Made by a program: the position numbers and the translations under genes
The notes under the pieces: model-generated
The model's input: the letters and a program-made list of their open reading frames with translations, nothing else
Database searches by the model: none
What the model was told of the DNA's origin: nothing
Source: a virus
Length of the DNA: 47,520 nt
Virus record (IMG/VR): IMGVR_UViG_3300032050_006297
Span: 1 to 47,520 of that record
Direction: 5' to 3' (one strand)
Part shown: positions 1 through 47,520 of the stretch, one piece after another
How positions within the stretch are numbered: the first letter of the stretch is position 1
Layout of the letters: every line of letters begins with the position of its first letter

Positions 1-20
1 CCTAATCAAAGAGAGTAAGC

Positions 21-2255
21 ATGAGTAATGTTATCACACTATTCGCAAATGCAGAGGCCACGCGCCCGCAAGAGCTTATAGACTTTACCGAGTATCTATA
101 CCTTATCAAGAATGGCCACTGGCAAGATGATGTAATAACCTTCAGAGCTATTCAAGACCCCGAAGAGCGCAAAGCCGCAAAGCGCAAGATCATTGCAGTG
201 ACTCCGAGCGGTGAGTTCACCGGGCGCGGTCAAGCCGGCCTGAAGAATCATAGCGGGCTTATTTGCATCGATGTCGATGACAAAGATAACGAAGGGCTTA
301 ACGAGAAAGTTCGAGCGCTTGTCGGTGATCCTTTTGTCTTTGCCTTCCATCAATCCCTCGGAGGGCTCGGATATGCTATCTACTTCAGGATAGAGCCGAC
401 AAAGCATTTAGACGCATACCTAGCCATAGAAAAATACCTCGCAGATACCTACCACCTCGTAGCCGACAAAGCTTGCAAAGATGTGACGCGCCTTCGCTTT
501 GTTTCTTTCGATCCGTTCCTACATAAAAACCCAAAAGAAGTACCCGTATTCAAGAAATACCTCAAAAAAGAGGCGCAAATTAGTACAAGAGTAATCCATG
601 CGCATACCTCAAAGGATATGGAGTTTATTATATCCCAGATCCGGAGCCGTCGCATCGATCTTACCGAATCGTATCACGATTGGATACAAATCGGCTTCGC
701 ACTCGCTGACCACTACGGCGAAGCAGGGCGCGATTACTTCCACGCGATAAGCGAGATGCACCCGGAATACAACGCGCAAAATACCGATGCAAAGTACGAT
801 AACTTCTTGAAAACAAACGACGGTAGCGTAGGTATCGCAACGCTATTCTTTAAGTGCAAAGAGCACGGTATTCAGTTCCAAACCGAAGAGACTCGCAAGG
901 TTGAAGTAATGACTACAGCGCGCCGAAAGGTCGATAAAGGAACGGATAAAGATATCACAGACTCAATTGTTAAGTTAGCAAAAGAGGAAGGCATAAGCGA
1001 AGAGCTTGCACGCGAAGTAGCCAAGCAAGTACAAGCCATGCCAAAGGAATCACTTAAAAAAGACCGCGAAGAGAATGTTATCCCTCTCATCAAAGCCGCG
1101 CTCGAAGCCTACGATATAAAAAAGAATGAAGTTACTCAAGAAATTGAGTACAAAGGGCGCCCGATGACTACAAGTAATCTTAATACCATCTGGTCCGAGA
1201 TAGCAACCGCTCTAGGCACCAAATGCACCCAGTCTCATGTAGATTCACTTATCCACAATGATAACACCCGCACATACAATCCATTCCTTGACTTCTTTGA
1301 GCGATACCAAGACCGCGAGATCAAGTACGGAACTATTGACCGCCTCATCGGGACCGTAACCGCTAGGCATATAGTAAACGAGAACGGCGAAGTAATAGAC
1401 CTCGGGCCTATGATTACTCAAATCTTTATACGCAAGTGGATAATAAGCCTCATAGCTTCCATGCACGGCACTTACTCGCTTCTTATCCTAGTGCTATGCG
1501 GTGAGCAAGGGCTAGGCAAAACCAACTTTTTTAGATGGCTACTACCTTCGGAGCTCCGAGACTATTACGGCGAGTCCAAACTTGACCGAGGCAAAGATGA
1601 TGAGATACTTATGTGTCGTAAACTGATCCTATGCGATGACGAGTTCTCAGGTAAGTCTAAAAACGAATACAAACTACTCAAGCAATACGCTTCGACTCAA
1701 TTCTTTAATCTTAGGCAACCCTACGGGCGCAAATTTGAAGATTATAGGCGATACGCCGTGCTTTGCGGTACTTCCAATGAGAATGAAGTGATTAACGATC
1801 CGACTGGTAACCGCCGTATTATTCCGATTAACCTAGTGAATATCGATTTCGGTGCTTACCGCGAAGTTGACAAGATAGACTTGCTCATGGAAGCTTATCA
1901 CATCTGGAAAACCGAAGGCGATGCCTCTTGGCAACTCAACAAAGGCGAAATAGCTCAACTATCAATGTCAAGCGCTGACAATGAGCAAGTAGATACAGCC
2001 GCCGAGGCGCTCGATGTGGTTTTCGAAAAACCAACAGCATTCGAGGGCACTTGGATGACTGCGACAGAGGTACGAGATACAATTATGAAGCATCTCGAGG
2101 TAAAATTTGCGGAAAACCGACTCGGGATAGCACTTGGGAAAGCGGGCTTCGAGAAGAAGAAAAAGAAGCTCAACGACATACCAAGAACGGTCTACCGCGT
2201 CAAGGTTCGCAAGCGTTTTGATACTTATGGCGATTATTCTCAAAAATCGGATTAA
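21..2255 (+). CDS. Primase-helicase, BT4734-like N-terminus, PriCT-2 and VirE domains (arm A)
   Basis: Replication protein expected to prime and unwind DNA. The 744 residues show a BT4734/BF3469-like N-terminal domain (about 20-185, with the CIDVDDKDN acidic motif and SLGGLGYAIYF), a PriCT-2-like segment (about 205-270, DWIQIGFALADHYGE) and a VirE-type helicase domain with Walker A GEQGLGKT near residue 493 and an acidic LCDDEFSGKS segment. This architecture is known from phages and elements of Bacteroidota. A homologue of similar length lies at 37336-39549 and aligns from start to stop, which supports both ends. The ATG follows AGAGAG. The gene heads the replication block of arm A; its natural upstream neighbours lie outside the window. 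Confidence 0.9.
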   Translation: MSNVITLFANAEATRPQELIDFTEYLYLIKNGHWQDDVITFRAIQDPEERKAAKRKIIAVTPSGEFTGRGQAGLKNHSGLICIDVDDKDNEGLNEKVRALVGDPFVFAFHQSLGGLGYAIYFRIEPTKHLDAYLAIEKYLADTYHLVADKACKDVTRLRFVSFDPFLHKNPKEVPVFKKYLKKEAQISTRVIHAHTSKDMEFIISQIRSRRIDLTESYHDWIQIGFALADHYGEAGRDYFHAISEMHPEYNAQNTDAKYDNFLKTNDGSVGIATLFFKCKEHGIQFQTEETRKVEVMTTARRKVDKGTDKDITDSIVKLAKEEGISEELAREVAKQVQAMPKESLKKDREENVIPLIKAALEAYDIKKNEVTQEIEYKGRPMTTSNLNTIWSEIATALGTKCTQSHVDSLIHNDNTRTYNPFLDFFERYQDREIKYGTIDRLIGTVTARHIVNENGEVIDLGPMITQIFIRKWIISLIASMHGTYSLLILVLCGEQGLGKTNFFRWLLPSELRDYYGESKLDRGKDDEILMCRKLILCDDEFSGKSKNEYKLLKQYASTQFFNLRQPYGRKFEDYRRYAVLCGTSNENEVINDPTGNRRIIPINLVNIDFGAYREVDKIDLLMEAYHIWKTEGDASWQLNKGEIAQLSMSSADNEQVDTAAEALDVVFEKPTAFEGTWMTATEVRDTIMKHLEVKFAENRLGIALGKAGFEKKKKKLNDIPRTVYRVKVRKRFDTYGDYSQKSD

Positions 2256-2260
2256 GGGTA

Positions 2261-2467
2261 GGTAGTAAGATCTCTTAAAAAAACGCCCTCCGTATATATA
2301 GACATGTATGTGTGTGTGTGTGTGTGTGTGTGTGCATGTGTATATATATAAAGTATATATATTATTATATTATCTTACTACCTTCGCTGTAAACGATTGA
2401 ATTTTAATAAACTTACACGGTAGCAAGTTCTAAAAAGAACCGACTACCAAACCGACTACCTACTACC
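2261..2467. repeat. Origin-like intergenic region with TTACTACC-type repeats (arm A)
   Basis: The 213-bp gap between the primase-helicase and the SF2 helicase holds repeats of one core. GGTAGTAAG lies at 2261-2269, CTTACTACC at 2374-2382, GGTAGCAAG (one change) at 2419-2427, CGACTACC at 2441-2448 and 2453-2460, and TACTACC at 2461-2467. AT-rich tracts lie between them. The same position in arm B carries a denser set ending in A instead of C. The site between two replication genes and the iteron-like structure suggest a replication origin; this is inference. Confidence 0.5.
2309..2334. repeat. (TG)13 microsatellite
   Basis: Thirteen TG dinucleotides in a row, flanked by ATGTA on the left and by CATGTG and (TA)n on the right, inside the origin-like gap. 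Arm B has no counterpart. Such tracts can form Z-DNA or slip during replication; a role in origin melting is only a possibility. Confidence 0.85.
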
Positions 2468-2468
2468 T

Positions 2469-3887
2469 GTGAATTTACGACCATATCAAGCCCTTGCAAT
2501 TGACAAACTTCGAGCCGCTTTTGGGCAAGGCCATAAGCGAGTGATACTATGCGCTCCGACCGGAGCGGGCAAGACGGTGATGTTCTCGGCTATCGCTCAT
2601 GGAGCTATGCAAAAGGGTAAGCGCGTCATGATCATAACCGACCGAGGCGAGTTGCTATGGCAAGCAGGCGGCGCGCTGAATAACCTCGCGATAGTTCCGG
2701 AACTCATTACCGCAGAGACCTCAAGGCTTAACTCAAGTCAGCGCATCTTCGTAGCCATGATCGAGACTATCTACCGCCGAAGAGAGCTACGAGAGTACAA
2801 GATGCTACTTGAGAGCGTGGATTTATTCATATTTGATGAGTGCCATAAGCGAACATTCGACAAGCTCCTCCCTTACCTACCTGAGTCAGCTTTTATTCTG
2901 GGAGCGACGGCAACCCCTTGGAGAGAGGGGAAGGGGACCGGTATGATAGATGTTTACTCGGCTATGGTGGAAGCTTCGACTATTCCGAGCTTAATCCATG
3001 ACGGCTATCTTGCGAAGCCCTCGTATTACTCAGTTCCGATAGACCTTAGCCAAGTGAAGACCAAAGGCGGTGACTATGATGCTGACTCGCTTGCTGATAT
3101 TTACTCGCGTTCGCAAATTTACAAGGGCGTAGTGACCAACTACAAGCGCTGGGCAAATGATAGCAAGGCGATTGTCTTCGCACCTAATTTGCGAAGCGCG
3201 GATGAAGTACTGCAAGAGTTTAAGTCTGAAGGTTTGCCCGCTTTGGCGCTTAGTGGCCTTGCGGGGCTTCAGGAGCGTCGAAACGCTCTCAAGTGGTATA
3301 AAGAGACGGCGGGCGCAATTTTAATCAATGTAGGCCTTTTTACCACGGGCTTTGATGAGCCGAGTATTGAGACGGTGATCTTATATCGTGCGACCAAGTC
3401 CTTGCCCTTATTTCTGCAGATGGTCGGGCGCGGTTCGCGAACATGCGAAGGCAAGACCGAATTCAAGGTCTTGGACTTCGGTAATAACCTTTACCGCTTT
3501 GGCATGTGGGATGAAGAGAGGGACTGGACAAAGCCACCTAAAAAGCCACGGGATGGGGTGGCAGTGTACAAGAATTGTCCTGAGTGTGATGCGTTCCTTT
3601 ACGCCTCGGCTCGCGAGTGTGAGTACTGTGGAGCAGAGATACCGAAAACAGAGCGCGAAGTTCTTGAAGAACTTGCTATATTGCAACCACACGAGGCTCG
3701 TTCTATGGCAAAGCTCGGAGGATTGCATGATTGGATAGCATTAACCAAGGCAAATAAATTGCACCCGCTCTATGTTCTACAAAGTTTATGTAAATTGCGA
3801 AGCGAAGCCGAAGCCTATCGCGATGCGATGGGATATGCGAAAGGTTGGTTATTTATTCACAAGGACAAGACGAGGCATTTGGTGTGA
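2469..3887 (+). CDS. Superfamily 2 DEAD/DEAH-type DNA helicase (arm A)
   Basis: ATP-dependent helicase of the SSL2/RecQ-like SF2 group, likely acting in phage DNA replication or repair. Walker A APTGAGKT is at residues 28-35, motif II DECH near residue 123 and the ATATP motif near residue 140. The C-terminal helicase half carries TTGFDEP and QMVGRGSR. A CPEC...CEYCG four-cysteine zinc ribbon follows near residues 369-387. The start is GTG at 2469. The homologue at 39793 begins with ATG at the same aligned residue, so this unusual start is well supported. Its stop overlaps the next start (GTGA). Confidence 0.92.
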   Translation: MNLRPYQALAIDKLRAAFGQGHKRVILCAPTGAGKTVMFSAIAHGAMQKGKRVMIITDRGELLWQAGGALNNLAIVPELITAETSRLNSSQRIFVAMIETIYRRRELREYKMLLESVDLFIFDECHKRTFDKLLPYLPESAFILGATATPWREGKGTGMIDVYSAMVEASTIPSLIHDGYLAKPSYYSVPIDLSQVKTKGGDYDADSLADIYSRSQIYKGVVTNYKRWANDSKAIVFAPNLRSADEVLQEFKSEGLPALALSGLAGLQERRNALKWYKETAGAILINVGLFTTGFDEPSIETVILYRATKSLPLFLQMVGRGSRTCEGKTEFKVLDFGNNLYRFGMWDEERDWTKPPKKPRDGVAVYKNCPECDAFLYASARECEYCGAEIPKTEREVLEELAILQPHEARSMAKLGGLHDWIALTKANKLHPLYVLQSLCKLRSEAEAYRDAMGYAKGWLFIHKDKTRHLV

Positions 3888-4051
3888 ACTACCGGCGCTT
3901 ATCTCAGGACTTTCTCGATGACATCGTGATGGAGCACGGCGTAAGCTACGATACGGCTCGCGTGTTATTCATGATGTGGCTTGTCGGTATGAAGCACTGG
4001 GAGCGTAAGTGTGATGCCTTGCTAGACTATTTGCTCAAGGATCAATCATGA
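3884..4051 (+). CDS. Small conserved protein of 55 residues (arm A)
   Basis: Unrecognised acidic-to-neutral helical protein. It begins at GTG 3884, overlapping the helicase stop as GTGA, and ends overlapping the nuclease start as ATGA. The counterpart at 41217-41378 shares DDIVME.GVS.D.ARV and the C-terminal YLL, and has the same overlaps, so the short gene is real although neither copy exceeds 60 residues. It may couple translation between helicase and nuclease or bind one of them; no function can be assigned. Confidence 0.72.
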   Translation: MNYRRLSQDFLDDIVMEHGVSYDTARVLFMMWLVGMKHWERKCDALLDYLLKDQS

Positions 4052-4371
4052 CTGAACACCAACTACAAACCCTATGCTTCACTTGGCATTGGAATAACCG
4101 CCCTGACGAGCGGGGCTTATTGTACATGAATCACAATAATCCTCGCGATGCTAGGCACGGCGCGAGTCTCAAAGTGATGGGTTTGGTGGCAGGCGTAGCT
4201 GACATGACATATATCCACCCCGACGGGTCAGGCGTAACCTTCTTAGAGTTCAAAGCCGAGAAAGGTAGGCAAAGCGCCTCGCAGGTTTGGTGGCAGTCAA
4301 CGGTCGAGCGATCAGGATGCAATTACAAGATTATCAAGAGTTTTGAAGATTTTAGAGAGTGCTTATTATGA
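4048..4371 (+). CDS. VRR-NUC domain nuclease (arm A)
   Basis: Compact 107-residue protein matching stand-alone phage VRR-NUC nucleases, which are PD-(D/E)XK-fold enzymes acting on branched or structured DNA. The core shows GVADMTY, then FLEFKAEKGRQS with the E-x-K pair, then QVWW. The N-terminal NNPRDARHGA segment is also typical. It follows the SF2 helicase and a small linker gene in both arms, which suggests a nuclease-helicase pair used in replication or recombination. ATGA overlaps at both ends point to translational coupling. The homologue is at 41371-41691. Confidence 0.82.
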   Translation: MTEHQLQTLCFTWHWNNRPDERGLLYMNHNNPRDARHGASLKVMGLVAGVADMTYIHPDGSGVTFLEFKAEKGRQSASQVWWQSTVERSGCNYKIIKSFEDFRECLL

Positions 4372-5126
4372 GGCATATCGGATTATTTGCGGGTATCGGA
4401 GGTTTTGAACTTGCCGCCCGTTGGATGGGATGGAATACCATTGCATGGAGTGAATGGGATCCATTTTGTCAAAAAGTATTATCTTACCACTTTCCCGAGG
4501 CGAAAGGCTATGGAGACATCAAGCAAGCAGACTTTACACAATACCGAGGGCAATGCGACATCCTTACAGGTGGATTCCCATGTCAGCCATACAGCGTCGC
4601 AGGCAAGCGACTCGGCAAAGAAGACGAGCGACATCTTTGGCCGGAAATGCTTAGGGTTATTAGAGAAGTACGGCCGAGGTGGATTATTGGAGAGAATGTT
4701 CGCGGGCTACTTAGTTGGAATGAAGGGGTGGTATTCGAAGAGGTGTGCACTGACTTGGAAAGTGAAGGATACGAAGTCCAAGCGTTTATTATTCCAGCTG
4801 CAGGCGTCGGCGCTCCCCACCGAAGAGAAAGAGTTTGGATTGTTGCCAACGCCGAAAACACAAGACTCTCGACATGCTTTGAGGGATCGAGGCAAGAGCA
4901 ATTTAGGCGAAGAGATGAGCGAACTAGCTTTTCAGAACACTGGGAAAACTTCCCAACTATCTCCCCTGTTTGTGGAGGAGATGATGGGCTTCCCTCGGAA
5001 TTGGACGGTATTACCATTCCAAAGTGGAGAAAGGAAAGCATAAAAGCGTATGGTAATGCGATAGTACCTCAAGTTGCTTATCAATTATTCCAAGCAATAA
5101 AAAATACTAAGTCCCTTGATTATTAA
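4368..5126 (+). CDS. C5 cytosine-specific DNA methyltransferase (arm A only)
   Basis: SAM-dependent DNA methyltransferase, likely protecting phage DNA from host restriction. The 252 residues contain the family motifs in order: GLFAGIGGFE (SAM binding), GGFPCQPYSVAGKR with catalytic Cys near residue 71, GENVRGLL (motif VI), APHRRERVW (motif VIII) and YGNAIVPQVA (motif X). The target-recognition segment is short, so the protein is smaller than typical bacterial Dcm enzymes. ATG 4368 overlaps the nuclease stop; an upstream GTG at 4359 is possible but less likely. No endonuclease partner is visible. Arm B lacks this gene. A second long reading frame runs through it. Confidence 0.93.
   Translation: MRHIGLFAGIGGFELAARWMGWNTIAWSEWDPFCQKVLSYHFPEAKGYGDIKQADFTQYRGQCDILTGGFPCQPYSVAGKRLGKEDERHLWPEMLRVIREVRPRWIIGENVRGLLSWNEGVVFEEVCTDLESEGYEVQAFIIPAAGVGAPHRRERVWIVANAENTRLSTCFEGSRQEQFRRRDERTSFSEHWENFPTISPVCGGDDGLPSELDGITIPKWRKESIKAYGNAIVPQVAYQLFQAIKNTKSLDY
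4510..5043 (+). CDS. Overlapping gene inside the C5 methyltransferase gene (177 residues)
   Basis: A long open frame lies wholly inside the methyltransferase gene in another phase. It is open from TTG 4387 (218 residues); ATG 4510 gives a METSSK start. The protein is not low-complexity: it carries FGRKCLGLLEK, a W-rich WYSKRCALTWKVKDTKSKRL, FQLQASALPTEEKEFGLLPTPK and the C-terminal FVEEMMGFPRNWTVLPF. From general knowledge of phage proteins, sequences with LTWK...FQL...GLLPTP...MMGFP..W recur next to or over phage C5 methyltransferases, so I infer a true dual-coding gene. Its function is unknown. No clear ribosome-binding site marks the start, and a conservation test is decisive. Confidence 0.5.
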   Translation: METSSKQTLHNTEGNATSLQVDSHVSHTASQASDSAKKTSDIFGRKCLGLLEKYGRGGLLERMFAGYLVGMKGWYSKRCALTWKVKDTKSKRLLFQLQASALPTEEKEFGLLPTPKTQDSRHALRDRGKSNLGEEMSELAFQNTGKTSQLSPLFVEEMMGFPRNWTVLPFQSGERKA

Positions 5127-5135
5127 CTAACTTTG
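5107..5135 (+). promoter_or_regulatory. Putative promoter before the methyltransferase gene (CTAAGTCC box plus TAACTTTG)
   Basis: CTAAGTCC at 5107-5114, thirteen bases, then TAACTTTG at 5128-5135, a match to the TAnnTTTG -7 element of Bacteroidota-type promoters. The same CTAAGTCC box lies fourteen bases before TATATTTG at 7699 and 44826. It overlaps the end of the C5 methyltransferase gene and would drive the genes from 5164 onward. It is absent in arm B where the methyltransferase gene is missing. Confidence 0.5.
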
Positions 5136-5163
5136 TTGTATACAATTATTTACGGAGTGTAAG

Positions 5164-5745
5164 GTGGAGCATTTTTATCAAACGATTAACGGCTGGTGTG
5201 ATTATGAGGACATATATCGCGAGGCCATAACAAGATCTGAAGACGGTGCGGTCTTTGTTGAGATTGGAGCGTTCAAAGGCAAGAGCGGAGCTTTTGCCGG
5301 TGTGGAGATTCTGAATAGTGGCAAGAAGATTATGCTTAACTTAGTGGATCACTTTAAGGGCAATACAGAGCACTTAGATGTCAAGTCCACATGGTATGAG
5401 TCCGAGCTTGCGCAAAACCCTGAATACCTATTCGAGCTTTGCACAAAGAACTTAGAGCCGGTCAAGGATGTGGTGAATATCATTAGAAGGAGCTCAGTCC
5501 AAGCGGCTAAGCAGTTCAAAGCTAATAGCTTAGACTTCATCTTTATTGACGGTTCGCATGATACCGTCTCGGTATGTCTTGATATTGATACATGGTTCCC
5601 TAAATTGAAAGTAGGTGGTATCATTGCAGGACATGACTACAAGTCGCATAGAGAAGTAGAGATTGCAGTTAATTCAAGATTCCCTATAGGAGTGCATAAG
5701 CGCGGGGCTTCTTGGCTATTTTACAAAGAAGGAGAGTTTAAATGA
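5164..5745 (+). CDS. Class I SAM-dependent methyltransferase, Methyltransf_24 type (arm A)
   Basis: Small-molecule or sugar methyltransferase of the Methyltransf_24 group. It shows FVEIGAFKGKS (SAM-binding motif I), then VDHFKG after the second strand, DFIFIDGSHD and GGIIAGHDY. The start is GTG 5164 after a GGAG; the arm B homologue starts with ATG at the aligned residue (NHYYQ). The target is unknown. Because glycosyltransferase genes follow in both arms, it may modify a glycan rather than DNA. Its end overlaps the next ATG. Confidence 0.85.
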   Translation: MEHFYQTINGWCDYEDIYREAITRSEDGAVFVEIGAFKGKSGAFAGVEILNSGKKIMLNLVDHFKGNTEHLDVKSTWYESELAQNPEYLFELCTKNLEPVKDVVNIIRRSSVQAAKQFKANSLDFIFIDGSHDTVSVCLDIDTWFPKLKVGGIIAGHDYKSHREVEIAVNSRFPIGVHKRGASWLFYKEGEFK

Positions 5746-6065
5746 CGAAGATTGAGATTAGCGGAGAGGTTTGCTTTGCGGGTCAGCCCGTCAAGTATTC
5801 GGACAAATTTACAAAGGCCGAGATCGTGATTAAGGATACGACAAGTAAGTATCCAGAGTTTATCAAGTTCGAGGCTATTAATGACAAAGTGGAAATGCTG
5901 AGAGGATTCCAAGTAGGAATGCAAGTTACGGCTGAAGGTTTTGTAGGTGGTAAGGAATATACCAACAAAGAGGGCAAGATCGGATATATCACAAGTATCA
6001 AGCTTGCCAAGATTTACGAGAACAAACCGCAGGCCGAGGCCGTTCCCGATGCTATACCATTTTGA
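5742..6065 (+). CDS. DUF3127 protein, single-stranded-DNA-binding-like (arm A)
   Basis: The 107 residues match DUF3127, small OB-fold-like proteins common in phages of Bacteroidota and thought to act like SSB. Features are the KIEISGEV start, a basic-acidic core (SKYPEFIKFEAINDK) and a C-terminal tip DAIPF. That tip resembles the acidic DDDIPF tail by which bacterial SSB recruits partner proteins. The arm B copy keeps both core and tip. It sits in the replication block and overlaps its neighbours by 4 and 17 bases. The SSB role is family-based inference. Confidence 0.8.
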   Translation: MTKIEISGEVCFAGQPVKYSDKFTKAEIVIKDTTSKYPEFIKFEAINDKVEMLRGFQVGMQVTAEGFVGGKEYTNKEGKIGYITSIKLAKIYENKPQAEAVPDAIPF

Positions 6066-6306
6066 AGACCCTGAAGAGATGCCGACTCTTGAATGGGAAG
6101 ACCTAGGCAAGAACGGCTATAAAACGGAACTCACTAAAAACGGCGTGCCTTTCGAGGCGCGCTTGTTTGAGTCCGAGAAAGCGTGGAAGCTGAAGCTAAC
6201 TAACAAGATGACTGGCAAGTATGCGCTTGAGCTTCGCTTTAGGAACTTGACGCTTAACGATGCAATGGTAAAGGCCGAGTTTTACATATTGGAGAACTTG
6301 CAATGA
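6049..6306 (+). CDS. Conserved hypothetical protein of 85 residues (arm A)
   Basis: Unrecognised. The start is taken as ATG 6049 because the arm B homologue (42580-42840) begins at the same residue (MLYHF) and similarity is absent upstream. It overlaps the 3' end of the DUF3127 gene by 17 bases in both arms. Conserved blocks are KNGVPFEARLF, WKLKLTNK and LELRFRN...NDAMVKAEFYILENL. It looks like a small alpha-beta fold without catalytic motifs. The constant link to DUF3127 suggests a partner in single-strand DNA handling, but nothing shows this directly. Confidence 0.75.
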   Translation: MLYHFEDPEEMPTLEWEDLGKNGYKTELTKNGVPFEARLFESEKAWKLKLTNKMTGKYALELRFRNLTLNDAMVKAEFYILENLQ

Positions 6307-6935
6307 GATTAGAGGTTATCATTCCCTATCGGAATCGAGAAGAGCATGTATCAAAGCAAGTGCCTCATTTGTGGAAGGTGCTAACAGACCAAGGGCTAGA
6401 CTTTGGTATTACGATTGTAGAGCAAGAGGAAGGCAAGCTATTCAATACCGGCATGATGAAAAACATCGGTTATTTAGAGTCCGAGTTTGCAGACTATTAC
6501 TGTTTTCATGATGTGGATATGTATGCTGAAGATGTGGATTACTCATATACCGATATGCCTACGCACTTGGCTTATGCAGTTGAACAATTTGGCTACGAGT
6601 TACCCTATCCGACTTTTTTCGGTGGTGTGACTCTATTCGACAAAGCAAGCTATCGAAAGATAAACGGCTACTCTAATGAGTATCTTGGCTGGGCTGCAGA
6701 CGATGACGATCTTTACCTTCGAGTTATCAAGATCGGATTCAAGCGCCGCTTCGGTAGGTTCTGGAGTGATGACCACGATAGGACAAACTACCCGGAATGG
6801 CAAGCGGATAACTTGCGAAAATTAAAGGAGCTGGCATCGCGTCCAGAGGTTAGCGGGCTTAATACGGCCGAATATACCGTTAAGGGTGTGAAGCAATATA
6901 ACGAAAGACTTCGCACTATTTTAGTATCTATTTAA
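6303..6935 (+). CDS. GT7-like (beta-1,4-galactosyltransferase-type) glycosyltransferase (arm A)
   Basis: Sequence follows the animal-type beta-1,4-galactosyltransferase (GT7) pattern: VIIPYRNREEH at the N-terminus, KLFNTGMMKNIGY, FHDVDMYAED (the metal-binding DVD), PYPTFFGGVTLF, and NGYSNEYLGWAADDDDL, which matches the GT7 W-G-W-x-x-D/E-D-D-D region. It would transfer a sugar from a nucleotide-sugar donor. The acceptor is unknown; a host surface glycan, phage DNA or virion protein are all possible. No signal peptide or membrane segment is seen, so the enzyme is cytoplasmic. The homologue is at 43432-44067. ATG overlaps the preceding stop. Confidence 0.83.
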   Translation: MRLEVIIPYRNREEHVSKQVPHLWKVLTDQGLDFGITIVEQEEGKLFNTGMMKNIGYLESEFADYYCFHDVDMYAEDVDYSYTDMPTHLAYAVEQFGYELPYPTFFGGVTLFDKASYRKINGYSNEYLGWAADDDDLYLRVIKIGFKRRFGRFWSDDHDRTNYPEWQADNLRKLKELASRPEVSGLNTAEYTVKGVKQYNERLRTILVSI

Positions 6936-6948
6936 TGGATCAAATCAG

Positions 6949-7218
6949 ATGAAGGAAACACTCAAGACTTTTGTGCCTTTGCTCGCGCTCTCAGTGATTG
7001 CACTCGGCGCGACTTTAGGAGTCGGAGATGGGAGCTTTAGCACATTCGCGGTCGGTCTTAGCAAGTATGCTCTTGCAGTTGGGGCGGCGTGGTTTGTGGA
7101 TTCTTACCTAATTAAGGAGGTCAATACTCGTGAAATTATCAGTACGAACCCTATCGCTTACGCTTTGTTTTTGGCTGCTAACATCCTTACAGCCGCTCTC
7201 TGCTTCTCTCAGTCCTAA
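6949..7218 (+). CDS. Small membrane protein, probable holin (arm A)
   Basis: The 89 residues hold about three hydrophobic segments: TFVPLLALSVIALGATLG, a middle stretch around YALAVGAAWFV, and AYALFLAANILTAALCF. This size and topology fit a holin that permeabilises the inner membrane at lysis. The endolysin gene starts inside it, and its last 89 bases are read in two frames. The arm B copy at 44079-44345 is very similar and has exactly the same overlap. Other small membrane proteins at 7817 and 8110 compete for the holin role, so the assignment rests on position. Confidence 0.6.
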   Translation: MKETLKTFVPLLALSVIALGATLGVGDGSFSTFAVGLSKYALAVGAAWFVDSYLIKEVNTREIISTNPIAYALFLAANILTAALCFSQS

Positions 7219-7687
7219 AGTTCTCACGATAGCCAAAGGATTTATAGGCACGAAAGAAGAGGGCAATAACGGCGGGTATTGGATTACTCGTTTCCAGCGC
7301 TCGACCAAATCGCCAAAGGGCGCGCAGTGGTGCGCTTCATTCGTGAACTTTTGCTTAGACTCGGCTGGTGTGAAGGGCTTGCCGTTTACAGGATCAGGGC
7401 TTGCGCGTCATTTTGCTACACGCAACAAAACGATCAAGGCTACTGAAGTGATAGCTAAGAATATGGAGCTACCACCGGGCACGATTATTGTATGGCGAAG
7501 AGGAACGACCCCTTTTGGACATGCGGGAATAGTGGACAAGTGGAAAGGCAGGCGAGGGACTACGGTTGAAGGGAATACGAGTTCAGGGCTTCGAGGGTCC
7601 CAGCATGATGGGGACGGGGTTTGGGCACGATCAAGGGTAATCAATCCGACTAATTACTTCAGGATCACAGATTTTGTTATCTATTAA
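7130..7687 (+). CDS. Secreted endolysin, CHAP/C40-like cysteine peptidase (arm A)
   Basis: Cell-wall lytic enzyme. The first 26 or so residues form a signal peptide (basic MKLSVR, hydrophobic LTLCFWLL, LSAS end), followed by a catalytic domain with GAQWCASFVNFC (nucleophile Cys near residue 68), FGHAGIV (catalytic His near 131) and TVEGNTS. CHAP/NlpC-like amidases or endopeptidases cleave peptidoglycan stems or bridges. The start is GTG 7130 with a strong AAGGAGG ribosome site inside the holin-like gene. The signal peptide suggests Sec export, so lysis timing may depend on the membrane protein encoded in the overlapping frame. The homologue is at 44257-44814. Confidence 0.86.
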   Translation: MKLSVRTLSLTLCFWLLTSLQPLSASLSPKVLTIAKGFIGTKEEGNNGGYWITRFQRSTKSPKGAQWCASFVNFCLDSAGVKGLPFTGSGLARHFATRNKTIKATEVIAKNMELPPGTIIVWRRGTTPFGHAGIVDKWKGRRGTTVEGNTSSGLRGSQHDGDGVWARSRVINPTNYFRITDFVIY

Positions 7688-7698
7688 AAATAAAATTT

Positions 7699-7728
7699 CT
7701 AAGTCCCTTGACATAACACTTATATTTG
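7699..7728 (+). promoter_or_regulatory. Putative late promoter (arm A)
   Basis: CTAAGTCC (7699-7706), fourteen bases, then TATATTTG (7721-7728), a perfect TAnnTTTG -7 element. It lies between the endolysin stop and the first late gene. Arm B preserves the box, spacing and -7 element (44826-44855) although the spacer sequence differs, which argues for function. A TTGACA at 7708-7713 is too close to the -7 element to act as its -35 and is absent in arm B. Confidence 0.62.
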
Positions 7729-7733
7729 TTTTG

Positions 7734-7801
7734 CCGACATAGGCACTCCTAATCTCATGCCTTCACTCCGCGAGCGCCTCTCCTAGAGGGGCGCTTGTTT
7801 T
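7734..7801 (+). ncRNA. Putative short late-leader RNA (arm A)
   Basis: Transcription from TATATTTG should begin near 7734 and meet a strong terminator ending at 7801, giving an RNA of about 68 nt. Its 5' half (ATAGGCACTCCT...TGCCTTCACTCCGCG) is nearly invariant between the arms and can fold as AGGCA/TGCCT with CTCCT in the loop. CACTCC occurs twice and is complementary to GGAGTG, seen before several starts in this genome. It resembles the lambda 6S leader RNA in position. The start site and existence of the RNA are inferred. Confidence 0.45.
7773..7801 (+). terminator. Intrinsic terminator directly after the late promoter (arm A)
   Basis: Ten-pair stem AGCGCCTCTC / GAGGGGCGCT with one G-U pair, loop CTA, then TTGTTTT. 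The arm B equivalent has a different but equally paired stem and the same TTGTTTT tail, so pairing rather than sequence is conserved. It would stop late transcription unless antiterminated. Confidence 0.8.
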
Positions 7802-7816
7802 AATACGATAGATACG

Positions 7817-8113
7817 ATGGACATACTAAGCGAATTACTGCGGAATGTACTAGCTACATTAGTCTCAACGGTTACGATAGTGGTGATGTTCTTTAGGTTT
7901 ATGAATCGCGAGCGCTTACAGCATGCAAAGCAGATAGCCGAGGTTATTGAGAAAACTGCAAAGCATGTATTCAATACTTCGACTCTCGAGCATCGTGTAC
8001 AAATGCTTGAGAAGCAAGAGAAAGAGCAAGCGGAAAGTATTAAAGAGCAATTTACCCTAATCCACTCAAGACTCGATCAAATCTACTCAATCATTGCAGG
8101 CCTTCATAAGTGA
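7817..8113 (+). CDS. Membrane-anchored coiled-coil protein, 98 residues (arm A)
   Basis: One N-terminal membrane segment (about residues 8-27, LRNVLATLVSTVTIVVMFF) is followed by a charged helical region from about 45 to the end (EHRVQMLEKQEKEQAESIKE) that should form a coiled coil. This shape resembles XhlA-like or spanin-like lysis accessory proteins, though no family motif is certain. It is the first gene after the late promoter-terminator module. The homologue at 44942-45238 is highly similar. The following gene starts by GTGA overlap, so the two membrane proteins are probably made together. Confidence 0.7.
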   Translation: MDILSELLRNVLATLVSTVTIVVMFFRFMNRERLQHAKQIAEVIEKTAKHVFNTSTLEHRVQMLEKQEKEQAESIKEQFTLIHSRLDQIYSIIAGLHK

Positions 8114-8310
8114 GTTTGCATTTTGGCTTCAAATATTGGAACGAGCCTACACCCGCGAAGATTCGTAGGGTCGCTAGTGCTTTGGCCGCTGCTGGTATTG
8201 CCGGGTGCGGTTTTGCCTATTTGAGGGATAACATGACACTTGCGATTACGCTCTTGAGCCTTGCGGTTGGTGGATCTTTTATTGCTAAGTTATTTACGGA
8301 CAAGCCATGA
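8110..8310 (+). CDS. Two-helix membrane protein, holin-like (arm A)
   Basis: The 66 residues hold two predicted membrane helices (ALAAAGIAGCGFAYL and LAITLLSLAVGGSFIA) joined by a short RDN turn, after an N-terminal region with basic residues. This is the layout of small class II holins. The start is GTG 8110 overlapping the previous stop. Arm B carries an almost identical copy (45235-45435), the most conserved small protein between the arms. It could be the true holin, or an antiholin working with the protein at 6949. Confidence 0.66.
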   Translation: MSLHFGFKYWNEPTPAKIRRVASALAAAGIAGCGFAYLRDNMTLAITLLSLAVGGSFIAKLFTDKP

Positions 8311-8642
8311 GGAATAAGCTTAACTTAAAGATATATCGTGGTGAAACCTTTAACTATGTGATTGCATTAAAGAGCGCGGGGGTTGCGATTGATTTGACTG
8401 GTTGCACTTTGCTCGCACAATGCAGAGATAAGAGTACAAATGCAGTTGTATTTACTTTTGTTAGCACTTTGGATGTGCCTAGCACGGCGGGTAAATTTAT
8501 ACTCAATCTAAGTGCAAGCGCCTCGGCTGCTTTGACACCTTCAAGAAATTTATATTACGATGTTAAGATCACCTTCCCAAGTTTTGAGATAGTGCGATGG
8601 GTTCAAGGTGATGTAACCATATTAGATACGGTGACCGCATGA
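8307..8642 (+). CDS. Tail or baseplate protein, BppU N-domain-like (arm A)
   Basis: The 111-residue beta-rich protein has the pattern of small phage tail accessory domains: IYRGETFNYVIALK, AIDLTGCTLLAQCRDK, a GKFILNLSASAS strand and YYDVKI...W..GDVTI. This resembles N-terminal domains of receptor-binding or baseplate upper proteins, which attach fibres to the tail tip. It precedes three fibre-like genes and overlaps both neighbours by ATGA. The homologue at 45432-45773 keeps the frame but is clearly diverged (for example KDGDGAAISLVNA), as expected for an adhesion module. Confidence 0.6.
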   Translation: MRNKLNLKIYRGETFNYVIALKSAGVAIDLTGCTLLAQCRDKSTNAVVFTFVSTLDVPSTAGKFILNLSASASAALTPSRNLYYDVKITFPSFEIVRWVQGDVTILDTVTA

Positions 8643-8926
8643 GCTTAGTGAATGTAGGCGATGTATTTGTAGAATGGAATGGGATTCTAAACACTGCTAA
8701 TTCAGCAGCTTTTGTCTTTGGTGAAACTCCGAGCGGAGCGGTCAATGGATCAAATGCAACCTTCACAAGTTTGCAAAATTTCGTACCTCAAAGCGTTCAA
8801 GTATTCATCAACGGTGTATCTCAGACGAACGGCGTTGACTATACGACATCAAGTACTTCAACAATTACAATGAATGTTAGCCCCGTATCAGGTGACTATA
8901 TTAGAATAAATTATAAAGTAGGATAA
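8639..8926 (+). CDS. Small fibre-associated beta protein, 95 residues (arm A)
   Basis: Nearly the whole protein is one repeat-like domain: FVFGETPSGAVNGSNATFT, VQVFINGV, DYTTS...TITM and GDYIRINYK. The same domain forms the C-terminus of the next gene product (FVFEEIPSGSINGSNVTFT ... LNGVRLKSG ... DYTLS). So one structural unit exists both free and fused in neighbouring genes. It is likely a virion decoration or fibre-tip domain. Arm B has the same pair at 45770 and 46077. Confidence 0.65.
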   Translation: MSLVNVGDVFVEWNGILNTANSAAFVFGETPSGAVNGSNATFTSLQNFVPQSVQVFINGVSQTNGVDYTTSSTSTITMNVSPVSGDYIRINYKVG

Positions 8927-8930
8927 TACA

Positions 8931-9755
8931 ATGCCAGAAACTACAATAGCAGGCCGCCAGATACGCGATGGAGCGATAACTAATGCGAAGGTCGCAGCGG
9001 GCGCGGCAATAGATTCAAGCAAACTTGCAGACGGCGCGAACTTCACTAAAAAAGATGGATCGGTTGCTTTTACAGGTAATCAGTCTATGGGTAATAACAA
9101 GCTTACCACTATTGCGACTCCGACTGATTCAGGCGATGCGGCTAATAAAGCATATGTAGATACGCAAATAGCTGGATTATCAAGTGCTTACAAGTATCGC
9201 AATGTTCATGCGGCTACAACTGCTGATATTAATTTAAGCAATCCCGGAACGGATACTTTTGATGGTCATCAGCTTACAAGCGGTCAGCGCTTGCTTGTAT
9301 GGCAAGAGAGCACAGCGAGTGCAAACGGTATCTATGTTTTCAACGGATCTTCAAGCGCTCTCACTCGTGCAACTGATTCGGATGCTTGGGATGAGCTTAC
9401 AGGTACTTTTGTATATGTAGATCAGGGCACTACTTATGGCGATAAGCGCTTCTTTTGTACAAGCAATTCAGGCGGAACGCTTGGAAGTACAGCGGTCACT
9501 TATGTGCAAGATATATCAGGTACTTTGAGTCCGAGTAACTTCGTATTTGAAGAGATTCCAAGCGGCTCAATAAACGGATCGAATGTTACTTTTACAATCA
9601 GTGCAACTCCGACAACGGGAACGCTTCGCTTGTATTTGAACGGAGTGCGACTGAAGAGCGGCGCGGGTAATGATTACACGCTTTCAACGAATACTATAAC
9701 AATGACAACCGCTCCAATTAGTGGAGATGTTTTACTAGCTGACTTCTTGAAGTAA
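8931..9755 (+). CDS. Tail-fibre-like protein, 274 residues (arm A)
   Basis: The N-terminus (TTIAGRQIRDGAITNAKV..., AAIDSSKLADG) and the repeat-like middle (SVAFTGNQSMGNNKLTTI, ANKAYVDTQI) are typical of phage tail fibres and side fibres, with short motifs that trimerise. The last 75 residues repeat the domain of the preceding small protein. It likely forms part of the host-recognition apparatus. The arm B homologue at 46077-46901 has the same length (274 residues), with substitutions spread along it. The spacing to neighbours is only a few bases, so it belongs to the late operon. Confidence 0.78.
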   Translation: MPETTIAGRQIRDGAITNAKVAAGAAIDSSKLADGANFTKKDGSVAFTGNQSMGNNKLTTIATPTDSGDAANKAYVDTQIAGLSSAYKYRNVHAATTADINLSNPGTDTFDGHQLTSGQRLLVWQESTASANGIYVFNGSSSALTRATDSDAWDELTGTFVYVDQGTTYGDKRFFCTSNSGGTLGSTAVTYVQDISGTLSPSNFVFEEIPSGSINGSNVTFTISATPTTGTLRLYLNGVRLKSGAGNDYTLSTNTITMTTAPISGDVLLADFLK

Positions 9756-9757
9756 TT

Positions 9758-10579
9758 ATGCCACAAACAAAATTAAATAATACTCAACTGCCTAACACGA
9801 TTAGTAGCAAGACAATTGATAGTAGCAATACAATCAATACGGATCTAACTAAGTTATCGGTTGCAGGTGGTACGAATGGTCAAGTATTAAGCACCAACGG
9901 AAGCGGGTCGCTATCTTGGGCTACGGCTGGTGGTGGTGGTGTCAGTGATGGAGATAAAGGCGATGTAACCGTATCTAGTTCAGGTGCAACTTGGACAATA
10001 GATAACGGCGCGGTAAGCTATGCAAAGATTCAAGATGTATCGGCTACTTCGCGCTTGCTTGGTAGAGCTAGTGCAGGCGCTGGTGATGTCGAAGAGATTA
10101 CAATAGGTAGCGGTTTAACTTTGACTGGCACTACCCTATCTGCGAGCGGTGGTGGTGGGGGGCTTGGCGCTCCAACTTATGTAGTAACTAAAACTGCAGA
10201 TGAAACAGTTACTAGCTCTACGACTTTGCAAGATGATGACCACTTATATCAAGCATTGACAAGCGGTAAAAGTTATTGGATAGAATTCAAATTTCTAATT
10301 ACAAGAACAGATACTACTAATACGCCTACATTAGCAATTGCAGTAGATGGTAATAGCGAAGGGTATGTAGATGCAACGACTTTAGCAAATGGGACTACTA
10401 GTCTATCTCTTGGTAATGTATCGAATAATTCTGGCATTCCAAGAAGACAATTATCTACTACGGCGCTAAAACTTTCAACAAACTATACTGTCAAACTTAA
10501 ATGGGCTCAAAATGCATCAAGTGCAACTGGTACAACTTTGATGAAAGGTAGCCAAATGATTATATGGGAGGTTGCATAA
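9758..10579 (+). CDS. Tail-fibre-like protein, 273 residues (arm A N-terminus)
   Basis: Low-complexity, Gly/Ser/Thr-rich fibre protein. The N-terminal LNNTQLPNTISSKTIDSSN is followed by [24 protein letters not shown] and GDKGDVTVSSSGATWTIDNGAVSYAKIQ, a pattern shared by many fibre proteins. A glycine stretch (GGGGGL) leads into a C-terminal globular region from about residue 145. From 10244 the DNA is identical to the last 127 bases of the window, while the part before is diverged between arms. The arm boundary therefore falls inside the C-terminal domain of this gene. Confidence 0.75.
   Translation: MPQTKLNNTQLPNTISSKTIDSSNTINTDLTKLSVAGGTNGQVLSTNGSGSLSWATAGGGGVSDGDKGDVTVSSSGATWTIDNGAVSYAKIQDVSATSRLLGRASAGAGDVEEITIGSGLTLTGTTLSASGGGGGLGAPTYVVTKTADETVTSSTTLQDDDHLYQALTSGKSYWIEFKFLITRTDTTNTPTLAIAVDGNSEGYVDATTLANGTTSLSLGNVSNNSGIPRRQLSTTALKLSTNYTVKLKWAQNASSATGTTLMKGSQMIIWEVA
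10244..10370 (+). repeat. 127-bp exact repeat, internal copy
   Basis: Identical over 127 bases to 47394-47520, the very end of the window. The base before differs (C at 10243, T at 47393). The repeat lies inside a tail-fibre gene and has no mobile-element features. It is best explained as an assembly-graph join between strain variants. Confidence 0.9.
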
Positions 10580-10788
10580 TGGAAATAACACTCTATAAAA
10601 AAACTGAAGCCGTAAATAGCAATCCGATCGCATTTGATGCTGATGGCAATGCGACTGAATACGGCGAGCCATTCCCAGTCATGCTATGGAAATTCAAAGA
10701 TGAGAACGGCAATCTTTGGAATACTGAAACTGCAATTGATGGAACTGAAGAAGAAGCCGCTTCAATTATTCTAGGCAATAATCAGTGA
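10579..10788 (+). CDS. Small acidic late protein, 69 residues
   Basis: Unrecognised. The start is taken at ATG 10579, which overlaps the fibre gene stop as TAATG. The protein begins MEITLYKKTEAV and is rich in acidic residues (DADGNATEYGEPF, EEEAASII). Small acidic proteins directly behind fibre genes often act as fibre assembly chaperones or short virion proteins, but no motif supports this. The next gene overlaps it by GTGA. Confidence 0.65.
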   Translation: MEITLYKKTEAVNSNPIAFDADGNATEYGEPFPVMLWKFKDENGNLWNTETAIDGTEEEAASIILGNNQ

Positions 10789-11648
10789 GTCAATACAGAC
10801 CGCGCTTAAACGATCAAGAATACGCTGCTATACTGAATTACAGACAAGGCAAGCGTTTTGATCCAGATGCAATCCAAGTAGAAGAGCCGAGCAGAGTTCC
10901 TGAATGGCTTAACACGATGGACGATGGACGCGAGGAAGTTTTACCGACGCTTCGCATCCAAGGCAAGACGGCGGTCTTCAGTGATATTCACTTAGGCATT
11001 CATGACAAAGCGGCGCTTATTGCAGCGATTCAATATGCAAAGCAGGATAGAGTCGAGAATATCATTCTGAATGGCGATATCTTAGACGCGGCTCAAATCT
11101 CTGGGCATCCTAAGACACATGATACGCCGAAATTCCTGAATGAGTTAGAGCTTACCAAGCAGTTTTTAGAAGGCCTTCGCTCCGAATTTAAAGAGCAAAA
11201 TATCTACTTTAAACTTGGTAATCATGAAGATAGATTAGAGCGGTATCTAATGGCAAAAGCAGACGCGGTTGCAGAGCTTGTACATTACCGCCAACTCTTA
11301 AAACTAGATGAGTTCGATATTCGATTTGTCGAGTCAACGCAATTTATGAGAATAGAAAATACATACATAGTGCATGGTCACGAGATGAAAGTTTCAGGCG
11401 GCGTAAACCCCGCCCGCGCTTTGATTCTAAAGGCGGCGGCTAATGTCGTGATGGGTCACGTGCACCGGACTTCATTCAGTTCGATCAAGAGCTTGGATGG
11501 TAAGATGTACAAAGCATATACGACTGGATGTTTATGCAAGCTCAAGCAAAACTATATGCCACACTCAAATAGCAATCATGGTTTTGCAATCATTCAAGAG
11601 AATGGTATGGTGGATAATCTCTTTATTGAGAACGGAGTAGTGCAATGA
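10785..11648 (+). CDS. Calcineurin-like metallophosphoesterase
   Basis: Metal-dependent phosphoesterase of 287 residues with all the family motifs: FSDIHLG (D-x-H), LNGDILD (G-D), LGNHEDR (GNHE), VHGHE and GHVHR. Substrates in this superfamily range from proteins and nucleotides to nucleic acids; none can be chosen here. The gene sits between tail-fibre genes and terminase, inside the late operon. Some phages carry such a gene at this place, perhaps for DNA end processing or nucleotide turnover. The start is GTG 10785 in a GTGA overlap. Confidence 0.88.
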   Translation: MSQYRPRLNDQEYAAILNYRQGKRFDPDAIQVEEPSRVPEWLNTMDDGREEVLPTLRIQGKTAVFSDIHLGIHDKAALIAAIQYAKQDRVENIILNGDILDAAQISGHPKTHDTPKFLNELELTKQFLEGLRSEFKEQNIYFKLGNHEDRLERYLMAKADAVAELVHYRQLLKLDEFDIRFVESTQFMRIENTYIVHGHEMKVSGGVNPARALILKAAANVVMGHVHRTSFSSIKSLDGKMYKAYTTGCLCKLKQNYMPHSNSNHGFAIIQENGMVDNLFIENGVVQ

Positions 11649-12121
11649 GATTCAATGACGTGCTTAATGCAATGATGATAGTAGCAGTCTTGCTTATTAT
11701 AGGCTTTGTTTCGGGGCTTCACGTAGGCAAGACAAGCCAAAAGAGAGTAACTGATACAATCACTACCGTACAACTTATTGAACGCCCTGTAACGATTAGA
11801 GACTCAGTACATACGAAGTCAGTTACTATCAAGACGAAGGACACTATTTACTTTCTTGATAAGCCCGTAGTTATCCCTTGTGGAGATACTGCATTTGTAG
11901 CTCAAAGCGACTCGGTAATTACTGCAACTCGCGATACAATCAATATGGCTTTTGCCTATGCAAATCGCAAGGGGCACTTCTCACTTGTTTACCGCCCGCG
12001 CCCTGACTCAATTAAGGTAATTACTTTACCGACTCAAGTAGTGACTGAGAATAATTGGAGCTGGGTAGTTGGTGCTCTTGGTTTAGGATTAGGACTCGGA
12101 GTGTATTATGGCAGGCGCTGA
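11645..12121 (+). CDS. Membrane-anchored periplasmic protein, spanin-like
   Basis: The 158 residues begin with one membrane anchor (LNAMMIVAVLLIIGFVSGL, about residues 7-25). A Thr/Asp/Val-rich region follows (DTITTVQLIERPVTIRD, KTKDTIYFLDKPVVI) and the protein ends with a glycine-rich hydrophobic segment (WVVGALGLGLGLGVYYGRR). The pattern matches Bacteroidota phage proteins of DUF6808 type that may be spanins, bridging inner and outer membranes at the last lysis step. The DUF match is from memory of the pattern and the spanin role is inference. Confidence 0.6.
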   Translation: MRFNDVLNAMMIVAVLLIIGFVSGLHVGKTSQKRVTDTITTVQLIERPVTIRDSVHTKSVTIKTKDTIYFLDKPVVIPCGDTAFVAQSDSVITATRDTINMAFAYANRKGHFSLVYRPRPDSIKVITLPTQVVTENNWSWVVGALGLGLGLGVYYGRR

Positions 12122-12446
12122 TAATCTCAAAGGACATAGCTTTAGAGACAAGCCCGAGCGTATCAATAGAAATGGTAGGCCAAAGGGTTCGATAACCTAT
12201 GTCAAAGACCTTGCAATGATGGCGGCGCAAGAGCTATCAAAGCCCGGCAAAACAAAAGAAACTGTAGCGGCTGAAATTATCGATATGCTGATTCATAAAA
12301 AGATCTTGCTAAAAGAAGATATAACAGCCATGAAGCTACTAATGGAGTTACTGACTCACTTGAATAATCAAGTAGCAGAGAAAGGCAAAATGATAATAGA
12401 GTGGGGTTCGCAAAATGGACACAGTGATCAGGATAAAACCGCATGA
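12108..12446 (+). CDS. Probable terminase small subunit
   Basis: The 112 residues carry the N-terminal pattern FRDKPERINRNGRPKGS, common to small DNA-binding packaging proteins of phages, followed by a helical body (KDLAMMAAQELSKPG, AAEIIDMLIHKKIL). The gene lies immediately before the large terminase gene and overlaps it by 32 bases. Small subunits bind the packaging site and load the large subunit. No classical helix-turn-helix is obvious. It also overlaps the preceding membrane protein gene by 14 bases. Confidence 0.7.
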   Translation: MAGADNLKGHSFRDKPERINRNGRPKGSITYVKDLAMMAAQELSKPGKTKETVAAEIIDMLIHKKILLKEDITAMKLLMELLTHLNNQVAEKGKMIIEWGSQNGHSDQDKTA

Positions 12447-13575
12447 CAAACAGCTTGAGATACTTCGCAATCGGAAGCGCTTTAATGTTGTTCGGTGCGG
12501 CCGTCGCTTTGGCAAGTCTTATTTGGCTTTTGCTTTGGCCCTTGAGAAAATGCTTGAAATTGATGGCTCGTATGTTCTCTACACCGCGCCCTCATACACC
12601 GAGCTCTCAGGAAGAGAAACCGAAGCACAAAATTTCTTTGCACCGCTTGGCGCAACTTACAAACAAGGCCAGATTAAACTAGGCCGTAGTACATTGGTTT
12701 TGCAAGGTATTTACCGAGCGGATGGCTTAAGAGGTAATAAGTTTCATAGAGTGATTTGCGATGAGTGGGCACACTGCCCGAATGCTGAAGATGACTGGAA
12801 CTTTGTACTTAGTCCGATGCTCGCAGATTATGAAGGAGATGCTTATTTCTTTTCAACGCCGAAAGGTAAAAATCACTTTTGGCAATTAGATCAGCTCTCC
12901 GAGACTATGGAAGACTGGCAATCATTCCACTACTCGACTTACGACGGCGGGCAAATCAAGATAAGCGAAGTTGATAGACAAAAGGAACTGCTACCGAGCT
13001 TAGTATTTGCGCAAGAGTTTCTTGCAGAATATGTCGATAGATCAGCGGCTAAGATTAAACGCGAATGGCTACGGACTACAAACGGTCAAGAATGCACGGC
13101 ATATTACATTGGAGTTGACCTTGCAATTAGTCAAAAAGAGACTGCTGATTATACGGCAATCGTTGTAATAGGTACGACAAAAGATGGTGAGGTAGTTGTA
13201 GTTGAGGCCGACCATTTTAGAGCGCAGTTCCAAGAGATAGGCCGTAAGATCATGTCAGCCGAGCAAAGATGGAATGCAAGAGTAGTTGCAGTCGAATCAA
13301 ATCAGGCGCAAGCTTGGATGGTTCAGGAGCTAAAAAGAAATACTAAGATGAATGTCGTAGGTGTGAGAGCGGATAGAGACAAGGTGATACGCTTTCAGCC
13401 TGTAGAGGCACGATATGAGCAAGGGCTTGTCTATCATGTCCCTCATATCAATCCGGAATTTACCGAGGAGCTGCTAAGTTTTACAGGCACTCCGCAAGAC
13501 AAGCATGATGACTTTATTGACGCGTTGGGTTATGCCTTCAACGCTATTCGCAAAACTCCACAGATATATGTATGA
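12415..13575 (+). CDS. terL: Terminase large subunit
   Basis: DNA-packaging motor of 386 residues. The ATPase half shows the Walker A-like CGRRFGKS near residue 29 and Walker B VICDEWA near residue 113, then the coupling segment FFSTPKG. The RNase-H-like nuclease half has YYIGVDLA, an ESNQAQAWMV segment and the C-terminal HDDFIDALGYAF with its acidic pair. It packs DNA into the HK97-type prohead and cuts it. The length is near the short end for the family but complete. It overlaps the small subunit gene and the portal start (ATGA). Confidence 0.95.
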   Translation: MDTVIRIKPHDKQLEILRNRKRFNVVRCGRRFGKSYLAFALALEKMLEIDGSYVLYTAPSYTELSGRETEAQNFFAPLGATYKQGQIKLGRSTLVLQGIYRADGLRGNKFHRVICDEWAHCPNAEDDWNFVLSPMLADYEGDAYFFSTPKGKNHFWQLDQLSETMEDWQSFHYSTYDGGQIKISEVDRQKELLPSLVFAQEFLAEYVDRSAAKIKREWLRTTNGQECTAYYIGVDLAISQKETADYTAIVVIGTTKDGEVVVVEADHFRAQFQEIGRKIMSAEQRWNARVVAVESNQAQAWMVQELKRNTKMNVVGVRADRDKVIRFQPVEARYEQGLVYHVPHINPEFTEELLSFTGTPQDKHDDFIDALGYAFNAIRKTPQIYV

Positions 13576-15587
13576 GTCTACTTGACCAACTTAGAGATAG
13601 AATCGCGAGCGCAGTTGCACCGCGAAGAAACGACAGACCGTATATTCGGTCGGGTGGCTCTCGCAATATCGGTGCGACTCAAGTCGGTAATGAGTTAAGC
13701 GCCTCGCTTCGAGGGACTGTTTTCGCTTGCTTGCAGCATAGAGCGAATGCTTTGAGCGGTATCAAGTTCGATGCATACAAAGAGCAAAACTGGGAAAAAG
13801 AAGAACTAGGTCGCGGTCATTGGACAAACGAATTACTTAGTAATCCGAATCCGTATTTTACACGCTCGCAAGTCTTTGGATATATTGAAAACTGGCTTAG
13901 TATCAATGGCAATGCGTTTATATGGACTCCGACAAATGGATACCGCGTGCCCTTGCAGATGTGGGTACTTAATCCGACAAGAATGCGAGTCATTAAAGGC
14001 GAGAATAACTTTATTGATGGGTATGTCTATCAATCCGCGCAAGAGGGTAATATAGCCATACCTGAAAAGGAGATTATTCACCTTGCTAAGCTCCACCCCG
14101 CCGCACGCCCTGAAGAAATTATCGGTATGAATATCTTCGGCGTTGGTCTTGTTTCAGCCGCTTTGGAATATGCGAATATAGACCGCGAGGTATCAGCGTA
14201 TTTAGCTCGATTGTTTGCTAATAATACAGTCCCGCCTCTTATTGCAAAGTTCCCCGAAAGGTTCGACCAAGACGAATGGCAAAAGCTTAAAAGCGCATGG
14301 AATGAAGAACTACCGGATTACAAGCTCCGAGCTTTGCTTGGAGGTGGAATGCAATTAGAACTCCCGCCAAAAGGCGAGCTTGCAGTTAGTTATGACGCTG
14401 TTAGCCGAGATACACGCGCTCAAATCGCACAAGTCTTTGGCGTGCCCCCTGGAATGCTCGATGGATCATTCCAAAACAGAGCGACTGCAGAGGTTCAGTT
14501 TGCAATCTTTAGACAAAACACGATAGACCCCGAGGCGCTCTACATTGCTGAAGAGTTTACTCGCCATTTTAGACGATGGGAAGAGGATGTTTTAATTGAA
14601 GCTCAACCGTATGAATATGCAGATCCCGACGCTGATTTGAGGCAAGAAGAGTTTGAGCTTAAGTGGGGTATCAAGACAATCAACGATGCAAGAGGCGAGC
14701 GCGGGTATGATCCGATTCCAAATGGAGATACGCCGCTTATTGCTAATGGTTTTGTCCCGCTTCAAAGCGCCGTAAATACCGCTCCCGCGCCCTTAGCGGC
14801 TCGGAAACTACTGACAAGAGCAAATGCCAAGCTACCTATAGTTACAGCCGATGCAAAGGACTTGTTCTGGAGAAACTTTGACGGAATAACAGAGGCAAAT
14901 GCTGGTGCTTTAGAGAATGTAGTTGAGATGATCATATCACAAATCAAAGAGCAAGTTTTTCAATTAGCAGATGATGGCGTTTTGACTCTAGCTACGGTGG
15001 ATGTTTCACCTGAAGAACTCGCAAAATATGATGCAATCATTGCAGAGGCTTGTAATCAAGTAGCTCAAGAACTTTACGCTACTCTTGCAATTGAAGGCGG
15101 CGTTCCTCCGACTGCAGAAATCGTTGCACTTGTCGAAGAGTCAAGCGCTCAAATCCGAGATTCTATCGGAGTTATCAAGCAAGAAGTCCAAGCGACTTTA
15201 ACTGCAAACGCTGGTAAGGATAAAGATGAATTATTTAAGATTCTTACAAGCAAGTTCGACTCTTTGCAAACAAGCAGAGCGCGTGCAATTGCAAATACAA
15301 CAAGCGCAAATGTTACAAGCGGAATGCAATACGCAGTCTACAAAGATGAAGGCTTCAAAATGGTATGGCTAACTCAAAGAGATAACCGAGTAAGGCCTGC
15401 ACACGCGGCCATGGAAGGCTCGACTCAAGGCGCGGATGGATATTTTACGGTAGTGACTGAAGTTCGTGATAAAGAAGGCAATATCATCGAAGTCAAAACC
15501 GAGAAAGCGAAGCGCCCGCTTGGTAGTGGTCTTAGCGCCTCAAATGCAGTCAACTGCAGATGCCAATTATTTCCGGTTGAAGCATAA
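13572..15587 (+). CDS. Portal protein fused to a MuF-type head morphogenesis domain
   Basis: At 671 residues this is longer than usual HK97-family portals (about 400) because a second domain is fused. Residues about 30-420 are the portal: FACLQHRANALSGI, NPNPYFTRSQVFGYIENWLSINGNA, and VFGVPPGMLDG...RATAE near 285-310. Residues about 570-671 match Phage_Mu_F: TSRARAIANTTSAN, WLTQRDNRVRPAHAAM and ASNAVNCRCQL. The portal is the dodecameric DNA gate at one capsid vertex, and MuF domains are injected or stay inside heads. In most phages these are separate adjacent genes. Confidence 0.92.
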   Translation: MSLLDQLRDRIASAVAPRRNDRPYIRSGGSRNIGATQVGNELSASLRGTVFACLQHRANALSGIKFDAYKEQNWEKEELGRGHWTNELLSNPNPYFTRSQVFGYIENWLSINGNAFIWTPTNGYRVPLQMWVLNPTRMRVIKGENNFIDGYVYQSAQEGNIAIPEKEIIHLAKLHPAARPEEIIGMNIFGVGLVSAALEYANIDREVSAYLARLFANNTVPPLIAKFPERFDQDEWQKLKSAWNEELPDYKLRALLGGGMQLELPPKGELAVSYDAVSRDTRAQIAQVFGVPPGMLDGSFQNRATAEVQFAIFRQNTIDPEALYIAEEFTRHFRRWEEDVLIEAQPYEYADPDADLRQEEFELKWGIKTINDARGERGYDPIPNGDTPLIANGFVPLQSAVNTAPAPLAARKLLTRANAKLPIVTADAKDLFWRNFDGITEANAGALENVVEMIISQIKEQVFQLADDGVLTLATVDVSPEELAKYDAIIAEACNQVAQELYATLAIEGGVPPTAEIVALVEESSAQIRDSIGVIKQEVQATLTANAGKDKDELFKILTSKFDSLQTSRARAIANTTSANVTSGMQYAVYKDEGFKMVWLTQRDNRVRPAHAAMEGSTQGADGYFTVVTEVRDKEGNIIEVKTEKAKRPLGSGLSASNAVNCRCQLFPVEA

Positions 15588-16885
15588 TGAGTTACAAGCC
15601 AACAAAAGGAATGCAAGAAGAAGCCGAGCGAGCTATCAGATGGGTCGAAGAAGGCCGCGACGGTGGTACTCGCATAGGTAAAATCAGAGCGCGCCAAATT
15701 GCACGCGGCGAGAATCTAAGCGAGGATACTGTTAAGCGTATGTATTCTTTTTTCTCAAGGCAAGAAGGCGTAAAAGATGCTGAAGGCTTCGAGCCTGGTG
15801 AGGATGGATACCCATCACCAGGACGCGTTGCATGGGGCTTGTGGGGTGGTGACGCTGGATATAGTTGGTCAAAGAACATAGTAGAGCAATTAAAAAATAG
15901 AGGTTTCAATATGAATTTAATAACACGCGAGCTGAACCTACAACTTAGGGACGGCTACGAAATGGAGGAAGGCTACGAAGAGAAAGAGAATGATCTCTAT
16001 ACATTCGTAGTATCGACTCCCGAAGTAGATCGCTATGGGACTATTATAGTTCCAAGCGGAATAGACTATACAGCATATCTAAATAATCCCATAGTGTTAG
16101 CACAGCATGACTCCGACAAGTGGCCTATCGGTCGCTGTTTGGGTTTTGCAATGAATGGCGAAAACTTAGAAGCGACAATTCAAATTGAGTGTATCACTGA
16201 AGAGGGCAAGAAACTTAATAAGCTAATTAACGCAGGTTTTGTTAAGGCCGTTTCAGTTGGTATCATTCCAAATGAATACGAAGAGCAAACAATCGACGGG
16301 CAAAAGGTAACTGTTTATACAAAGTCTGAGCTTGTAGAATTTAGCGTCGTATCAGTTCCTGCAAATCGCCAAGCCTTGCTTAAGAAATCAATCAAGACAT
16401 TACTCCAAGATTCAATTCAAAAATACAAAAAGGAAAGTAGAATGTTAACCCCAGAGATCGAAGCCAAGATCAAAGACGAGCTTCTCCCTGCAATCAAAGA
16501 AGCGTTTGTCAATGAGGTAATCAATCTCGGTTTCTCACCTGAAGAAGCCGAAGCATCAGTCAACGCTTTTATTACTGCAGGCGCTCCTCCTATGCTAGCA
16601 GTTTTACAAGGCGAAGTAGAGCCTGAAGTAGCCGAAGAACCAGCCGCCGCCGAGCCCCCAGTCGAAGTGGTAGCCGAGTCCATCGAGGCTAGTTTTGAGG
16701 TTCCCGAAACTCGAGTCGGTAAGAAAATTGCAGCTTCAACACAAGCGCAAATTAATGAAGGTATGGATATGATTCAAAACGGTTACAAGATTATCAAATC
16801 TGCAGTAGCCGGCGAAGCAGGCCGTTCAATTACTTTGAATATGCCGAAGAAACTCAATACAGACGAATTACTCAATTTAATCTAA
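15587..16885 (+). CDS. HK97-type prohead protease with N-terminal extra domain and C-terminal scaffold
   Basis: Three parts in 432 residues. Residues 1-108 form a conserved phage domain (YKPTKGMQEEAERAI, GYPSPGRVAWGLWGGDAGYSW). Residues about 109-270 are the S78 serine protease with catalytic His in LAQHD (near 171) and Ser in KAVSVG (near 222). The rest is a helical, acidic, Ala/Pro/Glu-rich scaffold ending in GRSITLNMPKKL. The protease matures the prohead and the scaffold shapes it. A second in-frame start at 16441 could make free scaffold. It overlaps the portal stop by one base. Confidence 0.9.
   Translation: MSYKPTKGMQEEAERAIRWVEEGRDGGTRIGKIRARQIARGENLSEDTVKRMYSFFSRQEGVKDAEGFEPGEDGYPSPGRVAWGLWGGDAGYSWSKNIVEQLKNRGFNMNLITRELNLQLRDGYEMEEGYEEKENDLYTFVVSTPEVDRYGTIIVPSGIDYTAYLNNPIVLAQHDSDKWPIGRCLGFAMNGENLEATIQIECITEEGKKLNKLINAGFVKAVSVGIIPNEYEEQTIDGQKVTVYTKSELVEFSVVSVPANRQALLKKSIKTLLQDSIQKYKKESRMLTPEIEAKIKDELLPAIKEAFVNEVINLGFSPEEAEASVNAFITAGAPPMLAVLQGEVEPEVAEEPAAAEPPVEVVAESIEASFEVPETRVGKKIAASTQAQINEGMDMIQNGYKIIKSAVAGEAGRSITLNMPKKLNTDELLNLI
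16430..16443 (+). promoter_or_regulatory. Internal ribosome-binding site and start for a free scaffold protein
   Basis: AAAAAGGAAAG precedes an in-frame ATG at 16441 exactly where the protease domain ends and the helical scaffold begins. Initiation here would give a 148-residue protein (16441-16885) starting MLTPEIEAKI. This nested protease/scaffold design is known from lambda C/Nu3. Here it is inferred from the strong ribosome site and the domain boundary. Confidence 0.55.
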
Positions 16886-16897
16886 GGATATTGCATA

Positions 16898-18082
16898 ATG
16901 GAAAACATTATCGTAACAAAAGACCAACTGAAAGAAGTTGTAGATCGCAAAGTAGCCGATCAACTTCGCACACAAAAGCCAACAAATAACAATGGCTTTG
17001 TATCAATCAAAGCAGATCATGATGCACGCCGCGATCAAGCTCGCGTCGTTGCTGATTACATTCTTGCAGTTCACAAAGGACGCGACGGCGTTGCAGATGA
17101 AATCGCACGCAAAGCAAATGAGAAGTACTTGACAAGAGCAAACTTCAATACAGGTACAACTGCACAAGGTGGCGCGGCCGTTCCTCAGTTCTGGGTAGAG
17201 GAAATCATGTCTTTTGCAGATCAGTACGGATATGCAAGAGCACTCGCGAAAATCTATCCAATGCGCGGAAAAACAGAGAACTTGGTATCAAGCGGCGCAT
17301 TCACTGGCGCGGTGGTTGCTGAAGGTTCTGGTTTGACTTTGACTGACTCAGCGAACTTCTTTACAGCTACAGCAATGACAGCTCGCAAAGTAGTTGCTGG
17401 TGCTATCGTTTCTGAAGAGCAATTGCAAGATGCTACTCCTGCATTCTTGGATTATGTAGTCAACGGTCTTGGCCGCGCTCTTGCTGAAACAGAAGACAAG
17501 CAGTTTTTCAATGGCGATGGTAATGCTCCTAACTTTACAGGCCTTTTGAACGCCGCTTCAACTACAGTAGTTCGCCAAGGTGGTGCAAATAACTCTGGTA
17601 AAGATACATTCGGCGAGATCTCATGGACTGACCTTTGGAACTTGCGCCTTGGTGTAAATTCTGGCGTTGGTGCAAATGGTGTATTCGTAGTGCCTCAATC
17701 AGTATTCGGATTCTTGATGAAAGAAACAGCAGGCTCACGCCCTGTTTATGATCAAGTACGCCCTATCGAAATTACATCCATTGGCTTAACAGCTCTTGCA
17801 GGTAATTCATACTTCACTCCAACAGGCCGTCCGATGCACGTCGTACCAGATGCACTCTTCCCAACAAGTGCAGCGAATACAGCATCTGCAGTATATTGTG
17901 ACTTTAACCAGTTTACAGTAATGGGTATCCGCGAGGATGTAACAGTTAACGAATACAAAGAGTATTTCGGCGCGACTGGTTTGGGTGGTACTCATCAAAA
18001 AGGTATCGAAGTTGTCGAGCGCGTTGCTTTCGCATTCCCTGCTCCAAGTGCTATCGGTGTTCTCAAAACTTCAACAACCTAA
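16898..18082 (+). CDS. Major capsid protein, HK97 fold
   Basis: The 394-residue shell protein has the sequence signature of HK97-fold capsids: a charged helical N-terminal delta region (about 1-70), then GGAAVPQFWVEEIM, ARALAKIYPM (N-arm and spine helix), EDKQFFNGDGNAPNFTGLLN and a C-terminal VFVVPQSVFGFLM ... RPMHVVPDALF part. It follows protease and scaffold, the usual order. Codon choice is visibly more restricted than in neighbours (frequent GCA, ACA, AAG, CTT), as expected for a highly expressed gene. No signs of truncation. Confidence 0.94.
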   Translation: MENIIVTKDQLKEVVDRKVADQLRTQKPTNNNGFVSIKADHDARRDQARVVADYILAVHKGRDGVADEIARKANEKYLTRANFNTGTTAQGGAAVPQFWVEEIMSFADQYGYARALAKIYPMRGKTENLVSSGAFTGAVVAEGSGLTLTDSANFFTATAMTARKVVAGAIVSEEQLQDATPAFLDYVVNGLGRALAETEDKQFFNGDGNAPNFTGLLNAASTTVVRQGGANNSGKDTFGEISWTDLWNLRLGVNSGVGANGVFVVPQSVFGFLMKETAGSRPVYDQVRPIEITSIGLTALAGNSYFTPTGRPMHVVPDALFPTSAANTASAVYCDFNQFTVMGIREDVTVNEYKEYFGATGLGGTHQKGIEVVERVAFAFPAPSAIGVLKTSTT

Positions 18083-18093
18083 TTAGGTGATTT

Positions 18094-18252
18094 ATGCTCG
18101 TAGATGTAATTCTAATCGAGCCGTATAAAGGTGTTTCGGCAGGGTATGAGACTTCTCTCCCTGCCGAGATTGCCGAGGCTCTTATTAAACAAGGCAAGGC
18201 GAAGGATGCAAAGCCAGCGCCGAAAGTAGAAACAAAGAAAACAGGTAAATAA
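18094..18252 (+). CDS. Small head-associated protein, 52 residues
   Basis: Short gene between major capsid and connector genes, starting at ATG 18094. It encodes MLVDVILIEPYKGVSAG, a helical LPAEIAEALIKQGKAK and a Lys-rich tail. This resembles the small proteins next to capsid genes in other phages that bind the connector or decorate heads. It ends two bases before the next start. Function is not certain, but spacing and composition support a real gene. Confidence 0.7.
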   Translation: MLVDVILIEPYKGVSAGYETSLPAEIAEALIKQGKAKDAKPAPKVETKKTGK

Positions 18253-18254
18253 CC

Positions 18255-18881
18255 ATGCCATATACAAGCGCAAATCCGAGGGCGTTTAATGCTCTCATGA
18301 CCTTTCTTAATTTGGAAGTTAATGGCGATCCGACCTCCGAGGATACGGCGCTGTATACTTGGTTTGATGACCTTATTACAACTTGCTATGTAGAGGCTGA
18401 AGGCTATTGCGGTCAGCCTCTCCGTAGTGGGACGATATATTACCAATTTTACGCCTCAAAAGCCCAACGCGGCCTCGAAGCGAATCACTCATGGAAATAT
18501 ATCCCTTACAATGCTAACACGGCTCTTACGGCTTTGCAATGGCGCGAGAATGAGTTTGGAACTTATGCGAACTTCGACGCGGCTAACTTTGCATGGAACG
18601 CCGAGCCGTATGCAAATTACATTGTCTTTCGTGATAAGACAAATGGACAATTTAAGGCGACGCTAAGCACTGGGTATTCAGATGCTACGATGCCATATAC
18701 AATCTTGCAAGGCATAGCCGAAATGGTCACTCTTGCATATAAGCAAAGCCCTCAAGGCGGTAATTGGTTCGGGCTTAACTCCGTCGCTACAGGCGGCGCG
18801 GGACAAACAGTCAGCCAATCACTCAAAACCGATATAGGATGGCATAAGTACTTTGCTCAATTTGTTATACCTACGGTGTAA
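18255..18881 (+). CDS. Head-tail connector (gp6-like adaptor)
   Basis: The 208 residues fit the gp6/DUF3199-like adaptor class: a helical N-terminus with YTWFDDLITTCYVEAEGYCGQPL, typical of adaptors whose first helices pack against the portal, then a beta insertion (YYQFYASK, IVFRDKTNGQF) and a helical end that includes AEMVTLAYKQ. Such proteins form a ring below the portal and seal the packaged head. Position right after the capsid genes supports the call. Confidence 0.75.
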   Translation: MPYTSANPRAFNALMTFLNLEVNGDPTSEDTALYTWFDDLITTCYVEAEGYCGQPLRSGTIYYQFYASKAQRGLEANHSWKYIPYNANTALTALQWRENEFGTYANFDAANFAWNAEPYANYIVFRDKTNGQFKATLSTGYSDATMPYTILQGIAEMVTLAYKQSPQGGNWFGLNSVATGGAGQTVSQSLKTDIGWHKYFAQFVIPTV

Positions 18882-18883
18882 TT

Positions 18884-19426
18884 ATGTTAAGTACAGAGGC
18901 TTTAAAAGGCATTCTACGGCCAATCATAGCAGACTCTCTTAATAAGCTCCCGTTTGTGATGCAAGCGTATATCGGAGCGAATATGGAATTTAGAGGCGCA
19001 GCCGATAGAATAGCACCTTCGACAAGTTCTAAGCTCGCGATTAACTCTGGTACTCTGTTTCGTAGTTTCTCAAAAGGTCAGCCCGGAAATGTTTTCAGAG
19101 TCTCGCAAAATGGTGATAACTTCGAAGCAGAATACGGCTCGGACTTGCCATATGCCAGAGTCCAAGAGTTTGGCGGCTTCATTGCAAGCAAAGGACGGAT
19201 GCATAAGTACTTTTGGGCTAAATTCGCTGAAACTAAACAGCCGTATTTTAGGAATATCGCACTAAGTGTGCAAAAGAAAGGCGGCGTAAATATACCAGCC
19301 CGCCCGTACTTTAATCCTGCAGTCCAAAGGCTAAGCCAAGACGCGAAATTCGCAAGCGATATAAAACAACAAGTCATAAACGGAATACAACAATGGCAAG
19401 AGAATCAGCGGCGATCAAATCCATAG
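18884..19426 (+). CDS. Tail completion / virion morphogenesis protein (Mu gpG- or HK97 gp10-like)
   Basis: The 180 residues contain the pattern of tail-completion and head-tail joining proteins: APSTSSKLAINSGTLFRSF (a strand after an S-G-L-R-S type motif), LPYARVQEFGG and VNIPARPYFNPAV close to the C-terminus. The family helps join the tail to the head or finishes tail assembly. Its last 34 bases overlap the next gene, consistent with coordinated production of neck proteins. Confidence 0.78.
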   Translation: MLSTEALKGILRPIIADSLNKLPFVMQAYIGANMEFRGAADRIAPSTSSKLAINSGTLFRSFSKGQPGNVFRVSQNGDNFEAEYGSDLPYARVQEFGGFIASKGRMHKYFWAKFAETKQPYFRNIALSVQKKGGVNIPARPYFNPAVQRLSQDAKFASDIKQQVINGIQQWQENQRRSNP

Positions 19427-19857
19427 CAGATAGACTTCGCACAATGAGTGGAGTCAAAGTCTATGACCAAGTAATGCTTGATAAATGGAATACCTATCAG
19501 TTCCCTTTTGTCGGCGTTCTATCAGGCGCGGACTCTCGCGAGGTAATCGGACTTGAGGATGATTCCGCTTTTGCAAATAAAGGCACGCTTGATATCTATT
19601 TACTAGTCGGAGTGCAAGTAAAAAAGAATAGCACGGCGGGCAAGGCTAATTTGAGAGAATCTCTTGCCGATTTATGCGAGGCAATCGAGAATAAGCTTAC
19701 AAATTACAAGCCCGATGTCTATGAGTCCGATTATGAAAGGACTCACTTTGCGCCTGTTCACTTTATCGACTCGCAAGCGGTCACATTTAATGACGATGAA
19801 ACAAAAGGCATATCGTTTATGACTTTTAGGACGGTATATTACAGAGGAGATGTATGA
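19393..19857 (+). CDS. Tail terminator / minor tail protein
   Basis: The 154-residue alpha-beta protein is in the position of tail terminators (HK97 gp11- or lambda gpU-like). It shows an N-terminal amphipathic helix (IKSIADRLRTM), strands such as TLDIYLLVGVQVKK, a helix LRESLADLCEAIENKL and a final ISFMTFRTVYYRG strand, a pattern seen in tail-terminator folds. It would cap the tail tube and join it to the head. Its ATG overlaps the previous gene and its stop overlaps the following glycosyltransferase gene. Confidence 0.65.
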   Translation: MARESAAIKSIADRLRTMSGVKVYDQVMLDKWNTYQFPFVGVLSGADSREVIGLEDDSAFANKGTLDIYLLVGVQVKKNSTAGKANLRESLADLCEAIENKLTNYKPDVYESDYERTHFAPVHFIDSQAVTFNDDETKGISFMTFRTVYYRGDV

Positions 19858-20549
19858 AGTTAAGTGCTTGTGTAATCTTTCAGGATGGAGATGACCTGAA
19901 AGGATGGCGAGATTCTTTGCCGAGTGATAATGTCGAAGTCATTGCACTTCGTACGGCGGTTAATCCGAAATTAAAAGAGCCTGTATTCCAAGAAGTCGGT
20001 AGGACTTCGGACCATATAGTACTCAATTGGGAATATCCCGACTTCGAAGAGTGCTTTGACTTTAGTTATTGCCGTAATAAGCTCGATGAATATGCAACTG
20101 GAGATTGGATATTGCACATGGACTCGGACGAGCGCCTTGCAAGCCCTGAAGATGAGTTTTGGGCGTATCTCAAAGAGCTTAACGAAAGCGAAGCGGTCGC
20201 GGCTTATTTGAGTATAGCAGGATGCAATGCAGATCTTGACCCGCAATATACGCACATTCGGAAAAGGTACAACATACCGGCAATGCGATTGCATAGAAGA
20301 AGCGCGTTTCTCAAATGGCAAAGAATATGCCATGAGACGCTCGAGGTTGACCCGAATGGCACGGTCGTAGCTGATACGGACATATTGCTATACCACAAAG
20401 GATATAGCCAAGACAATGAAGTCTTGATGCAAAAAGCAGAACGGAACGGAGGCCTAATGGTAAGAGAATACACGCGAGACAAATCACAAAGAAACTGGGA
20501 TTATTTAGTTAATACTTTCGCATATCTAAAACAATTATCTAAGAGGTAA
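19854..20549 (+). CDS. GT2-type glycosyltransferase embedded in the tail gene cluster
   Basis: The 231 residues follow the GT2 pattern: SACVIFQDGDDLKGWRDSL at the N-terminus, FDFSYCRNKLDEYATGDWILHMDSDERL with the metal-binding D-S-D, and a C-terminal RLHRRSAFLKWQRICHETLE segment. It would transfer a sugar in the cytoplasm. Its place between the tail terminator and major tail protein, with an ATGA overlap, is unusual. Co-expression suggests that it glycosylates a virion protein, although a surface-glycan target is equally possible. No membrane segment is present. Confidence 0.78.
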   Translation: MKLSACVIFQDGDDLKGWRDSLPSDNVEVIALRTAVNPKLKEPVFQEVGRTSDHIVLNWEYPDFEECFDFSYCRNKLDEYATGDWILHMDSDERLASPEDEFWAYLKELNESEAVAAYLSIAGCNADLDPQYTHIRKRYNIPAMRLHRRSAFLKWQRICHETLEVDPNGTVVADTDILLYHKGYSQDNEVLMQKAERNGGLMVREYTRDKSQRNWDYLVNTFAYLKQLSKR

Positions 20550-20553
20550 CATC

Positions 20554-21099
20554 ATGGTAGTAGGCGGCGCTAACCTTAGCGTATTCTATACAGCAAATGA
20601 ACTCGGTACAGCCCCAACAGTAGGCTCTACTGCAATTCACACAATGAAGCGCAAAATCAAAACTTCATTGACAAGAACAACATTCACAATCGATCAAAAC
20701 GAAGACAATCCAGCGCTCACTTCATTCCTTGAAAACTACGCACCTGTAACTACAGTCACTGCAGATCAAGGCGAATACGAAGACGGGACAAAGTTCAACT
20801 CATCACAAGCGACAAGCGATACACTTTTGCAAATCGTTTACGGCGGTGTTGATACAGTAGAAAACAAGCGTAAGATTGTTTTGATGCTTTGCAAATTGGC
20901 TCAAGATGCTGGTGCGTTTGACCAAGAAAGCGGTAAATACACAAAGCCAAAAGTAGGCGGCGATGTGGTAAACAATGATACAGATTTGGTTATTCCTGCA
21001 ACTTATTTCTTGACTACTCTTGTAAGCGGCGCGACTGCGGTCACAATCCCTGCAAAGATTGGATACAAAGAAGTTTGGTTTGCAATCCCAACACCTTAA
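20554..21099 (+). CDS. Major tail tube protein
   Basis: The 181-residue protein is placed just before the tail chaperone and tape measure genes, the normal site for the tail tube. It is beta-rich (FTIDQNEDNPALTSFLENY, KIVLMLCKLAQDAG, IPATYFLTTL, GYKEVWFAIPTP). Codon use is restricted, as in the capsid gene, and a strong terminator follows at once, both fitting very high expression. No direct family motif is recognised; the assignment rests on order, size and expression signs. Confidence 0.75.
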   Translation: MVVGGANLSVFYTANELGTAPTVGSTAIHTMKRKIKTSLTRTTFTIDQNEDNPALTSFLENYAPVTTVTADQGEYEDGTKFNSSQATSDTLLQIVYGGVDTVENKRKIVLMLCKLAQDAGAFDQESGKYTKPKVGGDVVNNDTDLVIPATYFLTTLVSGATAVTIPAKIGYKEVWFAIPTP

Positions 21100-21106
21100 T
21101 TCACAC

Positions 21107-21136
21107 GGGGCGGGCAAAACCCGCCCCACTATTTTT
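21107..21136 (+). terminator. Terminator or attenuator after the major tail gene
   Basis: Perfect eight-pair GC stem GGGGCGGG / CCCGCCCC with loop CAAAA, followed by ACTATTTTT. It begins eight bases after the major tail protein stop (21099) and lies before the chaperone genes. It would raise tail protein mRNA over distal genes, with partial read-through to the chaperones and tape measure. Confidence 0.82.
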
Positions 21137-21152
21137 ACCATAAGGAGATAGC

Positions 21153-21650
21153 ATGAAATTATATCTAAATGAAACAGCACACGAAGTAGCACTCTATTCA
21201 AAATTGACCCCCGCTCTTTATGACAAGGTTACGCCGCTTCTCTCTGAACTTGCAAATACTAAAGGCGCGCAAGCAGCCGCCGAGACCGAGATCATGGAGA
21301 AGGTATTTAGCCGCGAGAGCCTTGCAAAAAAGATAGACTTAACAAAGGGGCAAGACGCTTTTAAAGACATTATGCAAGAGTTCGAGTTCCAAGAAATTGT
21401 AAAGACTGCATATTTGAAAGTCCGCGCAAATCTATTCGAGCTTATTAATGTCGATGAAACTACAATACCAAAAATCTTTGAGTTTGTAAAGGCCGTAATC
21501 GATGAAAGCAAAGTACAAAATACAGAGCTTTTAGCTGGTATTCAGTCCGAGCCGAGCTCTGACTTTTGGCAAAATCAAGACTTAGACGGAATCTTGGACT
21601 CACTAAAGTTTTTTCGTGAAACGGTATGCAGAAGAGTCCGCATTATGTGA
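21153..21650 (+). CDS. Tail assembly chaperone, G-like part
   Basis: The 165 residues are helical and lie between tail tube and tape measure, the position of lambda G. TAAGGAGATAG before the ATG is a strong ribosome site. The next frame opens inside the end of this gene, and a TTT TTT C site at 21609-21615 allows a shift to it. Unshifted protein ends with the off-type tail RETVCRRVRIM, rich in Arg, typical of the short readout beyond such a site. It should bind the tape measure during tail assembly. Confidence 0.75.
   Translation: MKLYLNETAHEVALYSKLTPALYDKVTPLLSELANTKGAQAAAETEIMEKVFSRESLAKKIDLTKGQDAFKDIMQEFEFQEIVKTAYLKVRANLFELINVDETTIPKIFEFVKAVIDESKVQNTELLAGIQSEPSSDFWQNQDLDGILDSLKFFRETVCRRVRIM
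21609..21618 (+). other. Putative +1 programmed frameshift site
   Basis: Reads TTT TTT CGT G. A peptidyl-tRNA Phe on TTT (21612-21614) can move one base forward to TTC (21613-21615), also Phe, and continue GTG AAA CGG into the downstream frame. That frame is closed by TAA at 21604-21606, so fusion must occur here or after. The position matches the G/GT frameshift of tail chaperones; -1 shifts are the commoner type. A -2 shift would enter the same frame. Confidence 0.55.
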
Positions 21651-21912
21651 GTATTACCTTGAGGACTTGACTGTATTTAACGACCCAGACGATGATGAGT
21701 ATGAAGAGACAGACGGAGATGAGAGTGCTTATTATCTTGGCGAAATTGTAGGCTCATATTGGATATTCAAAGGCGTTGCAGGCGGCGATCCTGCAGCGTA
21801 CTTGAGGCTCTACTACGAAACCTCTCGAGTAGATGTAATCCGGACTTATGCCTATACCATAACTTATCACAAAGAACGCCGCAAAATGGAGCGCAGAATC
21901 AATGGCCGATGA
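21616..21912 (+). CDS. Tail assembly chaperone, T-like extension (frameshift product part)
   Basis: The 98-residue frame starts at GTG 21616 without a ribosome site and overlaps the G-like gene by 35 bases. It is most likely made as the C-terminal extension of the G-like protein by frameshifting. It has an acidic centre (DPDDDEYEETDGDES), aromatic-rich segments (AYYLGEIVGSYWIFKG) and a basic end (HKERRKMERRING). In lambda the T part recruits the tail tube protein to the tape measure complex. The tape measure ATG lies inside its last codons. Confidence 0.68.
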   Translation: MKRYAEESALCEYYLEDLTVFNDPDDDEYEETDGDESAYYLGEIVGSYWIFKGVAGGDPAAYLRLYYETSRVDVIRTYAYTITYHKERRKMERRINGR

Positions 21913-24900
21913 TATAAAAATTAAACTAGGACTAGATGCTACCGAGTTATTCAATGGAATAACAAAAGCAACTAGCGAGCTTAATAAATTAAGCACTACC
22001 AAAGTCAATATTCAAGAAGGCCCTATCATTGCTGATCTTAACAAGATCGAGCAAGAGGCAAAGCAAACAGGCGATGCAATTGATAAGAATCTCGGCGGCG
22101 GTGTTGAAAGTGCAAAGGGAAAACTTGGCGGCCTTGGTGATGCCTTTGCAGGACTCGGAGGGCAAACAGGCGGCCTCGGTAATGCATTCCAATCCCTCTC
22201 TGGTGGTGTGACTTCCCTAGTGCCCGGACTCGGCTCTTTGAGTGGCATTCTTGCAGGTGGTGGTATAGCAGCTGGTATAGCAGCCGTGGGTGGTGGTATA
22301 GCCTATGCAATTGATAAAGGTAAAGAATTTGAGACTCAGCTCGCATCCTTGAGCTCAATTACAGGCGTTTCAGGCGCGGGGCTTGATGACTTAGGCCAAA
22401 AAGCGCAAGCTATGGCTGCTAAGTTTGGAACTGAAGCGAGCGCAAATATCGACGCTTTCAAAACTATCCTCTCAAAGCTTGGTCCTGATATTGCGAAAAG
22501 CCCTGAAGCCTTGAATTCGATGGCTGAAAGTGTGAATACGCTATCGAAAGCTACAGGTGATGACCCTGGTAAAGCTACCGAAGCTTTAACTGGTGCTCTC
22601 TTGCAGTTTGGTGTATCACTTGATGACCCCGTAAAAGCGGCCGATGCTATGGCCGTAGCTATGAATGTTTTAGCAGCGGGTGCAAAAGAGGGAGCTTCAG
22701 AGGTTCCTGACGTAGCGGCTGCTATTAATGTGGCGGGTGTTGCGGCTTCAGGTGCAAAAGTATCATTTGAAGAGACTAACTCTGCTATTCAAATACTCGC
22801 GGCGGGCGGTAAAGTAGGAGCCGAGGCGGGTACTTCACTCAGGAACGTTTTGAACAAGCTCGGCGAGGGTAGATTCTTGCCAAAAGATACGGCACAAGAG
22901 CTTAAATCTGCAGGAGTGGATATAAACAAGCTCGGAGATACGACCATTAGTTTTTCAGAGCGTCTTCGCGAGCTTGAAAAGATTAGTGGTGATGCTGCTT
23001 TGAAAACTAAGCTCTTTGGAACGGACGCGGCGGCCGCTACGATCTTGATTAAAGGCGCGGGCGGTGGTATGGATGAACTTACCAAGAAGCTTACAGGTAC
23101 TAATACTGCATATGATCAAGCCGCTATCAATATGGCGACCTTTGATGAGAGCTTGAATCGAATAAAATCGAATGTAGATAATTTTGCAATCTCTTTTTAT
23201 CAAGGGATGATGCAAAGTTTTGGGATGCTTGGAGAATCAATAGGTCCAAGCGTAAACGAGATGCTTGATAGCATATCGGCTCAATTCCAAAACATATGGA
23301 GTATTATTGGACCTGTATTGAGCGCTATTGGAGCTGCAATCATGGGGACATTAAATGGAACTTTAGTTATTGCTATTGAAACTGTAAACTTTTTCTTTGA
23401 AACCGCCGCGTACGCATTCGATCAAGTCATTCTTGCCGTGCAACCTCTCATAGATGCAATCAAATCAGCTCTTGGCATTGATGGAGCTATGGGAGAGGGT
23501 ATCGATGTGGTAAAAATGCTACAAGAAGCCATGAATTTCATGAGTGGAGCGATAAGCGCGGTGTTTGATGTGCTCCAAGGCCTTGCAAAGATACTTATTG
23601 ATGTGGTAGTCTTTGCATTCAAGGGTGTAATTAGCATAATTACTTCAGTTATCGAGACTTTTGTAGGTATTGGCAAGGCAATCGGTAACTTTATTAGCGG
23701 AATACCAGGCGTGCAAACTGCAATCAACGCTCTAGGTAGTGCGTTTGATAATGTCTATAATTTCTTTGCGGGCTTGCCGGCTATTATTGCAGAATCACAA
23801 GCGTATCTCAAAGCAATCGGAGGTACTTTTCAAACTGTTTTCGGTATCATTGGCGAGGCTTTTACAGCCGCTTTGAATCTTGACTTTGATGGAGCCGTCC
23901 AAAAACTATCAAGCGTCTTTGAATCTCAAACATGGGTAAGTGCTTTTAGCTCGAATCTTACAAAAGCAAGAGCCGAACTTAAGAAAACAGGTGACCAAGT
24001 AAAAGAAGCAGGCAAAGAATTTAAAACATTCCAAGAGCAAGGGACAAGCGCGGCGGTAATAAAGCCAAAAGCAACCGCTGAAACAAAGGCGGCAATAAAA
24101 GAAGAGACTGCAAAGATAGCAAAAGACCCAGAGCTTAAAATTGAAACTGGAATAAAGCCTAAACCTGAAGACTTTAAAGAGTTTCTTAAAGAATATACAG
24201 ACCTTGCAAAAGAGATAGAGAAAACAAGCGAATCTTTAGTGCCTAAAACCCTTGCTACGAGTCAAGAAGCGCTTGATGGTACTATTTCAAAGGTTCAGGA
24301 ATATATCGACTTCATAAAGCTTCAAAATGATGAGATTGCACTGAAACAAGCAGAGGCTTTGGCGGCGGGTAATGAAGAAGCGGCTGCAAAGTTTGGTGAG
24401 TCAATACAAAAGAATGTGCAAAATATCAACTTGCTAAGTGGCCGCTTGGAGCGATTCGGTACGGATAGCAAGGCAGCAATCGAGAAAACCGCGCGCGAGT
24501 CTACTTTGCAATTTCAAATACAGACCGCTTTGCAGACTAGCATTCTTGATGTATTCAACTCGGAGAAAATCCGAAAGGAAAAAGAGGCTAACGATAAGAT
24601 AAGAGAGGAACGCCTTGGAGCGCTTAATGCTGAAGAGGATGATCTTACAAAGAGCCTTGCAAAGCGAGAAATCTCTTTCGAGGACTACGCCGCAAAAGTA
24701 GCAGAAATCGACGCGCAAAGAAAGCAAGTAGAAGAGCAAACCGAAGTAACTTTCTTGCAAAGACTCAAAACAGTTGGAGACCAGACTGCTTCACAAGTTG
24801 CGACTTCGCAAAGCAAGATTTACCTTGATGCTGCAAAACAAAGAAATGACAAACAAGTTATTCTTGATAAAAACCTTGATGATGCAAAGAAAGAACTTGC

Positions 24901-25654
24901 AGCTTTGTCAGGTAAAGGCACACTTGATCAGTTTGCAGCAGCTCAAGAAAAGGTAAACAAAGCACAAGAGGAAGCTGCTAAAAATGAAGCTAGAATATAT
25001 GGCGTAAGGACTGCAGACTTTAACGAATTTGTCGGTAATACACTTAGTAAATTTTCAGAACTCGCAGCAACTGGTAAAGCAACACTTGGAGACTTCGGAA
25101 ATGCAGCCGCTGGTGCGGCCTTCGATGCCGTCTCAAAGATGATACCATCATTTGTAGCTGGTATTTTAGGAAGTTCGATTACCACACTCGGCCCTGTATT
25201 CGGACCTCTTGCAGCTGCAGCATTAACAGGAACGCTTTACGGATTACTTGGACTTGCCAGAGGCGCTCTCGGATTCAAAGACGGTGTCGTAGGACTCGAA
25301 GGCCCTGGAGATGAAAGAAGCGACTCTATACCAGCATGGCTATCGAAAGGCGAGTCAGTGATCACAGCCGCGGGCACGAAAGCAAACCGCCAAGAGCTCG
25401 AATGGATGAATAATAACCCCGGAATGAGTATTCGAGATTACTTTACTTCAAACGCGCCTCAAGTTCGCTATTCAGTGCAAGAGGATGGCAACCTTATTGC
25501 AGAGGTGCGAAAACTTCGCGAAGAGACTCGCGGGCTAGGTAAGCAAATAAACCGAAATACACACGTCGAAATAAGCGGCGCTCTTGTAGCCGATAATAAT
25601 TCCATAAAGGCCGTGATCGAAAGAGACCGCCGCCGTAATGCAAGGAGAGGATAA
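21902..25654 (+). CDS. Tail tape measure protein
   Basis: The largest gene, 1250 residues. The N-terminal third has TP901-type tape measure sequence (GKEFETQLASLSSITGVSG, QKAQAMAAKFG, ALLQFGVSLDDPVKAADAM, ILAAGGKVGAEAGTSLRNVL). Hydrophobic stretches around 460-630 (IIGPVLSAIGAAIMGT, ISIITSVIETFVGIGK) could pass through membranes during DNA ejection. Long Lys/Glu-rich coiled-coil regions lie around 720-1080. Two hydrophobic segments follow near 1080-1130 (FVAGILGSSI, AALTGTLYGLLGLA). At about 0.15 nm per residue the tail would be near 190 nm, a long flexible siphovirus tail; this is an estimate. Confidence 0.93.
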   Translation: MADDIKIKLGLDATELFNGITKATSELNKLSTTKVNIQEGPIIADLNKIEQEAKQTGDAIDKNLGGGVESAKGKLGGLGDAFAGLGGQTGGLGNAFQSLSGGVTSLVPGLGSLSGILAGGGIAAGIAAVGGGIAYAIDKGKEFETQLASLSSITGVSGAGLDDLGQKAQAMAAKFGTEASANIDAFKTILSKLGPDIAKSPEALNSMAESVNTLSKATGDDPGKATEALTGALLQFGVSLDDPVKAADAMAVAMNVLAAGAKEGASEVPDVAAAINVAGVAASGAKVSFEETNSAIQILAAGGKVGAEAGTSLRNVLNKLGEGRFLPKDTAQELKSAGVDINKLGDTTISFSERLRELEKISGDAALKTKLFGTDAAAATILIKGAGGGMDELTKKLTGTNTAYDQAAINMATFDESLNRIKSNVDNFAISFYQGMMQSFGMLGESIGPSVNEMLDSISAQFQNIWSIIGPVLSAIGAAIMGTLNGTLVIAIETVNFFFETAAYAFDQVILAVQPLIDAIKSALGIDGAMGEGIDVVKMLQEAMNFMSGAISAVFDVLQGLAKILIDVVVFAFKGVISIITSVIETFVGIGKAIGNFISGIPGVQTAINALGSAFDNVYNFFAGLPAIIAESQAYLKAIGGTFQTVFGIIGEAFTAALNLDFDGAVQKLSSVFESQTWVSAFSSNLTKARAELKKTGDQVKEAGKEFKTFQEQGTSAAVIKPKATAETKAAIKEETAKIAKDPELKIETGIKPKPEDFKEFLKEYTDLAKEIEKTSESLVPKTLATSQEALDGTISKVQEYIDFIKLQNDEIALKQAEALAAGNEEAAAKFGESIQKNVQNINLLSGRLERFGTDSKAAIEKTARESTLQFQIQTALQTSILDVFNSEKIRKEKEANDKIREERLGALNAEEDDLTKSLAKREISFEDYAAKVAEIDAQRKQVEEQTEVTFLQRLKTVGDQTASQVATSQSKIYLDAAKQRNDKQVILDKNLDDAKKELAALSGKGTLDQFAAAQEKVNKAQEEAAKNEARIYGVRTADFNEFVGNTLSKFSELAATGKATLGDFGNAAAGAAFDAVSKMIPSFVAGILGSSITTLGPVFGPLAAAALTGTLYGLLGLARGALGFKDGVVGLEGPGDERSDSIPAWLSKGESVITAAGTKANRQELEWMNNNPGMSIRDYFTSNAPQVRYSVQEDGNLIAEVRKLREETRGLGKQINRNTHVEISGALVADNNSIKAVIERDRRRNARRG

Positions 25655-25656
25655 AT

Positions 25657-26118
25657 ATGTCTTGGAGATATTGGGTCAAATTCGAAGGGTCAAACGATCC
25701 GACCTTTGCATCGATAAATACGCTCGGAGTTGAGTTGCCTGTTTTCGGGATATTGCCTACTTTCACTGTAGAGTCTTCAAATGAAGTTAGCATGTCAGGT
25801 ACGGAAATCGGACAAAGGCGAATAAGAATAGCACTCGAAGTAGATTGCATCCCGGTAAGCACATGGGACTACGGCACGGTAAATAGCGATAATGTGTATT
25901 ACCTTTTGCAAGAGATTTTGCAAAAGAAATACACTCGCATCGTAGAGCCGACCGCTCCAAAGCAAATGCCTACAAGGTATCAGTCTACAAGCTCTTTCAC
26001 TTACTCTAAAAACCTTATTCCCTTTGTCTTTGCACGATGCGACTTCAGTAATGAAAAACAATGGGCTTCAGGGCTTGAAAAGTTTACTATCACCTGCTAT
26101 CGTAGGGACTTGATCTAA
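25657..26118 (+). CDS. Tail protein after the tape measure, 153 residues
   Basis: Unrecognised as a family. It lies directly downstream of the tape measure with AGGAGAGGA before the ATG, where distal-tail (Dit-like) or minor tail proteins sit. It is beta-rich and aromatic (SWRYWVKFEG, YYLLQEILQKKYTRIV, EKFTITCYRRD). A distal tail or baseplate ring role is likely from order only. Its stop overlaps the next ATG by one base. Confidence 0.62.
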   Translation: MSWRYWVKFEGSNDPTFASINTLGVELPVFGILPTFTVESSNEVSMSGTEIGQRRIRIALEVDCIPVSTWDYGTVNSDNVYYLLQEILQKKYTRIVEPTAPKQMPTRYQSTSSFTYSKNLIPFVFARCDFSNEKQWASGLEKFTITCYRRDLI

Positions 26119-27920
26119 TGCCATTATCAAATCAAAGATTTGTAACTACTTGGACTTCAGAGGATAGCATTCAATGGCGTATGTATATCATACCGAGTAG
26201 TGTAGATTACATTACCCCCGCCTTGAGTTCGAATGTGACGCTCCCTAGTGAGTTTTTACTAAGGGATATGAGTCTAGATACCGAGCTAGGAAGCATCCCC
26301 GCGGGGCTTGTTAGCCAAGTGCTTAAGATAAATGTCAATATAGCCGCTTTGCAGGGCTCTCAGGCGCTGAATGATTTACGCGTTGACTTATTGCAAGGGA
26401 CTACAACAAAAAAGCGTCCGATTAATAGCGATGGAACGCCATGGATAGATGCATTCACTACAACAGAGCAAACTGAATTCGATGCCTTTAATACTTTCGT
26501 TTTGCAATATAATGACGGCTCTGGATTTAAGACCGCATTCATTGGATGCCAAAAGTACAGCGCTGAAAATGAGCTCGAAATTACATCGCTTGATAATGTG
26601 ATAACCTATACAATTGAGATTTACGACATACAACGATGCATAGGAGAGGCAATTACTCCTCATATATGGTCACGATTGCTAATGAGGGATAATACAACGG
26701 TCAATTATTCAGCATCGGTCGCCTTAAGCGAAAACACGCAATTTAATCAGCTCTATTCGGGTTTTATGCTTGATGATCCGAATACTGGATATGCAATGCT
26801 TGATATTTTGCCCGATGGATTTTCGATGTATATCAGTACATTCGCAAGGCTCAAAACTAAGATAGGTGAAATGTACTCAAAATACCTCAGAGCTCTTACA
26901 GGTAAACTGACAGCATCCTTTGTATGCCATGATATATTTACTTATTCGATATTTCTTAGAGATTCAAGCAATTACTATATTGCACCTCAGTATCTTTGCT
27001 ATGTATCCGAAATTTACGATAATCAAGGTCAACTCGTAGGCGGTGCTCTTGGTGATTCTAAGATGTTTGCACAGTTTACGAATTTCTACGAAGCATATAA
27101 GATGCTTTGCGATAATGCTCTTGAAACTGTAAGGCCTACATATAGCTTCACAAGCGGAACGCCTGATGCGTATACTCTTACAATGGTATCAAGCAACCCA
27201 TATCCAGCACTTGGAACGCCGTCTATTACTTTCGATCAACAAAATACATATAGCAATTTCAAAATCAAAATGTTTAGTGAAGTGCTTAATCAAGTGACTA
27301 CGGAAGTTACAAGCATAACTGGAAATAGTGATACAACTTCATTCCCAAGTGGCAAACAAGGGACAAGCGGCGATAATAGCAAAGACTTGAAAATCATGTT
27401 TCATAATGTGCCTCAACTGACAAGCCGTTCTGCAAATCTTGCATCTTATGCAGATATACCGTACTCGACATTCATAAAATGGCAAAGAAACACGATAAAT
27501 AGTGGATACTTGCTATACTTTGAGGCAAGTAATATAATTATAGTTCCAAAGCCTATCGCAAATGTATTTTTTGGTGGTGAAGATTACGCCGCCCCAACTG
27601 ATACAAGCCCCTATATCGATCCAAGTACGCAAGTAATTTGGAAACAACAAAATGCTTGTCTACCTCAAACTATATCAGAGGCTATGGTCAATTTCTTAGG
27701 CCGTAAAAAACAAGCTGAAGCGACTCTAACGACAAACTTCACTACTGCAAAGTTTACAGATGTAGGTAAACGATGCACAATTGACCTTGTAGACTATAAT
27801 ACGCTCTTGGAATCGATATACGGCGAAGAGACAGCCCTTGCAGTTATGACAAAACACTCGCATAAAGTCTATGAAGGTATGGCCGATATTACACTACGAA
27901 TCGACGCGGAGTCCGAATAA
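26118..27920 (+). CDS. Large tail-tip protein, 600 residues
   Basis: Late tail protein in the place of the tail-associated hub (Tal- or gp27-like). No enzyme motif is seen. The sequence is beta-rich with many Ser, Thr, Asn and Tyr residues (MDDP-like turns, FKIKMFSEVLNQVTTEVTSI, YSTFIKWQRN). It may form the tip hub around the tape measure end and carry host-contact modules. The large size, single-base overlaps with both neighbours and order in the late operon support a structural role. Confidence 0.62.
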   Translation: MPLSNQRFVTTWTSEDSIQWRMYIIPSSVDYITPALSSNVTLPSEFLLRDMSLDTELGSIPAGLVSQVLKINVNIAALQGSQALNDLRVDLLQGTTTKKRPINSDGTPWIDAFTTTEQTEFDAFNTFVLQYNDGSGFKTAFIGCQKYSAENELEITSLDNVITYTIEIYDIQRCIGEAITPHIWSRLLMRDNTTVNYSASVALSENTQFNQLYSGFMLDDPNTGYAMLDILPDGFSMYISTFARLKTKIGEMYSKYLRALTGKLTASFVCHDIFTYSIFLRDSSNYYIAPQYLCYVSEIYDNQGQLVGGALGDSKMFAQFTNFYEAYKMLCDNALETVRPTYSFTSGTPDAYTLTMVSSNPYPALGTPSITFDQQNTYSNFKIKMFSEVLNQVTTEVTSITGNSDTTSFPSGKQGTSGDNSKDLKIMFHNVPQLTSRSANLASYADIPYSTFIKWQRNTINSGYLLYFEASNIIIVPKPIANVFFGGEDYAAPTDTSPYIDPSTQVIWKQQNACLPQTISEAMVNFLGRKKQAEATLTTNFTTAKFTDVGKRCTIDLVDYNTLLESIYGEETALAVMTKHSHKVYEGMADITLRIDAESE

Positions 27921-28669
27921 TGAAATTTAATGAACCCGTAAGACCTTCAGGTATAGGCCGTAAGCAAGTTGCATTTTCAATGCCAGATTTGCCTAGTAGC
28001 TTGACAATTGTAGAGCAACAAGACAATGAAGAAATAAATAACATAGAAGAAAACGATGCCGTACTTGCACAAGCCGTGCAAAGTGCCCGCGTCATTGCGT
28101 ATTCAGCTGCAAGCTCTGCAATTGACAATAATATGAATGAAGTATGGGGCATTAAGACCGTAGTGCCTTGGGAGCACATTGTTAATTCAAGCCATCTCGG
28201 TAATAGCCTCATAAAGTGGGAATCAGACCCGCGTAATGAAGCCTATGGAATAAATACAAGCCTTGCATATATCGATACTGAAGACCCGACCATTATCCGA
28301 GTTCGCAAGAAAGGATGGTATCTCGTAAATGTGATATTTTTGCAAACAGAATGGTATCATAACAACTCAATATATTATCTTAGAGCTCTTGCAGTTGACC
28401 AACAAGACTCATTCTATACAATGCAAGATGTCTGCATTACGGATACTTACCCTGTTTTGCGCCTCTCGACGCTTATAGGAGTTCCAAGCGGTAATAACCT
28501 TGGTAAACCAAGCACGACTACTGATGGCGGAATACAGATAGAATTTAGATCGAATAACCCCGGCCACGGCGCTGAAATTTTTACGCTTGATGATGATAAT
28601 GTCGAAGCGCAACTTCAGATAATTTGGCTAAGACCATTTGAAGATGAAAATACATACAATTTCGCGTGA
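27920..28669 (+). CDS. Tail-tip or receptor-contact protein with jelly-roll-like C-terminus
   Basis: The 249 residues start with a Glu/Asn-rich helical region (QQDNEEINNIEENDAVLAQA), like the stalk of a trimeric fibre, followed by a beta domain from about residue 110. IRVRKKGWYLVNVIF and IYYLRALAVDQQ resemble C1q/TNF-like jelly rolls that occur at the tips of phage and bacterial fibres. The fold call is pattern-based. It may be part of the adhesion device together with the two following paralogues. Confidence 0.58.
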   Translation: MKFNEPVRPSGIGRKQVAFSMPDLPSSLTIVEQQDNEEINNIEENDAVLAQAVQSARVIAYSAASSAIDNNMNEVWGIKTVVPWEHIVNSSHLGNSLIKWESDPRNEAYGINTSLAYIDTEDPTIIRVRKKGWYLVNVIFLQTEWYHNNSIYYLRALAVDQQDSFYTMQDVCITDTYPVLRLSTLIGVPSGNNLGKPSTTTDGGIQIEFRSNNPGHGAEIFTLDDDNVEAQLQIIWLRPFEDENTYNFA

Positions 28670-28675
28670 GTGATT

Positions 28676-29152
28676 ATGAATAATCGGTATCTCGGTAGCA
28701 TAGGTGAGGATAATTATAAATCAGAGTTTGACTTCGGCGTATTAACAGGAAGTTATAGCACACTAGATGTACTAACCTCTGGTAATATACCAGCTTATAC
28801 CGGTAGGACTGGTCAATCATCTGGAGTCATTGAAGCAATTTACTTTAAAATTATAAATGCAGTTCCGGTAGGTTCTATGTATATCTTTGGCGCTCCGATT
28901 GATCCACCAGCGCAAAACGCGCCAAGAGACTTTACTGCAGAGCAAATGGATAAGTTTGTTGGGCTTATTACTCTATCAACAAATGAGTATAGATCAACTT
29001 CGGATGGATACGTTGTATACAAGACAATTGATATGCCTTACGTTACTCAGCCAGATTCAAATGCGCTGTATATTGTATTTGTAATCAGTCAAGCAGATGG
29101 TTATTTTGCAACCTCGAAAGTTACAGGACACTTCATTCTAAAAAGAGACTAA
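28676..29152 (+). CDS. Virion protein, first of two paralogues
   Basis: The ATG at 28676 is preferred; a GTG at 28670 would add two residues. The 158-residue protein aligns with its downstream neighbour through F-D-F-G at the start, DVLTSGNI, SGVIEAI, FGAPIDPPAQNAPRDFT, QMDKFVG, QPDSNALY and the end LKRD. The repeated proline-rich segment marks a shared surface loop. Likely a minor structural or decoration protein at the tail tip; the family was not recognised. Confidence 0.62.
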   Translation: MNNRYLGSIGEDNYKSEFDFGVLTGSYSTLDVLTSGNIPAYTGRTGQSSGVIEAIYFKIINAVPVGSMYIFGAPIDPPAQNAPRDFTAEQMDKFVGLITLSTNEYRSTSDGYVVYKTIDMPYVTQPDSNALYIVFVISQADGYFATSKVTGHFILKRD

Positions 29153-29154
29153 AC

Positions 29155-29646
29155 ATGGAATTTTATACAGGCAAAACAGGACAAGACAGAGTATTAAGAG
29201 CAATTGACTTCGGTACTCTAGATACCGCCGCATATGCTGCAAATGATATACTCACTTCGGGCGCAATCTCAATTGACGCGGCTCGATTCCTTGGGTTTTC
29301 TGGCGTAATAGAGCGCGTCATTCTAAAAGAAACAACCTCGGGTACAGTTCAAGTCCCAGCTTTACGCCTTTGGTTTTTCGGCTCGGCAATTACACCAGCC
29401 GCGCGGAATAGCCCGCAAGCCTTTACAAGCGCTCAAATGGATATCATTGTAGGCTATGCAGATATTGCAGAAGCTGATTGGATAGCAGCGGGTACAGGCG
29501 TAAGAATATTGCAAAAGAATATAGCAATTGAATATGTATGTCAGCCTACAAGTAAAACGCTATACATGGTGCCTGAAATTAAAGACGCTAATACTTTCGC
29601 GAGCGGCGCAACCATCAAAGGCCAAATCGTACTGAGACGCGATTAA
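29155..29646 (+). CDS. Virion protein, second of two paralogues
   Basis: The 163 residues align with the preceding gene product over the full length (AIDFGTL, NDILTSGAI, SGVIERVI, FGSAITPAARNSPQAFT, QMDIIVG, QPTSKTLY, VLRRD). Tandem duplication with strong divergence is the simplest origin. The two may form a hetero-oligomer or present two receptor-binding specificities. The stop overlaps the next ATG by one base. Confidence 0.62.
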   Translation: MEFYTGKTGQDRVLRAIDFGTLDTAAYAANDILTSGAISIDAARFLGFSGVIERVILKETTSGTVQVPALRLWFFGSAITPAARNSPQAFTSAQMDIIVGYADIAEADWIAAGTGVRILQKNIAIEYVCQPTSKTLYMVPEIKDANTFASGATIKGQIVLRRD

Positions 29647-29843
29647 TGGTAATTCGCATCACCGACCCAAAAGAAGAGCGGGCAATCAGAGCCTATGCTA
29701 TTCGCAAGAAGCTACCAATAAACAAAGCCGTATCTTTGGCCGTAAAAGAATGCGATCAGCTTCTTATGGCGCAAGGCGAGATAGCAACTTGTAGATTCAT
29801 GCTGAAAGTCATGAAGGAAGATTACTATAATAAAAAGCCCTGA
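29646..29843 (+). CDS. Small basic protein at the end of the late operon
   Basis: The 65-residue protein has a short strand then two helices (VIRITDPKEERAIRAYAIRKKL, INKAVSLAVKE), an arrangement like ribbon-helix-helix DNA-binding proteins. No specific family is identified. As the last late gene before the terminators it could be a regulator or a minor virion protein. It overlaps the previous stop by TAATG, so it is translated with the late genes. Confidence 0.6.
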   Translation: MVIRITDPKEERAIRAYAIRKKLPINKAVSLAVKECDQLLMAQGEIATCRFMLKVMKEDYYNKKP

Positions 29844-29865
29844 AAGTTTATGGCTTTCAAGGCTT
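29835..29865 (+). terminator. Hairpin at the end of the late operon
   Basis: AAGCC-C-TGAAAG and CTTTCA-A-GGCTT pair around the loop TTTATGG, with one C/A mismatch. It covers the last stop codon. There is no T-run, so it is more likely an mRNA 3' stabiliser or weak terminator ahead of the strong one at 29922. Confidence 0.4.
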
Positions 29866-29921
29866 ATGCTCTGGGGGGAGGCATACGGCTATGATAGGCC
29901 GCTGATTGCAATATACAAAAA

Positions 29922-29950
29922 AAAAGGCTACCTTCCCCGGGTAGCCTTTT
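29922..29950. terminator. Strong intrinsic terminator closing the late operon
   Basis: GGCTACC / GGTAGCC stem with loop TTCCCCG, a T-run on one side and an A-run on the other, so it may act in both directions. It separates the late genes from the early promoter near 30222. Confidence 0.85.
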
Positions 29951-29994
29951 CGCACGCCAATGCTTTGAGTATTTGGCCACCTGCAAAATTGAGC

Positions 29995-30207
29995 ATGATG
30001 ACAAACAAATATACTAAAATGATTCAAATAGAAATACATAAAATTTCAGGCCAGAGCTACCGCGCCGCCGTGCCCTCTCTAAATGCTGTCGTTAATCTTG
30101 CCGAAATTTGCGACATAAAGAAAATTTTTATTTTCGCCATAACTCCCCGCGAATTCAACTACTTACGCTCGCTTGACCTACCCTCGAAAGTGAAAATAAT
30201 CAGATAA
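29995..30207 (+). CDS. Doubtful small ORF between terminator and early promoter
   Basis: The frame is open from 29866 but its first part is the terminator, so a start at ATG 29995, 29998 or 30019 is more reasonable. The longest choice gives 70 residues with the body MIQIEIHKISGQSYRA and IKKIFIFAITPREFNYLRSL. No ribosome site and no family are seen. If real it is made from a promoter not found here. The 449-base stretch 29844-30292 otherwise holds two hairpins and the early promoter. Confidence 0.35.
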   Translation: MMTNKYTKMIQIEIHKISGQSYRAAVPSLNAVVNLAEICDIKKIFIFAITPREFNYLRSLDLPSKVKIIR

Positions 30208-30221
30208 ATAAAAAAAAAGAC

Positions 30222-30252
30222 TTGACAAGTATTGTTTTGTTTCGTAAGTTCG
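30222..30252 (+). promoter_or_regulatory. Early promoter
   Basis: TTGACA (30222-30227), a 17-base spacer, then TAAGTTCG (30245-30252), intermediate between a sigma70 -10 and the TAnnTTTG element. It lies after the late terminator and 41 bases before the first early gene, so it probably drives the tiny genes and the recombination block. It lacks the CTAAGTCC box of the other promoters, consistent with use by unmodified host polymerase. Confidence 0.65.
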
Positions 30253-30292
30253 CACCGTAATTAACAACGCACTAACAAACGGAGTGAACGCG

Positions 30293-30427
30293 ATGAAACT
30301 CAAACCACACAAACTTTATGACACTTTCGCCGAAGCAATGGCTGCAATCTTCTTGCATCCTCCAGGCGAGGCTCAGGTAATGCCATACAACGGCAAATGG
30401 GTAATCCTCAAGCGAGGTGCAAAATGA
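30293..30427 (+). CDS. Early leader-type small protein, 44 residues
   Basis: First gene after the early promoter. GGAGTG ten bases before ATG 30293 provides the ribosome site. It encodes MKLKPHKLYDTFAEAMAA, a Pro-Gly turn and MPYNGKWVILKRG, a small helix-strand fold. Its stop overlaps the next ATG. No family was recognised; such first early genes often counter host functions. Confidence 0.6.
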   Translation: MKLKPHKLYDTFAEAMAAIFLHPPGEAQVMPYNGKWVILKRGAK

Positions 30428-30534
30428 AACCCGAAACCAAGCAGGCGATATTCGAGATGCTGGTAGGACTCTTCGGTGGCCTATTTCTATCTTACTTAAT
30501 TGTTTACGCTATCATTAATGGACTTGTACGATGA
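30424..30534 (+). CDS. Single-pass membrane peptide, 36 residues
   Basis: MKPETKQAIFEMLVG leads into one membrane helix (GLFGGLFLSYLIVYAII). It begins in an ATGA overlap with the previous gene and ends in one with the next, so it is translated as part of a coupled set. A membrane role such as superinfection exclusion is possible but unproven. Confidence 0.55.
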   Translation: MKPETKQAIFEMLVGLFGGLFLSYLIVYAIINGLVR

Positions 30535-30638
30535 AAAAAAGATTAGAACTAAAGCTATGGCATGGCGTGGTATTTATCATACTCGCACACTACATTCTTA
30601 ACCGGTTCGAAATGCACATGTACGGAGCGCTGCAATGA
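30531..30638 (+). CDS. Single-pass membrane peptide, 35 residues
   Basis: Basic N-terminus (MKKRLELKLW), then a short hydrophobic segment (GVVFIILAHYIL) and a polar end (NRFEMHMYGALQ). ATGA overlaps at both ends couple it to its neighbours. It may act with the previous peptide in the membrane. No family was recognised. Confidence 0.52.
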   Translation: MKKRLELKLWHGVVFIILAHYILNRFEMHMYGALQ

Positions 30639-30847
30639 GTGACTGGCTGACTATTCGCGAGGCCGCCGAATTATTCCAAGTATCGCGAAGACTCTTGCAC
30701 TATATGGCCGTCGGACGGCCTGCAAGCAATGAAAGGAATGAGAAAGAAGCGGTGCTAAGAAAAGTAAAGCAAGTACCGTACGGCGAAAAGAGAATGTATT
30801 TACTAAATTATAATGAATTAAAAAGAATACTAGGAGTAAAAAGATGA
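30635..30847 (+). CDS. HTH_17/excisionase-like DNA-binding protein
   Basis: The 70 residues match MerR-like helix_turn_helix_17 domains: WLTIREAAELFQVSRRLLHYM is the winged-helix core, followed by a basic wing with K/R residues and YLLNYNELKRIL at the end. Excisionases and small phage regulators share this fold. Without a visible integrase, a transcriptional or replication role is more likely than excision. ATGA overlap with the following recombinase gene. Confidence 0.78.
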   Translation: MSDWLTIREAAELFQVSRRLLHYMAVGRPASNERNEKEAVLRKVKQVPYGEKRMYLLNYNELKRILGVKR

Positions 30848-31737
30848 GACTAATCACACAAACAGGCGGGATGCAAGTAAACGGGCTCAATGTCCTAATC
30901 TACGGCGATCCCGGAATCGGTAAGACCACACTCGCGAATACCGCGCCGAATCCAATTGTATTGGACTTCGACAGAGGGCTTCACCGCTCCTCACTACTCA
31001 AGAATGGTCTTCAGTTCGAATCATGGCAAGATTTGCTTAATAACAAGGCCGAACTAGATAGCATCCTAGCCAAGCATGATACTATTATTATCGATACGGC
31101 GGGCACTGTTATTGAGCTTATGCAGATGCACCTTACTATCAATAACCCTGGTCTTCTTCGCAATACGATCAAGCTATGGGGCGAAACAAAGCGAACATTT
31201 CAAGAGTTTTTTACGCCTCTGAAGTTAAGCGGTAAAAATGTAGTCTTCATAGCACATGCCAAAGAGAAAGAAGAAGGCGATATGCGAATTAAGCGCCCTC
31301 TCATACCGGGTGCAAGTTATGACCTCTTAATGCAATCATGCGACCTAGTAGGATACTATACTACGCAAGGCAATAAGAGAGTATTGACCTTTGACCTTAG
31401 TGATAGCATTGTAGCTAAAAATTGCGCGGAAATAGCACCCGTACATGTAGATGGCTTGCACTCAATGACTACTTGCCTTGCAGATATCTTAGAACATACC
31501 AAATCGGCAATAAGCAGACGCTCCAAAGAGCAAGAGGCAGCAATCGCCTTGGTATCAGAGTGGAGCGAAAAAGCAAAAGCCGCAAAGGATGCTAATAAAT
31601 TTGTAGCAGAGCTTAGCAAAGCAGGCCTCGAGGATGCTTTGAAGCGTGCGGTTTGGGCTTCAGTAGTAACTACTTTTGGAGAGCGTGGCTTGCAATGGAA
31701 TAAAGAGAGTGGTAAGTTTGAGGAGGTTGTAAAATGA
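30844..31737 (+). CDS. Sak4-like single-strand annealing recombinase (AAA_24 ATPase)
   Basis: RecA-core ATPase of 297 residues. Walker A YGDPGIGKTTL lies at about 20-30, the acidic LDFDRG near 40, Walker B TIIIDTAGT near 83, and VVFIAHAKEKEEGD further on. The N-terminal layout matches the phage nucleotide-binding family that includes Sak4, which anneals single strands with SSB help. It is followed by a PD-(D/E)XK exonuclease gene after four small genes, the classical exonuclease-annealase pair. A C-terminal helical extension (SKEQEAAIALVSEWSEKA) is unassigned. Confidence 0.85.
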   Translation: MRLITQTGGMQVNGLNVLIYGDPGIGKTTLANTAPNPIVLDFDRGLHRSSLLKNGLQFESWQDLLNNKAELDSILAKHDTIIIDTAGTVIELMQMHLTINNPGLLRNTIKLWGETKRTFQEFFTPLKLSGKNVVFIAHAKEKEEGDMRIKRPLIPGASYDLLMQSCDLVGYYTTQGNKRVLTFDLSDSIVAKNCAEIAPVHVDGLHSMTTCLADILEHTKSAISRRSKEQEAAIALVSEWSEKAKAAKDANKFVAELSKAGLEDALKRAVWASVVTTFGERGLQWNKESGKFEEVVK

Positions 31738-31940
31738 GCCGCACCTTTGAAGTCTGGGGCGCTTTCGACGAGGACGATGTGCTCTTAGATTACTCGCTAT
31801 CCGAAGAGGATGTCAGAGAATGGGCTTATGATCGCTTTGAAAAAGAAATGTACAGCATAGCCAAAATGACAATACATGAACGCGAGCTTGTTAAGATTCG
31901 CAATTTAAAAGACCCGTATCAGGAGTATATCGATGAGTAA
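31734..31940 (+). CDS. Small acidic protein, 68 residues
   Basis: Acidic protein (WGAFDEDDVLLDYSLSEEDV) with a helical second half (DRFEKEMYSIAKMT). The negative N-terminal part could mimic DNA or bind a basic partner, but no family is recognised. ATGA overlap with the recombinase gene and an 8-base overlap with the next gene show that it belongs to the operon. Confidence 0.6.
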   Translation: MSRTFEVWGAFDEDDVLLDYSLSEEDVREWAYDRFEKEMYSIAKMTIHERELVKIRNLKDPYQEYIDE

Positions 31941-32145
31941 GCAACAAACAGCGTTGAAGTGGTTAATTTGTAGATTATTAGACGGCAAACCTTTTACGCT
32001 ATCATTGAGTAACGAAGCCGAGCAAATGGAGAAAGAGCAAATTGAGGATGCGTTTGATATTGGTTACGAAGCTTCGGAGTTTGGCAATTTATTAAACAAA
32101 GGCAAACAATATTACAAACAAACCTACGGAGGCGACCATGAGTAA
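31933..32145 (+). CDS. Small helical protein of the A..WL / EKEQI..A family, copy 1
   Basis: The 70 residues begin TALKWLICRLLDG and carry the core MEKEQIEDAFDIGYE, followed by KQYYKQTY. The same layout (A-x-x-W-L near the start, then E-K-x-x-I/Q, A-F and G-Y-E) recurs in the gene at 32368 and partly at 32138. This pattern is common among small proteins of Bacteroidota phages; none has a known function as far as I know. Confidence 0.68.
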   Translation: MSKQQTALKWLICRLLDGKPFTLSLSNEAEQMEKEQIEDAFDIGYEASEFGNLLNKGKQYYKQTYGGDHE

Positions 32146-32371
32146 AACCGCAATGCAGACCCTACGCCAATCACTCGACTTCGCATATTACGAGGCTTCA
32201 GTGAGCCGTACTCCAGGCGAGGTACTTTCGCAAATAAGATTTCAAACAATTGACCTTATTGCAAAGGAACGCGAGCAAATAATTAAAGCATTCGAAGCAG
32301 GCGCAAAACTCAAAGAAGTTTGCACGCCAGAAGCGTATTACAAGCTAGTGTATTTGCAGGGGGATGTATGA
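32138..32371 (+). CDS. Small helical protein, related copy 2
   Basis: The 77 residues share the central KEREQIIKAFEAGAK and a following Y-Y-K with its neighbours, but the N-terminal A-x-x-W-L signature is replaced by MQTLRQSLDFAYYEAS. It is probably an old duplicate. It overlaps the previous gene by 8 bases and the next by 4. Function unknown. Confidence 0.62.
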   Translation: MSKTAMQTLRQSLDFAYYEASVSRTPGEVLSQIRFQTIDLIAKEREQIIKAFEAGAKLKEVCTPEAYYKLVYLQGDV

Positions 32372-32565
32372 AAAGCGCAGTGGAGTGGTTGGAAAGTGAG
32401 ATAAAGAAATACTTACAAAGTAATTCAGTAATGAATTACGATTCTTTTAGTGATTTATTCGCAAAAGCAAAAGAGCACGAAAAAGGCTTTTTACAAGCAG
32501 AGTTTCAATTCGGATATGAGCAAGCAATAGATGACATGAAGGAGGTGGAAGATGATCAAAATTAG
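32368..32565 (+). CDS. Small helical protein, related copy 3
   Basis: ATG 32368, in an ATGA overlap, is chosen over an upstream alternative at 32320 because the A-x-x-W-L signature (SAVEWLESEIKKYL) begins right after it. The 65 residues carry KEHEKGFLQAEFQFGYEQA, matching the family core. AAGGAGGTGG near its end serves as the ribosome site of the following nuclease gene. Confidence 0.66.
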   Translation: MKSAVEWLESEIKKYLQSNSVMNYDSFSDLFAKAKEHEKGFLQAEFQFGYEQAIDDMKEVEDDQN

Positions 32566-33169
32566 TGCCACCCAGCTTGAATCTTACCGCCGCTTTCTTG
32601 ATGGTCTAATAACAGTCGAGCAGTTCGAGCGCTCACTTTTGAGACTTGATCCGCCGAATGCAATGATGCAAAGAGGCATAGAGTTTCACGAAATGATGCA
32701 GACTGATTCGCCTCAAGAGTTCGAAGGACAGTTCAGCAATAACTGCATTATCAACGCCCGCAATTGCATGGATTACCGCTCGCGAGTGTTCGAGTATAAA
32801 GTTCGCCGTGTCTTCCGCACTCAATTCGGTGATATATCAGTAACAGGCGTCGCAGACCAGCTTATCGGACTTGATGTTGTAGAAATCAAAACAAAATACA
32901 GTCCCATTAATTTCGATGCCTATTACAACTCAATACAATGGCGTGTATATTGCGAGCTTTTCAACGCTCCCTTTGTACATTACAAGATATTCGAGTTCGA
33001 CTCACCTGAAGCTATGGACTTTAAAAACAAAGCAGAATACTCATTTCCGAGACCCGCCTACAATTACGAATATGTCCGAAACATGATACACTACTTACAT
33101 GAGTATATCTTAGTTCGAGGGCTTGATAAAGAGCCTGCATTAAATACAAAAAAATGGAGTACTGCATGA
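32552..33169 (+). CDS. PD-(D/E)XK nuclease (RecB/Cas4-like exonuclease)
   Basis: The 205 residues show the nuclease core: His in GIEFHEMM (near residue 47), Asp in VTGVADQLIG, the E-x-K in VVEIKTKY and the Q-W-R-V-Y helix motif. Phage members are 5'-3' exonucleases that prepare ends for a single-strand annealing protein; here the Sak4-like gene is about 0.8 kb upstream. AAGGAGGTGGAAG before ATG 32552 is a strong ribosome site. From the following gene onward base composition turns AT-rich. Confidence 0.8.
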   Translation: MIKISATQLESYRRFLDGLITVEQFERSLLRLDPPNAMMQRGIEFHEMMQTDSPQEFEGQFSNNCIINARNCMDYRSRVFEYKVRRVFRTQFGDISVTGVADQLIGLDVVEIKTKYSPINFDAYYNSIQWRVYCELFNAPFVHYKIFEFDSPEAMDFKNKAEYSFPRPAYNYEYVRNMIHYLHEYILVRGLDKEPALNTKKWSTA

Positions 33170-33591
33170 AAAAGATAGCACCATTCTTTGCAGAGTATAC
33201 AGTTTGGGAGGACTACATAAATGGCATGTATAATCCTTATAATCAGAGCGAAGAGGAACAATTAGTGAGCTATGCTGTAGAAGTTTTAAGCAATAAATCG
33301 TTATTTAAAAGAACATGTTTGTCCTTGCTTATAGATTGGCCAATATCGTCAAAGGTTAATTTAAGCAATCAATTCTGTAATAGACGAGCTTGGTTAGGGC
33401 AAGCTGCTTGTAGCTATAAATTTAGAGTTCCTGAAATATGCACAAGAATAGCCTGGTCAAGATTAACTGACATGCAAAGATATGAAGCAAATAAAGTAGC
33501 TGATACAATAATTAATTATTTCGAGAACACATATGAGAAAGAGAGTAAAAGAATATATCAAAAAATGGACAACTACAGTCTATTTGAATGA
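33166..33591 (+). CDS. Conserved helical protein opening the AT-rich IbrA/IbrB cassette
   Basis: The 141 residues are helical with the pattern NRRAWLGQAACSY ... ICTRIAWSRL ... QRYEANKVADTIINYFE. I recall similar N-R-R-A-W-x-G-x-A-A-C / A-N-x-V-A-D proteins near ParB and PAPS-reductase-like genes in phages, but no function is established. The start at ATG 33166 overlaps the nuclease stop as ATGA. The gene and those after it are clearly richer in A and T than the previous block, suggesting joint acquisition. It overlaps the next gene by 59 bases. Confidence 0.6.
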   Translation: MKKIAPFFAEYTVWEDYINGMYNPYNQSEEEQLVSYAVEVLSNKSLFKRTCLSLLIDWPISSKVNLSNQFCNRRAWLGQAACSYKFRVPEICTRIAWSRLTDMQRYEANKVADTIINYFENTYEKESKRIYQKMDNYSLFE

Positions 33592-33796
33592 TTTACCAGA
33601 CGAAGCTCCAAGAAGGCTAGAAGAGCTTCACAAAGTTCCTAGTTATAGACAAATTTGTATTGCTATACTTAAAAACGACAAGTATCTTAAAACATTAGGT
33701 CAAAGTCAACCTGTTAGCAAAGTCTATAGTCAATTAAAAAGAAAAGAGCTTGAAGAAAGAGGTGTAATACCAAAACAATGGAGACTAGAAATATGA
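33533..33796 (+). CDS. Stand-alone copy of the IbrA-type C-terminal domain
   Basis: The 87 residues end with DEAPRRLEELHKVPSYRQ and ICIAILKNDKYLKTLGQSQP, which resembles the C-terminal DUF3440-like region of IbrA proteins. The large IbrA-like protein encoded next has its own version (VTSWKRFAITILKNDHTCKYLGLAP). So a detached domain precedes the full enzyme. It could be a duplicate kept as a subunit, or a remnant of an older IbrA gene. It begins inside the previous gene and ends in an ATGA overlap. Confidence 0.6.
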   Translation: MRKRVKEYIKKWTTTVYLNDLPDEAPRRLEELHKVPSYRQICIAILKNDKYLKTLGQSQPVSKVYSQLKRKELEERGVIPKQWRLEI

Positions 33797-35073
33797 ATAA
33801 GAATGTTTATGAGGCTTCGATTGAAAGGATTGATTTTATCTTTAAAAACTTTAAAAAAATTTATGTTAGTTTCTCTGGTGGTAAAGACTCTGGTGTTATG
33901 CTTAACCTGGTTTTGCAGTATATGAGAAATAACAACATAAAAGATAAAGTGGGGGTAATGATATTAGATAATGAAGCCAATTACAATTTGTCCTTAGAGT
34001 TTATGCATTCTATCTTAGAAGCTAATCTTGATTTACTTGATGTTTACTGGTGTTGTTTACCTATAACTTTGCCTTGTACTGTTTCCTCCTATGCGACAGA
34101 ATGGCAATGTTGGGGAGAAAGAGATAAAGCAAGATGGATTAGACCAATGCCAACTAATAGCTATGTAGTTAATATAGATAACCATAAATTTGACTTTTTT
34201 GAAGAAGACATGAGTTATCAAGAATTTTGGGATAAATTTGGTGATTGGTATGGACAAGGCGAAGAAACTGCTTGTTTGATTGGAATCAGAACTCATGAAA
34301 GCTTGAACCGTTGGAGAGCAATACAAAACGAAAATAAGATAATGAAACACGGCAAAAAGTGGACAAAGAAAAATACAAAATTTGTTTTTAATTGTTACCC
34401 TATTTACGATTGGAGAACTGAAGATATTTGGGTTGCAAATTGCAAGTTTGAATGGAATTACAACAAGCTCTATGATATATTTTGGAAAGCAGGTCTTTCT
34501 ATACATCAAATGAGAGTTGCGTCACCATTTATGAGTGAAAGTAAATCTAGCTTAAATTTGTATCGCGTTATAGATCCTCATGTATGGGTTACTTTATGCG
34601 CAAGAGTGCAAGGTGCAAACTTTGTTGCAACTTATGGAAAACAACTTAATTACCACTCTTTCAAACTGCCTGAAGGTCATACATGGAAAAGCTTTGTCAA
34701 GTTTTTATTAGATACTTTGCCACCAGAGGTAGCTGAAAATTTTAAGATGCGCTTTGCTCAAAGTCTAAGATATTGGGCAAGAGTAGGGCGCGGACTTGAT
34801 GATAAGGTTATAAAAGACCTCGAAAATAACAATGTTCTTTTTAATCTTGGAAATAAAACTAGGCATGGGAAAAAGGTAAAAACTTGCGTAAAGATGATAC
34901 CACCTGATCATTTAGACTTTTTAAGGTGCCACAATTCAGAAGTTACAAGCTGGAAAAGATTTGCAATAACAATCTTGAAAAATGATCATACTTGTAAATA
35001 TCTTGGATTAGCTCCTACTGCAGAGCAAGCAAAAAGGCAAAGACAAATTATGGAAAAATACAAAAATATCTAG
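33793..35073 (+). CDS. IbrA-like PAPS reductase/sulfotransferase-family protein
   Basis: The 426 residues belong to the PAPS reductase/ATP pyrophosphatase superfamily, IbrA branch: SFSGGKDSGVM near residue 27 is the PP-loop, DNEANYN follows the second strand, LIGIRTHESLNR is the family R-x-x-E-S-x-x-R motif and NCYPIYDWRTEDIW the next block. In DndC and tRNA-thiolating relatives this fold activates a substrate by adenylation. IbrA itself is paired with a ParB-like IbrB, and the same pairing occurs here. The likely role is nucleic acid or metabolite modification, unproven. The start at 33793 is the ATGA overlap. GC in 33841-33900 is about 27 per cent. Confidence 0.82.
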   Translation: MNKNVYEASIERIDFIFKNFKKIYVSFSGGKDSGVMLNLVLQYMRNNNIKDKVGVMILDNEANYNLSLEFMHSILEANLDLLDVYWCCLPITLPCTVSSYATEWQCWGERDKARWIRPMPTNSYVVNIDNHKFDFFEEDMSYQEFWDKFGDWYGQGEETACLIGIRTHESLNRWRAIQNENKIMKHGKKWTKKNTKFVFNCYPIYDWRTEDIWVANCKFEWNYNKLYDIFWKAGLSIHQMRVASPFMSESKSSLNLYRVIDPHVWVTLCARVQGANFVATYGKQLNYHSFKLPEGHTWKSFVKFLLDTLPPEVAENFKMRFAQSLRYWARVGRGLDDKVIKDLENNNVLFNLGNKTRHGKKVKTCVKMIPPDHLDFLRCHNSEVTSWKRFAITILKNDHTCKYLGLAPTAEQAKRQRQIMEKYKNI

Positions 35074-35082
35074 GAGTATAAA

Positions 35083-35457
35083 ATGAAAATAGTTGAAGAA
35101 TTTGAACTTATCGGTTCAGAAAGAGATGTAGACGGCATAGGTTTTAAATCCTTGCGTTATTTATTGGCTAGTGACAATATGGGATTTTCACTTCACAAAA
35201 CAATAATACCTAAAGGCGGCCCTTATTATTGGCATTACAAGAAACATTACGAAGCTTGCTTCTGTGTCAGTGGAGAAGGTTTGTTGCATGACATGGTTAA
35301 GAATAAATATTATTCTATAAAACCAAATACAACCTATGTATTAGACAATAATGATCCACACACTTTCGAAGCTTTAACCGATGTAGTTTTAATATCTATA
35401 TTTAATCCACCAGTAACAGGCCGCGAAATACATAAAGAAGACGGTAGTTACGAATAA
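35083..35457 (+). CDS. Cupin protein resembling ectoine synthase (EctC)
   Basis: The 124 residues follow EctC closely in layout: a LRYLLASDNMGFSLHKTII segment, HYKKHYEACFCVSGEG (metal-binding cupin motif), YYSIKPNTTYVLDNNDPHTF and IFNPPVTGREIHKEDGSYE at the end. EctC cyclises N-acetyl-diaminobutyrate to ectoine by loss of water. No ectA or ectB is present, so osmolyte synthesis is improbable. Placed between IbrA- and IbrB-like genes, it may catalyse a related dehydration or cyclisation on another substrate. It has AT-rich codon use like its neighbours. Confidence 0.8.
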   Translation: MKIVEEFELIGSERDVDGIGFKSLRYLLASDNMGFSLHKTIIPKGGPYYWHYKKHYEACFCVSGEGLLHDMVKNKYYSIKPNTTYVLDNNDPHTFEALTDVVLISIFNPPVTGREIHKEDGSYE

Positions 35458-35472
35458 AAAAATGGAGTGTTT

Positions 35473-35988
35473 ATGAGCAATTTTAAAAGCCCTGTATACA
35501 ATGTGTTAAGAGTACATATTGATAAAGTTCAAGCAAATGATTATAACCCTAATAAAGTAGCTCCACCAGAAATGGAGCTTCTAGAGACCTCTATTTGGGA
35601 AGACGGCTATACTCAACCAGTAGTAACTTATTATGATAGTGAACTTGATAAGTATATTGTTGTTGATGGATTCCATAGATATACAATCCTTAAAACATCG
35701 AAAAGAGTATATGAAAGAGAAGAAGGGCATTTACCAGTAGTGGTAATCGACAAGCATATATCAGATAGAATGGCTTCGACGATTAGGCATAATCGCGCAA
35801 GAGGATCGCATAATATAGACTTAATGTCAAACATAGTTTCTGAATTAGTAGAAATGGGTAAAGGGGACGCATGGATATGTAAACATATAGGCATGAGCAA
35901 AGATGAACTTTTGCGATTAAAGCAAATTACAGGCTTAGCTTCGCTGTTTGCAAATACTTCGTTTTCTATGTCTGAGGAAGGAGATTAA
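35473..35988 (+). CDS. IbrB-like ParB-domain protein
   Basis: The 171 residues carry the ParB/sulfiredoxin-fold N-terminal domain: V..DKVQANDYNPNKVAPPE, EDGYTQPVVTYYD, YIVVDGFHRYTIL (the G-F/x-H-R box), then IRHNRARGSH and a helical C-terminus (WICKHIGMSKDELLRLKQ). ParB-type domains can bind or hydrolyse CTP or ATP and some act on DNA bases. The IbrA/IbrB pair is a known unit. ATG 35473 with GGAG upstream is chosen over GTG 35467. It closes the AT-rich cassette. Confidence 0.8.
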   Translation: MSNFKSPVYNVLRVHIDKVQANDYNPNKVAPPEMELLETSIWEDGYTQPVVTYYDSELDKYIVVDGFHRYTILKTSKRVYEREEGHLPVVVIDKHISDRMASTIRHNRARGSHNIDLMSNIVSELVEMGKGDAWICKHIGMSKDELLRLKQITGLASLFANTSFSMSEEGD

Positions 35989-35990
35989 AT

Positions 35991-36299
35991 ATGAAAATAT
36001 CCGCCCTATACAAAGAAGTCGCTGGCATCGAGACTTCGCTCAAGCCCGGCGTGCCATTGTCTCAGCAATTACGCGAGGAACGCAAGGTAATCGAGAGAAC
36101 TGCTATCGGATATCAAAAAAGCAATCGCGAAGGCCTTACACCAGATGAAAGACAAGGCATTACGCCGCTTGCTCTCAAGTTACCACGCGCAATGGCAGAT
36201 CGATTCCGAGCACTTGCAAAAGCGCAAAATATCTCACAAAGAGAGCTATTCCGCCGAGCACTAACTAAATACTTTAAAGATTTTGAGGATGTGAAATGA
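35991..36299 (+). CDS. Ribbon-helix-helix-like DNA-binding protein with shared N-terminal motif
   Basis: The 102 residues end in a ribbon-helix-helix-like unit: ALKLPRAMADRFRALAKAQ, NISQRELFRRALTKYF. The N-terminal part carries VPLSQQLREERKVIER, a motif that recurs in the next two proteins (SLSEQLREEREELER and LPLSAILKIEREEL). It probably binds DNA as a dimer, perhaps as a regulator or replication accessory. Base composition returns to that of the replication block. ATGA overlap with the following gene. Confidence 0.68.
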   Translation: MKISALYKEVAGIETSLKPGVPLSQQLREERKVIERTAIGYQKSNREGLTPDERQGITPLALKLPRAMADRFRALAKAQNISQRELFRRALTKYFKDFEDVK

Positions 36300-36859
36300 A
36301 TTACGCTTCTATTTATGACGAGGGGGATGGCTTAGCCTTCCCCTTCATCAAAGGCAAAAGCCTAAGCGAGCAACTAAGAGAGGAACGCGAAGAACTTGAA
36401 CGCAAAACCAAACAAGCAATAAAAACTAAGAATAACCTTGCAGATTATTACTTTTCAAAACAAAAGAGACCGCAAATTCAATACGCTCAGTTTAACCCGA
36501 AAACTAAAAGCGCTCACTTTATGACGCGAGGTATGGACTTTGCATTTGCAAATCCATACGCGGAGCTTTCCGGGCTTGAAGTCGAAATACTCAAACACTT
36601 TCCGACAAAACACACGCTTCGTGATAAAGTCAGATTCCAAGAGTTGATAGCAGCAAAGCGGATGTTTATATTCTTTGCAACCGTATATCTGAAGCTCACA
36701 TCATTCAAGATCGCCGAATACCTAAACATGAATCGCTCGACTCTTTCGCATCATATTTACGCGGCGATTGATGAACTCGATACTTACTCGCAAGTGCAAG
36801 TAACAGCCCAAAAAATCGAAGACTATCTCTGGACTCGACATGAACAATTTAGATCGTGA
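36296..36859 (+). CDS. DnaA domain IV-like DNA-binding protein, 187 residues
   Basis: After the shared SLSEQLREEREELER motif and a polar linker, the C-terminal third (about 105-170) resembles DnaA domain IV: FQELIAAKRMFIFFATVYLKLTS, then KIAEYLNMNRSTLSHHIYAAIDEL, the helix-turn-helix signature region. DnaA domain IV reads 9-bp boxes, and the origin-like repeats in this phage have 9-bp units. No AAA+ ATPase domain is present, so it would bind DNA without melting it. The next gene encodes a related domain. Confidence 0.62.
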   Translation: MNYASIYDEGDGLAFPFIKGKSLSEQLREEREELERKTKQAIKTKNNLADYYFSKQKRPQIQYAQFNPKTKSAHFMTRGMDFAFANPYAELSGLEVEILKHFPTKHTLRDKVRFQELIAAKRMFIFFATVYLKLTSFKIAEYLNMNRSTLSHHIYAAIDELDTYSQVQVTAQKIEDYLWTRHEQFRS

Positions 36860-36898
36860 AACTACTTTACAAGTCGGATATTATATCGAGGAAAAAGT

Positions 36899-37339
36899 AT
36901 GCCCTTACATCCGATCGGTCACATTAGTGATCTCGCGCAAGATACAAACCCTAAGCCGCTGGCTACGCTCCCGCTTTCTGCGATTCTTAAAATAGAACGC
37001 GAGGAATTGTTCGGAAATCGAACAAAGAAACCGCGCGGGCGTGTTCGAAAACTGAACACGGCCGAACTCTATGAAGTATCTGAGCGGGTTATTCAAGTAG
37101 TCGCGGAATACTACGGCGTATCAGTTCAGCATATCCACCAGCGCCAAAGCTTCGCAAGGCATGTGGCAATAACTATATGCTATCAAGACTTCAACTTTAC
37201 CATGACCGATATTGCCTTTATCTTTAATTGTGACCGTAAATTGCCTATTATTGCAGCCCGAAATATCAAACACGAGCGCATACTAGATCCTAACTTTAAC
37301 GAAATCTACTTACAACTTATTCGCAAGGCCAAGGCATGA
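36899..37339 (+). CDS. Second DnaA domain IV-like protein, 146 residues
   Basis: After LPLSAILKIEREEL and a basic stretch (KKPRGRVRKL), residues about 60-135 match DnaA domain IV: VIQVVAEYYGVSVQHIHQRQ, ARHVAITICYQDFNFTMTDIAFIF and a final helix. A GAGGAAAAAGT ribosome site supports ATG 36899. It overlaps the primase-helicase ATG at 37336 by ATGA, linking it to replication. The two domain IV-like proteins may form an initiator pair for the repeats at 39577-39790; this is inference. Confidence 0.66.
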   Translation: MPLHPIGHISDLAQDTNPKPLATLPLSAILKIEREELFGNRTKKPRGRVRKLNTAELYEVSERVIQVVAEYYGVSVQHIHQRQSFARHVAITICYQDFNFTMTDIAFIFNCDRKLPIIAARNIKHERILDPNFNEIYLQLIRKAKA

Positions 37340-39549
37340 GAATCACTGAATACACGAGCGCACAAGCTACTGAACAAAAGGACTTCAGAGACATTGTGCA
37401 ATTCTTTTGGGATATAAAAAGAGGGAGGTGGGAGGATATAGTAACTCCCTACCGTAACATGAAAACCAAAGAAGAACAAAAAGCCGCAAAGAGCAAAATG
37501 CCAGCTTTTGCAATGTCAGGAGAGTTCCAAGGCAGAGGCGTCGCATCACTGGTAAAACATAACGGCGTCATCTGCATGGATATCGACGATCAAGACAATA
37601 TAGACATAAACGAAAAGATTGATAAACTTCGAGCCGATAAGCATATCCTAGCACTTCATATGTCACTCGGTGGTTATGGATACGCTGCTTATTTTAAGAT
37701 TGACCCAAACAAGCACCTTGAATCATTCGAAGGCCTTGAAGACTATCTACTCGAAAACTATCAACTCGAATGCGATCCATCATGCAAAGATATAAGCAGA
37801 TTGCGTTTTGTATCCTATGATCCTAACATAGTCACTAATGATCCGGACAAAGTACCAGTATTCACACGATACAGAAAGAAAGTAGCTCAAACAGCACCAA
37901 AGGTTATGCACGCCATAATCGAACCGGATGTAGAGCACATGATAAAACAACTCCGAGCAAGACGCATCGATTTAGTGAATGACTATGGCGATTGGGTTAA
38001 TGTCGGTAGAGCACTTGCTACCGAATATGGTGAACGCGGCCGCGACTTCTTTCACCAAATATCCGAGATCAATAGCAATAAATACGACGCACAAAAGACT
38101 GATAAAAAGTATGACAATATACTTGCAACTAATAAAGGCGTCATAGGTATTGGAACTCTATTCTATCTATGCAAAAAGTATAACATTGACATTCAAACCG
38201 AAAGAACAAAGAAGTGGGAGGCTGCAGCTACTTCAATGGTGCGTAATGGACGCATGAGTAAAGATGATATCAAGCGCTCTGTTGGTAAACTTGCCGAATC
38301 TGAAGGCGAAGACCCAAAAGAAGCACTGGAAATAGCAGATAAAGTCATAAATACACCAAAAGAACAGCTCAAAAAGGAAAAAGACGACAATATCATTCCT
38401 CTTATGAAGGTAATGCTAAAAGAATTTGACCTCAAACGCAATGAATTAACTCATGAAATCGAATATAAAGGCAAAGCGATTACTGATACAGATATGAATA
38501 GCATTTACATCCAATTGACTGAGTCTCTTGGGCCTAAATGCACTCAAACATACTTTAATGCCATAATATACTCGGACTTTATACCTACATACAACCCATT
38601 TCTAGAGTTTTTTGAGTTACATAAGAGTAAAACAGCCGAAAACTGCATAGAAAAATTAGCTAATTGTATAACCTTTGATAATCAAGGTACTCCATACGAA
38701 GAATACGAGGCCTACGCACATAGATTCTTGCAAAAGTGGATAGTTTCTATCGTTGCATCTATGCATGGGACTTATTCTCTCTTAATTCTGGTCTTAGTTG
38801 GTGGTCAAGGGATAGGAAAGACAAATTTCTTTCGTTGGCTACTACCAAAAGAGCTAATTAACTACTATGCAGAGTCAAAACTTGACCGAGGGAAAGACGA
38901 TGAAGTCCTTATGTGCAAAAAACTGATTATTTGTGATGATGAATTCTCCGGTAAGTCAAAATCGGAATACAAACACATCAAGGACATAAGCTCAAAGCAA
39001 ACTATCACTCTTAGATTGCCGTATGGACGCACTACGCAGGATTTTACACGATATGCCGTACTTTCAGGAACTTCAAATGACCTTGAGATCATAAACGACC
39101 CTACAGGGAACCGCCGTATCGTACCCCTAAACATAAAATCAATTGACTTTGACGCATATAATGCAATTGACAAAGCAGACTTATTCATGGAAGCATATCG
39201 CATCTATCACACCCAAGGCGATAGCTCTTGGCAACTCACTAAGGCTGATATTGAAACACTTAACCAGCTCTCTGCATATAATGAGCAAATCGATACAGTC
39301 GAAGAGTCAATCATGATGTTTTTTACGCAAACAGATGATTCATCTGAAGAGAATTGCAAGACAACAACCGAAATAATTGCACATATGATGCAATTTACAA
39401 AGCTCCACTTCAATCCGCAAAGGGTTGGTATCGCAATGAAGAATTTAGGCTTCGATAGGATCACCAAGCGCAGAAATGGCAAGCCAGTGAAGTGTTATAA
39501 GGTAAAACAAGTCCTTACTACACCATCCTACTACGACATTAATGGGTAA
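37336..39549 (+). CDS. Primase-helicase, BT4734-like, PriCT-2 and VirE domains (arm B)
   Basis: Homologue of the gene at 21-2255 with the same three parts: BT4734-like N-terminus (CMDIDDQDN, SLGGYGYAAYF), PriCT-2-like (DWVNVGRALATEYGE) and VirE helicase with Walker A GGQGIGKT near residue 490 and ICDDEFSGKS. Conservation is highest in the helicase part (TYSLLILVL, ESKLDRGKDDE, NDPTGNRRI) and lowest in the linker around 300-460 and at the C-terminus. Here the upstream initiator-like genes are visible and overlap by ATGA. Confidence 0.9.
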   Translation: MRITEYTSAQATEQKDFRDIVQFFWDIKRGRWEDIVTPYRNMKTKEEQKAAKSKMPAFAMSGEFQGRGVASLVKHNGVICMDIDDQDNIDINEKIDKLRADKHILALHMSLGGYGYAAYFKIDPNKHLESFEGLEDYLLENYQLECDPSCKDISRLRFVSYDPNIVTNDPDKVPVFTRYRKKVAQTAPKVMHAIIEPDVEHMIKQLRARRIDLVNDYGDWVNVGRALATEYGERGRDFFHQISEINSNKYDAQKTDKKYDNILATNKGVIGIGTLFYLCKKYNIDIQTERTKKWEAAATSMVRNGRMSKDDIKRSVGKLAESEGEDPKEALEIADKVINTPKEQLKKEKDDNIIPLMKVMLKEFDLKRNELTHEIEYKGKAITDTDMNSIYIQLTESLGPKCTQTYFNAIIYSDFIPTYNPFLEFFELHKSKTAENCIEKLANCITFDNQGTPYEEYEAYAHRFLQKWIVSIVASMHGTYSLLILVLVGGQGIGKTNFFRWLLPKELINYYAESKLDRGKDDEVLMCKKLIICDDEFSGKSKSEYKHIKDISSKQTITLRLPYGRTTQDFTRYAVLSGTSNDLEIINDPTGNRRIVPLNIKSIDFDAYNAIDKADLFMEAYRIYHTQGDSSWQLTKADIETLNQLSAYNEQIDTVEESIMMFFTQTDDSSEENCKTTTEIIAHMMQFTKLHFNPQRVGIAMKNLGFDRITKRRNGKPVKCYKVKQVLTTPSYYDING

Positions 39550-39576
39550 ATTTAACAAAAACTGCCCTATTCAAAA

Positions 39577-39790
39577 TGTAGTAAGACTTAGCAAAAAAAA
39601 GCCCTAAAACTATTATACAATTACATATACATATAGGCCAATATACTAGTACTCTTATTATTCTATAATAGTTTATTTTAAATATTTACTTACTACACTT
39701 ACTACACTTATGTAAGTCACTAAATTACAACAACTTACGATGTAGTAAGACTTAAAAAACTCTTACTACACTCTTACTACACTTACTACA
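39577..39790. repeat. Origin-like region with seven CTTACTACA 9-mers (arm B)
   Basis: Exact CTTACTACA lies at 39689-39697, 39698-39706, 39762-39770, 39773-39781 and 39782-39790, and its complement TGTAGTAAG at 39577-39585 and 39741-39749. Both complements extend to the 14-mer TGTAGTAAGACTTA. The block fills the gap between primase-helicase and SF2 helicase with AT-rich sequence between the clusters. It is most likely an iteron-type origin. The last repeat ends two bases before the helicase ATG, so the binding protein could also control that gene. Confidence 0.68.
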
Positions 39791-39792
39791 TT

Positions 39793-41220
39793 ATGATTTC
39801 ACTAAGACCATACCAACAAATTGCTATCCAAAACCTTCGACAAGCCTATGCTGATGGCCACAAAAAAGTCATTCTTTGCGCTCCGACCGGAGCGGGAAAA
39901 ACGGTTATGTTCTCTGCTATCGCTCAAGGCGCACTGCAGAAAGGCAAAAGAGTGATGATACTTACCGACCGAGGCGAACTGCTATGGCAAGCAGGCGGGG
40001 CGCTTAATAACCTTGCAATCGTGCCGGAACTCATTACAGCCGAAACTACCAGAGTCAACTCAAGCCAGCGTATTTTCGTTGCTATGATCGAGACGATATA
40101 CCGCCGAGCTGAACAGCGGATCTACAGCGAACTGCTAAACAGCGTGGACTTATTCATATTTGATGAGTGCCATAAGAGGACATTTGATAAGATCGTAGCT
40201 CGATTACCTGAAAATGCAATGATACTTGGAGCGACGGCTACTCCGGTAAGGGATACAAGCGGCAAGCCATTAAAGGATATTTATACACACATTGTCGAAG
40301 CTGCAAGCATAACACACTTGGTAGATGAAGGGTATCTTGCAAATCCTCACTATTATTCAGTCGCAGTGGATTTGAAGAACATAGGGACAAAAGGTGGAGA
40401 CTTTGACATGGATGCTTTGGCAAGGCACTACCAAACTACCGAGCTATACAAGGGCGTTGTGGATAATTACAAGAAGCACGCGAATGGGACAAAGGCTTTG
40501 CTCTTTGCCCCTAATTTAGATAGTGCTCATGAGGTATTGCAAGAAATACAGAAAGCAGGTTATCAAGCAAAGAGCTTAGACGCATCTGCAAGCCGCGAGG
40601 AGAGGCGAAATACATTAAAGTGGTATAAAGAGACGGCTGGATCATTTTTGGTGAATGTAGGGCTTTTTACGACAGGGTTTGATGAACCTACAGTAGAGAC
40701 AGTTATTTTATACCGTGCAACTAAAAGTCTTGCATTATATTTGCAAATGATTGGACGCGGATCTCGGACTACCGAAAACAAAAAAGATTTCAGAGTTCTT
40801 GACTTTGGTAATAACTTAGCAAGGTTCGGTGTATGGGATGCAGATAGAGAGTGGAGCTTAGATGAGAAAGTAAAGAAGAAGACTCCAGGCGTTCCTCCGA
40901 TGAAGCATTGTCCACAATGCGAGAGCATGAATCACATAAGCGCAAAAGATTGTGCATGGTGTGGATTACCATTTGAGAAGAGCGATGACGAGAAGATCCG
41001 AGAATATGTGATGCTGGAAAAATGGGAAGCAAGGCGCAAGGCTGTTAACTCCGATGCAAAGGATTGGGCTTTGTTAACCAAGGCAAAGAAGGTAAGTGCT
41101 TTTTGGGTATTGCATAAATGCTGCAAGACCATGGAAGATGCAGAGAATTACCGAGATGCCATGGGATATAAAAAAGGATGGTTATATTACCACAAAGATA
41201 GAACAGGACACTTGAGATGA
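39793..41220 (+). CDS. Superfamily 2 DEAD/DEAH-type DNA helicase (arm B)
   Basis: The 475-residue homologue of 2469-3887 has the same motifs: APTGAGKT, DECH, GATATP, TTGFDEP, QMIGRGSR and a CPQC...CAWCG zinc ribbon. It starts at ATG two bases after an origin repeat. Identity is very high in the first 130 residues and lower around the ATATP-following insertion. The stop overlaps the next gene (ATGA). Likely role: fork or recombination helicase. Confidence 0.92.
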   Translation: MISLRPYQQIAIQNLRQAYADGHKKVILCAPTGAGKTVMFSAIAQGALQKGKRVMILTDRGELLWQAGGALNNLAIVPELITAETTRVNSSQRIFVAMIETIYRRAEQRIYSELLNSVDLFIFDECHKRTFDKIVARLPENAMILGATATPVRDTSGKPLKDIYTHIVEAASITHLVDEGYLANPHYYSVAVDLKNIGTKGGDFDMDALARHYQTTELYKGVVDNYKKHANGTKALLFAPNLDSAHEVLQEIQKAGYQAKSLDASASREERRNTLKWYKETAGSFLVNVGLFTTGFDEPTVETVILYRATKSLALYLQMIGRGSRTTENKKDFRVLDFGNNLARFGVWDADREWSLDEKVKKKTPGVPPMKHCPQCESMNHISAKDCAWCGLPFEKSDDEKIREYVMLEKWEARRKAVNSDAKDWALLTKAKKVSAFWVLHKCCKTMEDAENYRDAMGYKKGWLYYHKDRTGHLR

Positions 41221-41378
41221 CTACCGAGCAATGGCTTAACGATATGATAGACGATATAGTCATGGAATACGGCGTGTCTCATGATATTGCAAGGGTTATG
41301 CTGTATGCTTGGCTTGCAGAGGTTTTGCGCTGGAGTCCGAAGTTTTACGCTATGATGGAGTATTTGCTGAATGAGTGA
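41217..41378 (+). CDS. Small conserved protein of 53 residues (arm B)
   Basis: Counterpart of 3884-4051. It reads MTTEQWLNDMIDDIVMEYG, then VSHDIARVM and a C-terminal EYLLNE. It overlaps the helicase stop by ATGA and the next gene by 8 bases. Conservation of reading frame, length and placement in both arms is the evidence for a gene. Function unknown. Confidence 0.7.
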   Translation: MTTEQWLNDMIDDIVMEYGVSHDIARVMLYAWLAEVLRWSPKFYAMMEYLLNE

Positions 41379-41691
41379 GCAACAACTACAAGCGCACTGT
41401 TTTACATGGCATTGGAATAATTGCCCTGAAGAGCGCGGGCTTTTGTACATGAATCACAATAACCCCCGCGACGCGAGGCAAGGCGCTCAGCTTAAGGTGA
41501 TGGGTATGATATCGGGCGTTGCAGATATGACTTACCTATCCAAGAGCGGTCCGATATTCTTGGAGTTCAAGACCGCGACGGGACGGCAAACAGACCGCCA
41601 AAAGTGGTGGCAGGCGCAAGTCGAAGCGGTGGGGTATCGATATTGCATAATAAGAAATTTCGAAGAGTTTGTAAAGTCCATAGATATTTGA
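41371..41691 (+). CDS. VRR-NUC domain nuclease (arm B)
   Basis: The 106-residue homologue of 4048-4371 has the core GVADMTYL, the E-x-K in FLEFKTATGRQT and KWWQAQ. The N-terminal half is almost unchanged from arm A (TWHWNN, LLYMNHNNPRDAR). In this arm the methyltransferase gene at 41705 follows directly; there is no C5 DNA methyltransferase or promoter in between. Confidence 0.82.
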   Translation: MSEQQLQAHCFTWHWNNCPEERGLLYMNHNNPRDARQGAQLKVMGMISGVADMTYLSKSGPIFLEFKTATGRQTDRQKWWQAQVEAVGYRYCIIRNFEEFVKSIDI

Positions 41692-41704
41692 GTATATTAC
41701 ACTT

Positions 41705-42286
41705 ATGAATCATTACTACCAAAACATTCAAGGCTGGTTTGACTATGAAGAGATAATCAAGCTAGCAATTGACAAAGCCGAAGACGGCGCAAAGTTTGTA
41801 GAGATCGGAGCTTGGAAAGGCAAGAGCGCCGCTTATGCAGGGGTGGAAATTCTTAACAGCGGTAAGGATATTACCTACTATGCTGTAGATCATTTCCTAG
41901 GCTCTGAAGAGCACCGCAACCCCGTGAGTGACTTTTACGACTTTAAGTGCCAAAGTGGTGAATTACGAACGGAATATCATGCAAACATCGAGCCTGTTAG
42001 CAAGGTGATCAAAACCTACGACATGACAAGCGCGCAAGCGTCTAAGAATTTCAAGAAGCGAAGCGTTGACTTTATCTTCATTGACGGCTCGCATGACTTC
42101 GACTCGGTATGCAGCGATATTGAGATATGGCTACCGAAACTCAAGCCGGGCGGAATGATCGGCGGTCACGATTATACGACGCATGAAACAGTCAAACAAG
42201 CAGTCGACACATATTTTACGGACTTGCAAATTATCGGCAAGTCATGGTTATACATTTCAAGGAGTGGAGAGAATGGCAAAGATTGA
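41705..42286 (+). CDS. Class I SAM-dependent methyltransferase, Methyltransf_24 type (arm B)
   Basis: The 193-residue homologue of 5164-5745 has FVEIGAWKGKSAAYAG, VDHFLG, DFIFIDGSHD and GGMIGGHDY. The start is ATG rather than GTG. A stretch ATATTTGAGTATATTACAC lies just upstream and could hold a weak promoter, but the CTAAGTCC box is missing. It overlaps the DUF3127 gene by 14 bases. Target unknown; neighbouring glycosyltransferases suggest glycan methylation. Confidence 0.85.
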   Translation: MNHYYQNIQGWFDYEEIIKLAIDKAEDGAKFVEIGAWKGKSAAYAGVEILNSGKDITYYAVDHFLGSEEHRNPVSDFYDFKCQSGELRTEYHANIEPVSKVIKTYDMTSAQASKNFKKRSVDFIFIDGSHDFDSVCSDIEIWLPKLKPGGMIGGHDYTTHETVKQAVDTYFTDLQIIGKSWLYISRSGENGKD

Positions 42287-42596
42287 GATTAGCGGCGAGG
42301 TGGTGTATGTCGGAGCGCCTGTAAAGTATTCCGATAAGTTTACCAAAGCGGAGATCGTGGTAAAGGACTCGACAAGCAAGTATCCAGAGTTTATCAAGTT
42401 CGAGGCGATTAACGACAAGGTCGAACTCATGCGAGGCTATCCAGTTGGTACTCAAGTAATTGCAGAGGGTTTTGTCGGTGGCAAGGAATACCAAAAGAAA
42501 GAAGGCGGGATAGGATACATCACAAGTATCAAGCTCGCTAAGATTTATGAAAACAAGCCAGCGCCTGTAGAGGTCCCCGATGCTATACCATTTTGA
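42273..42596 (+). CDS. DUF3127 protein, single-stranded-DNA-binding-like (arm B)
   Basis: The start at ATG 42273, after AAGGAGTGGAGAG, is chosen because similarity with the arm A protein begins there (KIEISGEV); the frame is open further upstream. The 107 residues include YSDKFTKAEIVVKDSTS, YPEFIKFEAINDK and the SSB-like tip DAIPF. Same length as in arm A. Confidence 0.8.
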   Translation: MAKIEISGEVVYVGAPVKYSDKFTKAEIVVKDSTSKYPEFIKFEAINDKVELMRGYPVGTQVIAEGFVGGKEYQKKEGGIGYITSIKLAKIYENKPAPVEVPDAIPF

Positions 42597-42840
42597 CGAT
42601 CACTTTGACGAGATGCCTACCCTTGACTGGGAGGAACTCAAAGACAAAGACTTCAAGACCGAGATAATGAAAAACGGCGTGCCTTTCGAGGCGCGTCTGT
42701 TTCTCGCGGGTTCGGGATGGAAGCTGAAGTTAACTAACAAGGTAACAGGCCGATACGCTTTGGAGCTTCGCTTCCGTAATATGAGTCTTAACGATGCGAT
42801 GGTAAAAGCGGAGTTTTACATATTGGAGAACTTGGAATGA
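42580..42840 (+). CDS. Conserved hypothetical protein of 86 residues (arm B)
   Basis: Homologue of 6049-6306, overlapping the DUF3127 gene by 17 bases in the same way. Conserved KNGVPFEARLF, KLTNKVTGRYALELRFRN and the NDAMVKAEFYILENLE end. Function unknown; the fixed partnership with DUF3127 suggests joint action. Its stop overlaps the start of the GT25-like gene, which is inserted here compared with arm A. Confidence 0.75.
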   Translation: MLYHFDDHFDEMPTLDWEELKDKDFKTEIMKNGVPFEARLFLAGSGWKLKLTNKVTGRYALELRFRNMSLNDAMVKAEFYILENLE

Positions 42841-43442
42841 GACTATCCGAGTGTGATGTTAGGTATATCAATTTAGATACGGCTCTTAGCAATCGAATAG
42901 AGATGGAGCGCCAGTTTGGAATGCTTGGCATGAATAAGACCGAGCGGATAAGTGCAAAGACAATACCAGCGCCAAGCGGTTCTAAATTTGATAAGCACTT
43001 TGTCGGATGTGGCCAGTCTCATATAGACGCCCTGCAGTCAGGTGAAGCGCCGTTGCTAATACTTGAAGACGATGCACAAGTTACCGAAGACTACCGAGAA
43101 GAGATAGATATTCCACACGGCGCGGATGCGATCTATCTTGGTTGGTCAACAGCTAATAAGAGAATGACGGTAAAGAACTTCAGCGAACACTTGGTAAAGG
43201 TTACAGGCTTAGCGGCGGCTCATGCTATACTCTATTTGAGTAAACGATTTAAAGACTATGCAGAGAATGCAATCAGAGTTGCAATCTATGAAGAGCAAGT
43301 TCCTTTGGATGTGATGCTTGCGTATATTCAAAAAGACTTCAATGTCTATGCAGTTCGCAAGCCGTATTTTATTCAATCGAATGCACGATATTCGCTAAAC
43401 AAATGGGAATCACTAACAAGAGGCGAACTACATGAGACTTGA
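42837..43442 (+). CDS. GT25-like glycosyltransferase (arm B only)
   Basis: The 201 residues resemble GT25 enzymes of lipooligosaccharide synthesis: VRYINLDTALSNRIEMERQ at the N-terminus, GCGQSHIDAL, the LLILEDDAQV acidic motif, and a C-terminal YIQKDFNVYAV segment. It would add a sugar in the cytoplasm. The gene is absent from arm A, where the GT7-like gene directly follows the 85-residue protein gene. Gain or loss took place without disturbing the ATGA-type junctions. Confidence 0.8.
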   Translation: MRLSECDVRYINLDTALSNRIEMERQFGMLGMNKTERISAKTIPAPSGSKFDKHFVGCGQSHIDALQSGEAPLLILEDDAQVTEDYREEIDIPHGADAIYLGWSTANKRMTVKNFSEHLVKVTGLAAAHAILYLSKRFKDYAENAIRVAIYEEQVPLDVMLAYIQKDFNVYAVRKPYFIQSNARYSLNKWESLTRGELHET

Positions 43443-44067
43443 AGTAATTATTCCCTATCGCAATCGCGAGGCTCACATACGTAAGCAAGTGCCTCACCTG
43501 TTTAAGACGCTTGAGGCTCAAGGCTTGGACTTTGGTATTACCATTGTAGAGCAAGAAGAGGGAAAGCTCTTTAATACTGGCATGATGAAAAATATAGGAT
43601 TCCTAGAGTCGCAGCATGCTGACTACTTTTGCTTTCATGATGTGGATATGTACGCTCAAGATGCAGACTACTCACCAGTCACAATGCCCACTCACTTGGC
43701 AAGATATGTAGAGCAGTATGATTGGGATATACCTTACCGGGCTTACTTTGGCGGTGTGACGTTATTCGACAAGGAGAGTTACCGCAAAATAAACGGCTAC
43801 TCCAATGAATACTGGGGTTGGGCTGTTGACGATGACGATCTATATTGGAGATGCGTATTGACAGGCTTTGCAAGAAGGGAGGGCTGGTTCTACAGTGATG
43901 ATCATGACCGTGAGAACTATGACAAATGGCAAGAAGAAAACTGGGCTAAGTTTCAGGCTTCGCTTTTGGATACTGAAGCCAAGAGTGGAATTACAACAAC
44001 GGAATATACAATACTAGAGTCTAAGCAATTTAATCCACAGCTTAGACGTATTTTAGTTTCTATTTAG
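43432..44067 (+). CDS. GT7-like (beta-1,4-galactosyltransferase-type) glycosyltransferase (arm B)
   Basis: The 211-residue homologue of 6303-6935 keeps VIIPYRNREAH, KLFNTGMMKNIGF, FHDVDMYAQD, FGGVTLFD and NGYSNEYWGWAVDDDDL. W-G-W here matches the GT7 consensus even better than the arm A copy (L-G-W). It overlaps the GT25-like gene by 11 bases. The C-terminal 40 residues differ more, which may reflect a different acceptor. Confidence 0.83.
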   Translation: MRLEVIIPYRNREAHIRKQVPHLFKTLEAQGLDFGITIVEQEEGKLFNTGMMKNIGFLESQHADYFCFHDVDMYAQDADYSPVTMPTHLARYVEQYDWDIPYRAYFGGVTLFDKESYRKINGYSNEYWGWAVDDDDLYWRCVLTGFARREGWFYSDDHDRENYDKWQEENWAKFQASLLDTEAKSGITTTEYTILESKQFNPQLRRILVSI

Positions 44068-44078
44068 GAATAATCACA

Positions 44079-44345
44079 ATGGATGCAATTAAGACCTTTG
44101 TCCCTTTGGTCGCATTATCAGTCATTGCACTTGGTGCGACCTTAGGCGTGGGAGATGGGAGTTTTAGCACATTCGCGGTCGGTCTTAGCAAGTATGCACT
44201 TGCAGTTGGGGCGGCGTGGTTTGTGGATTCGTACTTAATCAAGGAGGTAAATACTCGTGAAATTATCGCACAAAATCCTATCGCTTACGCTCTTTACTTG
44301 TCTGCAAATATCATCACAGCCGCTCTCTGCTTCAGTCAGTCCTAA
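44079..44345 (+). CDS. Small membrane protein, probable holin (arm B)
   Basis: The 88-residue counterpart of 6949-7218 has almost identical hydrophobic segments (LVALSVIALGATLGVG, YALAVGAAWFVDSYL, YALYLSANIITAALCF). The last 89 bases also encode the endolysin start in another frame. The middle part is conserved even at the nucleotide level. Confidence 0.6.
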   Translation: MDAIKTFVPLVALSVIALGATLGVGDGSFSTFAVGLSKYALAVGAAWFVDSYLIKEVNTREIIAQNPIAYALYLSANIITAALCFSQS

Positions 44346-44814
44346 GGTTCTGCTTATAGCCAAGGGATTTATAGGCACGAAAGAAGAGGGCAATAACGGC
44401 GGCTACTGGGTTCGCCGCTTTCAAGCGAGCACTAAGAGCCCAAAGGGCGCTCAATGGTGTGCAAGTTTTGTCAACTTTTGTCTTGACTCTGCAGGGGTCA
44501 AGGGTTTGCCGTTTACTGGATCGGGCTTGGCTAGGCACTTCGCTACTCGGAATAAGACCATAAAGGCTACCAAGGTAATTGCTGAAAACATGACCTTACC
44601 ACCGGGCACAATCATTGTATGGCGGAGGGGAACTACTCCTTTTGGTCATGCAGGGATAGTAGATAAATGGCAAGGTAAAACAGGAACTACAGTCGAGGGC
44701 AATACAAGCTCCGGACTTCGCGGCTCTCAGCATGACGGCGATGGCGTTTGGGCAAGAACGCGAGTAATCAACCCTACCTCATACTTCAGGATTACGGATT
44801 TCGTTATTTATTAA
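44257..44814 (+). CDS. Secreted endolysin, CHAP/C40-like cysteine peptidase (arm B)
   Basis: The 185-residue homologue of 7130-7687 has GTG start, AAGGAGG ribosome site and a signal peptide (MKLSHKILSLTLFTCL ... LSAS). The catalytic GAQWCASFVNFC, FGHAGIV and VEGNTSS are unchanged. The signal peptide is the part that varies most, as expected for a region that must also encode the holin-like helix in another frame. Confidence 0.86.
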   Translation: MKLSHKILSLTLFTCLQISSQPLSASVSPKVLLIAKGFIGTKEEGNNGGYWVRRFQASTKSPKGAQWCASFVNFCLDSAGVKGLPFTGSGLARHFATRNKTIKATKVIAENMTLPPGTIIVWRRGTTPFGHAGIVDKWQGKTGTTVEGNTSSGLRGSQHDGDGVWARTRVINPTSYFRITDFVIY

Positions 44815-44825
44815 AAATAAAATTT

Positions 44826-44855
44826 CTAAGTCCGTTTTACTTGTGCTTATATTTG
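44826..44855 (+). promoter_or_regulatory. Putative late promoter (arm B)
   Basis: CTAAGTCC (44826-44833), fourteen bases, TATATTTG (44848-44855). Box, spacing and -7 element match the arm A promoter although eleven of the fourteen spacer bases differ. Confidence 0.62.
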
Positions 44856-44860
44856 TTTTG

Positions 44861-44929
44861 CCAACATAGGCACTCCTTATCTCATGCCTTCACTCCGCGG
44901 GCGGTCTGTTTAGGCAGACCGCTTGTTTT
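44861..44929 (+). ncRNA. Putative short late-leader RNA (arm B)
   Basis: RNA of about 69 nt predicted from TATATTTG to the terminator. The 5' half differs from arm A at only two or three positions, including the AGGCA/TGCCT pairing and both CACTCC copies, whereas the terminator stem is completely different in sequence. Such selective conservation in a non-coding stretch suggests a functional RNA or antitermination site. Confidence 0.45.
44900..44929 (+). terminator. Intrinsic terminator directly after the late promoter (arm B)
   Basis: Eight-pair stem GCGGTCTG / CAGACCGC with loop TTTAGG, extended by a G-U pair, then TTGTTTT. Same place and tail as in arm A with full compensatory change of the stem. 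Confidence 0.8.
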
Positions 44930-44941
44930 AAGATAGATACA

Positions 44942-45238
44942 ATGGACATATTTAGTGAACTCTTGCGTAATGTTCTAGCGACTCTGGTAAGTACGGTAAC
45001 GATTGTTATTATGTTTTTCAGATTCATGAATAGGGAACGCTTGCAACACGCAAAACAAATTGCAGATGTCATAGAGAAAACGGCAAAGCACGTATTCAAT
45101 ACTGCTACTTTAGAGCACCGCGTAGCTAACTTGGAAAAGACCGAGAAAGAGCAAGCGGAATCGATAGACAAGCAATTTGCTTTGGTTCACTCAAGACTTG
45201 ATCAGATCTACTCCATAATTGCAGGGCTTAACAAGTGA
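44942..45238 (+). CDS. Membrane-anchored coiled-coil protein, 98 residues (arm B)
   Basis: Counterpart of 7817-8113 with the same length, one N-terminal membrane helix (LRNVLATLVSTVTIVIMFF) and a coiled coil (LEHRVANLEKTEKEQAESID). Substitutions cluster in the coiled coil. First gene behind the promoter-terminator module; lysis accessory role suspected. Confidence 0.7.
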   Translation: MDIFSELLRNVLATLVSTVTIVIMFFRFMNRERLQHAKQIADVIEKTAKHVFNTATLEHRVANLEKTEKEQAESIDKQFALVHSRLDQIYSIIAGLNK

Positions 45239-45435
45239 GTTTGCACTTTGGCTTCAAATATTGGAACGAGCCTACGCCTGCGAAGATTCGCAGAGTCGCG
45301 GGAGCTTTAGCCGCCGCTGGCATTGCCGGTTGCGGTTTTGCCTATTTACGCGATAACTTGGCTTTGGCGATTACGCTGTTAAGTCTCGCAGTTGGTGGGT
45401 CTTTCATTGCAAAGCTATTTACGGATAAGCCATGA
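45235..45435 (+). CDS. Two-helix membrane protein, holin-like (arm B)
   Basis: The 66 residues are nearly identical to the arm A copy (8110-8310), with only a few changes (for example G for S in the first helix). GTG start in a GTGA overlap. Two membrane helices fit a class II holin or antiholin. Confidence 0.66.
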   Translation: MSLHFGFKYWNEPTPAKIRRVAGALAAAGIAGCGFAYLRDNLALAITLLSLAVGGSFIAKLFTDKP

Positions 45436-45773
45436 GAAGAGATAGATTCAATATAGCAATTTACCGAGGTGAGACTTTCTCACTTGCAGTTGAATTGAAA
45501 GACGGAGACGGCGCGGCTATTAGCTTGGTCAATGCGACGCTTACCGCTCAATGCAGAGTAAAGGCTACAAATGCGACGCTCTTTACTTTCAATACGACAA
45601 TAACATCACCTGCAAGCGATGGTAAGTTTTCAATCTCTTTGCCGGGTGCTACGAGCCTTGCACTAACACCGCAAAAGGGGCTAGTGTATGATGTTAAGAT
45701 TGCATGGCTTGGTGGTGATACAAAGTATTGGCTTGGTGGTGATTTGGATATTATCGATACGGTGACTTCATGA
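45432..45773 (+). CDS. Tail or baseplate protein, BppU N-domain-like (arm B)
   Basis: The 113-residue counterpart of 8307-8642 keeps IYRGETFSLAVELK, LTAQCRVKATNATLFTF and GKFSISLPGATSLALTP. The C-terminal WLGGD...ITDTVT-type end is also similar. Divergence is higher than in the membrane proteins before it, in line with a host-range module. Confidence 0.6.
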   Translation: MRRDRFNIAIYRGETFSLAVELKDGDGAAISLVNATLTAQCRVKATNATLFTFNTTITSPASDGKFSISLPGATSLALTPQKGLVYDVKIAWLGGDTKYWLGGDLDIIDTVTS

Positions 45774-46072
45774 GTACTAACAATGTAGTCATTACGGCGC
45801 TTCCTGAAGTTGTCAGAGTTTCGGTTGGTGCTACAATCAACTCAGGCGCGGCGGTGTATATCTGGAATGAAACCCCGACGGGCACTATCAACGGCTCAAA
45901 TGCGACTTTCACATCATTGCAAAACTTTGTCCCAAACTCTTTGCAAGTCTTTATTAATGGCGTATTGCAAGTGCTTACAAACGATTATACGACAAGCGGC
46001 TCAACGACAATAACTCTTAATGTTTCGCCTGTCGTTGGTGATGTTATACGAATACATTACAAATTAGGATAA
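45770..46072 (+). CDS. Small fibre-associated beta protein, 100 residues (arm B)
   Basis: Counterpart of 8639-8926 with a longer N-terminus. Same domain: WNETPTGTINGSNATFT, LQVFINGVLQ, DYTTS...TITL and GDVIRIHYK. The domain is again repeated at the end of the following protein. Confidence 0.65.
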   Translation: MSTNNVVITALPEVVRVSVGATINSGAAVYIWNETPTGTINGSNATFTSLQNFVPNSLQVFINGVLQVLTNDYTTSGSTTITLNVSPVVGDVIRIHYKLG

Positions 46073-46076
46073 TACG

Positions 46077-46901
46077 ATGGCTGAAACTACAATAGCAGGC
46101 CGCCAGATACGCGATGGAGCTATAACAAATAGCAAAGTCGCTGCAGGTGCTGCAATAGATTCGAGTAAATTAGCGGACGGCGCAAACTTTGTCAAGAAGG
46201 ATGGGAGCGTAGCGTTTACGGGCGCTCAGTCAATGGGTAACAACAAGCTTACTACCCTTGCGACTCCGACAGACTCAGGCGATGCTGCAACTAAGGGATA
46301 TGTAGATACGCAAATATCTGGATTACCAAGCGCTTACAAGTATCGAACTGTAAAAGCGGCTACGATTGCAAACATCAATTTAAGCAATCCCGGTACTGAT
46401 ACTTTCGATGTCGTAACTTTAACAAGTGGCGATAAGCTTTTAGTCAAAGACCAAAGCACCCAAAGCCAAAACGGTATCTATGTTTTCAACGGCTCTTCAA
46501 GCGCTTTGACTCGTGCAACTGATTCGGACGCATGGGATGAGCTTGTAGGTTCTCTTGTCTATGTCGATCAAGGTTCTACTCAAGGTGAATATAGATTCTA
46601 CTGCACTTCAAATAGTGGCGGTACGCTTGGTTCTACGGCGGTTGTATATGTTCGTGATTTAAGCGGTACTCTGACTAATAGCAACTTTGTATTTGAAGTA
46701 ACTCCGAGCGGAACTATTGACGGCTCGAATACGGCGTTCACTTTACCTGACACACCGACTGCAGGGACTTTGCGCTTGCACTTGAATGGAATGAGACTAA
46801 AGTCAGGCGCGGGTAATGATTACACGATTTCAACAAATACAATCACGATGGCTACGGCTCCAATTAGCGGAGATATTCTTCTTTGCGATTACATGAAGTG
46901 A
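46077..46901 (+). CDS. Tail-fibre-like protein, 274 residues (arm B)
   Basis: Same length as the arm A homologue (8931-9755). TTIAGRQIRDGAITNSKV, SVAFTGAQSMGNNKLTTL and the C-terminal domain (FVFEVTPSGTIDGSNTAFT, LNGMRLKSG, DYTIS) are retained. Differences concentrate between residues 95 and 130 and around 200-230. Late operon, short spacing to neighbours. Confidence 0.78.
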   Translation: MAETTIAGRQIRDGAITNSKVAAGAAIDSSKLADGANFVKKDGSVAFTGAQSMGNNKLTTLATPTDSGDAATKGYVDTQISGLPSAYKYRTVKAATIANINLSNPGTDTFDVVTLTSGDKLLVKDQSTQSQNGIYVFNGSSSALTRATDSDAWDELVGSLVYVDQGSTQGEYRFYCTSNSGGTLGSTAVVYVRDLSGTLTNSNFVFEVTPSGTIDGSNTAFTLPDTPTAGTLRLHLNGMRLKSGAGNDYTISTNTITMATAPISGDILLCDYMK

Positions 46902-46907
46902 TAAGAG

Positions 46908-47520
46908 ATGCCAACAACAAAACTAAATAATGCTCAATTACCCGATGCCATTGCAAGCAAGACAATCGGGACTAGCAATACAATTGAAACTAACTTGACT
47001 AAGCTAACCATTGCAGGCGGGTCAAATGGTCAGGTATTATCTACGAATGGTAGTGGTACTTTGTCTTGGGCTACGGCGGGCGGTGGTGGTGTATCTGATG
47101 GAGATAAAGGGGATATCACTGTAAGTGGTAGTGGAGCTACTTGGACTGTAGATAATGACGCGGTTACTTATGCAAAGATTCAGAATGTATCAGCCGCTTC
47201 AAAACTATTAGGCCGTGGTGACTCAGGTTCAGGCGATGTGCAAGAGATTACACTCGGCACGGGCTTGACAATGACGGGCACTACTTTGGCCGCGAGTGGT
47301 GGCGGTAGCTCTCTTGGCGCTCCGACTTATGTAGTGACCAAGACTGCAGATGAAACAGTTACAAGCTCTACGACTTTGCAAGATGATGATCATTTATATC
47401 AAGCATTGACAAGCGGTAAAAGTTATTGGATAGAATTCAAATTTCTAATTACAAGAACAGATACTACTAATACGCCTACATTAGCAATTGCAGTAGATGG
47501 TAATAGCGAAGGGTATGTAG
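46908..47520 (+). CDS. Tail-fibre-like protein, 3' end outside the window (arm B)
   Basis: Partial gene beginning at ATG 46908 and still open at the last base. Its N-terminal part ([59 protein letters not shown]) is the homologue of 9758-10579. From 47394 the DNA is identical to arm A at 10244, so the intended continuation is probably 10371 onward, giving a protein of similar length. Confidence 0.78.
47394..47520 (+). repeat. 127-bp exact repeat, terminal copy
   Basis: The last 127 bases equal 10244-10370 exactly. Upstream the two arms are diverged. A length of exactly 127 at the end of a sequence is the overlap expected from a k=127 de Bruijn graph. Confidence 0.9.

Follow-up and report, generated by a model that had tools for sequence, protein, structure and literature searches.

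A nested reading frame in a viral C5 cytosine methyltransferase gene probably encodes the second subunit of a split enzyme

A C5 cytosine methyltransferase gene, alpha, in the virus record studied here contains a second open frame over much of its length, raising the question of whether that frame is translated and what its product contributes. The window that we analysed is the whole record, 47,520 bases. The sequence-only reading described a second frame at 4387–5043 with the motifs LTWK, LLPTPK and MMGFPRNW, and this was borne out, the +1 frame (+ strand) being stop-free for 218 codons counted from a TTG. The gene nested in it, beta, takes up 534 of the 759 nt of alpha, ~70% of the gene, so that an almost full-length overprint, as first described, is an overstatement. 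The features of the locus are as follows.

4368–5126, + strand: alpha, C5 cytosine methyltransferase ORF (ATG 4368, TAA 5124–5126); 252 aa, with motifs I–VIII and X and no motif IX
4510–5043, + strand: beta, nested +1-frame gene (ATG 4510, TAA 5043); 177 aa, with an LTWK hairpin, an LPTP module and a motif IX-like block
4386–4403, + strand: alpha motif I (FAGIGG); invariant columns in alignment A2; outside the overlap
4569–4589, + strand: alpha motif IV (GGFPCQP, with the catalytic Cys); invariant columns in alignment A2
4692–4700, + strand: alpha motif VI (ENV); alignment A2
4750–4761, + strand: beta LTWK motif, beta 81–84; alignment A1, W83 invariant
4818–4838, + strand: alpha HRRERVW, which we take to be motif VIII; alignment A2
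4843–4854, + strand: beta LPTP module, beta 112–115; alignment A1
4957–5004, + strand: beta motif IX-like block LSPLFVEEMMGFPRNW, beta 150–165; hhalign match to canonical motif IX and beta-frame codon periodicity
5049–5069, + strand: alpha motif X (YGNAIVP), 65 nt past the Gly of the beta MGFP (62 from the next Phe); outside the overlap

On its 5′ side alpha is adjoined by an ORF at 4048–4371 with a weak VRR-NUC match (Pfam, 5.3e-4, under the cut-off), and on its 3′ side by a Methyltransf_24 protein at 5164–5745 (Pfam). An antisense ORF at 4583–5041 (− strand, 152 aa) was set aside as not conserved: of 91 genes, 1, 0 and 0 lack stops in the three antisense frames.

Of 50,697 phage records searched by tblastn, 22 encode a relative of the second-frame protein, and 223 of the same set encode one of the form found in Escherichia phage K1H. 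In IMG/VR, 485 candidate stretches were examined and beta relatives identified in 471 of them; 80 loci were kept from these 471, and every one of the 80 carries an alpha relative in the neighbouring frame (47–67% identity over the best-scoring segment). Alignments A1 and A2 comprise 62 of these 80 loci plus the studied locus, with short, cut, redundant and start-less loci omitted. In addition, an alpha profile built from the beta-selected loci retrieved 510 bacterial relatives, and in the best 80 of them, mostly from Bacteroidota, beta is present in the +1 frame in 80/80 and fully nested in 78/80. Among 12 phages examined from 60 listed methyltransferase phages, the enzyme is nested in 4, split in 2 and single-chain in 6, and beta is therefore not general to C5 methyltransferases.

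The proposal of two-frame coding stood up to the stops of the second frame, the fourfold sites of alpha and the bacterial loci, and we consider it genuine and well supported by these sequence comparisons. Specifically, when alpha codons are permuted among synonymous positions, leaving the alpha protein unchanged, the beta frame acquires a mean of 5.83 stops, versus 0 in 90 of 90 overprinted genes (90 of 91 genes were taken; FoX4, whose beta is not nested, was left out). The frequent stops that would speak against dual coding are thus absent among close relatives. The third frame, serving as a control, has 15.7 stops versus the 16.4 expected under the same shuffling, and the +1 frame of canonical single-chain phage methyltransferases is broken in 69/69 genes, with a mean of 10.7 stops (69 of 80 canonical loci were used).

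Furthermore, synonymous change is reduced, as the sequence-only reading had anticipated. Fourfold-site identity of alpha in the overlap is 0.615, 0.658, 0.748 and 0.868 for pairs grouped into four bins by protein identity (0.5–0.9); in the same order of bins it is 0.354, 0.421, 0.518 and 0.648 at the N-terminal end outside the overlap, and 0.338, 0.335, 0.424 and 0.635 at the C-terminal end. The fifth bin (0.9–0.999, 7 pairs) shows no difference, with 0.924 in the overlap versus 0.907 and 0.940. When disjoint pairs are drawn (~31 per replicate), the overlap is the more conserved region in 29.6 of them on average, and in the worst replicate by 26 to 5.

The mismatch rates at single codon positions show where along the gene the second frame is constrained. 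Outside the overlap, position 3 of alpha is the most variable position at both ends (0.526 and 0.535), and its mismatch is 0.481 across motif IV, 0.376 across motifs VI–VIII and 0.293 at the LTWK hairpin, where it falls under that of alpha position 1 (0.318). At the motif IX block, codon periodicity turns to the beta frame, with mismatches of 0.112, 0.171 and 0.297 at beta positions 1, 2 and 3 (0.171 at alpha position 3 versus 0.297), and it returns to the alpha frame at motif X. The motif IX of 64 distinct single-chain enzymes displays ordinary frame-0 periodicity (0.271/0.180/0.559). The first third of beta is under weak constraint beyond that of alpha (alpha position-3 mismatch of 0.48 versus 0.53 outside), and the last half, its variable centre excepted, is under stronger constraint than the first third.

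Beta likely starts at ATG 4510, which would give a protein of 177 aa. We prefer this start because in many relatives the frame is closed by a stop shortly 5′ of the ATG position, and because the ATG is kept in all 91 rows, at ATG 4510 or within a few codons of it (offsets of −4 to +7; the script gave preference to an ATG within 16 codons). An ATG falls inside a six-codon window in 80 of 80 rows, versus 42.5 expected under synonymous shuffles (80 of 81 rows were used). In addition, AGAGGTG or GGGAGGTG is located 5′ of the beta ATG in Paenibacillus phages Lily, Harrison and DevRi.

These start-codon data bear on two other ways of accounting for the open frame. In one, ribosomes would shift by programmed frameshifting from alpha into the beta frame and make an alpha-beta fusion; a shift past motif VIII would join motifs I–VIII to the LPTP and motif IX blocks, in the manner of the single-chain Aggie enzyme described below. 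However, the internal ATG is conserved, many relatives have in-frame stops upstream of it, the start is preceded by the above sequences in the three Paenibacillus phages, and such a fusion would stop before motif X, all of which makes frameshifting highly unlikely. In the other, the frame would be an untranslated by-product of the composition of alpha. The beta profile does give partial matches in the +1 frame of canonical methyltransferases, and these, with the weak constraint on the first third of beta, make the similarity there partly a shadow of alpha, but the tests of stops, fourfold sites, periodicity and start codons all come out above the alpha-only expectation, leaving this explanation with very little probability.

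What, then, would a translated beta do? The methyltransferase frame had been described as complete, with all catalytic motifs, and this is wrong. Alpha matches PF00145 at 3.4e-50 over profile positions 1–169 of 324 only, while the Matisse enzyme, a canonical control, covers 1–324; in a profile search of the PDB, alpha aligns to residues 14–178 only of M.HhaI (8.6e-32). Motif IX was not found in the alpha frame with PF00145, the PDB search or a motif search, and the complete single-chain layout of PF00145 is not what this locus has, its motifs being divided between two frames. A structural model of alpha matches M.HhaI with a Z score of 21.7 at 3.2 Å (model residues 1–252 on chain residues 12–326, 215/327 aligned), a modelled match that fits a large domain without the small domain. 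Alpha belongs to phrog_363 (9.5e-73; PHROGs label, DNA methyltransferase), and Pfam and PADLOC detect alpha and miss beta.

The missing motif appears to reside in beta. With hhalign, the beta profile gives a single match against 43 canonical enzymes, placing beta 145–171 on motif IX with a score of 33.6, versus 11.7 for reversed columns and at most 20.5 for 40 column shuffles; the match is short, and its E-value of 0.0009 goes with a probability of 23%. When 63 beta proteins were scanned with a PSSM of canonical motif IX, 62 had their best window at the MGFP block; the median score of −23.3 does not reach the −14.0 that marks the 99.9th percentile of shuffles. In all 116 loci with both motifs recognised, out of 172 sequences, motif IX lies in the +1 frame and motif X in the alpha frame. 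Their commonest distance, found in 103 of the 116, is 65 nt from the Gly of MGFP (62 from the Phe), close to the 69 nt that is both the commonest and the median distance in single-chain enzymes.

For beta as a whole, the profile found no sequence in the PDB up to an E-value of 10, the AlphaFold model of beta alone is poor (pLDDT 52, pTM 0.26), and Foldseek with that model returned no trustworthy fold match (best E 0.62). Beta has no convincing family among those of Pfam, NCBIfam and PADLOC, only a few chance-level Pfam matches, and it falls in phrog_1008 (1.1e-18), the group that holds the beta family and whose PHROGs label, DNA methyltransferase, does not separate a subunit from a complete enzyme. 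These searches, together with the layout of the overlap, speak to the idea that beta is a hidden mobile element, like the HNH endonuclease encoded out of frame in the methylase gene of phage ShiLan. An arrangement of that kind is reported in actinophage methylase genes (PMC11855218); yet the overlap here spans conserved motifs IV–VIII with no insertion, beta has no HNH family match in Pfam, and it is present in 80/80 bacterial relatives (the best 80 of 510), so that this idea is barely credible.

Single-chain and split relatives link the blocks of beta to those of a complete enzyme. Gp53 of mycobacteriophage Aggie is one chain of 550 aa whose single frame holds motifs I–VIII and X together with several LPTP modules and an MMGWP block. 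The alpha/beta pair shares with it the LPTP modules and the MMGWP block, with motif X behind them; the difference is that Aggie gp53 has everything in one frame, and the studied locus uses two. The beta profile finds the Aggie enzyme at 4.1e-7 (17 proteins searched), and this enzyme matches both phrog_1008 (3.9e-71) and the canonical phrog_116 (2.9e-81). Truncating beta-family proteins ahead of motif X removes the phrog_116 match, and the link to phrog_116 may therefore lean partly on motif X. In addition, mycobacteriophage OKCentral2016 divides the enzyme between gp78 and gp77 (L174 1477–2470), whose genes overlap in part; the second is beta-like and bears motifs IX and X.

What we observe is coding in both frames, a motif IX-like block that beta has and alpha lacks, and single-chain relatives with that block in frame; on this sequence evidence the locus very probably encodes a heterodimeric C5 methyltransferase of the M.EcoHK31I type, with beta nested in the alpha gene. 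The sequence-only reading had given the product no known role and had suggested a regulator of the methyltransferase or an anti-restriction factor. The first view is not supported and the second is the poorer one: beta holds the motif IX block and the LPTP modules that alpha lacks, and an enzyme subunit is therefore the better reading. The lack of a convincing Pfam, NCBIfam or PADLOC family leaves room for another activity, but if beta were an independent regulatory or anti-restriction protein co-produced with the methyltransferase, it would remain unexplained why alpha is missing motif IX, why the distance from the IX-like block to motif X is canonical and why the single-chain Aggie enzyme has the LPTP and IX blocks in frame. 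We regard such a separate role as very unlikely.

As a subunit of such a heterodimer, beta would have its own initiation at ATG 4510, in the +1 frame, and would probably be translated from the same transcript as alpha. Alpha, in frame 0, would form the large catalytic domain with motifs I–VIII and X, including AdoMet binding and the catalytic Cys, and beta would supply the small domain, with motif IX and with LPTP modules that likely serve in target recognition. An active methyltransferase with sequence specificity would require the two to associate, and its methylation would shield phage DNA from host restriction. We infer that the heterodimer forms, that its activity depends on beta, that beta recognises the target and that the enzyme has this anti-restriction role.

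The LPTP region varies in a way that may reflect changes of specificity. Beta relatives in alignment A1 are 169–256 aa long and carry 1–5 LPTP-like units, and one module (TREE...NGT) is found in 13 of 63 backgrounds. In two pairs of loci, L014/L032 and L028/L061, the flanks share mostly 83–98% DNA identity and the central LPTP region ~47–54%. These few chosen pairs allow the tentative suggestion, which we would sooner doubt than accept, that phages and bacteria swap recognition cassettes, each swap altering both overlapping subunits together. If this is true, specificity would be a dual-frame module of alpha and beta, and target domains would be shuffled under double coding.

Annotation of these loci is uneven. 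Nested pairs are already annotated in the records of Lily, DevRi, K1H and PhiXhv-5. In Porphyromonas phage 022a (L183 1501–2238), an unannotated +1-frame protein has an ATG start (METSEQ...) and a motif IX-like block at its end. For three E. coli prophage loci (L272 2774–3694, L273 2863–4032 and L274 2878–3684), RefSeq gives alpha alone; their +1 frames are open for 257, 343 and 223 codons, respectively, with LTWK/LPTP-like and MGFP-like blocks, and the L273 alpha, called two pseudogene pieces in RefSeq, translates without an internal stop. In mycobacteriophage OfUltron, gp75/gp76 (L179 1501–2260) is a C5 methyltransferase divided between frames in which the motif IX pattern found no match.

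The nested arrangement is known from one old laboratory example; here it is widespread in phages and bacteria and mostly omitted from annotations. New are the breadth of the family, the dual-frame evidence and the apparent exchange of recognition modules altering both frames at once. An overlapping ORF of a puzzling kind can now be tested as an enzyme subunit, and an overprint that is among the longer conserved ones of phages turns out to be common (471 IMG/VR stretches; 80/80 mostly Bacteroidota loci). Methyltransferases cloned or annotated from alpha-only records would miss a part that is likely needed, and nested alpha/beta genes would offer a natural system for the evolution of recognition domains in two frames.

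We found no description of the phage family as a heterodimer in the literature, most subscription papers being beyond reach, so that this does not amount to absence from print. Paenibacillus phage Lily gp62/gp63, DevRi 56/57 and Escherichia phage K1H ORF29/ORF28 share with our locus a nested +1-frame beta gene, labelled in the Lily, DevRi and K1H records 'g62 internal gene', DNA cytosine methyltransferase or 'Mte8-like'; these pairs are distant in sequence, and the record fields shown state no subunit role. An Mte8-like protein is named in PMC5582158, M.EcoHK31I is mentioned in PMC6456624 and PMC4014571, and the overlap described in PMC11445585 is that of Rz/Rz1, with no bearing on the methyltransferase pair. 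The EcoHK31I system itself was not identified among the plasmids and E. coli genomes searched, and the three inspected out of 40 listed E. coli matches are set among phage-type genes.

M.AquI (CYCGRG) is a split C5 methyltransferase, as alpha/beta would be, and its two polypeptides make one enzyme with motifs IX–X on the smaller (PMC3404938). M.AquI beta bears both IX and X, whereas motif X here stays in the alpha frame, so the layout is not of the AquI type; OKCentral2016 gp78/gp77 is nearer to M.AquI in motif distribution than our locus is. For M.EcoHK31I (YGGCCR), Lee et al. are said to have placed the smaller gene, in 1995, in another frame inside the larger gene, a layout that beta shares. 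M.EcoHK31I is described as naturally split in PMC3439449 and, in PMC3404938, as two polypeptides, the larger with motifs I–VIII, X and a predicted target recognition domain and the smaller with motif IX. Alpha and beta resemble it in both respects, a large subunit with I–VIII and X without IX and a small subunit with IX. They differ in that the predicted target recognition domain of M.EcoHK31I is on the larger subunit in that description (PMC3404938), whereas the LPTP modules and motif IX are here both on beta. Likened by motif layout to the descriptions of M.EcoHK31I, the locus fits the EcoHK31I pattern and not that of AquI.

Follow-up and report, generated by a model that had tools for sequence, protein, structure and literature searches.

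A conserved promoter-terminator unit ahead of the late genes of a phage group and its predicted small leader RNA

The late operon of the phage analyzed here is headed by a compact promoter-terminator unit, and as sequence anatomy we hold this unit to be well established, with high confidence. It was found in a window of 47,520 bases, i.e. the whole stretch of DNA that was analyzed (positions 1-47,520 of IMG/VR record IMGVR_UViG_3300032050_006297). A small RNA is its expected product, as an earlier note on this DNA had claimed, and promoter, leader and covarying terminator together support that expectation; its predicted length is ~69 nt. Because promoter, leader and terminator follow one another in this way, late transcription is probably attenuated. 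Our best reading, which we put just short of an even call, is a late promoter that is attenuated and gives rise to a small RNA as well, the latter possibly damping early genes. Anatomy, conservation, covariation and an in-silico pairing bias of the leader were computed.

The record itself is a chimera, in which about 10 kb of one phage is joined to a relative, with the junction near 10 kb. Self-alignment of the window identified positions 1434-10370 and 38734-47520 as alleles of one genome part. The contig joins two strains because 1-9.9 kb follows relative G001, which aligns in pieces at 85-95% identity, while 10.6-47.4 kb follows G010, which aligns at about 90-94% over most of this length. 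Relatives whose end repeats match measure 33.4-38.1 kb. Each of 11 other records has a single match to the core pattern of the leader, and the window has two. The element had previously been placed in both arms of the phage; two copies are indeed present, but they are two strains' alleles of one locus and not two arms of one phage. We take the leader pair to be a natural allele pair, useful for comparison, rather than two switches in one phage. Completeness estimates based on this chimeric record would mislead.

The element is flanked by the endolysin gene on one side and the late operon on the other. Just upstream lies a CHAP endolysin gene (7130-7687, plus strand; PHROGs, Pfam), and an 89-aa protein, also upstream, is probably holin-like, judging from its position. 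The first gene of the late operon (7817-8113, plus strand) encodes 98 aa with no assigned function and follows the element in relatives as well. Genes for the 98-aa and a 66-aa protein, tail genes, terminase, portal and capsid genes continue to about 29.8 kb, all on the plus strand. The late operon comprises about 22 kb. The early module, from about 30.2 kb, encodes an HTH protein, a Sak4-like annealase, p205 (weakly similar to a CRISPR-associated PHROG), a primase, a helicase and an SSB/DUF3127 protein. Two of its genes are candidate targets of the leader RNA: that of the Sak4-like ssDNA annealing protein (30844-31737, plus strand; phrog_124, 1.6e-45) and the SSB/DUF3127 gene (5742-6065, plus strand), of which the second strain's copy starts about 42273. 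The HTH protein of 70 aa (30635-30847, plus strand) is encoded near the start of the module. Among the early genes, only those for the HTH protein, Sak4, p205 and SSB have a match in all 10 relatives, the HTH match in G006 and G007 covering 26 residues only. G004-G007 have no match to the window's primase and helicase, while they keep the late module and the element. Between 33778 and 35457 the early module further comprises a DUF3440/PAPS-reductase-like gene, matched in G005 only, and an ectoine synthase gene (PF06339, 5e-41) with no match in the 10 relatives.

The late promoter (7696-7728, plus strand) is of the Bacteroidota sigma type, with a -33-like TTTC (7696-7699) within TTTCTAAGTCC and the -7 element TATATTTG (7721-7728). 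The earlier note had reported CTAAGTCC-N14-TATATTTG in both copies, and a pattern search of the window allowing <=3 mismatches found it at 7699-7728 and 44826-44855, both exact (0 mismatches), where chance gives a mean of 0.63 matches at <=3 mismatches. The second match falls within the promoter of the second strain's allele (44823-44855, plus strand, pattern match). According to PMC6847099, the Bacteroidota promoter consensus is TTTG/TANNTTTG, with the G of TANNTTTG at -5. The late promoter fits this consensus. If the TANNTTTG rule is applied (G at -5, as given in PMC6847099), the predicted +1 is 7733, correcting a start previously put near 7734, and this base is the first of the 5' hairpin here and likewise in most near-clade relatives. 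CTAAGTCC is kept in the near clade only, while distant relatives carry a TTTTTGCG-like -33 or TTTG and a -7 element that often deviates from TAnnTTTG. The sequence of the -33/-7 spacer is variable between strains, and no conserved element was found in it among the strains compared.

Another Bacteroidota-type promoter (TTTC..TATATTTG, 30034-30006) lies on the minus strand, with a strong terminator (29951-29915) within ~60 bases downstream of it; this unit at 29915-30034, between the late and early modules, might encode a second small RNA. While promoters of the phage are Bacteroidota-like, about half of the early genes in 11 phage genomes have GGAG Shine-Dalgarno (SD) sites, and members of the Bacteroidota are said to lack SD sites (PMC6847099).

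From the predicted +1, the leader is expected to start with the 5' hairpin GCC-GACATA-GGC (7733-7744, plus strand; RNA folding), followed by the unpaired conserved core ACTCCTAATCTCATGCCTTCACTCC (7745-7769, plus strand; conservation and RNA folding) and by an intrinsic-terminator hairpin of 13 bp with a loop of 3 and a U tail (7770-7801, plus strand; RNA folding and covariation). RNA folding left the core unpaired and gave the 13-bp hairpin at 7770-7798 plus U tail, with -27.9 kcal/mol and a z of -3.7. The leader of the second strain's allele (44860-44928, plus strand) folds into a hairpin at 44860-44871, a core at 44872-44896 and a terminator at 44897-44928, with a z of -4.0. With 95% identity between 7719-7776 and 44846-44903, the leader is conserved, as had been observed before. 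Among relatives, the terminator hairpin has 12-13 bp and follows 25 unpaired bases. Sequences of the 5' hairpin vary (GCC..GGC, GCACUCUUGUGC, UGCAAA..UUUGCA); in four loci (L093, L111, L113, L114) the sequence is another one and the pairing is kept, while clade D (L230-L236) is without this hairpin. In four loci of that clade (L230, L233, L234, L235), the stretch from the endolysin terminator to the conserved element holds an additional unit of a promoter-like sequence and a terminator whose U tract is long, and these phages may thus make two leader RNAs in tandem.

The conserved CUUGU that follows the GC stem finds its pairing partner in the GCRRG of the stem base; in clade D this partner is ACGAG, and L111 has a U-A in place of a C-G pair at the stem base. 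The two stems had been described as sharing no sequence: the stems quoted are present, but the stem base GCRRG/CUUGU is common to both. Full pairing and covariation, claimed as well, were confirmed. Across 12 distinct sequences, 144 of 144 stem cells are paired, and 13 cells have changes on both sides of the stem, which 0 of 500 shuffles reach, cells here counting related sequences and not events. The covariation score is 0.481 vs 0.254 +/- 0.031 in shuffles (0/500), and all slid registers give much lower values. If stem pairs are counted, 4 of 12 changed on both sides, a number reached by 66 of the 500 shuffles. Within the U tract a conserved G pairs into the stem base, and termination may therefore be partial.

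The core reads CTCATGnCTT(n)CTCCGC in most clades and CTCATGCTCCTTCTCC in most of clade D. Reverse-complemented to GCGGAG(nn)AAGnCATGAG, it resembles a translation start region, i.e. a ribosome binding site (RBS) and start codon (GGAG..ATGAG), and no conserved reading frame was found in the core across the clades compared. While the core is constant, the promoter spacer varies and the stem changes freely with its pairing kept. This pattern points to the RNA, and not to the promoter spacer, as the conserved part. Two other uses of the core were considered and rejected: a minus-strand gene beginning within the core (read by eye, that frame runs only briefly or meets a stop immediately), and a competing antiterminator hairpin of CUCC with the stem-base GGRG, which is short and inseparable from the stem's own pairing.

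To what extent related phages share the element had been proposed as a check, and a covariance model tested on 41 related loci found core and hairpin in 40 of them (E <= 0.012). Versions of eight of these (L321, L322, L325-L327, L330-L332) were held out of the model; they gave E values from 9.6e-6 to 0.012 and are also supported by position. The 41st locus, L329, is on the same contig as L236, where a variant element (CTCTTCAGGCTTCCTTCTCC..hairpin..CTTGTTTT) is seen by eye. Nine loci from contigs that share only such an endolysin (L239-L247) gave no match to the model up to E = 1. In Rfam, no match to the element exceeded the gathering cut-offs, the best local scores of 12.9-15.5 bits being far below, and blastn found no copy in 50,697 phage records. 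In IMG/VR, the exact CTAAGTCC-N14-TATATTTG occurs in 46 stretches, near relatives mixed with others, and the core pattern in 74; among newly fetched loci with the core pattern, those bearing the hairpin belong to this group of phages, and the others seemed unrelated. A more stringent pattern gave 2 matches in 84,980 genomes, one on a Rhodobacteraceae and one on a Spirochaetales contig, which from a rough expectation we took as chance and rejected as true copies. Since only these 2 chance-level matches and no relative of the 98-aa late protein turned up among the 84,980 genomes, no host copy or prophage was found. This group of uncultured phages has no close relative in the searched collection of annotated phages, and a literature search found no such element for a Bacteroidota phage, which is not proof of absence.

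Pairing of the core with translation starts was analyzed in 11 genomes, with start sites chosen by an SD-favoring rule and RNA duplex energies computed with each phage's own leader core. Generic anti-SD pairing is inflated here because the start-choice rule favors SDs. Start regions are favored over random segments in 11 of 11 genomes, the value of the real leader being equaled by 0-2 of 80 shuffles in each, and as the leaders are homologous and represent 4 clades, these per-genome tests are not independent and have little power. Over 422 orthologous windows each, the mean z was -0.76 at start regions vs -0.03 inside the same genes. Ranking of 33 gene sets present in >=3 clades gave z values of -6.4 for Sak4, -5.4 for p165, -5.2 for SSB, -4.4 for p273, -4.2 for tail assembly and -3.3 for p205, the lowest in-gene control being -1.6; p165, p273 and the tail-assembly gene are late genes that score as well. 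With the anti-SD CUCC and the anti-start CAU fixed in the shuffles, Sak4 reached -3.9 and SSB -3.7, thus the signal exceeds generic anti-SD pairing. Both pair better than other GGAG starts (Sak4, p 1.6e-4; SSB, p 8e-4; relatedness uncorrected).

GGAG is present in 47-65% of early starts vs 12-38% of late genes. With free shuffles, the preference for early over late genes was matched by <=2 of 100 in 9 of the 11 genomes, and no clear early preference appeared in G000 (8/100) and G008 (22/100). With the motifs fixed, it was strong in G001, G002, G004, G006, G007 and G009 (0, 4, 5, 0, 1 and 4 of 100, respectively) and weak in G000, G003, G005, G008 and G010 (31, 10, 10, 43 and 15 of 100). When leaders were swapped between clades, the best overall fit was that of each leader with its own clade (rank 1 of 24 permutations, p about 0.04). 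Tested gene by gene (8 genes, 7-8 genomes), the permutation p was 0.005 for Sak4, 0.013 for SSB and 0.015 for p165, with the remaining five genes at 0.32-0.82, values uncorrected for relatedness and for eight tests. The near-clade core CUUCACUCC matches GGAGUGAAG ahead of many near-clade ssb genes, while some near-clade SSB RBSs break the match. The leader core of clades B-D is without the inserted AC, and GGAGAA(A/G) is found there at ssb or sak4 in several genomes; in clades other than the near one, CUUCUCC or CUUUCUCC pairs with GGAGAA(A) before these genes. In L236 CTCATG is lost and the SSB duplex reaches only -11.7. Single best sites genome-wide were unexceptional, with 3 of 11 genomes in which the leader was ahead of every one of 12 shuffles; on the plus strand of the first 37.2 kb, its matches were weaker than the best of 5 out of 5 shuffled leaders; and the in-register match to start codons was modest (z 0.3-3.3). 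Complementarity of the core to early-gene start regions is a possible second function, one that goes beyond the earlier note.

Under the reading we prefer, host RNA polymerase would initiate at 7733 and most transcripts would end at the hairpin, about 7801, yielding the ~69-nt RNA. Once released, this RNA would begin with the small 5' hairpin, continue with the conserved core of 25 unpaired bases and end in the terminator hairpin. The same hairpin would bar early as well as basal late-promoter transcripts from the late operon, and late expression would depend on polymerase read-through, be it by leakage, template build-up or a further factor. The core of the released RNA would pair with GGAG...AUGAG-rich starts of phage mRNAs, chiefly early ones (Sak4-like recombinase, SSB), and late-promoter activity would thereby also damp early protein synthesis. 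Termination in vivo, stability of the RNA, repression and timing are the parts we infer. With roughly even chances or less, a short RNA acting in trans on early starts would be the best explanation of the conservation. One might go further and speculate that the terminated leader is a dedicated RNA that, after activation of the late promoter, base-pairs with the RBSs of the Sak4-like annealase, SSB and possibly p205 genes and silences them, co-evolves with these sites clade by clade and forms an RNA-based early-to-late switch; in this strong form we consider the idea rather doubtful. Joint control of sak4 and ssb would make sense, because Sak4 and its SSB are described as a working pair in phage HK620 (PMC5928155).

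A purely lambda-like attenuation is the competitor to be taken most seriously, unlikely as we judge it. An antiterminator would load promoter-proximally, the core would be its RNA/DNA recognition site (nut/put-like) and the short RNA would be a by-product. In lambda, the Q-binding element lies in the promoter spacer and the 6S RNA has ~194 nt. As in lambda pR'-tR', where Q antiterminates, a promoter, a short leader and an intrinsic terminator, the latter predicted here from the covarying hairpin and U tail, lie directly ahead of the late operon, before its first gene. Such a location, with about 22 kb of late genes on a single strand behind it, a promoter of the host housekeeping type that would be on early if unblocked, and a core at +13 to +37, just before the terminator, all suit such a mechanism. 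In contrast to lambda, however, the promoter is of the -33/-7 Bacteroidota type, the conserved sequence is in the RNA instead of the spacer, the predicted leader has ~69 nt, the lysis genes lie upstream instead of downstream, and no Q-like gene was recognized. Scans of 37 window proteins with PHROGs and 20 with Pfam gave no match to an antiterminator family, many proteins being without any family. Of the pR'-tR' likeness drawn earlier, the architecture stands, while Q-type antitermination stays hypothetical. Small early DNA-binding proteins had been named as antiterminator candidates, and one such protein, the HTH protein at 30635-30847, has matches in 10 of 10 relatives tested; it would be the only conserved small regulator-like candidate for read-through control, and as an antiterminator it stays putative. 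Such attenuation furthermore does not explain why the core prefers start regions and early genes.

An ordinary operon boundary, i.e. a leaky terminator of the lysis operon next to a constitutive late promoter, with the leader kept for RNA stability or through recent descent, is quite improbable. In the near clade, no further terminator lies on the way from the endolysin gene into the late operon, and the G in the U tract that might make termination partial would fit a leaky end. However, clade D has its own terminator with a perfect U tract after the endolysin gene and yet keeps the element, the core is conserved while stem and promoter spacer are not, and a promoter upstream of the hairpin is unexpected for a plain operon end. 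We give very little weight to leader-peptide attenuation, in which the core ATG would open a short ORF (MPSL...) whose translation sets termination: an ATG is present in the core of most sequences and the ORF of the window ends inside the hairpin, but frame and peptide change between clades (CCTTCACTCC vs CCTTCTCC), L236 has no ATG and no SD lies ahead. That the two leader copies of the record represent a real two-copy switch in one genome, or that the whole feature is an assembly artifact, is hardly credible in view of the single copies in 11 other records, the strain change near 10 kb and the presence of the element in many other contigs.

Small RNAs with comparable properties are known from bacteria and their phages. 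RsaE and AbcR are bacterial sRNAs with unpaired C-rich anti-SD seeds for the RBSs of many mRNAs. The leader would resemble this type in its unpaired pyrimidine-rich seed complementary to RBSs, and differs from it as a phage element without an Rfam match. StxS of Stx phages is the closest precedent: according to PMC7873438, PR' and tR' delimit the region that gives rise to this sRNA, which binds the RBS of stx1 and so represses the gene, and it is further described to act on stx1B and rpoS and to bind Hfq (PMC7873438, PMC12197685). In the phage studied here, the predicted transcript is likewise bounded by late promoter and leader terminator, a small RNA that, by its sequence anatomy, would be a by-product of attenuation. 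As far as those reports describe StxS, it differs in phage and sequence, and the candidate targets here belong to the phage itself, namely its sak4-like and ssb genes. IsrK of Gifsy-1 is reported to activate the read-through mRNA of its own promoter and, by this route, an antiterminator (PMC4825925). One promoter giving both a terminated sRNA and a read-through mRNA would be the common feature, while a read-through-mRNA target of the kind described there for IsrK was not seen here.

Late-gene control is little known in phages outside well-studied hosts, and a compact element conserved across several clades offers a testable late switch in this phage group. If true, our reading would add a further case, beside StxS, of a late-leader RNA that is used as a regulator. 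If the RNA does silence early genes, one promoter would turn the late program on and the early program off.

Follow-up and report, generated by a model that had tools for sequence, protein, structure and literature searches.

A 127-bp overlap within a 47.5-kb viral record points to a complete 37.15-kb phage genome with a circular map, preceded by an arm of a sister lineage

Why should a phage contig end in a sequence that it already contains ten kilobases from its beginning? The window analyzed here is the whole of virus record IMGVR_UViG_3300032050_006297, 47,520 bases long, and carries the genes of a tailed phage, namely terminase, portal, capsid, tape measure, primase, helicase, endolysin and methyltransferases. 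It contains two homologous arms, designated A and B, both of which encode a primase, a helicase, a methyltransferase, an endolysin, a decoration protein and the start of a fibre gene. A first-pass annotation, made from the letters alone, had read the last 127 bases as the overlap left by an assembler at the point where two strains meet, and we followed up this reading by comparing the window with itself, with its relatives and with published assembler settings. The features on which the argument turns are the following.

1 to 10243, + strand: arm A, ascribed to a sister-lineage phage and partial (primase, helicase, methyltransferases, endolysin and decoration protein, plus the fibre's N-terminal part)
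9758 to 10579, + strand: tail-fibre-like protein of 273 aa, assigned by DUF5907, a phmmer match to the fibre gp28 of P-SCSP1u and the alignment of relatives
10244 to 10370, + strand: first repeat copy, an exact match within the part of the tail-fibre-like gene (9758-10579) that encodes the C-terminal domain, and the putative graph vertex at which arms A and B converge
10371 to 47520, + strand: predicted circular map of one phage of the B lineage, 37,150 bp, with the structural genes, variable islands and the replication and lysis arm B
37336 to 47393, + strand: arm B, the counterpart of arm A in the circle's own phage, assigned by primase identity and by its clade in the primase tree
46908 to 47520, + strand: second copy of the fibre gene, in arm B, cut off by the contig end; continued at 10371 it gives the full 273-aa frame
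47394 to 47520, + strand: second repeat copy, the k-mer overlap at the contig end (k = 127), so assigned from the exact match, the 127-bp overlaps of relatives and the JGI metaSPAdes k list

Self-comparison of the whole 47,520-base window confirmed the repeat and its extent: 47394-47520 and 10244-10370 are identical over 127 bp, and the longest suffix of the window that recurs in it is exactly 127 bp, its other copy starting at 10244. The bases on the 5' side of the two copies differ, as the first-pass annotation had pointed out (...GATCAT, with T at 47393, and ...GACCAC, with C at 10243), and identity between the copies runs out precisely at the contig end, 47520. Where they can be aligned, the arms are 77-79% identical (6891-10243 versus 44023-47393), and over the 1.4 kb before the repeat they are ~77% alike, a level at which the probability of 127 straight identities is ~5e-15, and so the repeat is not a product of chance. 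When scored in 50-bp bins, the identity of the two arms was mostly 60-82% over the last kilobase to ~10200, 94% at 10204 and 100% from 10254. No exact second copy (at least 20 bp) of the window's first bases was found within the window, indicating that the overlap exists at one end only. The exact 127-mer gave 0 matches in a search of viral_contigs, a type of collection from which near-identical records may be left out, and its longest exact word in any of 190 relative loci was 17 bp.

A length of 127 bp, ending at the contig end, corresponds to the largest k of the usual JGI setting, published JGI assemblies having been made by metaSPAdes with -k 33,55,77,99,127 (PMC7171226, PMC11256825); the k of this particular record may differ. 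The authors of COBRA described, for metaSPAdes, ends of maxK length where contigs meet repeats or shared regions (PMC10914622), and terminal repeats at k lengths were reported in the CheckV survey (PMC8116208). The window is like these cases in that its overlap equals the largest k and stops at a repeat or shared region, but unlike them it has one of its copies in the interior. The same length recurs among the relatives, as an exact 127-bp overlap was found between the two ends of G001 and between those of G006, closing them into circles of 37,464 and 37,697 bp, respectively. The other five of the seven near-complete relatives have no 127-bp end overlap, the one near the end of G007 measuring 126 bp rather than 127. 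Among 48 whole relatives, many contig ends match another contig over exactly 127 bp and then diverge, matches that are indirect evidence where they cross datasets, since a conserved stretch at which one contig stops, where strains diverge, may be present elsewhere too. The clean cases of k-overlap are the self-overlaps and the pairs from one dataset that share exactly 127 bp at their ends (L073/L074 and L039/L040). Overlaps of this length in relatives, together with the JGI k list, support the proposal of a k = 127 overlap from a SPAdes-type assembler; the repeat is an assembler overlap, well explained by known assembler behavior, and no biological repeat. Because one copy is internal, tests that compare one end of a contig with the other would be expected to miss it, going by the CheckV rule, under which repeats are sought at the start and the end.

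The proposal further held that 10371-47520 closes into a circle of 37,150 bp, and this was compared with relatives gathered by a terminase scan of viral contigs (80 loci) and a scan with the arm B primase (11 loci). No contig obtained in these two scans was longer than 38,633 bp, and one primase each was found in 17 of 17 relative records searched. The seven near-complete relatives measure 37.0-38.6 kb (37,001-38,633 bp), versus 37,150 bp for 10371-47520, and all seven map in order onto this stretch when it is closed as a circle. Their start points on the circle differ (28831 for G001, 11073 for G002, 25904 for G003 and 21471 for G007), which makes the contig starts look arbitrary on a circular map. 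Closing 47520 to 10371 predicts that the arm is followed by the fibre and then by the structural genes, an order found in 46 relative loci. In five of these relatives' loci (L005, L008, L055, L071 and L072) the gap across the join was within 3 bp of the closed-circle prediction, while in most others it differed by small steps or by ~450 bp, where the fibre tip has another form, the differences being insertions and deletions in the variable fibre tip. Genome sizes and gene order across the closure thus both speak for the circle, and the usable product of the record would be a complete 37,150-bp genome at 10371-47520 with a circular map.

Uncultivated tailed phages of 37-38 kb with the circle's gene order are represented by IMGVR_UViG_3300044616_000585 (G001) and IMGVR_UViG_3300034104_002108 (G004); IMG/VR phages of this type are mostly 85-97% identical to the circle in DNA where aligned, but carry other fibre tips than the window. 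A close isolate reference was not found, as megablast of 1-24000 against isolate phages gave 0 matches and tblastn with the terminase gave only distant relatives, of less than 60% identity. An island at 33154-35990 (~33.2-35.9 kb) encodes a phosphoadenosine phosphosulfate reductase (33778-35073) and, at 35467-35988, a ParB-like protein; none of the seven near-complete relatives had DNA matching the bins at 33501-36000. The tape-measure stretch 22001-24000 matched G002 well in DNA and the other six hardly at all, marking it as a variable stretch of the gene.

We compared each part of the window with these relatives to establish its lineage. Arm A is 89-95% identical in most 500-bp bins to G005 (IMGVR_UViG_3300031951_000507) and mostly 71-84% to G001-G004/G007, whereas the window beginning at 10501 is mostly 85-97% identical to G001-G004/G007 where aligned and mostly 74-85% to G005. 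The structural genes of G005 mostly share 75-85% identity with those of the window, and it has a different fibre tip. The primase of arm B is 98-99% identical to those of L082, L084 and L085. In the primase tree, arm A groups with G005/G006 and arm B falls in the clade of L082-L085, and in the terminase tree the window lies in the B clade with G005/G006 outside it. From these identities and both trees, the window is judged to join two lineages, with the switch placed between ~9930 and 10576.

This lineage switch upholds the earlier claim that 1-10243 is the arm of a relative; the accompanying claim, that this relative shares the structural genes, lacks such support, as those of arm A's kin are mostly 75-85% (~80%) identical to the window's. 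With sharing throughout, the left end of arm A would be expected to be a 127-mer of the circle, and the first 127 bp of the arm are absent from it, leaving the sharing of all these genes unsupported. Likewise, a simple bubble would have both ends of the arm joined to the circle by a k-mer, and arm A, being joined at its right end only, is not one. The only certain sharing between arm A's phage and the circle is the repeat itself. A mixed arm was also observed in L059 (IMGVR_UViG_3300047557_001758), the left part of which is A-like (85-90%) and the region matching 44029-47313 B-like (87-92%), with structural genes at ~81%; this is either a natural mosaic around the fibre or a further case of merged strains.

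The tail-fibre-like protein encoded at the join matched gp28 of cyanophage P-SCSP1u in phmmer (8i4m, E 5e-6, residues 67-162), and its alignment with relatives showed a conserved N-terminal part and hypervariability after ~residue 136. Beyond residue 135 the proteins of arms A and B are identical; in their DNA, the first 81 bases of this stretch differ by 7 silent changes and the next 127 by none. The nearest fibre tips elsewhere were 49-56% identical in a fibre-tip search of collections from which near-identical records may be left out, and the tip shared by both lineages was found in none of the other relatives compared. A recent exchange of the fibre-tip domain between the lineages is the likely cause of the shared tip. 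Whether it was a receptor-binding module that recently passed between lineages ~77% alike in one sample, with the conserved linker (28 residues) as the crossover site, is an evenly balanced matter. Over 9758-10788, the C-terminal domain that follows this linker occurs in several length classes, one of them ~450 bp longer.

Our preferred explanation, which we hold with high confidence, is that the repeat is a k = 127 overlap at a two-strain vertex and that the contig has the form of a lollipop, a complete 37,150-bp loop with a sister-lineage stem. The graph itself we infer as follows. A vertex of the de Bruijn graph would have been entered by two strains, the repeat being the k = 127 overlap there; the 37,150-bp loop would represent one phage as a complete circular map, and the stem of 10,243 bp, derived from a sister-lineage phage, would join it within the tail-fibre gene. 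Having walked the stem, the assembler would have circled the loop once and halted on meeting the entry k-mer again. That k-mer would be common to both lineages through the recent exchange of one fibre-tip domain, and the shared tip probably caused the join.

Alternatively, the contig may run on unbroken from arm A to the structural genes because a real recombinant phage exists, one that combines a sister-lineage arm with the circle's structural genes or near-identical versions of them, the crossover lying in the fibre gene. This is a sub-case compatible with the lollipop, as the contig would then be right from 1 to some point past 10370 and still be a strain merge, and we regard it as a real possibility that falls somewhat short of probable. 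The jump in identity at the boundary between the conserved linker and the hypervariable domain fits a recombinant, as do the arm of L059, also mixed, being A-like at the left and B-like in the fibre region, and the lack of a contig break after 10370, as a shared continuation would give; yet G005, G006 and L061, the relatives closest to arm A, each have their own structural set, mostly 75-85% identical to the window's; a clear combination of an A-like arm with B-clade structural genes was seen in none of the relatives fetched, and the arm does not rejoin the circle at its left end.

Two further readings were rejected. Two related phages lying side by side in one DNA molecule, as tandem prophages or a real double genome, would agree with the two homologous arms that flank a single structural block on one contig, but this is very improbable given that the contig end falls at exactly 127 bp of identity, that the terminase scan of bacterial genomes found no relative, that the terminase and arm B primase scans found none above 38.6 kb, and that the window has no tRNA gene and that a comparison of 38 proteins with PHROGs identified no integrase, the lack of an integrase having already been raised against tandem prophages in the first-pass annotation. 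Short direct terminal repeats do occur in some phages, and a natural 127-bp repeat of this kind would mark the physical ends of the genome; here, however, the first copy lies 10 kb inside the contig, both copies are within coding sequence, and the sequence is conserved in no relative. Contradicted also by the relatives' varied start points on the circle, a natural terminal repeat has a next to negligible probability.

Taken at face value, the record is a 47.5-kb phage carrying two replication modules; on the lollipop reading it is a complete 37.15-kb genome to which a foreign arm has been added, and conclusions drawn from it on genome size, gene number or duplicated modules would be wrong. It offers a clean example of a chimera that would escape end-repeat tests, one in which the likely cause is visible, a fibre tip common to two lineages.

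A lollipop-like form was also observed in G007 (L105, L106), the last 126 bases of which recur from base 9 (window orientation), leaving an 8-base stem. In addition, arm B contains a glycosyltransferase-like gene at 43432-44067 (Pfam Glyco_transf_7N and 7C), the DNA of which aligns with 6303-6712 in arm A.
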